From the IMG/VR virus record IMGVR_UViG_3300048551_000139, positions 1 to 25,345 of that record: a DNA stretch of 25,345 nt; one strand, 5' to 3'. The notes under the pieces were generated by a model, which saw nothing but the letters and a program-made list of their open reading frames with translations, had not been told where the DNA came from and made no database searches. The position numbers and the translations under genes were made by a program. This DNA comes from a virus. Shown piece after piece: positions 1 through 25,345 of this stretch. Within the stretch, counting starts at the first letter, position 1, and every line of letters begins with the position of its first letter.

Positions 1-587
1 CTAAGATACGATCTTATGAATTAGAGGTTTCAGATTTAAATAAATCTAAAGCAAATCTTCTTAAAAAATATAACAATGTTTTAAGCATAAATAAAGACGT
101 TGAAGAGATTAATTCAGTAATTAGTGCAGATCTAGAGGTTAAAGATTCTATAATTAACGCAACATCTATTATTACAAAAGAAGCAGACACAACAACACTT
201 TCAATATTTGATAATAAAGAGTGGGATAAATATAATTGGAGAAGTTTTGATGGATCATTAAGATTAAGAGTTAATGATTCTTCATTTAGCCTACTTTCAT
301 CAGAGTTTAACTTTAGTCAAGGTATTAGTTTGACAGCGGGTATTATAAAAACAACTGAAGGAAATAGCTTAAAAATAACTTCGCCATATCCTAATTTAAC
401 ATTTACTAGGATTGAAAATTTAAATTTAGTAAATGATGAATTAAATAGACCTATGATAGGAAAGTCAGGATGGTCTGTAGGATTTGGAGTTGGATATGGA
501 TTAAATTTAAATCCAAATCAAGTAATTAGTGTAGGACCTACTATTGGAATAGGACTTTATTGGTCTCCAAAATGGTTAAGATTTTAA
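1..587 (+). CDS. C-terminal part of a coiled-coil/beta-rich membrane-associated protein (5' truncated)
   Basis: The reading frame is open from base 3 to the stop at 585-587, so the gene begins before the window. The visible 194 residues start with a polar, Lys/Glu/Asn-rich stretch that looks helical or coiled-coil (about residues 1-60). The last 40 residues are rich in Gly and alternate small and hydrophobic residues (GFGVGYGLNLNP, VGPTIGIGLYWSP), ending in an aromatic residue. This resembles beta-strand hairpins of outer-membrane-type proteins. A helix plus a C-terminal outer-envelope-like segment would fit a spanin or envelope-attachment role in a phage of a diderm host, but I do not recognise the family. 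The next gene begins 16 bases downstream. Confidence 0.6.
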   Translation, partial: KIRSYELEVSDLNKSKANLLKKYNNVLSINKDVEEINSVISADLEVKDSIINATSIITKEADTTTLSIFDNKEWDKYNWRSFDGSLRLRVNDSSFSLLSSEFNFSQGISLTAGIIKTTEGNSLKITSPYPNLTFTRIENLNLVNDELNRPMIGKSGWSVGFGVGYGLNLNPNQVISVGPTIGIGLYWSPKWLRF

Positions 588-603
588 AATATAAAAAATA
601 ACA

Positions 604-2658
604 ATGGCGCAATCATCTAAATTTGCAAGACTTGACGAAGACGTACTATTAGAATTTATCTATCACGATCAAAGCGCGACTGATAATGCTAAAATAGAAA
701 ATGACGAAAACGGAAGTCAACTTAAATACTTAAACACATCAAACACGAATAGTGCTGATAGAATGCTTATTCACGAGTTAGGAAGTGATGTTGTTAATTT
801 TACAGTAAATGTTGCAAATGGATATGTATATGTAAACAATTTCGCTTCTAGAGAGCTAATCTTAAAGAATGGAATGACATATAAATTTAATCTAAATGAT
901 GTGTCAATAGATAATCAATCTGGGTTCTATATAAATGGAGTTGCTCAAACGCCAGTTGGTGGAATAGTAACTTATAGTCCTAATACAAATGGAAATTACA
1001 CATACTCTTATGAAAACGCATTAGGTACTTCTTTTATTGGAGGTAATTTAATGGTTGGTGACAGAGCTAATTCTTTATATGCAAGACCAGAACAGGAAAC
1101 AGGTAATACAATTAAAACAGCACCGGGAGAAGTTGGAAGATACTATGCAGTACCAACTGATAATTCAAATACATTAGCACTTTTAGGAAATGATTTAGAT
1201 TATTTAAATTCTCAAGAATGGGAAGGAACAAGTTCTGCTAATTTAGGAGTTGTTCAATCTTCACAAGTACAGGCAGTATGGTATGATACTATAAGACTTC
1301 ACTTAAGAACAGGATATAGTTTTAGTGGTAGAGGATACGAAGGATTTTTATTCCAAGTAAAAGCAAAAAGAAATTCAGGAGAATATGGTTATTTTACTTC
1401 TGTTGTTTATTTAAACTCTTCAAGCTTTGAGGTTCAAAATCCTAATCCATTTACTTTAGTTGATAGTTCTTTTTCAAAATATATTGAAATTAAAGTACCT
1501 GCACTAATACACATGTCAGACGCTAACAAAAATTTAGAGTTTTCTGAAACTTTTTTTGGGACAGGATCTGATGCAATACTTTCAACTGCAAATTATGAAA
1601 TATCTTTAGGATTAATATCTGATGTTAAAACTGTTACAGGATATGATTATATTGAAATTGCTGATGAAAAAGAAATAACACTAGCACAAGAAGACGAATT
1701 CGTAGATATAGCTGTTAATTTAAATGAAGATCCTAATGGAGACTATTTTCAAATATATGGAACTAAAGACGGCTCTCAATCAGGATTTGAAAACTATATT
1801 AATGGTAGAATAGAAACAACATCAGATGACATTACAGTTTTCTATGATGTTGAAGTTAGTGAACAAATAGGTTTAAATTATATAAGTACATATCAATCAA
1901 CGTTCTCACAGGTTTCAAATTTTGATCAAAACTTAATATACAGACCTGTAATTTTAAATTCTTCAGTAAGTAGTAACTTTTTATTACAAGTATCTATGAG
2001 AATTTATAATGAAACAGATAATACACAAATATTAAAAAGAGCTTCTTTAATATACAATAAGCCTAAGAAATATGGTAGAAGAATGTCTAAAATAAATTTA
2101 AGTGGAAATTATTCTCCAACTGTAATTTACAATAAACTAGACAATACATCAGTTAATAGAGAAATTAATCAATTTGTTAACTCATCAAGACCTGTTATAG
2201 GAGAAACTAAATATGTGCCAGTTGCTATTAATGTATATGGCGTTGTTGCAGGATCTACTAATATAACACTACAAGGAACTGAAATAGAGTCAACGAATGA
2301 AATTGATTATTCTCAAAATGGAGAAGGAGAAATAACTTTATCTAAAGTGTCTGATAACTTTATTAAATTTAGTATTGCTAAACCAGCTGGAGATTCTTTA
2401 GAATCTATAAGTTTGGTTAATGCTGATGATATTGTTTTAATTATTAAATCAGGGGCAGTGGAACAACAAGTTAGCCACAACCCTACTTTCCCAGATATCG
2501 ATTTAGGAAATGGAGAAGTTTTATTTAAAGTAAATAAGGCAGTCGCAACAAGATTTGATAAAGAAGATACTAATATAAATCAAGATAAGTTTTATATTAA
2601 CTTAAAGAATGGAGAAACAGAATCTCTTCTATATCACGGTAAAGTAAATATTATATAA
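604..2658 (+). CDS. Large beta-rich probable virion structural protein (tail/baseplate candidate)
   Basis: This 684-residue protein has no signal peptide, membrane segment or catalytic motif that I can see. It is rich in Asn, Ser, Thr, Tyr and Ile and has long alternating stretches typical of beta-structured phage tail or baseplate proteins. Its stop codon overlaps the start of the tail-tube-fold gene by one base (TAATG), which implies translational coupling and a shared structural role. The ATG at 604 follows an A-rich tract (ataaaaaataaca) and the second codon is GCG, like several neighbours. The precise T4 equivalent is not evident from primary sequence; baseplate wedge, fibre-attachment or tail-completion protein are all possible. 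The structural assignment is inference from composition and context. Confidence 0.6.
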   Translation: MAQSSKFARLDEDVLLEFIYHDQSATDNAKIENDENGSQLKYLNTSNTNSADRMLIHELGSDVVNFTVNVANGYVYVNNFASRELILKNGMTYKFNLNDVSIDNQSGFYINGVAQTPVGGIVTYSPNTNGNYTYSYENALGTSFIGGNLMVGDRANSLYARPEQETGNTIKTAPGEVGRYYAVPTDNSNTLALLGNDLDYLNSQEWEGTSSANLGVVQSSQVQAVWYDTIRLHLRTGYSFSGRGYEGFLFQVKAKRNSGEYGYFTSVVYLNSSSFEVQNPNPFTLVDSSFSKYIEIKVPALIHMSDANKNLEFSETFFGTGSDAILSTANYEISLGLISDVKTVTGYDYIEIADEKEITLAQEDEFVDIAVNLNEDPNGDYFQIYGTKDGSQSGFENYINGRIETTSDDITVFYDVEVSEQIGLNYISTYQSTFSQVSNFDQNLIYRPVILNSSVSSNFLLQVSMRIYNETDNTQILKRASLIYNKPKKYGRRMSKINLSGNYSPTVIYNKLDNTSVNREINQFVNSSRPVIGETKYVPVAINVYGVVAGSTNITLQGTEIESTNEIDYSQNGEGEITLSKVSDNFIKFSIAKPAGDSLESISLVNADDIVLIIKSGAVEQQVSHNPTFPDIDLGNGEVLFKVNKAVATRFDKEDTNINQDKFYINLKNGETESLLYHGKVNII

Positions 2659-3209
2659 TGATATTAAACAGTAGAAATAACTTATTTAACTTTAAATTTC
2701 CTCGTAAATTTATACCGGTTGAAGTGGCTGATAAATACAGGAAGTATTTAAACAGAATGCCTGGGAATTTAATTACAGAACCTATTGATTTTATTAACTA
2801 CTCAATACAAGGTATTGCAATTCCTGGAATTGAATTTGATCCTGTAGAACAAACACCAAATGATGGTACTATTACATATCATAGAGGATCCATACCTATT
2901 CAAAACACAATTGAAAGACAATTTCAAGTAGAGTTGCAACTATTAGATGGGTATATAAATTATTGGATTTTACAAGACACTCTTTTGTATTACTATTCTA
3001 AATCTGTTAGAGCTCCATTTATTGATGATTTAAAGCTTCAAATATTAGATGCTGAAGGAATACATGTTATGAGTGCTACATTTGAAAAACCTATTATGAA
3101 CTCAATTACCGAACTGGAATTAAACATGAGTTCTAACATAGCGGAGTTTAACACATTTACAATTAACTTTTATTATAATAAATTTAATTTAAAGTTAGAA
3201 ATTGATTAA
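2658..3209 (+). CDS. Tail-tube-fold protein (T4 gp19/gp54-like)
   Basis: This 183-residue protein has the layout of contractile-tail tube proteins. An early hydrophobic strand leads into a conserved IPGIEFDP turn (about residues 54-62), comparable to the 'LPAGIVE' region of T4 gp19. A central FQVELQLLDGYINYW strand and helix follow. Near the C-terminus, a segment beginning FEKPIMNSITELELN ends in a TFTINFYYNKF strand. In gp19 the corresponding end reads 'GLWPTNVGELQLD' followed by 'IQTFEVTLALDYW', which is a convincing match in order and spacing. T4 uses this fold for the tube itself (gp19) and for the baseplate initiator gp54; I cannot tell which this is. It overlaps the preceding large structural gene by one base. 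Confidence 0.65.
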   Translation: MILNSRNNLFNFKFPRKFIPVEVADKYRKYLNRMPGNLITEPIDFINYSIQGIAIPGIEFDPVEQTPNDGTITYHRGSIPIQNTIERQFQVELQLLDGYINYWILQDTLLYYYSKSVRAPFIDDLKLQILDAEGIHVMSATFEKPIMNSITELELNMSSNIAEFNTFTINFYYNKFNLKLEID

Positions 3210-3221
3210 GATATATACTAT

Positions 3222-3590
3222 ATGAAAACATTTTTAGATTACATGACAAATGCCAATGCAACTGAAGCAGAACTTCAAATATTGCAAGAATCTTTACAGT
3301 CGGAGTGGACTGAATCTTTAGAAGAAAAAGTAGATTCTGCTCTTGAAGAATTTGTATCAGAATACAAGCAGGAAGATGGAACATACGATGTTGAAAGACT
3401 TAATAATGAAATGACTAATGAAGGTATATTAGGTTCTATTTTTGGAGGTCTTACTGGGTTTGCTTTAGGAAAAACAATTGGTAAAGCAGTTGCTAAAGTC
3501 TTAGGTATTGAAAAAGGAATAATGTATGAAATGCTAACCTCTCGATTAGTTGGTGCCGCTCTTGGTGCTGCAATCGGTAAAAAACTATAA
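3222..3590 (+). CDS. Small glycine-zipper protein with capsid-targeting-like N-terminus
   Basis: This 122-residue protein has three parts. Residues 1-15 (MKTFLDYMTNANATE) resemble the T4 capsid-targeting sequence MKTYQEFIAE. Residues 16-63 are acidic and helical. Residues 68-122 form a Gly/Ala-rich hydrophobic region (GSIFGGLTGFALGKTIGK, later VGAALGAAIGKKL) with small-xxx-small spacing, as in membrane-inserting glycine zippers. The acidic and hydrophobic parts are separated by MTNE|GILG at residues 64-71, a plausible prohead-protease site. I infer that it is packaged in the head and cleaved, freeing a membrane-active peptide. An ordinary small membrane protein is the alternative. It lies 12 bases after the tail gene and 2 bases before the resolvase gene. 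Confidence 0.55.
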   Translation: MKTFLDYMTNANATEAELQILQESLQSEWTESLEEKVDSALEEFVSEYKQEDGTYDVERLNNEMTNEGILGSIFGGLTGFALGKTIGKAVAKVLGIEKGIMYEMLTSRLVGAALGAAIGKKL

Positions 3591-3592
3591 GA

Positions 3593-4255
3593 ATGATTTA
3601 CGTAGCAGTAGACTTCTCTTTAAATTCACCTGGTATTTGTATTCACGATGATTCAAAAGATTCATATCACTTTGTGTCTTATATTAAAAGAGGACAAGGA
3701 ACTAAAAAAGATCAAAAGAAACAAGAAGACATTTCTCTTCTAAAAGACACCACATTAATTTATCAGCCCGACTGGGATAAAAGCGATAACTATTCAAGTG
3801 CTGAAATATCTAAAGTTAGAAGATATTCAAGAACCGCTCAAGACCTTATTGATATTATATTAAAGATAACTAAAACTAAAGACAATTATATTATTGGTTT
3901 TGAAGGAACTTCTTTTGGTTCTAAGATGGGAACTAATAATATTATTGATATGGCAGCAGGTGCAGCCCTTCTAAAAGCTGAAATGCTAAACCAATTAGAT
4001 GTTAAAGCTCTAGAGACTGTAGCACCTTCAACTATTAAGAAACATGCTGGTAAAGGTAATATGAATAAAACAATGCTTTGGAAAGTTTTTATTGATAATA
4101 ATATAAAAGACCAGAAACTAGCATCCTCTAAACTATTTAATTATTGTGTTGATGAGATTGGAGAAGTTTCTAAGATCCCAAAACCTTTTGATGATTTGGT
4201 CGATGCCTTCTTCTTGAACAGCTTACTTCAAACGTTATTTAACCCTCAGGCTTAA
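3593..4255 (+). CDS. RuvC-like Holliday-junction resolvase
   Basis: This 220-residue protein belongs to the RNase H-like RuvC superfamily. The first acidic residue is Asp7 in the strand VAVDFSLNSPGI, the second is Glu104 in IIGFEGTSFG, and the C-terminal acidic pair lies in FDDLVDAFFLN (Asp200, Asp201, Asp204). Between them is a hydrophobic helix (MAAGAALLKAEM) followed by an APSTIKKHAGKGN segment, where RuvC-like enzymes carry their DNA-contact loop. It would resolve branched recombination intermediates before packaging, the task of endonuclease VII (gp49) in T4. It sits just upstream of gp32, primase, UvsY and UvsW, which fits that role. The start ATG follows the preceding stop by two bases. 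Confidence 0.8.
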   Translation: MIYVAVDFSLNSPGICIHDDSKDSYHFVSYIKRGQGTKKDQKKQEDISLLKDTTLIYQPDWDKSDNYSSAEISKVRRYSRTAQDLIDIILKITKTKDNYIIGFEGTSFGSKMGTNNIIDMAAGAALLKAEMLNQLDVKALETVAPSTIKKHAGKGNMNKTMLWKVFIDNNIKDQKLASSKLFNYCVDEIGEVSKIPKPFDDLVDAFFLNSLLQTLFNPQA

Positions 4256-4320
4256 AACTCTAAGCTTATATTACATATATGATAAAAAGTTTCAATAATA
4301 ATAAATAAAATAATAAAATA

Positions 4321-4506
4321 ATGGAAAAGAAAAAGATAGCTTCGGCACACTTATTAAAATTAAAAGAGATATTGTTTGATATGATATCACAAAACAGAAT
4401 ATCAGAAGCAGAAGCTCTAAATATTTTAAGAAAAGCAGGATTAATAAAGCTTCCAGAGGCTGATGGATGGATGGATGAAGAAGGATCCACATATAGAAAA
4501 TTATAG
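4321..4506 (+). CDS. Small hypothetical protein upstream of gp32
   Basis: This 61-residue product has a Lys-rich N-terminus, then two predicted helices (LLKLKEILFDMISQN and SEAEALNILRKAGLI) joined by an Arg-Ile-Ser turn, and an acidic C-terminal tail with DGWMDEEGS. The two-helix layout could be a small DNA- or protein-binding unit, but I do not recognise the family. The start is preceded by an A/T-only tract (aataaaataataaaata) that matches the initiation style of neighbouring genes, and codon usage is phage-like, so I consider it real. In T4 the small late-transcription coactivator gp33 lies near gp32. No gp33 signature, such as a hydrophobic clamp-binding C-terminus, is visible here, so I do not assign it. 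Confidence 0.55.
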   Translation: MEKKKIASAHLLKLKEILFDMISQNRISEAEALNILRKAGLIKLPEADGWMDEEGSTYRKL

Positions 4507-4535
4507 AGATATATATTTTAAGATTATATTTTGAA

Positions 4536-4581
4536 ACCTTTTAAAGATTCATTGTATAATTAATGAAAGTTTTTTAAAGGT
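4536..4581 (+). promoter_or_regulatory. Extended imperfect hairpin in the gp32 leader
   Basis: ACCTTT at 4536-4541 pairs with AAAGGT at 4576-4581. The inner arm TTCATT (4548-4553) pairs with AATGAA (4562-4567) around an 8-base loop. The following bases create a second option, the palindrome AAGGTACCTT at 4577-4586, so two alternative folds compete. It lies 66 bases before the gp32 start. In T4 a pseudoknot upstream of gene 32 nucleates gp32 binding to its own mRNA; an equivalent role here is inference. Confidence 0.4.
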
Positions 4582-4597
4582 ACCTTAACGAACAATC

Positions 4598-4646
4598 AAA
4601 GATTTAAAGATTATTAACAAAATTAACGAAATTAAAGATTTAAAGA
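4598..4646 (+). repeat. A/U-rich direct repeats before the gp32 start (possible autogenous operator)
   Basis: The 13-mer AAAGATTTAAAGA occurs exactly at 4598-4610 and 4634-4646. Between the copies, ATTAACAAA, ATTAACGAA and ATTAAAGAT follow one another in a 9-base period (4613-4639). The stretch has almost no self-complementarity and ends one base before the gp32 ATG. An unstructured, periodic A/U-rich leader is the type of sequence to which T4 gp32 binds cooperatively to repress its own translation. Confidence 0.45.
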
Positions 4647-4647
4647 A

Positions 4648-5556
4648 ATGGCAGAATTTGACATTTTCAACTTAAGCGTAAGCGATGTTGAAACACACGA
4701 CACACAAAGCACTAAAACGGATGTACTATACAAGCCGAGTGCAGATCAAGGAAAAGATGGAACTTATAAAGCACTAGTACGCTTTGTTCCTAATCCAGCA
4801 AACCCAAGAAATTCACTAGTTAAAAAATACGTACACTGGTTAACAGATGCATCAGGTAATGGTCGATTAATTGACTCACCTAGTTCTGTTGGCGAAAGTT
4901 GTCCAATTGCAGAAGCTTTTTTCAAACTAAGAAATAGCGATTCAGCAGTTGACCGTAAGATGAGTGAAAAATTAAAGAGACGTGAGCAATACTACTCTCT
5001 TATTAAAGTAATTAAAGACCCTCAAAATCCAGATCTAGAAGGACAATACTTAGTGTATAAGTTTGGTTATAAGATTAAGGAAAAGATTGACGAGGAGTTA
5101 AAGCCAGCTTTTGGTGAACCAACTCAAGTATTTGACCTTTTCGAAGGTAAAAACTTTGAATTGATTATAACAAGACAAGGTGAATATAACAATTACGATA
5201 AATCTAAATTCTCTGCAAGCACTTCAGCAATCACAGTAAATGGAGAAGCTGCTGAAAGAACAAAAGAGACAATGTCAGTTATTAAAACTGAATTAGATGC
5301 AGCACCATCATTAGAGCCTTACGAGTATAAAGTATGGGATGGAGATGCAAGAGATTTCGTAAACGGAATTTTACGTCAATACTTAAATCCAGGAGGTTCA
5401 ATTGATGCAGTGGTTTCAAAACCTAAAGCTGCGCCAAAGGCATCTAAGCCAGTTGAAGTATCTACACCAGTTGTAGAAACTACTTCAACAACAGAATCAA
5501 CAAGTGCAGATAGTAGTGATGATCTAGATTCTTTCTTGAATGACCTCGACATCTAA
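4648..5556 (+). CDS. 32: Single-stranded DNA-binding protein, gp32-like
   Basis: This 302-residue protein (T4 gp32: 301) has the family layout. A short N-terminal cooperativity region is followed by the OB-fold core with VRFVPNPANPRNS (T4: 'VIRFLPSKNDEQAP'), SVGESCPIAEAFFKL (T4: 'GDYDSCPVCQYISKN'), KVIKDPQNPDLEGQ (T4: 'LVVKDPAAPENEG') and NNYDKSKF (T4: 'SNYDESKF'). A Pro/Ala/Thr/Ser linker and an acidic tail, DDLDSFLNDLDI, follow. It would coat single-stranded DNA and recruit replication and recombination proteins through the tail. The T4 zinc ligands are mostly absent: only Cys85 and His63 remain in that region. The gene has its own leader with a hairpin and repeats, and its last 17 bases overlap the primase start in another frame. 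Confidence 0.9.
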   Translation: MAEFDIFNLSVSDVETHDTQSTKTDVLYKPSADQGKDGTYKALVRFVPNPANPRNSLVKKYVHWLTDASGNGRLIDSPSSVGESCPIAEAFFKLRNSDSAVDRKMSEKLKRREQYYSLIKVIKDPQNPDLEGQYLVYKFGYKIKEKIDEELKPAFGEPTQVFDLFEGKNFELIITRQGEYNNYDKSKFSASTSAITVNGEAAERTKETMSVIKTELDAAPSLEPYEYKVWDGDARDFVNGILRQYLNPGGSIDAVVSKPKAAPKASKPVEVSTPVVETTSTTESTSADSSDDLDSFLNDLDI

Positions 5557-6667
5557 GATAGACGAAACATTAAAGCAAAAAATTAGAAGCTTAGTAAAGC
5601 AAGTTGTAGTAAACGAGCACACTGACCCTAATAAAAGAATGCTTAAGGAAATGCCAGGCCGTTTGAGCCTGGCATGCCCTTATTGTGGAGACTCTACAAC
5701 AGATACACATAAGAAGAGAGGTAATATATATTGGGATAGTTTACAGTTTCATTGTTTTAACTGCTCTGCCCATGGAGATGTTTATTCTTTATTAAAAGAT
5801 CATCACGTAGGATTCAAAGATAGAGAAGATTCTATTGCTATTATAGATTTCATACAGGAACATAGAATACAAGCAAACACTGTAGAAGTATTAGAACACG
5901 ACATCTTTAAAAAGATATACGACTTAGCCCCTACTCGAGAAGAATTAAGTAAAACATTTGGATATAAAGAAATAGAAGTAGGAGATCCTGGTTATTTTTA
6001 CTTAAGAGGGAGAATGTTATCTCATAAGCTTGAAAACTTTATGTATTCTCCTAAAGATAAAAGAATGGTTGTTCTTAATTTAGGCCCTAATAAAAAAGTT
6101 ATAGGGTTTCAAACAAGAGCTCTTTCCAAATATAGAAACGCAAGATACCTAACGTATGATATTGAAAAAATATATCAAGAAATGAATAAAGATCTTGGAG
6201 TATCTGAAACTGAATTAATAAGTCTTAAAAAAATATCAACACTCTTTGGTATTTTAAGAGTTGATTTACAAAGAACAGTCACTATGTTTGAAGGTCCTAT
6301 TGACGCAATGTTTATGTCAAATAGTATTGGATTAGCAACAGCAGGTAGATCAACAGAAGAGTTTGATGAAATACCAACAATACGTTATATGTTTGATAAC
6401 GACAAAACAGGTAAAGAGAAGATGATGCAAAAACTTCGAAGAGGTAAAGAAATATTTATGTGGGGTAAATTTCTTAATGATACCAAGCTAGATTTAAAAT
6501 ACGATAAATGGCTAGACGGAGTTAATAAAGAAAATAGAGATAAATATCCTAAAGAATTAGGTGATTTAAATGATCTAGTACGAGTAGCATACTATTTAAA
6601 AGACGATTGTCTTAAAAATCTGTCTGAATATTTTAGTAATTCTAAACTAGATGCATTTTACCTATGA
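5540..6667 (+). CDS. 61: DNA primase, gp61-like (CHC2-type zinc finger plus TOPRIM)
   Basis: This 375-residue primase (T4 gp61: 342) has an N-terminal zinc-binding module with Cys46-x2-Cys49 (ACPYCGD), His71, Cys72 and Cys75 (FHCFNCSAHGD). A TOPRIM catalytic domain follows, with Glu251 in FEGPIDAMF and the Asp286-x-Asp288 pair in FDNDKTGKE. The segment IGFQTRALSKYRNARYLTYD is also typical of DnaG-type catalytic cores. It synthesises RNA primers for lagging-strand replication, in T4 together with the gp41 helicase. The start overlaps the end of gp32 by 17 bases, so expression is probably translationally coupled. A GC-rich perfect inverted repeat lies inside the zinc-finger coding region. Confidence 0.88.
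   Translation: MTSTSKIDETLKQKIRSLVKQVVVNEHTDPNKRMLKEMPGRLSLACPYCGDSTTDTHKKRGNIYWDSLQFHCFNCSAHGDVYSLLKDHHVGFKDREDSIAIIDFIQEHRIQANTVEVLEHDIFKKIYDLAPTREELSKTFGYKEIEVGDPGYFYLRGRMLSHKLENFMYSPKDKRMVVLNLGPNKKVIGFQTRALSKYRNARYLTYDIEKIYQEMNKDLGVSETELISLKKISTLFGILRVDLQRTVTMFEGPIDAMFMSNSIGLATAGRSTEEFDEIPTIRYMFDNDKTGKEKMMQKLRRGKEIFMWGKFLNDTKLDLKYDKWLDGVNKENRDKYPKELGDLNDLVRVAYYLKDDCLKNLSEYFSNSKLDAFYL
5651..5675 (+). other. Perfect 9-bp GC-rich hairpin within the primase gene
   Basis: ATGCCAGGC (5651-5659) is exactly complementary to GCCTGGCAT (5667-5675) around the 7-base loop CGTTTGA. Six of nine pairs are G-C, which stands out in this AT-rich region. It lies about 110 bases into the primase gene, just after gp32. 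No T-run follows, so it is not a classical terminator; an mRNA-stabilising or attenuating element is possible. Confidence 0.5.
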
Positions 6668-6885
6668 CAAATAAAGAAATTAACGAAATGATAGATCATG
6701 AGTTTGACGAATTCGAACACGATCGAAACCGTAGAAAAAATATTAAAGCTTTTTTAAAACTTAAAAGCTCTATATATGATTTTACGGAAACTAAATTAAC
6801 TATGACAGATCCTAAGTTTAAGAAAAAACTTAGCACTTCTGTTTATATTAAACACAAAAATAAAAATAATAATCAACTGTTTTAA
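6664..6885 (+). CDS. Small charged hypothetical protein with QLF C-terminus
   Basis: This 73-residue protein has an acidic N-terminal helix (NEMIDHEFDEFEHDR), a basic centre and a Lys/Asn-rich tail ending in NNNQLF. The start overlaps the primase stop by four bases (ATGA), so it belongs to the same operon. The terminal Gln-Leu-Phe resembles sliding-clamp-binding peptides, which in T4 occur at the C-termini of clamp clients such as gp33, gp43 and gp55. That makes a clamp-associated or late-transcription role conceivable. No domain is recognised, so the function is unknown. Confidence 0.55.
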   Translation: MTNKEINEMIDHEFDEFEHDRNRRKNIKAFLKLKSSIYDFTETKLTMTDPKFKKKLSTSVYIKHKNKNNNQLF

Positions 6886-6896
6886 ACTAATAATCA

Positions 6897-7325
6897 ATGG
6901 CAGATTTAAAAGATAAAATACTTAAATTAGACGAATATCTAGGAAGACAAAGATTAGATTGGACTGATAAAATAAAAGAACTTACAGTTAATTTAAAGAA
7001 AGGTGTAAACCTTGAAGAGGTTAGTTCGTTCTCATTGAGTTATCGACAAATATTAGTAGAACAGCTTGCATCTATGTCTAATAAGATGAGAGCACAAAAA
7101 GCAACAGTTGATCAAAAGTATAAAACAAAGTGGATAGAATATTATCAATACGATTATAAACTAACCGACAAGCAACGAGAAAGATTTCTTGAAGCGGATT
7201 TAGCAGAAGATAGACAGCTGCTAGATTTATTAGAAACACAGAAGAGCTTTATTGAAGCTTCTGTAAAAACTCTTGACAATATGGGCTTTGCAATAAAGAA
7301 TCGCCTCGATATGACAAGAATATAA
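6897..7325 (+). CDS. uvsY: Recombination mediator, UvsY-like
   Basis: This 142-residue, mostly helical, charged protein matches UvsY in length (T4: 137) and in its diagnostic C-terminus: MGFAIKNRLDMTRI at residues 129-142 corresponds to T4 'RGFAIKHIQDMRAF'. The middle region is rich in Lys, Arg, Gln and Tyr (KYKTKWIEYYQYDYK), comparable to the T4 segment around 'ARLDYYSGRG'. UvsY helps the UvsX recombinase displace gp32 from single-stranded DNA. The immediately following gene is UvsW, the same pair that is adjacent in T4, though the order is reversed here relative to the common T4 map. The start ATG follows an A/T-rich gap of 11 bases after the previous stop. Confidence 0.78.
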   Translation: MADLKDKILKLDEYLGRQRLDWTDKIKELTVNLKKGVNLEEVSSFSLSYRQILVEQLASMSNKMRAQKATVDQKYKTKWIEYYQYDYKLTDKQRERFLEADLAEDRQLLDLLETQKSFIEASVKTLDNMGFAIKNRLDMTRI

Positions 7326-7343
7326 AAAATAGTTTCATGAAAA

Positions 7344-8852
7344 TTGGTACTAACATTAACAGATGATAATCAATTTCTACGAATTGATGATGCTACTGAA
7401 CTTGAGTTAGAACAGATTACAATCTCCCTTACAAAAAGAATTGAAAGTTGGAGATTTAATCCGTTAGTAAAACGAGGAGTGTGGGATGGTTATGTCTCTT
7501 ATATTAAAGATGACAAATGGATTCCAGCTGGACTATGGAGGCATGTTATACAAATTTGTAAAGATTATAAGATAGAGATTCAAATGAACGGAATAAAACG
7601 TTTAATTGATCCAGATATTAACGCAGAAGCATTTGAAGAATGGGCTCTTAATTTCTTTAAAGGTGCTGAGATAACTCCAAGAGATTATCAAATAGAAACA
7701 GCATATAACATACTTAAATTTAGAAAGTGTTTAGCGGAGTTGGCAACATCAGCTGGTAAAACTTTAATTAGTTTTATGACTGTTGCATATATGCTAGAAA
7801 AGAAAAAAGCTCAAAAAATATTATTTATAGTACCTAACGTATCTTTAGTTGTACAGGCCCATGAAGATTTTCATGAATATAATTACATGAATAAAGTTAA
7901 TTTAAAGATTCAACAGATATATTCAGGTAAAAAAATTAAAAGTAATAAAAATATAATTATTGGTACATATCAATCTTTAGTAAAAAAAGATAAAGAATAT
8001 TTTAGTCAATTTGACGCTGTTTTAGTAGATGAAACTCACAAAGCAAAAAGCGCATCTATAAAAACAATATTACAAAAATGTACTAACGCAAAATATAAAT
8101 TTGGTCTTTCAGGAACAATTCCTAAAGATGGATCTCTTGATAAATTAACTCTTATGAGCCAGACTGGTCCAGTTATTAGTGAAGTCAAAGCGGCTTTTCT
8201 ACAAAAACAAGGACATATTGCAAAATGTTTGGTTAAAGTAATTCAAATGAACTATGCAACAGAAAATCAAAGACAAGCGTTTCAAGAGCTTGCGCAGAAC
8301 AAATATGATAGAAAGGATGTTTTCCAACTTGAACAAAATTTTATTATTAATAACGAAGCACGTCTTGATTTTATCTCAAGCGTTATTTCCAGAGTACCCA
8401 GGAATAGCCTTGTCCTTTTTCACAGGATTGAACACGGTAAAAAATTATATGAAAAACTTAGACAAGAAAGCGATAAAAGAGTTTTTTATGTGGATGGCGG
8501 AACCAATACTGATATTAGAGAAGAATATAAAAAGAAAATGGAAGCCGGTGAAGAAGTTGTCATCGTTGCGTCCTATGGTACTTTCTCAACAGGGATCTCG
8601 ATTAAAAAAATACACAACATATTCTTTACGGAATCTTTTAAAAGTGAAGTGATTATCAGGCAATCAATAGGACGTGGTTTAAGGCAACATGAATCAAAGG
8701 ACAAGGTTTTAATAATCGACTTTGTTGACGACATTAGAACGCAAGAGTGGGATAATTATCTATATAAACATGGTAAAGCTCGCCAGGCAATATATAAACA
8801 AGAAAAGTTTGATTATAATATTAAAATAGTCAATTTTGAAGGAGATATATAA
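7344..8852 (+). CDS. uvsW: ATP-dependent DNA helicase, UvsW-like (TTG start or upstream indel)
   Basis: This 502-residue superfamily 2 helicase matches T4 UvsW across its length. The N-terminal double-strand-binding region has WRFNPLVKRGVWDGYV (T4: 'YRFNPRFRYGNWDGRI'). Walker A is ATSAGKT (residues 134-140), the DEAH-type box is DETH (229-232), motif III lies in FGLSGTIP, motif V in VASYGTFSTGIS and motif VI in QSIGRGLRQ (440-448). UvsW remodels D-loops, R-loops and stalled forks, and in T4 helps switch from origin- to recombination-dependent replication. The frame is closed by TGA at 7338-7340, so the only available start near the expected N-terminus is TTG at 7344. An ATG at 7337 is one base out of frame and would read MKLVLTLTDD if one A were removed. 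Confidence 0.9.
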   Translation: MVLTLTDDNQFLRIDDATELELEQITISLTKRIESWRFNPLVKRGVWDGYVSYIKDDKWIPAGLWRHVIQICKDYKIEIQMNGIKRLIDPDINAEAFEEWALNFFKGAEITPRDYQIETAYNILKFRKCLAELATSAGKTLISFMTVAYMLEKKKAQKILFIVPNVSLVVQAHEDFHEYNYMNKVNLKIQQIYSGKKIKSNKNIIIGTYQSLVKKDKEYFSQFDAVLVDETHKAKSASIKTILQKCTNAKYKFGLSGTIPKDGSLDKLTLMSQTGPVISEVKAAFLQKQGHIAKCLVKVIQMNYATENQRQAFQELAQNKYDRKDVFQLEQNFIINNEARLDFISSVISRVPRNSLVLFHRIEHGKKLYEKLRQESDKRVFYVDGGTNTDIREEYKKKMEAGEEVVIVASYGTFSTGISIKKIHNIFFTESFKSEVIIRQSIGRGLRQHESKDKVLIIDFVDDIRTQEWDNYLYKHGKARQAIYKQEKFDYNIKIVNFEGDI

Positions 8853-8887
8853 GATATACGTAAATAAAATAAATAAAATTTATAAAA

Positions 8888-11308
8888 ATGGCAAAAATGA
8901 ATAAAATCAGTTCTTTTCAAACTTTTTCTGAAGTAAGAGAGGCTGAAAATGCTGATAAACTACAACAAGAAAATCAAGCTAAAAGATTAGAGCTAACAGA
9001 AAGAATAGGTAAAATATTAGATGAAATGGAAATAACATCTTTTGAAGACTTAGACGAAGAAGTTAGAGATCAATTAGTAGAAAAAACGTTCGGATTAGTT
9101 AAAGAAGGAGATAAAACAAAAGTTTCTAAAAAAGAAATTAAAATGCATCTGGATATGTTCCAAGCAGGAGACATCGATGGTAATGATTTATCACAAGCTA
9201 TTTCTGCAATTATATTCGGAGAAGTAAAAGGACCGGGTATGGAGTCTAAAGATTCTGAACAGGTTTCAGAAGCAACTGTTGTTATGGACGCAATAAACCC
9301 TGATGATAAAGATTTCTTAAAATTCTTAAAAAAGAATAAAGTTAAAGTAATTGACACTGTAAAATCAGGCCCAAGTGGACATCCTGAAATTACAATGCAA
9401 GGAAAAAGAAAAGATCTTGAAGCAGTATTAGCTGACGGTGAATTAGGATGGGATGATCCTGGTTTAGCAGAATTTATTGAAGAATCAATAAACATTTCAG
9501 AAGCAGTAATAGTTACTGGTAGAAGAGACGCTAAAAAAGTTTTAACAGCATACACTAAATTTTTCCAAAAATATCCAGCATTAGCTGATAGGAGATTTGC
9601 AGGTTTACATTTAGGAGCAATCAAATCCTTAATGGTTTCTGCATTAACAGATGCTAATTTTCATAGAGAATCAGCAGCGTGCGGAAAGTCTATTAAAGGA
9701 GCAAAGCTTCAACCTGTTTTTATTAAGCCAATGGAATTAAATAAAACAGAAATTAAAATACCTGTTGGTAAAGTAGCATCTATTTTAGATGATAATGCAT
9801 CTCTTATTTCTGGTGCAGCCGGCTTTTCTGGTTTAGGTATTGCTGAAGGAACAGCATTATACTTAGATTCTCTTAAATATGTTAAAGAAGCAGAAGCAGT
9901 TATTGCATGTTTTAATTCTACGTTTGAAAGTGAAGTTACTGACGTAACAGAAGGTAATGCATTTTTAGGAGCTAGAGCTAAGGCTATTGAAGAAGATGCT
10001 GAAGAATTTGAATTTAACGGTAAAAAATATCCAGTAATTAAAGAATCAGAAGAAGTTACTGAATCAGCCGAACCAAAGTGTAATAATAAAAAAGGACATT
10101 TATATAAGCAAATTGATAAGGACGGAACGGTAGAATGCGTGCACTGTGGTCTAAGAAATTCATTAAGCGAATCAGAGGTTAATGAAGCTAAATCTTTTAA
10201 AAATACTGAAGATTTTGAAGCATTTTTAAAGGAAATCGATGCTATGCCAGAAAGAGCAGTTAGAAAGATAATGGGTAAAGAATATATCGATACTCCTGGT
10301 TTTTATGAAGATGAAAAGGATGATTATGATGATGTAATTGACTTCATGATTTCAAACATGGGTGCAGATATTTATCACCAATTAGAACAGTGGTGGGAAA
10401 ACAATGTTCAAGAATCAGCAGTTACTGAAGCTAAATTTGTAAAAGATTTTGATAAAGATGTTTTAGATGCTGAAACCAAAGCAGATATAACAACTTACTA
10501 CCCTTCTGCTAAATTCTTTATAGGTAAATCAACCCACTTCTTCGGAGAATTAGATAAAAATTTATTTTTTAAAGCATATTATAAAGATTATGTAAAGAAG
10601 GCTGGTGGTAAAATCGATGGTGATTTTAAAATTGTAATGATATATTCTGAAAAAGGTAGAAATTTTGTACCTTTATTTACTAGAGAAGTTACTGAATCAG
10701 TGGTTACTGAAGCTAAAATTAATTCTGACGAAGAGTTTAAAGAATATGCTACAACTGTTTTACAAAAAGCGTTTGGTGAAGATTATGACGAAGCAAAAGC
10801 AAACGAAGTTATTGATGGTATTTTAGCAAAAGTTGACGGAGATTACGGCGCTGCTGTAGGAATGTTAACATCTTCATTAGGAGAATCAGTAGTTACTGAA
10901 AAAACATATAATAAAAAGTCTTTAATGAAAGCAATGAAAGCCGATGATGGTATGATACAATTAGGCAATGGTCAAGAATATGTTATCTACGCTTACGGTA
11001 ATGGTAATGATGATAACGACAATATGTGGGGAGATAAATCAATCTTTGCGTTAGACCAAGACGGCGAAGAGCATGAAATTGAATATTCTGATATTGTAAG
11101 TTATAATGAAGCTAACGCTGATGGAACTATTTCAGATGATGAAGACGAAAAAAGAGAAGAACTTTTAAATAGAGTTAAAGAACAAATGGAAGAGCTATTA
11201 GCATCTGCTGAATTTGATGCTAAAGAAATTGGTGGTTCTTTTAGATCTCCTGGTATTATGTTTGATATTAGAAAACAACTTGATAAGCAAGTTAAAAAGT
11301 TTAAATAA
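8888..11308 (+). CDS. Modular polyprotein with repeated protease-like sites; probable internal head protein
   Basis: This 806-residue protein has no single recognised family. It consists of 40-150-residue modules separated by repeated sites of the form hydrophobic-x-Glu|small: Glu128 (QVSE|A), Glu205 (NISE|A), Glu355 (DVTE|G), Glu392 (EVTE|S), Glu433 (EVNE|A), Glu514 (AVTE|A), Glu608 (VVTE|A) and Glu671 (VVTE|K). These resemble the (Leu/Ile)-x-Glu sites cut by the T4 prohead protease gp21. The N-terminus (ISSFQTFSE) resembles a capsid-targeting peptide. Module 393-433 is a tiny zinc-ribbon candidate (Cys398, His404, Cys417, Cys420), and module 609-671 is a compact helical unit ending GDYGAAVGMLTSSLG. 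It overlaps no neighbour and is followed by a strong terminator. Cleavage and packaging are inference from motif repetition. Confidence 0.72.
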   Translation: MAKMNKISSFQTFSEVREAENADKLQQENQAKRLELTERIGKILDEMEITSFEDLDEEVRDQLVEKTFGLVKEGDKTKVSKKEIKMHLDMFQAGDIDGNDLSQAISAIIFGEVKGPGMESKDSEQVSEATVVMDAINPDDKDFLKFLKKNKVKVIDTVKSGPSGHPEITMQGKRKDLEAVLADGELGWDDPGLAEFIEESINISEAVIVTGRRDAKKVLTAYTKFFQKYPALADRRFAGLHLGAIKSLMVSALTDANFHRESAACGKSIKGAKLQPVFIKPMELNKTEIKIPVGKVASILDDNASLISGAAGFSGLGIAEGTALYLDSLKYVKEAEAVIACFNSTFESEVTDVTEGNAFLGARAKAIEEDAEEFEFNGKKYPVIKESEEVTESAEPKCNNKKGHLYKQIDKDGTVECVHCGLRNSLSESEVNEAKSFKNTEDFEAFLKEIDAMPERAVRKIMGKEYIDTPGFYEDEKDDYDDVIDFMISNMGADIYHQLEQWWENNVQESAVTEAKFVKDFDKDVLDAETKADITTYYPSAKFFIGKSTHFFGELDKNLFFKAYYKDYVKKAGGKIDGDFKIVMIYSEKGRNFVPLFTREVTESVVTEAKINSDEEFKEYATTVLQKAFGEDYDEAKANEVIDGILAKVDGDYGAAVGMLTSSLGESVVTEKTYNKKSLMKAMKADDGMIQLGNGQEYVIYAYGNGNDDNDNMWGDKSIFALDQDGEEHEIEYSDIVSYNEANADGTISDDEDEKREELLNRVKEQMEELLASAEFDAKEIGGSFRSPGIMFDIRKQLDKQVKKFK
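10412..10906 (+). repeat. Dispersed 24-base repeats encoding the ES-x-VTEAK linker
   Basis: Copies at 10412-10435 and 10694-10717 are GAATCAGyrGTTACTGAAGCTAAA and differ at only two of 24 bases. A third copy at 10883-10906 matches through GTTACTGAA and then diverges. A degenerate relative occurs near 10042-10066. They mark module boundaries of the polyprotein and could mediate recombination that shuffles modules. Confidence 0.7.
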
Positions 11309-11320
11309 AAATAGAAAAAA

Positions 11321-11354
11321 AGATGACCTGGATTTTTCCGGGTCAAATCTTTTT
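11321..11354 (+). terminator. Intrinsic terminator after the polyprotein gene
   Basis: GACCTGG (11325-11331) pairs with CCGGGTC (11338-11344) with one G-U pair and the loop ATTTTT. The stem can extend through AGAT/ATCT past a two-base bulge and is followed by a T-run at 11350-11354. It begins 13 bases after the stop codon. Confidence 0.8.
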
Positions 11355-11355
11355 A

Positions 11356-11370
11356 TTATATTAGTAGTAT
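11356..11370 (+). promoter_or_regulatory. TTATATTAGTAGTAT element (putative promoter)
   Basis: The same 15-mer occurs at 21094-21108. In both places it directly follows an intrinsic terminator and precedes a new gene, which is the expected position of a phage promoter. Here it runs into the start codon (ATG at 11369), so either the transcript is nearly leaderless or the element acts at the translational level. Confidence 0.45.
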
Positions 11371-11671
11371 GAAGAAAGCAAAATTATATGAAGAGTTTAT
11401 CAACGAAGAAATCTATTTAACATATAGTGAAATCGTAGGTTATCAATTTGATAAGTTTTTAGAATCATATTTTAAACTAAATAAAGATAACAAAACAGTT
11501 TACGATAAAAAAGAAGATTTTACGTATGGTTTTAGAAAAGGATCTAAAACTGCACATTGGAAATATGATCACGATAATTTCGAATTACACCACAGTGAAA
11601 AAGAATTTCATGTCTTAGGTCTTATAAATTTTTATAAACAAGCATCAAAGGGACATCCCTGGTCTAAATAA
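11369..11671 (+). CDS. Small hypothetical protein with capsid-targeting-like N-terminus
   Basis: This 100-residue protein begins MKKAKLYEEFINEE, close in form to the T4 capsid-targeting sequence MKTYQEFIAE, with a plausible cut after INE (Glu13). The remainder is polar and aromatic with many Lys, His, Asp and Phe residues (FELHHSEKEFHVLGLINFY). No membrane segment or known motif is visible. It is the first gene after a terminator and starts the unit that contains the ligase-like and modular proteins, so I infer a head-packaged protein. The biochemical function is unknown. Confidence 0.6.
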   Translation: MKKAKLYEEFINEEIYLTYSEIVGYQFDKFLESYFKLNKDNKTVYDKKEDFTYGFRKGSKTAHWKYDHDNFELHHSEKEFHVLGLINFYKQASKGHPWSK

Positions 11672-11681
11672 AACATACGCA

Positions 11682-12965
11682 ATGAAAATATTATCATTTA
11701 AAGATTTCTTAATAGAAAGAGAAAATAAAGAAGTATTAGACTCTAAATTAATTTTAGAAGGTGGGGCAGCAGGTCACATGTCACATCCATTTGATGAAAA
11801 AGATTTGACATTTGCAGATTTTAAAAAGATAGTAACTGCTGGTCTTCAAGGTGAATTAAACTTTGAGGAAGAAGCAACTGAAAAAACGGATGGACAAAAT
11901 GTATTTGCAACAGTTCAAGATGGAGAAGTAAAATTTGCCAGAAATAAAACTGAATTAGCAAATCCAATGGACTTGGCTACTTTTAAGAATAAGTTTGAAG
12001 GACATCCAAGTAAATTAGTACAAGATACTTTTCAATTTGCTGCAGAAGATTTAGCAAACTCATTAAATAAATTATCCCCTAAAGATTTAGAAGTTTTTGA
12101 TAATGGTAAAAACTGGATGAACATGGAGTTAATTTACTCTAAGAATCCAAACGTTATCTACTATGACCGCGATGTTATTCAATTTCATGGTATAAAGAAA
12201 ACTGATGGTGAAGGTAATACTATTGGAGAAGATAACAAACCAGCAAGATCAATTGCGAAAGCAATGCAAGATCTTAAAATTAATGTTGGTAAAACATTTA
12301 CAGTTATCCCACCTCAAATTATTAAATTAGGTAAAGATTTAGAATTTGATAAAAATCAATCTAAATTTATAAAACAAATAGAAGCGTTAAGAGATCGTTA
12401 TAAATTAACAGACGCTGATGAAGTTTCTAGATATCATGAAATGTGGTGGAGAGAAACAATAGATACAAATTTCCCTGATTTACAACAAGACTATAAAGAA
12501 GGTTTATTATTAAGATGGGCTTATGGAAATAAGAAGTCTTTAAATATGAGAAGTCTTGCAAAGGAAATAGGAAAAGATGAAGCAGCTTCTGTTAAGAAAT
12601 TCGACAAAGAAGATGTTAAAAAGAAATATAAAGAAAACATTAGACCTTTTGAAGATTTATTCTTAGAACTAGGATCTATAATTCTTAAAAATGCTTCTAA
12701 TTTTGTAGCAGCAAATCCAGACAAGGAAATGCAAAGATTACATAATCAAATTAGAAGTGAATCAGAAAAAATTAAAAAAGGCGGAGGAGAAGCTCAAATT
12801 GCAAAAGTAGAAGCTGAACTTGCTAGGTTAGAAAGAATTGGTGGTGTAGAATCTATTATACCAACTGAAGGAATAGTCTTTGTATATAAAGGAAAAACAA
12901 TGAAATTAACAGGTACGTTTGCAGCCATTAATCAATTAATGGGAATTATAAAGTACGGAAGATAA
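11682..12965 (+). CDS. Ligase-like covalent nucleotidyltransferase, probable head-packaged protein
   Basis: This 427-residue protein shows the ordered motifs of the ATP-dependent DNA/RNA ligase superfamily. Motif I is EKTDGQNVF with candidate AMP-accepting Lys68, and the NKTEL segment near residue 90 fits motif Ia. Glu149 lies in NMELIY (motif III). PTEGIVF has Glu396 (motif IV) and MKLTG has Lys408 (motif V). A long helical, Lys/Glu-rich insert (about residues 250-385) separates motifs III and IV. Before the domain, the N-terminal segment MKILSFKDFLIE resembles a capsid-targeting peptide, and LILE|GGAAG (Glu26) fits a prohead-protease site. GGAAGHMSHPFDE follows at once. A distinct conserved phage family with a ligase-like core is most likely; the substrate is unknown. 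The next gene starts 10 bases downstream. Confidence 0.6.
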   Translation: MKILSFKDFLIERENKEVLDSKLILEGGAAGHMSHPFDEKDLTFADFKKIVTAGLQGELNFEEEATEKTDGQNVFATVQDGEVKFARNKTELANPMDLATFKNKFEGHPSKLVQDTFQFAAEDLANSLNKLSPKDLEVFDNGKNWMNMELIYSKNPNVIYYDRDVIQFHGIKKTDGEGNTIGEDNKPARSIAKAMQDLKINVGKTFTVIPPQIIKLGKDLEFDKNQSKFIKQIEALRDRYKLTDADEVSRYHEMWWRETIDTNFPDLQQDYKEGLLLRWAYGNKKSLNMRSLAKEIGKDEAASVKKFDKEDVKKKYKENIRPFEDLFLELGSIILKNASNFVAANPDKEMQRLHNQIRSESEKIKKGGGEAQIAKVEAELARLERIGGVESIIPTEGIVFVYKGKTMKLTGTFAAINQLMGIIKYGR

Positions 12966-12975
12966 ATAATATAAT

Positions 12976-14859
12976 ATGGCACTTAAAAAATTAAGAGAAC
13001 ATTTTCAAGAAACTAATATTAATGAGTTTCATAGATTGTTAAAAAATAGAGTAATGGTTGTTGAAAAAATTTCAGCACCATCTTTTTATGTTAGAAGAAA
13101 TGAAGAAAAATTTGAATTTTATAAATCTTCAAAATCTAAACCTCTAACAATAATAGATAGAACTATTATGTCTCTTTACGAAGTTGCCATTAAACATATA
13201 CAAAGTTTAAATCCTAAAAGTAAAAAACAATTACCAGATAATTATAGATTTGGTTTTGAATATTTACCAGAAGAAAAGGTTTCTGAATATGTATACACTA
13301 AAATACCTAAAAATACTTTAATATTAACGCACATCCACCAACTAGGTGAAAACGGAAAAGTAAAAAAGACAATTATAGATCCTTTAATTATAAAAAAATG
13401 GGCTACCGTATTAGAAGTACAACAACAAGAAGTTATATTTGACGGAACTTTAGATTCAACTCAAAAAGAAAAGCTTATTAATTTATTAGAAATGAATGAT
13501 AAAGCTTTTTCTGAGGCATTTGACTACGATATAGAAACGGATAAATTAGTTTCTTTCACAAAAGAAATATACAAGATATTTAATATTAATTCAACATCAA
13601 GCGTTCTTCAAGAGGATTTAGAATCTGAAATAGATGGTTTAGTTTTAAATTTTGCTGAAGGTAAAAAAATACAATCTTATAAATTAGAAGATTTTATTAG
13701 AAAACCTTTAAATGAAATTAGAGAAGGTTCTCATACATATCAAATAGCAATCGCAGATATATTAGAATATTTTGTTAATTATAATTTTTCAGAAACAAAT
13801 TTAGTTGAAGAAAATGCAGAAAAAAGATATATAGAATTAATCTCAGCAGCATTTAACAAATACGTTAATAAAAACGCAACAAGATATATTGGAGTTAATT
13901 TCCAAAATGCAGAATTTTCTTCTTCTAAATTATTTAATTTAAATACAACATTCATTAAAAACGAAAAAACATTAACACATGTTTCAAATGAAGTTTTATC
14001 AAGTTTATTTAAAATAACATTAGGTACTTTTAGAAAGCATAAAACGAAAGCAACAGATATATTAAATGATGATATGATATCTCAATTAAATAATATAGTT
14101 GATAAAATCAATGATGTTGTTTTTCTAGAAAAAGCAGACGAAAATTCTATATATAATTATAAGAATTTTATGATGCATAACAATATAAAAAGCGAAGTAA
14201 CTTTAAATGAAGCGCTAACTGTTAAGCACGCTGAGCAAGGTAAAGAATTAGTAAATATGTTCGTTGGTAGATTTCAGCCATTCACATTAGGACACGCCAA
14301 AGTTTTAGAAGCAATTCACAAACAAAATGGATATCCAGTTATTGTATTTTTAATTAAAGCAAAATCTAAAAAGAAAGGTGACGAATTTAGAAAACCTTAT
14401 TCTGAAGATTTACAAATTAAAATGTTTAAACAAGTTCAAAAGCAATATAAATTCTTAAAAGAAATTATAGTTCTTGATAGAGGTGCAATTGATTATATGT
14501 TTAACGAATTAAGACCTAAATACGAGCCAGTACTTTGGGGAACAGGATCAGACAGAATGACTTCTTATGGATATCAAGTAAATAATGATTCTTATAGAGA
14601 TCAATTAAATGTAAGATCCGATTTTGGTTTATTTGAAATACCAAGAACAGATAATAATATTTCAGCAACACAAGTAAGAAACGCAATGTTAGACGGTGAT
14701 GAATCTTTATTTAAAAAGACTACCCCAAAGGCAATTCATAAAATGTATGATGTTTTAAAGTCTGAACTTGAAAAATCTATGGAGATGGTTGCAGCTTCTA
14801 AAGTTGTATCAGAATCCGTTATGACATTTCAAGAATATATGAATAAATTAAAATCATAA
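12976..14859 (+). CDS. Ligase-like domain fused to NMN-adenylyltransferase-like domain
   Basis: This 627-residue protein has two recognisable parts. Residues 1-245 look like a divergent ligase-type nucleotidyltransferase: VEKISAPSFYV (Lys31, motif I position), FGFEYL (Glu95, motif III), LILTHI (116-120, motif IIIa), IDGLVLNF (219-226, motif IV) and YKLED (Lys236, motif V). Motif I lacks the usual KxDG glycine. Residues 428-610 form a Rossmann-type adenylyltransferase with MFVGRFQPFTLGHAK (GRFQPF and an xGH at 439-440) and ISATQVR (562-568), as in NadM/NadR-type NMN adenylyltransferases. TLNE|ALTV at Glu412 could separate the halves, and VVSE|SVMTFQEYMNKLKS forms the C-terminus. A head-packaged bifunctional enzyme is my inference. 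Activity of the N-terminal domain is uncertain. Confidence 0.68.
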   Translation: MALKKLREHFQETNINEFHRLLKNRVMVVEKISAPSFYVRRNEEKFEFYKSSKSKPLTIIDRTIMSLYEVAIKHIQSLNPKSKKQLPDNYRFGFEYLPEEKVSEYVYTKIPKNTLILTHIHQLGENGKVKKTIIDPLIIKKWATVLEVQQQEVIFDGTLDSTQKEKLINLLEMNDKAFSEAFDYDIETDKLVSFTKEIYKIFNINSTSSVLQEDLESEIDGLVLNFAEGKKIQSYKLEDFIRKPLNEIREGSHTYQIAIADILEYFVNYNFSETNLVEENAEKRYIELISAAFNKYVNKNATRYIGVNFQNAEFSSSKLFNLNTTFIKNEKTLTHVSNEVLSSLFKITLGTFRKHKTKATDILNDDMISQLNNIVDKINDVVFLEKADENSIYNYKNFMMHNNIKSEVTLNEALTVKHAEQGKELVNMFVGRFQPFTLGHAKVLEAIHKQNGYPVIVFLIKAKSKKKGDEFRKPYSEDLQIKMFKQVQKQYKFLKEIIVLDRGAIDYMFNELRPKYEPVLWGTGSDRMTSYGYQVNNDSYRDQLNVRSDFGLFEIPRTDNNISATQVRNAMLDGDESLFKKTTPKAIHKMYDVLKSELEKSMEMVAASKVVSESVMTFQEYMNKLKS

Positions 14860-14906
14860 ATAAATAAAGAATATATAATCTTATAATATAAAACAAAATA
14901 AAAGTC

Positions 14907-17117
14907 ATGGATAAATCACACTTTAATCAAGATGATAGAGTAGATGAAGGGAAAATAACAATAAAAAGACGTTATACTGAAAACTACCCTGCAAAAACTG
15001 TTGGTAAATCAGCAAAAATAAGAAACAAAATGTTGGAAGCAATTTCGGACGGGGCTATTACCCAAGAAGAATTTGATTCTATCATAGCAGAATTATCATC
15101 TGATTCAAAAAGATGGTTATCTCGTAATTCTAGGTTATTTAATATTACAGAGGCTGGAATAACATTAACAGGGTTAGGTAGAAAGATTTTATCTCAAATT
15201 ACAGTAAATGAAAAAACAGAAAAGAATCCAGAAATATGGGTTCCTGGAAAATTTGATAAAGAAGTTTCTAAATTATCAGCTGATGAATTAACACTAGACA
15301 ATATAAAAAAATTATCAAAAAAACATAGAGTATTTTTACAAGATGCAATAGCGTATGTTGAATATAGCTTCGATGTTGATATTGTAGAAAATAAAGAAAA
15401 TAATATGAAAACAAAATTAGTATTTGAATCTTTCGGAGATTTTGTAAACTCATTAGATAAAAATAATGAAGAATTAAACGAAGGCACTAGAGGCCAATTC
15501 GGAATGATTGATAAAAAAGGAAATATACAGTCAGTATATATGCATTATGATTCATATCCTGAAAACATTCTACCATTAATAAAAAGAGGTTACGGAAACT
15601 CTAAAAAAGTACAAGCAGTTATTGATAGAGGAGATACTTCTGGATTAGATAAAACAGTTGATACTATGAATTTCTATGAAGATGGTAGAAAGCCAACTTC
15701 AGGTAAAAAAGCAGACATTGCACGTTATATTAAAAAAGCAGCTGATGATGGTGGAGCAGAATACATCTATTTATATGATGAGTCTGATAAAACTTGGTAC
15801 ATGGTTGATGTTTATGGAGACATGCAATTAGTTCCTGCATTTGAATCAGTAATTAATGAAGCTGTAAACGCAACTGCTTATATTAAAGCTGGTAAATTAG
15901 GTTATAATGATCAATTCTTAGCAAAGAGATCTTTATCATGGACATTATCAGTTGACTTAGGTCTAAAAGCATCTGATGAATTTGTCGGACCATGGTTAGG
16001 ATTCGATTATGTATCATTATATGCTATTGGTAAAAAAGGAGGAACAATTATTGATGATGCCTTAACTGGTAAATATACTTATGACGAATTAAAAGCAGCA
16101 GCAGCTGATTTTTTAGGTATTAAAGAATCAGAAGAAGCTTTAGGTGAATCAGAAGATACTGAACTTAATGAAGCATTTAAATCTTCTAAATTAAGAAATT
16201 TAGTAAATATGGATCAATCACAACGTGATGGATATGGTAAAGCAAGAAATTTAGCAGCTGCTATTTATGGATTATCAAAACTAAAATTAGATAAAATTGA
16301 AGATTCTTCTTTAATTGATGTAGATCCTAAAGAAGCTTATAAAAAATATCAAAACAATAGAGACTATTTAGTTTTTTATATAGTAGACAACGAAAAAGAA
16401 AATGAATACAGCAAAGGTTCATTTACATCATTAATAAAACCAGGTATTTTAGCTTTAACCAGAGGAAAAGACTTTTTATCAGTTCAATATGTTCAATCTA
16501 GAAATAGATCAGTTGATCGTACTTTAGGAAAAGATGATGGTAATGCAATTGGTGGTAATAAAAGATATTCTGGATATGATGCATCGGGTATTTCTTCAGT
16601 TGTAAGAGCTTCTAAATTAGCAGACAGAGCAATTGTAATTGATATTGTTAATGGTGGCGAAACTTCAAAAGAAGAAAGAAACGAAAGAGCAAGAGCAAAA
16701 GAAGGAGCTTTAGCTTTTAAATCTGACGCAGACTTTAAGAAAGCTAACAAGGCAAGATACCAAGAAATCTTATCAACTAAAGCTTCTAAGTTACCTCTTG
16801 ATAAAATGGTTAATGACGCTATTGATGATTTAGGAAATCAAATTAAAGATGGTCTTAAGGCTAATAAAAAGACAGAATACGGAGAGCTTAAAATTGGAGA
16901 AAATTCTAAAGGTAGAGCAGTTAAAATCACAGATGCTTCAAACCACATGGGTAGAATCTTATCTGATTATCAAAGATATGTTGAATACATGGTAAAAGCA
17001 GAAGAAGAAAAAGGTAGAGATTATTCATCAGGATATTACGAAAAGAATTCAAAACAATACGCTAAAGATATTAAAGATGCAGTTAAAAAAATACCTACGT
17101 TCGATTACGCTTGGTAA
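14907..17117 (+). CDS. Modular, probably protease-processed head protein with an internal targeting-like segment
   Basis: This 736-residue protein is divided by candidate prohead-protease sites: Glu82 (NITE|A), Glu192 (ELNE|G), Glu318 (VINE|A) and Glu422 (ELNE|A). Residue 167 is a Met that begins MKTKLVFESFGDFVNSL, a capsid-targeting-like peptide, preceded in DNA by an A-rich start-like tract (ATG at 15405). The protein therefore looks like an in-frame fusion of a 166-residue protein with a second head protein, or has an internal start. Module 193-318 contains SVYMHYDSYPENILPLI, recalling the phage-borne 'HYDGYPE' family of unknown function. Module 423-736 is Lys/Arg-rich and helical towards its end. 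No enzymatic motif is evident. The next gene begins one base after the stop. Confidence 0.65.
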   Translation: MDKSHFNQDDRVDEGKITIKRRYTENYPAKTVGKSAKIRNKMLEAISDGAITQEEFDSIIAELSSDSKRWLSRNSRLFNITEAGITLTGLGRKILSQITVNEKTEKNPEIWVPGKFDKEVSKLSADELTLDNIKKLSKKHRVFLQDAIAYVEYSFDVDIVENKENNMKTKLVFESFGDFVNSLDKNNEELNEGTRGQFGMIDKKGNIQSVYMHYDSYPENILPLIKRGYGNSKKVQAVIDRGDTSGLDKTVDTMNFYEDGRKPTSGKKADIARYIKKAADDGGAEYIYLYDESDKTWYMVDVYGDMQLVPAFESVINEAVNATAYIKAGKLGYNDQFLAKRSLSWTLSVDLGLKASDEFVGPWLGFDYVSLYAIGKKGGTIIDDALTGKYTYDELKAAAADFLGIKESEEALGESEDTELNEAFKSSKLRNLVNMDQSQRDGYGKARNLAAAIYGLSKLKLDKIEDSSLIDVDPKEAYKKYQNNRDYLVFYIVDNEKENEYSKGSFTSLIKPGILALTRGKDFLSVQYVQSRNRSVDRTLGKDDGNAIGGNKRYSGYDASGISSVVRASKLADRAIVIDIVNGGETSKEERNERARAKEGALAFKSDADFKKANKARYQEILSTKASKLPLDKMVNDAIDDLGNQIKDGLKANKKTEYGELKIGENSKGRAVKITDASNHMGRILSDYQRYVEYMVKAEEEKGRDYSSGYYEKNSKQYAKDIKDAVKKIPTFDYAW

Positions 17118-17118
17118 T

Positions 17119-18600
17119 ATGAAAACAATGTATACATCATTTAGCGAATTTTCAAGAGGGATTAAAGAAAACATTTCACCAGAAAGTATTGGAGGAATGG
17201 GAGATGTTATATTACCGAATGGTGATGAACTAGGTTCTGGCGATATTCCTTCTGAAGAAGATGATGAAAATAAAGAAAAAATAAATACAAAATCTATGGA
17301 TTTTAATAGTTTTATAAACAAATCAACGGTTAGTAAATTAGTCATTGAGAAATCAGCAACAGATACTCTAGCGGATGATGTTTCTGGAGAATTATATATT
17401 GCAAAACTTAAAGGCAAGTCAGCTACTATTAAAGCAACGACTACGACAAAGACATGGGATGATGGAGTCCCGGTATTAAAGTATTTAGCAAGAGGTAAAA
17501 GTAAATCAATGTCTTTTGATTTATATCAAAGACCTTTTCAAGTGGTACACGACTATGCACATGGCTGGTGGTACTTCACAGATGGTGGAAAATGGTACGG
17601 ATTGCACGTAAGCGACGGTTATAGTGAAGCTGCTGATTTACCATTCGATATGCAAATTCCAGAAAACAAAATACAAGAAGGTGTTATGTCTGACATTCAC
17701 CAAATGATAGGTAATCATAAAACTTTTGATTCATTTCAAAAAGAATTCTTTAAAGAATATGGAGATAATAAAGCTATGAAAAAAACCAAAGACTTTTTAG
17801 AATGGCTAGAAGCTTTATATTCAGATTCACAATATGCAGTATCTGAGGCAAGACCAGGTACTTACACGTACCAAATGGATAGTGAAGGAAATACTAGAAA
17901 AGTATTACCGCCATATTATGGTAATTCAGAACTTCATGATAAATCAAAAGAACTATTTAAAAAACCATGGAAAAAGCTTAGTGATAAACAACAAGATGAA
18001 GTTTTAGCAGCCTTTGAAATAGTTGAAGCAAGATCAATTGCAAAAATACAAAAAGAATATGGAAGTGTAGTAACTGATATGAAAGATCTTGTTAAAGATT
18101 ATGTAAAAATGTCAGATGATAATTCTGAAAAAGCTAAGACAAGACAATTACTTATAGATTTAACTTCTAAGAAAAAATCATTAATGTCAGAATTAGATGA
18201 CGCAGTAGGTATCAAAGATTTAAATATTGAATTAGCAGAATCAGTAAATGAATCAATGAGTTCTTACTATTTCACGAGTCCTAGCGAATACGGTCAATTT
18301 GCAAATGAAGCACCTGCAAAGGGTGAAACTAAATATTTAGTAATGGCTACTAATAAAGCAAACTTTAATGGTCAAGAAATTAGACTAGAAGGTGGAGTTA
18401 GATTTGGTTCAACCTCTAAAAAAGAAATTTTAGGAGTTTTTGATAAAGAATCAGAAGCTTTAACATTTTATAAATCAGCTATGAAAAAACCAGAAGGAAC
18501 ATTTGTTTCTTTCTCAATGGGAACGGTTGTCGGTGAAACTAAATTTAGATCGCAATATACTGAAATTCAAGGATATTTAGCAACTGCAAAGGTAAAATAA
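17119..18600 (+). CDS. Modular, probably head-packaged protein
   Basis: I choose the ATG at 17119 (493 residues). The longer frame from 17077 would overlap the previous gene by 41 bases, whereas 17119 yields MKTMYTSFSEFSRG, a capsid-targeting-like N-terminus, directly after the stop. Candidate protease sites are Glu187 (KIQE|G, fitting the T4 Ile-x-Glu rule), Glu243 (AVSE|A) and Glu378 (SVNE|S). The first module has a Trp/Tyr/Gly-rich stretch (YAHGWWYFTDGGKWYG), the third is helical and Lys-rich, and the last (379-493) is a beta-like unit with YLVMATNKANFNGQEIRLEG. No known family is recognised. It ends the cluster, and hairpins plus a terminator follow. Confidence 0.65.
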   Translation: MKTMYTSFSEFSRGIKENISPESIGGMGDVILPNGDELGSGDIPSEEDDENKEKINTKSMDFNSFINKSTVSKLVIEKSATDTLADDVSGELYIAKLKGKSATIKATTTTKTWDDGVPVLKYLARGKSKSMSFDLYQRPFQVVHDYAHGWWYFTDGGKWYGLHVSDGYSEAADLPFDMQIPENKIQEGVMSDIHQMIGNHKTFDSFQKEFFKEYGDNKAMKKTKDFLEWLEALYSDSQYAVSEARPGTYTYQMDSEGNTRKVLPPYYGNSELHDKSKELFKKPWKKLSDKQQDEVLAAFEIVEARSIAKIQKEYGSVVTDMKDLVKDYVKMSDDNSEKAKTRQLLIDLTSKKKSLMSELDDAVGIKDLNIELAESVNESMSSYYFTSPSEYGQFANEAPAKGETKYLVMATNKANFNGQEIRLEGGVRFGSTSKKEILGVFDKESEALTFYKSAMKKPEGTFVSFSMGTVVGETKFRSQYTEIQGYLATAKVK

Positions 18601-18603
18601 TAA

Positions 18604-18643
18604 TTTCGCGTATCAACGAAACACGTCAACAATATACTGTTGA
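18604..18643 (+). other. Two small hairpins ahead of a terminator
   Basis: TTTCG (18604-18608) pairs with CGAAA (18617-18621), and TCAACA (18626-18631) pairs with TGTTGA (18638-18643) around ATATAC. Together with the terminator stem that follows they form three consecutive hairpins in the 98-base intergenic gap. They may protect the 3' end of the mRNA or leave a short stable RNA. Confidence 0.35.
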
Positions 18644-18654
18644 AACAATTTTAA

Positions 18655-18687
18655 AAGTCTCTGTATAATCTACAGAGACTTTTTTAT
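18655..18687 (+). terminator. Strong intrinsic terminator closing the head-protein cluster
   Basis: AAGTCTCTGTA (18655-18665) is perfectly complementary to TACAGAGACTT (18671-18681), with the loop TAATC and a T-run from 18680. This 11-bp stem with U-tract is the clearest terminator in the window. A TTTAAATAGTAT sequence follows immediately before the next gene, partly like the TTATATTAGTAGTAT element found after the other terminators. Confidence 0.9.
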
Positions 18688-18698
18688 TTAAATAGTAT

Positions 18699-19076
18699 AT
18701 GAAAATAGCTTTAATAGCGCACGACAACAAAAAAGCTGACATGGTCGCTTTTGTATCAAAAAGATTACCTTTCTTTAATAGAAAGGATATTACTATTGTA
18801 ACCACTGGAACAACGGGAAAACACGTTATGCATGCTGGGATAGAAGACGTTATTAAAGTAAATTCAGGGCCACTTGGAGGAGATGCTCAGATAGCAGCAA
18901 TGGTTACTGAAGGTGAAATAGATTTAGTTATCTTTTTAAGAGATCCATTAGGCAAACATCCACATGATGTTGATATCAGTATGTTAATGCGATTATGCGA
19001 CGTTCATGATATACCTCTCGCAACAAATTATAGAACAGCAAGCTACTTAGTTAAATATTTAAAATCTTGTAAATAA
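18699..19076 (+). CDS. mgsA: Methylglyoxal synthase (short form)
   Basis: This 125-residue protein aligns with MgsA, which converts dihydroxyacetone phosphate to methylglyoxal and phosphate. The phosphate-binding elements are ALIAHDNKK (His8, Lys11/12; E. coli 'ALVAHDHCK') and TTGTTGK (36-41). The catalytic Asp62 lies in SGPLGGDAQ (E. coli Asp71 in 'SGPMGGDQQ'), followed by FLRDPLGKHPHDVD with Asp82, His89 and Asp92, matching E. coli Asp91, His98 and Asp101. It ends soon after ATNYRTASYLV and lacks the roughly 20-residue C-terminal extension of E. coli MgsA (152 residues). It is the first gene of a terminator-bounded unit. All active-site residues appear present, so it is probably functional; it may bypass lower glycolysis in infected cells. 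Confidence 0.88.
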   Translation: MKIALIAHDNKKADMVAFVSKRLPFFNRKDITIVTTGTTGKHVMHAGIEDVIKVNSGPLGGDAQIAAMVTEGEIDLVIFLRDPLGKHPHDVDISMLMRLCDVHDIPLATNYRTASYLVKYLKSCK

Positions 19077-19312
19077 TGGAAATGTTTTTATTTAAACCGG
19101 ATAATTATAAAGAATGGTCAGATAGCGCTATTAAAAAAATAATAAAAGTTGTAGATTCATGTATCAGTGATGACCATTTAGACTCTGCTAAACAAATGAT
19201 AGATCATTTTATTTTAATGCTTGCCTTAAATGAAACTTACTCAGAAGAAACTGTACAAGATATATCAAAACAATTATATTTATATTTAAATATTAAAAAA
19301 TCTAATATATGA
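19076..19312 (+). CDS. Small helical hypothetical protein
   Basis: This 78-residue protein is almost wholly helical by eye, with alternating hydrophobic and charged positions (AIKKIIKVVDSCISDDHLDSAKQMIDHFILMLAL). No signal peptide or known motif is visible. It is tightly coupled on both sides: the start overlaps the last base of the methylglyoxal synthase stop, and its own stop overlaps the next start (ATGA). This position implies co-expression with the metabolic genes. It could be a small structural or regulatory partner, but no function can be assigned. Confidence 0.6.
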   Translation: MEMFLFKPDNYKEWSDSAIKKIIKVVDSCISDDHLDSAKQMIDHFILMLALNETYSEETVQDISKQLYLYLNIKKSNI

Positions 19313-19884
19313 GTTCTAAAACAAAAATAGGATTTACAGCAGGAAACTTTGATCTATTACACCCTGGCTATATTTATACATTTGAAACTGCAAAACAACA
19401 CTGTGATCACTTCATAGTTTTTCTACAAATTGATCCATCTGAAACAAGATTCACGAAATATAAACCAGTAATACCTTTATATGAAAGATATAAAACTTTA
19501 ATGGCAATACAATACGTTGATGAAGTTATAACATATCAAACAGAAGAAGATCTAATTAAATTAATAAAATTCTATAAACCTGATGTTAGAATATTAGGAG
19601 AAGACTATATTGGTAAAGGATTTACAGGAGATGATTTACCCCCTAAGGTAATTTATACAACGCGATCACATAACTGGTCAACTACTAAACTCAAGGATTT
19701 AATTACAATGCAAACTATTAAGCAAAATCCTGAAATAGTAGATAGAGCTAAGAATGAAAAAGAACAAACGTCTCACCAAAGATTAATGTTAGCAATTAGA
19801 GATCAAATTGCACAACATGCTGAAGGTAATTTAACTGAGGCACAATATAAATCAGCAATTAAAGAATTATTAGAAGAATCATGA
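19309..19884 (+). CDS. Cytidylyltransferase-like nucleotidyltransferase
   Basis: This 191-residue protein has the fold signature of the glycerol-3-phosphate cytidylyltransferase/ADP-heptose synthase superfamily. FTAGNFDLLHPGYIYTFE corresponds to the HxGH loop, and TTRSHNWSTTKLK (117-128) corresponds to the C-terminal Ser-Thr-Thr nucleotide-binding motif (commonly RTxGISTT). The second histidine of HxGH is Tyr21 here (HPGY). A 50-residue helical tail follows the catalytic domain. Such enzymes transfer CMP or AMP to a phosphorylated polyol or sugar. It overlaps the following sugar-nucleotide dehydratase by four bases, so a joint role in making an activated sugar or polyol is plausible. The substrate is unknown, and the Tyr substitution may reduce activity. 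Confidence 0.75.
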   Translation: MSSKTKIGFTAGNFDLLHPGYIYTFETAKQHCDHFIVFLQIDPSETRFTKYKPVIPLYERYKTLMAIQYVDEVITYQTEEDLIKLIKFYKPDVRILGEDYIGKGFTGDDLPPKVIYTTRSHNWSTTKLKDLITMQTIKQNPEIVDRAKNEKEQTSHQRLMLAIRDQIAQHAEGNLTEAQYKSAIKELLEES

Positions 19885-20816
19885 GAATAATCGTAACAGG
19901 AGGACTTGGATTTATTGGATCATCTTTTGTAAATTTATTAAACAGAAGAATACCAAACGCTAAGATAGTTATTTTAGATAAAATGACGTACGCTGCTAAT
20001 CCTAACAATATAATTAAACCAACAAGTATCATTAAAAAAGATATATGTGATGTGACTCCTGATGATTTAGGATCTTATGACTATATTGTACATTTCGCCG
20101 CAGAAAGCCACGTTGATAACTCTATTAAAAATGGAAGGCCATTTGTTAGAACTAATGTTGAAGGTACTTTTAACTTATTAGAGTGTGCAAGACAAAACCC
20201 TGATCTTAAAAAGTTTATTCATATTTCAACAGATGAGGTTTATGGAGATATGGCAGATATTGGATTACTAGCAGAAGCAAATGAAGCATATAGTTTATCA
20301 GCATCTTCATATTATTCAGCAACAAAAGCTTCAAGTGATTTATTAGTTGAAGCAGCGGGTAGAACCTTTGGTTTACCATATTTAATTACAAGAACTTGCA
20401 ATAACTATGGAGAACATCAAAATGAAGAAAAATTCATTCCTAAAATAATGAAGTCAATTGCCAATGATTTAACAATACCAGTATATGGAGATGGTAAGCA
20501 AGTTAGAGAGTGGATTGATTGCGAAGACAACGTACAAATTATATATGAACTTATGTTATCAGATCTAGAAGGTGAGGTTTATAACATTGGCTCTGGAGAG
20601 AGATATGAAAACATAGAAATTATAAATATGATCGGAGAAATGTTAGGAAAAACTCCTAAGTTTGAATTTGTTAAAGACAGATTAGGGCATGATCGTAGAT
20701 ATGCAATAAACTCAACTCGAGTTAGAGAAATATTCTCAGATTGGGAAACTCTTTCATTTCAAGAGTTTTTATTAGAACAAGTAAATACATTAAAATTAAA
20801 ACAAGAACAATTATGA
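19881..20816 (+). CDS. NAD-dependent sugar-nucleotide epimerase/dehydratase (dTDP-glucose 4,6-dehydratase-like)
   Basis: This 311-residue extended short-chain dehydrogenase has the NAD-binding motif TGGLGFIG (residues 6-13), HFAAESHVDNSI, the STDEVYGD segment in which Thr117, Asp118 and Glu119 match the dehydratase Thr-Asp-Glu set, and the catalytic Tyr145-x3-Lys149 (YSATK). TRTCNNYGEHQ and the C-terminal GDGKQVREWIDCEDN with KDRLGHDRRYAI are typical of RmlB-like enzymes. These convert dTDP-glucose (or a related nucleotide sugar) to the 4-keto-6-deoxy sugar. At 311 residues it is somewhat shorter than bacterial RmlB (about 350). With the overlapping cytidylyltransferase upstream it may supply a sugar for virion glycan, cell-surface change or DNA modification. 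The exact substrate is not decided by the sequence. Confidence 0.83.
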   Translation: MRIIVTGGLGFIGSSFVNLLNRRIPNAKIVILDKMTYAANPNNIIKPTSIIKKDICDVTPDDLGSYDYIVHFAAESHVDNSIKNGRPFVRTNVEGTFNLLECARQNPDLKKFIHISTDEVYGDMADIGLLAEANEAYSLSASSYYSATKASSDLLVEAAGRTFGLPYLITRTCNNYGEHQNEEKFIPKIMKSIANDLTIPVYGDGKQVREWIDCEDNVQIIYELMLSDLEGEVYNIGSGERYENIEIINMIGEMLGKTPKFEFVKDRLGHDRRYAINSTRVREIFSDWETLSFQEFLLEQVNTLKLKQEQL

Positions 20817-21034
20817 ACATTAAATTAATTAAAATGCTTAAGTCATCAGCAGAAGCTGATAAAGCAAAAGCTCTTTTATCCTTAGATTTATTAGGAAATA
20901 AAGGAACAGGTATTGGAGACCACTCAACTGGAGATTTTTATACTAACGCTGAAGAAGCACTGGCAATGTTAGTTGATGCAGATGATAGATTAGGGGCTAT
21001 TGAAAAATACTTCCCAGCAGTTGAACAACTTTAA
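20813..21034 (+). CDS. Small hypothetical protein at the end of the metabolic unit
   Basis: The start is taken as the ATG at 20813, which overlaps the dehydratase stop (ATGA). A longer frame from 20741 would run 72 bases into that gene. The 73 residues include a Lys-rich N-terminal helix, a Gly-rich loop (LGNKGTGIGDHSTGDFY) and an acidic helix (EEALAMLVDADDRLGAIEKYF). The pattern is clean and conserved-looking, but I do not recognise a family. It is the last gene before a terminator. Confidence 0.6.
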   Translation: MNIKLIKMLKSSAEADKAKALLSLDLLGNKGTGIGDHSTGDFYTNAEEALAMLVDADDRLGAIEKYFPAVEQL

Positions 21035-21055
21035 AAAAGTGAATATTTTTTAAAA

Positions 21056-21091
21056 ATAAAGGCCCAAACATTTTTTTGTTTGGGTTTTTTT
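21056..21091 (+). terminator. Intrinsic terminator after the metabolic unit
   Basis: CCCAAACA (21063-21070) pairs perfectly with TGTTTGGG (21077-21084) around TTTTTT. A seven-base T-run follows (21085-21091) and an A-rich tract precedes it, so the hairpin might also work on the opposite strand. Confidence 0.88.
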
Positions 21092-21093
21092 GT

Positions 21094-21108
21094 TTATATT
21101 AGTAGTAT
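21094..21108 (+). promoter_or_regulatory. TTATATTAGTAGTAT element (putative promoter), second copy
   Basis: This is an exact copy of the 15-mer at 11356-11370. It follows a terminator directly and ends five bases before the ATG of the next gene, which begins a new transcription unit. TATATTAGTAGTATAAT has the general look of an AT-rich promoter core, but it does not match the host-type TAnnTTTG consensus known for Bacteroidota. A phage-specific promoter is therefore suspected. Confidence 0.5.
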
Positions 21109-21112
21109 AATT

Positions 21113-21253
21113 ATGGAAGAAAAAAGCAAAAAATTAAAAGAAGTAAACCTAACACTACAAGAGTGGTTAGACGCTTTACGTATGCCTACTCCCGTAAGAA
21201 ATAAAAAGAAATACAGACGTACAAAGAAACATAAAAACAAAGGTGATGAGTAA
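21113..21253 (+). CDS. 46-residue basic miniprotein
   Basis: An open frame runs from the ATG at 21113 to TAA at 21253. It has a helical part, KEVNLTLQEWLDALRMP, and a strongly basic tail (KKKYRRTKKHKNKG). The stop overlaps the start of the next gene (ATGAGTAA). The exact position after the putative promoter and the tight overlap support a real gene. The composition suggests a nucleic-acid- or polymerase-binding peptide, but there is no recognised family. Confidence 0.6.
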   Translation: MEEKSKKLKEVNLTLQEWLDALRMPTPVRNKKKYRRTKKHKNKGDE

Positions 21254-21842
21254 CAGAACATTTACATGGTGGAGACGCTTTCATTCTCCAATAAAGTTAA
21301 AGAAGAATCAAATGTGGAAAGGATATCCTCAATTACTACAGAGAATTGAATTTGGAGAATTTGAGTACTGTCATCTTTCTGAAGAATGTCTTTTAGAAGA
21401 AGAGCTATATAAACTTGAAGAAATAGAAATTCGTAAAGAACTTGTAAGATCTGACGAAGATGCAATACAAGAAAAATTATTTGATCGAAGAAAGCTTAAA
21501 AATAAAAGAGTAAAGCTTATGATGCAAGCTCATTTAAAAAAAGAACATGAAATATTAAAAAGTCTTAAGGAAAATCTATGTAAAGAATTTAATATGTCAA
21601 ATGAATTTATCAATAACTTCTTTGATACCTTCGATGGAGACACACGTCAATTATATTACTGTCTAAGAGCAGTTGCTAATAAAAAACCTATTCCATCTAA
21701 TATCGATATAGATAAATATCCTAGAGCGTTTGTACAGCAACCTAGACATGTGTTAAAACATGAACATCGTGGATTAAATAAAATATGGAAAAAAGTAGTA
21801 AAACAAAATAAAATTTGGAATGCGTATGGAATCACAGATTAA
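21246..21842 (+). CDS. Hypothetical charged, helical protein
   Basis: I take the ATG at 21246 (198 residues); a GTG lies one codon upstream. The N-terminus is aromatic and basic (FTWWRRFHSPIKLKK). The middle is a long Glu/Lys-rich probable coiled coil (about residues 45-110), and the C-terminus has NNFFDTFDGDTRQLYYCLRAVANKK and a basic HVLKHEHRG stretch. There is no membrane segment or catalytic motif. It overlaps the basic miniprotein upstream and the next gene downstream by about 20 bases. The function is unknown. Confidence 0.7.
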   Translation: MSNRTFTWWRRFHSPIKLKKNQMWKGYPQLLQRIEFGEFEYCHLSEECLLEEELYKLEEIEIRKELVRSDEDAIQEKLFDRRKLKNKRVKLMMQAHLKKEHEILKSLKENLCKEFNMSNEFINNFFDTFDGDTRQLYYCLRAVANKKPIPSNIDIDKYPRAFVQQPRHVLKHEHRGLNKIWKKVVKQNKIWNAYGITD

Positions 21843-22086
21843 ACCTTATTTAGTTTATTTTTATCCTTATGAGGATGATCGTTTTTTTGAAAAGTCAAAA
21901 AAGCCTCAAGACCATGTTTGTTGTGTAATGGCATCTAGTCAAAAAGAAGCCATGGCCAAAACAGAAATAATAGCCCAAAATAATGGGGTTAAGTTTGTTA
22001 AGTTTATGGGAATTGGAACAGGAAAAGAAGAGTGGGTAAACGAACATGAACCTCTTAGAGATTATGGAAGAGGACCAAGAAAATAA
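21820..22086 (+). CDS. Small hypothetical protein
   Basis: This is an 88-residue protein if started at 21820, or 86 if started at the second ATG (21826). It has an alpha/beta pattern: a YLVYFYPYEDDRFF strand, a SSQKEAMAKTEIIAQNNG helix, a VKFVKFMGIGTG strand and a polar tail. The strand VCCVMASSQKEAMAKTE recalls small ferredoxin-like phage proteins that link changes in residue and helix position, but no family is recognised. It overlaps the upstream gene by 23 bases in another frame. Confidence 0.6.
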   Translation: MRMESQIKPYLVYFYPYEDDRFFEKSKKPQDHVCCVMASSQKEAMAKTEIIAQNNGVKFVKFMGIGTGKEEWVNEHEPLRDYGRGPRK

Positions 22087-22114
22087 AATATATAAAAAAA
22101 ATAAAAATTAAACA

Positions 22115-22348
22115 ATGTCAACAAAACATCCCTGGGAATATAAACAAGAAGTTATAAAAGATAAAGCTAGTAAAGAAGAATTTCAAAAACTTATAGACAA
22201 AATTAAGAATAAAGAAGATCAACACAAGTCAGATATGTTTATAAAAAAAGGAACAAAATCCAAAACAAAAAAAACTCAATATCATTTCATTAATGGAATT
22301 CCACATAAGATGGTTGGTGGAAATTGGGTTCCTTTAACTAAAATGTAA
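22115..22348 (+). CDS. Small Lys-rich hypothetical protein
   Basis: This 77-residue product has about one quarter Lys, an N-terminal helix (SKEEFQKLIDKIKNKEDQ), a basic linker (KKGTKSKTKKTQ) and a C-terminal beta-like element, YHFINGIPHKMVGGNWVPL. The start follows a long A-rich leader (ataaaaaaaataaaaattaaaca) without Shine-Dalgarno sequence, as elsewhere in the window. A nucleic-acid-associated role would fit the charge, but the function is unknown. Confidence 0.6.
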   Translation: MSTKHPWEYKQEVIKDKASKEEFQKLIDKIKNKEDQHKSDMFIKKGTKSKTKKTQYHFINGIPHKMVGGNWVPLTKM

Positions 22349-22389
22349 ACAAAACCGATTATCGAGATATAATACTTAAAATAAATTAC

Positions 22390-22674
22390 ATGAAGAGTAT
22401 ATTAGAAGAAGCAAATGACATTGTAAATAATAGAAGTGAAGAAGCAGATAGAAATTATGGTCCTTTTTCTGAAGGAATGGATCGAGCTGCTATGATATTT
22501 CAAGGAATGACCGGCCATCCCGTAACCGGCGCTGATATGTTTAAAGCATTAGTAGCACTTAAATTTTCTAGAGAAAGCTACAACCACAAAAGAGATAATT
22601 TATTAGACGCAGTCGCGTACATTCAAGGATTAGATAACTACGTTCAGGAGAACAATTCTAAAAACAATGAATGA
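22390..22674 (+). CDS. DUF6378-like protein
   Basis: This 94-residue helical protein carries the pattern of a common phage family: an N-terminal LEEANDIVNNRSEEADRNYGPF, then MDRAAMIFQGMTGHPVTGADMF, ALVALKFSRESYNHKRDNLLDAVAY and a final YIQGLDNY helix. I know this layout as a domain of unknown function in many tailed phages (DUF6378, name from memory). The spaced Asn, Tyr, Lys and Asp residues suggest a nucleotide-pyrophosphohydrolase-like helical bundle, which would suit the adjacent dCTPase/dUTPase. That link is inference. The end overlaps the next small gene by eight bases. Confidence 0.7.
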   Translation: MKSILEEANDIVNNRSEEADRNYGPFSEGMDRAAMIFQGMTGHPVTGADMFKALVALKFSRESYNHKRDNLLDAVAYIQGLDNYVQENNSKNNE

Positions 22675-22834
22675 TAAAAGACCTAAAAACCCAATTAAAG
22701 TAACTCACCCTAAATATGGTACAGGAGAGGTTTACGAATATTTTGAATTTTACAATGAAGAATTTATGAATATAAAATTTGAAAAGTTAGATAAAGTAAT
22801 GTACCTTAGTTCAGATTCTATAAAAAAAATATAA
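22667..22834 (+). CDS. 55-residue Tudor-like miniprotein
   Basis: An open frame from the ATG at 22667 to TAA at 22834 fits exactly between its neighbours, overlapping the preceding stop and ending one base before the next start. The protein reads as a small five-strand barrel: VTHPKYGTGEVYEYF, a turn, FMNIKFEKLDKVMYL and SDSIKKI. 'V-x-H-x-x-[YFW]-G-x-G-x-V' followed by 'h-x-F' and a final Ile-Lys is the signature of the Tudor-like domain at the C-terminus of PcrA/UvrD helicases and in CarD-like RNA polymerase-binding proteins. A stand-alone RNA polymerase- or helicase-binding factor is possible. This is a pattern match on a short protein, so confidence in the function is moderate. Confidence 0.65.
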   Translation: MNDKRPKNPIKVTHPKYGTGEVYEYFEFYNEEFMNIKFEKLDKVMYLSSDSIKKI

Positions 22835-23875
22835 ATGAAAGTAGCAATAACGTCAGTATTTTCAAACTTAACGTACAATAGTAAAAACCACAGAGGATTA
22901 GAGGTAACATACTTTAAAAAGCTTTTAGAAGAAAACAAATATGACGTTGATCTAATTGGTAAAAAAAATAGAAATACAGAAGAATTTGATTTCTATAAAA
23001 ACTACGCTGACACTGATTGGAATTCTTATGAAGCAGTTTTTATTCAATTAAGTACTGCTAATTTCTTTGGCGGTGTTGTTGGAGAACATACTGAACCAAT
23101 TGCAAGAGCCCTTGCAGGATATGGTGGTAAAATATATGTTTTAGTAAATGATCCTCGGATCGATTTCTTAAACCCAGTGGATAAGTTAAAAAGATTTAAT
23201 CTACTTCAAGATCTTAGCTCAGAGTGGTCCGAGATCATTGAGGAAGCAACATATTTATTTCCAGGTAAAGACATTAGTAAATTCTTAGGAAGAACACCTA
23301 AAAATTGGCAAAAACTAGATTGGTTTACATATATGTTTAAGCACAGAATGGCTGATAAGTTAAATAATACAAAAACAACAAACGCACTTTTTGATTTTGA
23401 TGCTCCTAAAAAAGAATGGGATGCCATTTACTATGGAGATAATCGAGCAGCCTTTAGAGAACAACAAGTTCGAAAGTATATGCCACATAGCGAAAAGAGT
23501 TTATTAGTAGGTTATAAAACTAAAAAAGTTCCAACGACCTTTGCAAAAAAGATGGAACACTCAGTTTTATTAGATACTATTTCAAAAAGTAAAGCAAGTT
23601 TAATATTAGGAGATGATGAACATTTAAATAATGTGACAACATTCCGCTTTTATGAAACTATGGCAAGTGATTGTTTGGCAGCGATCCAAATCGAATACGA
23701 TCCAGAAATGGAATTAATACAAGACCCTGTATTGCGTGATCAATTATATGTAAAATCGTCAAAGGATGTTGAGAAATTAGTAGCATCTTATTCGGATGAT
23801 TTAATTGCAAGACAGAAGAAAGAATTAAGAAACATATTTAACAGATTAGATATAACCTTTAAAATAAACAAGTAA
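22835..23875 (+). CDS. DNA beta-glucosyltransferase-like enzyme
   Basis: This 346-residue protein (T4 beta-glucosyltransferase: 351) aligns at the key sites I remember from T4. TANFFGGVVGE matches 'SINFFGGKPN'. VLVNDPRIDF has Asp106 where T4 has catalytic Asp100 in 'FTDIRLPF'. YYGDNRAAFRE has Arg204 and Arg208 for Arg191 and Arg195. LILGDDEHLNNVTTFRFYETMASD has Asp260 and Glu274 for Asp258 and Glu272, with identical spacing. The T4 enzyme moves glucose from UDP-glucose to 5-hydroxymethylcytosine in DNA, protecting it from restriction. The gene overlaps the dCTPase/dUTPase gene by one base, as expected for a modified-DNA pathway. The base and sugar actually used here are not proven. Confidence 0.8.
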   Translation: MKVAITSVFSNLTYNSKNHRGLEVTYFKKLLEENKYDVDLIGKKNRNTEEFDFYKNYADTDWNSYEAVFIQLSTANFFGGVVGEHTEPIARALAGYGGKIYVLVNDPRIDFLNPVDKLKRFNLLQDLSSEWSEIIEEATYLFPGKDISKFLGRTPKNWQKLDWFTYMFKHRMADKLNNTKTTNALFDFDAPKKEWDAIYYGDNRAAFREQQVRKYMPHSEKSLLVGYKTKKVPTTFAKKMEHSVLLDTISKSKASLILGDDEHLNNVTTFRFYETMASDCLAAIQIEYDPEMELIQDPVLRDQLYVKSSKDVEKLVASYSDDLIARQKKELRNIFNRLDITFKINK

Positions 23876-24342
23876 TGGCAAACATAGATAACGAATGTAA
23901 AGACTTAGAAGTAAAAGACTTTTATGATCAGTCAAACACACACTTAGCAGATATCATGGAAAACCAAAAAAAGATGCAAGAGCAGACTTATGGTTTTAAC
24001 TTTGATGATATGACAATTAGAGAAATTATGGATTTCTGGCACTGTAATACACATGCAGTTGTTGATGAAATTCACGAAATGACCGATGCTCTTGGTGGTA
24101 TTAAAGATGGTTCTGGAAATGCAGTATGGAAATACTGGAAAAAAGACTTTACAAAATACGATACATTAAAGATTTCTGACATGTCTGAAGGAGACAAAAA
24201 AGAATTGTATATGGAATGGGTAGATATTCTACACTTCTTTATTAATTACGCCGCTTCAATCGGGCTAGATGCTAAAACAGCATATAACTATTATTTCGCA
24301 AAAGCAGAAGAAAATGTTAACCGTCAGAAAAATAACTATTAA
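23875..24342 (+). CDS. 56: dCTPase/dUTPase, gp56-like (all-alpha NTP pyrophosphatase)
   Basis: This 155-residue all-helical protein shows the dimeric dUTPase/MazG-type metal site: Glu65 and Glu68 in DEIHEMTDAL, and Glu114 with Asp117 in MEWVDILHFFIN. Between them is AVWKYWKKDF, comparable to the 'AVWKKWK' of T4 gp56, and the C-terminus, YYFAKAEENVNRQKNNY, matches the T4 end 'YYLKNAENFARQ' in style. T4 gp56 hydrolyses dCTP and dUTP (and the diphosphates), removing dCTP so that hydroxymethyl-dCTP is incorporated. The start overlaps the glucosyltransferase stop and the stop overlaps the polymerase start (TAATG). A plain dUTPase is the alternative. Confidence 0.82.
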   Translation: MANIDNECKDLEVKDFYDQSNTHLADIMENQKKMQEQTYGFNFDDMTIREIMDFWHCNTHAVVDEIHEMTDALGGIKDGSGNAVWKYWKKDFTKYDTLKISDMSEGDKKELYMEWVDILHFFINYAASIGLDAKTAYNYYFAKAEENVNRQKNNY

Positions 24343-25345
24343 TGATATTAGATATCGAACAAAGAGATAGGGATGTCATTGTTTCCTATTACGATACTGA
24401 AGGTAAAGTAGCATATAAACAATATCCAATTGCTCAATTCCAGAATTGGTATATATGTGATGAAAAAGAAAAAGGAGTTAGTACTGAATTTAAAAACTGG
24501 GATGGAAGGCCTGTTAAATTAGGAAACGCTAGACAATTCAATAAATTTTCATTAAATTATTTTATAGACGGATTACCTGAAAAAGATAAAGAAGAAATTT
24601 TAGCATATAATATGCCTAAAACCTATTTTGTCGATATTGAAACCGAAATTGTAGATGGATTTCCTAAAGCTGAAGAAGCTAAAAGTAGAATTTTATCATT
24701 CTCAATTATTACACCAGAACGTAAAGCAATTGTATTAGGACTGGAAGATATGGCTCCTGATAAAATTAAAAAGATCAATGATGATACTAATGAGTATTTC
24801 AAAGACTTTGATCAGGATTGGGAATTTAAGTATCATAAGTTTAATACAGAATATGATATGGTATATACTTTTTTAATGAAGTTTTTACCTAAATTTCCAA
24901 TGATGACTGGCTGGAACTTTATAAACTATGACTGGCAATATATCGTAAATAGATGTAAAAGATTACAAATAGATGTTGCTGAGGTAGGTATGACTAAGAA
25001 GGTTGATAGAAACGATTCTAGACCTTTACATATTGGTATTTTAGATTACATGCAGTTATATGATAAATATGATCGTAGTGTGAAAGTAAAAGAATCTAAT
25101 GCACTTGATTATGTTTCTGGTCAAGTATTAAACGTAAAGAAGATTAAATACTCAGGCTCATTACAGGATTTATATAGAGATAATTTCGTTAAATACATTT
25201 ATTATAACGTGGTCGATTCAGTGCTGGTATACTATATTGATCAAAAGTTAAAATCAATGGAAGTTCTTTTAACTCTTGCAAATATAACAAGAATGCCGCT
25301 ATATAAAGCAGCTTCTCCAGTGGCAGTCACAGAATCTTTAATGGC
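24342..25345 (+). CDS. 43: DNA polymerase, gp43-like family B, N-terminal part (3' truncated)
   Basis: The 334 complete codons in the window cover the N-terminal and 3'-5' exonuclease domains of a T4-type family B polymerase. Exo I is FVDIETE (Asp98, Glu100; T4 Asp112, Glu114), Exo II is GWNFINYDWQYIVNR (Asp197; T4 'GWNIEGFDVPYIMNR') and Exo III is YYNVVDSVLVYYID, with Tyr288-x3-Asp292 as in T4 'YNIIDVESV'. The proofreading site therefore looks intact. The polymerase palm lies beyond the window. The start ATG (24342) overlaps the previous stop by one base, and no better start exists. The exonuclease domain begins slightly earlier than in T4, implying a shorter N-terminal region. Confidence 0.92.
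   Translation, partial: MILDIEQRDRDVIVSYYDTEGKVAYKQYPIAQFQNWYICDEKEKGVSTEFKNWDGRPVKLGNARQFNKFSLNYFIDGLPEKDKEEILAYNMPKTYFVDIETEIVDGFPKAEEAKSRILSFSIITPERKAIVLGLEDMAPDKIKKINDDTNEYFKDFDQDWEFKYHKFNTEYDMVYTFLMKFLPKFPMMTGWNFINYDWQYIVNRCKRLQIDVAEVGMTKKVDRNDSRPLHIGILDYMQLYDKYDRSVKVKESNALDYVSGQVLNVKKIKYSGSLQDLYRDNFVKYIYYNVVDSVLVYYIDQKLKSMEVLLTLANITRMPLYKAASPVAVTESLM

Follow-up and report, generated by a model that had tools for sequence, protein, structure and literature searches.

Why would a phage carry one long gene that looks like a string of small proteins joined by sites for its own head-building protease? The question was raised by a 25,345-nucleotide stretch of viral DNA (IMG/VR record IMGVR_UViG_3300048551_000139, positions 1 to 25,345; henceforth the window), in which positions 8888-11308 (+) form an open frame of 806 codons. 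A sequence-only reading had proposed that this is a polyprotein cut at eight sites by a protease like T4 gp21, so that one gene delivers several small proteins inside the head. We confirmed these sites, and the analysis of relatives supports this interpretation and extends it to a family of genes at a fixed locus, although cleavage and location in the virion are inferred and not shown.

Sites and modules in the 806-residue frame

All eight proposed sites are present (↓, putative cut): VSE128↓A, ISE205↓A, VTE355↓G, VTE392↓S, VNE433↓A, VTE514↓A, VTE608↓A and VTE671↓K. A strict form of the motif, [VILM][STN]E[AGSK], recovers these eight plus residues 428 and 603, each five residues upstream of one of them, i.e. 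10 sites against 0.89 expected in 500 residue shuffles (p 0.002, the floor of the test). Of the 22 window proteins tested, that at 14907-17117 showed a similar excess (5 against 0.66, p 0.004) and that at 18699-19076 had a single site against 0.03 (p 0.03), while the others were not significant. A ninth junction, YNE741↓A, had been missed by the sequence-only reading, and reads VTE↓A in one relative (locus L005; L numbers denote loci of relatives). The nearly repeated ES-x-VTEAK linker that it described is real at the DNA level, with four copies in register with a 41-nt reference at 10169, 10412, 10694 and 10883 (100, 78, 66 and 66% identity). However, the looser pattern with any residue at P2 also occurs inside modules (e.g. 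residues 65, 73, 320, 334, 588 and 635), so the motif alone does not define the cuts. The gene, its modules (with copy numbers among the relatives described below) and other relevant features of the window are as follows.

8843..8852 (+), AGATATATAA, putative promoter overlapping the uvsW stop codon
8888..11308 (+), the whole polyprotein gene, 806 residues
8888..9271 (+), M0, residues 1-128, N-terminal leader (ISSFQTFSEVRE18↓A, CTS-like) plus helical carrier segment, 83 copies; the first known module in all 83 proteins that have it
9272..9502 (+), M1, residues 129-205, alpha/beta module, perhaps ferredoxin-like (weak evidence), 68 copies
9503..9952 (+), M2, residues 206-355, mainly helical module, 62 copies
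9953..10063 (+), M3, residues 356-392, module of ~30 residues, GNAFxxARxKAI..FEFNGKxYPV, 93 copies in 64 proteins
10064..10186 (+), M4, residues 393-433, small Cys4 module resembling a zinc ribbon (Pfam matches only under their cut-offs), 18 copies
10187..10429 (+), M5, residues 434-514, poorly predicted in the model, 16 copies
10430..10711 (+), M6, residues 515-608, alpha/beta module, 40 copies
10712..10900 (+), M7, residues 609-671, three-helix module, 88 copies
10901..11110 (+), M8, residues 672-741, beta-rich module, 18 copies
11111..11308 (+), M9, residues 742-806, helical module, 6 copies
11369..11671 (+), 100-residue protein beginning MKKAKLYEEFINE↓E, a CTS-like leader resembling those of T4 ipII/ipIII
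14907..17117 (+), second polyprotein-like gene (736 aa), 5 strict sites
17119..18600 (+), third, less certain polyprotein-like gene (2 strict sites against 0.5, p 0.09), in our reading likely starting at the internal Met MKTMYTSFSEFSRGIKE (ORF listed from 17077)

The whole chain had no Pfam or PHROGs family at E<=0.01. Searched one by one, its ten modules gave only marginal matches up to E 1 (the best being phrog_5922, 0.005, for M1), including toxin-named Pfam entries far under their cut-offs that we disregard; remote domains are not excluded. In a collection of phages, neither megablast of bases 1-25000 nor tblastn of the protein gave a match, and the corresponding protein of a relative gave one weak match. 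Sequence searches of the PDB with the chain and with the M6 alignment gave nothing below E 0.08. An AlphaFold2 model was obtained, albeit from a shallow alignment (33 rows) in which a different module of the relatives lies over M1 in some rows. Several modules are predicted to fold with confidence (many blocks with pLDDT 85–95), while stretches under pLDDT 50 are 1-8, 115-126, 386-405, 433-444, 449-484, 503-516, 518-520, 602-607, 665-671 and 740-750. Eight of these ten are at junctions, and low-confidence stretches fall at or next to six of the eight original sites; the blocks holding sites 205 and 355 average 60, and 449-484 lies inside M5. Fold searches of the whole model gave no match at E<=0.001 in BFVD or in the PDB. 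VIA-align rows mainly covered M1 (residues 123-203, Z 5.1-6.4), with the top row (Z 6.9) covering M9, but at such Z values this may be only a common arrangement, and other parts were barely tested. A single-sequence model of a short relative (L133, 209 aa) came out all-helical at mean pLDDT 68.

Module order and junctions among relatives

A scan of IMG/VR with the protein gave 24 loci, one of them in a 91-kb contig (henceforth G001; locus L003) that carries the identical gene over 806 residues, with two partial copies at 100% identity on other records. The possibility that the window alone is odd or chimeric can thus be rejected. From 231 loci and the window we took 1074 ORFs of at least 90 aa after removing contained duplicates, although near-identical orthologues still count separately and many of the sequences are closely related. 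A total of 138 proteins contained at least one module and showed 74 architectures (counting unmatched stretches as a separate symbol). Leaving out 20 that were cut by a locus end, 118 showed 65, and the 80 uncut proteins that begin with M0 (henceforth carriers, 83 in all) showed 48, with M7 as the last known module in 67 of these 80. Carrier lengths run from 195 to 1029 aa. All 83 carriers have more strict sites than expected (404 against 62.7), and the number of sites follows length (r 0.81); the control, 465 ORFs of 300 aa or more without modules, had 405 against 187, part of it from second-polyprotein genes. Two loci depart from a single frame: in L017 the carrier is split into two overlapping frames within a module region (9989-11446 and 11379-12020), which may be real or a sequencing error, and L173 (2214-3140) has two adjacent polyprotein ORFs behind uvsW, perhaps a carrier interrupted by a stop.

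The sequence-only reading had suggested, as a test, that sites should be conserved while module order varies, and this proved to be the case. To define boundaries without using the motif, we took the BLAST ends between proteins that share only part of their length. In the window protein, 14 of 19 such ends lie within 10 residues of a strict site (mean 22% in circular shifts; 11 of 1000 shifts reach the observed value). In all 46 testable proteins the figure was 168 of 522 (14%; 0 of 1000), and in 17 non-redundant ones 51 of 202 (13%; 0 of 1000). Over 261 distinct contexts upstream of seven module families (M2 and M8 shifted one residue to the boundary; M4 left out because its profile starts inside the module; M0 and M9 not included), P1 is Glu in 254 (background at P4-P11, 22%) and P3 is V/I/L/M in 242 (21%), while P2 takes 17 residue types, P1' is A in 169 and G in 66, and the P1 codon is either GAA or GAG. 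Seven of the 261 contexts lack Glu. This fits the L/I-X-E rule of T4 gp21 (PMC9026906), although V is commoner than L/I at P3 here (156 V, 46 I, 36 L).

Module-sized units are also gained or lost between near-identical alleles. Comparing carriers pairwise, we found 20 distinct indels of 28–160 residues with flanks at least 85% identical, the clearest being an 81-residue unit, [ESVVTEA...M5...], absent between alleles with 100% identical flanks. Of the 40 edges, 33 lie within 8 residues of a strict site (6.0 expected, maximum 14 in 2000 shifts). Both edges did so in 14 of 20 indels (0.6 expected, maximum 5), while the other six lack a strict site at one or both edges.

Locus, protease and leader sequences

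In 79 of 83 carriers the gene directly upstream is uvsW (3 other, 1 at a locus edge). As far as the loci reach, the usual order is gp32, primase, UvsY, UvsW, polyprotein, ligase-like, nucleotidyltransferase, second polyprotein. The ligase-like assignment is tentative, resting on a possible KxDG motif; in the window, the 427-aa protein at 11682-12965, whose relatives lie downstream of the polyprotein in many loci, has an EKTDG stretch that may be a ligase/nucleotidyltransferase motif and a leader MKILSFKDFLIE↓, but no Pfam or PHROGs match. The next protein (12976-14859, 627 aa) has a cytidylyltransferase-like domain (PF01467) behind an LNE↓A site and a CTS-like stretch, MTFQEYMNKLKS, at its C-terminus. 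The second polyprotein contains a phrog_1987 module that is a stand-alone gene in other phages, e.g. a separate 114-aa gene beside the portal gene in a Streptococcus phage. Further on, 18699-20816 holds metabolic genes, namely an MGS-like domain protein (PF02142) and, judging only by eye, a second small nucleotidyltransferase-like protein and a nucleotide-sugar epimerase-like protein.

The motif GATATATA lies within 120 nt upstream in 55 of 60 distinct carrier upstreams, compared with 9 of 89 ORFs of G001 (this gene among the 9; one gene counted twice). It is also found before most head genes examined: all five in L032 (7 of 14 ORFs there), four of five in L033 (5 of 14; not the capsid gene) and two of three in L038 (3 of 18; not the portal gene). 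As the motif overlaps the uvsW stop, part of its conservation could be coding; however, the last Ile codon of uvsW is ATA in 48 of 48 cases ending in Asp-Ile, against 28% elsewhere in the same genes, so the DNA itself seems constrained, relatedness aside. Promoter function is inferred. The T4-type late promoter TATAAATA was found in only 4 of 83 carriers and 3 of 89 ORFs.

A gp21-type protease (Peptidase_S77, E 1.3e-13) is encoded on G001, in an ORF that runs off the contig end, and Peptidase_S77 was found on 3 of 21 other contigs searched; capsid protein gp23 was found on 2 of 22. The protease is fused to a long acidic, scaffold-like region, as in Tenacibaculum phage PTm1, whose record names such a fusion. 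Modules of the same kind also occur in other genes of these phages. In L033, at 8173-10539 (-) and 4398-6536 (-), cargo-type modules lie inside other head-region genes: an M3 copy in the gp21/scaffold fusion, and an MHPKLKKAMKAVEKGETVYGENVRF-type module, seen in carriers L017 and L022, in the gene after the capsid protein. On contig G001 itself, a 240-aa acidic protein, MAKLKSFEQFLSE... (L034, 9149-9871), has a CTS-like leader, the upstream motif and an M3-like copy, and is a possible further carrier elsewhere in the same phage.

The leader of the window protein (ISSFQTFSEVRE↓A) is only similar to a capsid-targeting sequence, and a generic [FY]xxF leader is not significantly enriched in G001 (11 of 82 against 6.7; 63 of 1000 shuffles reach it). 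Clearer examples come from relatives in which M1 directly follows a short leader, MINFKQFITE↓A in L218 and MISFNKYIDNVTE↓A in L136; in L017 it follows MKNLKLLGYFE↓. All three start with ATG, and L136 has AGATATATAA just upstream. For comparison, T4 ipII and ipIII begin MKTYQEFIAE↓A, and T4 ipI begins MKTFKEF...STITE↓A, where a cut after residue 19 of 95 gives 76 residues, the published mature length (PMC3012670). In L213 (5525-6689) three consecutive small genes have CTS-like starts (MKRVLKYEEI, MKDMKTFEDWI and MKILESFNQFIGE↓A), the first being a stand-alone M9 module of 90 residues with its own ATG and leader. So modules that are middle or end units here are plain T4-style starts or single genes elsewhere. 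In the 462-kb phage LR756500, whose capsid protein is 49% identical to that of L032, the region behind uvsW holds several separate small genes, several with such leaders, perhaps the unlinked state. In the window, a 122-aa protein (3222-3590) starting MKTFLDYMTNANATE↓A, with a marginal glycine-zipper match and AGATATATA just upstream at 3209, is another possible CTS protein.

Interpretation and comparison with known systems

The best explanation, which we hold with high confidence, is an internal-head (core) polyprotein of a large T4-related phage. Its leader and helical carrier segment would bring the chain into the prohead core, where the gp21-type prohead protease would cut at [V/I/L]-x-E↓[A/G/S/K] in the flexible linkers and release about ten small proteins (roughly 35 to 150 residues) that stay with the DNA and are ejected into the host. 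Packaging, cleavage, ejection and module function are inferred, in the absence of virion proteome or cleavage data. The linkers also mark the units of evolution, modules with one linker each being inserted, lost, duplicated and moved between phages at this locus. By analogy with T4 IPI, counter-defence or host takeover is the likeliest module function. A more far-reaching reading is possible but remains tentative: that the array is a combinatorial arsenal in which each cassette is a small effector plus one ES-x-(V/I)(T/N)-E↓A linker, at once protease cut site in the protein and recombination joint in the DNA, swapped piecemeal between phages so that one gene delivers a changeable cocktail of counter-defence proteins in every virion.

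Among the alternatives, a scaffold or core protein in the style of T4 gp22, chopped into peptides that leave the head and with modules acting as spacers, is unlikely. T4 gp22 is indeed degraded by gp21, and the constant helical ends M0 and M7 look core-like, but these phages already have a long acidic, scaffold-like region fused to gp21, and several modules are confidently folded in the model, diverse, individually conserved and mobile, some of them occurring alone or behind a short leader. Somewhat less likely still is an uncut multidomain structural or polyvalent-type protein whose ES-x-VTEA linkers are only flexible joints and recombination seams. The linker DNA is repeated and indels fall on it, which recombination alone could explain. 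Yet P1 Glu and hydrophobic P3 are kept while P2 varies and the P1 codon changes silently, in accordance with the T4 gp21 rule, and M1 junctions alone show 18 different tripeptides (such as LCE, ICE, LNE, VFE, LFE, INE, IQE and IHE), not copies of one linker. Cleavage by a host or other phage protease, or in the cytoplasm, is very doubtful even without cleavage data, given that gp21 is present, the motif fits it, leaders are CTS-like and the upstream motif is shared with head genes.

Partial full-text searches of open-licence papers showed no paper on a prohead-protease-cut cargo polyprotein in phages, which is not proof of absence (papers consulted included PMC13282480, PMC7824862, PMC10229621 and PMC5694885). 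Such a polyprotein with exchangeable cargo would be a new delivery layout for DNA phages, akin in principle to RNA-virus polyproteins, and would explain how large phages load many small proteins with few leaders. It also suggests a simple rule (leader, cargo, VTE↓A, cargo) for loading several proteins into a T4-type head.

Polyvalent proteins (PMC5512222) likewise have many domains in one chain, mosaic domain order, a proposed co-injection with DNA and an analogy to RNA-virus polyproteins, but there release is proposed by embedded peptidases, while here no peptidase domain was recognised in the chain, although remote domains are not excluded, and the sites fit a separate gp21. In the cleaved head proteins of phiKZ and SPN3US (e.g. 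SPN3US gp53 and gp54), the prohead protease cuts after Glu at several sites in one chain, as inferred here, but 13 of 14 mapped sites remove N-terminal propeptides and one mature protein results, with no module shuffling apparent in what we consulted (PMC10052503). T4 gp22 is a core protein degraded by gp21, as inferred for the polyprotein, but here the scaffold-like region is fused to gp21 and the polyprotein is a separate gene made of mobile modules. The closest resemblance is to the T4 internal head proteins IPI, IPII and IPIII with their capsid-targeting sequence, i.e. a short leader ending in x-E↓A (whose form is matched by that of L218 but only approached by that of the window protein), small and diverse cargo and a gp21-type protease; however, T4 has one gene per cargo, while here up to ten units share one leader and one gene and are interchangeable.
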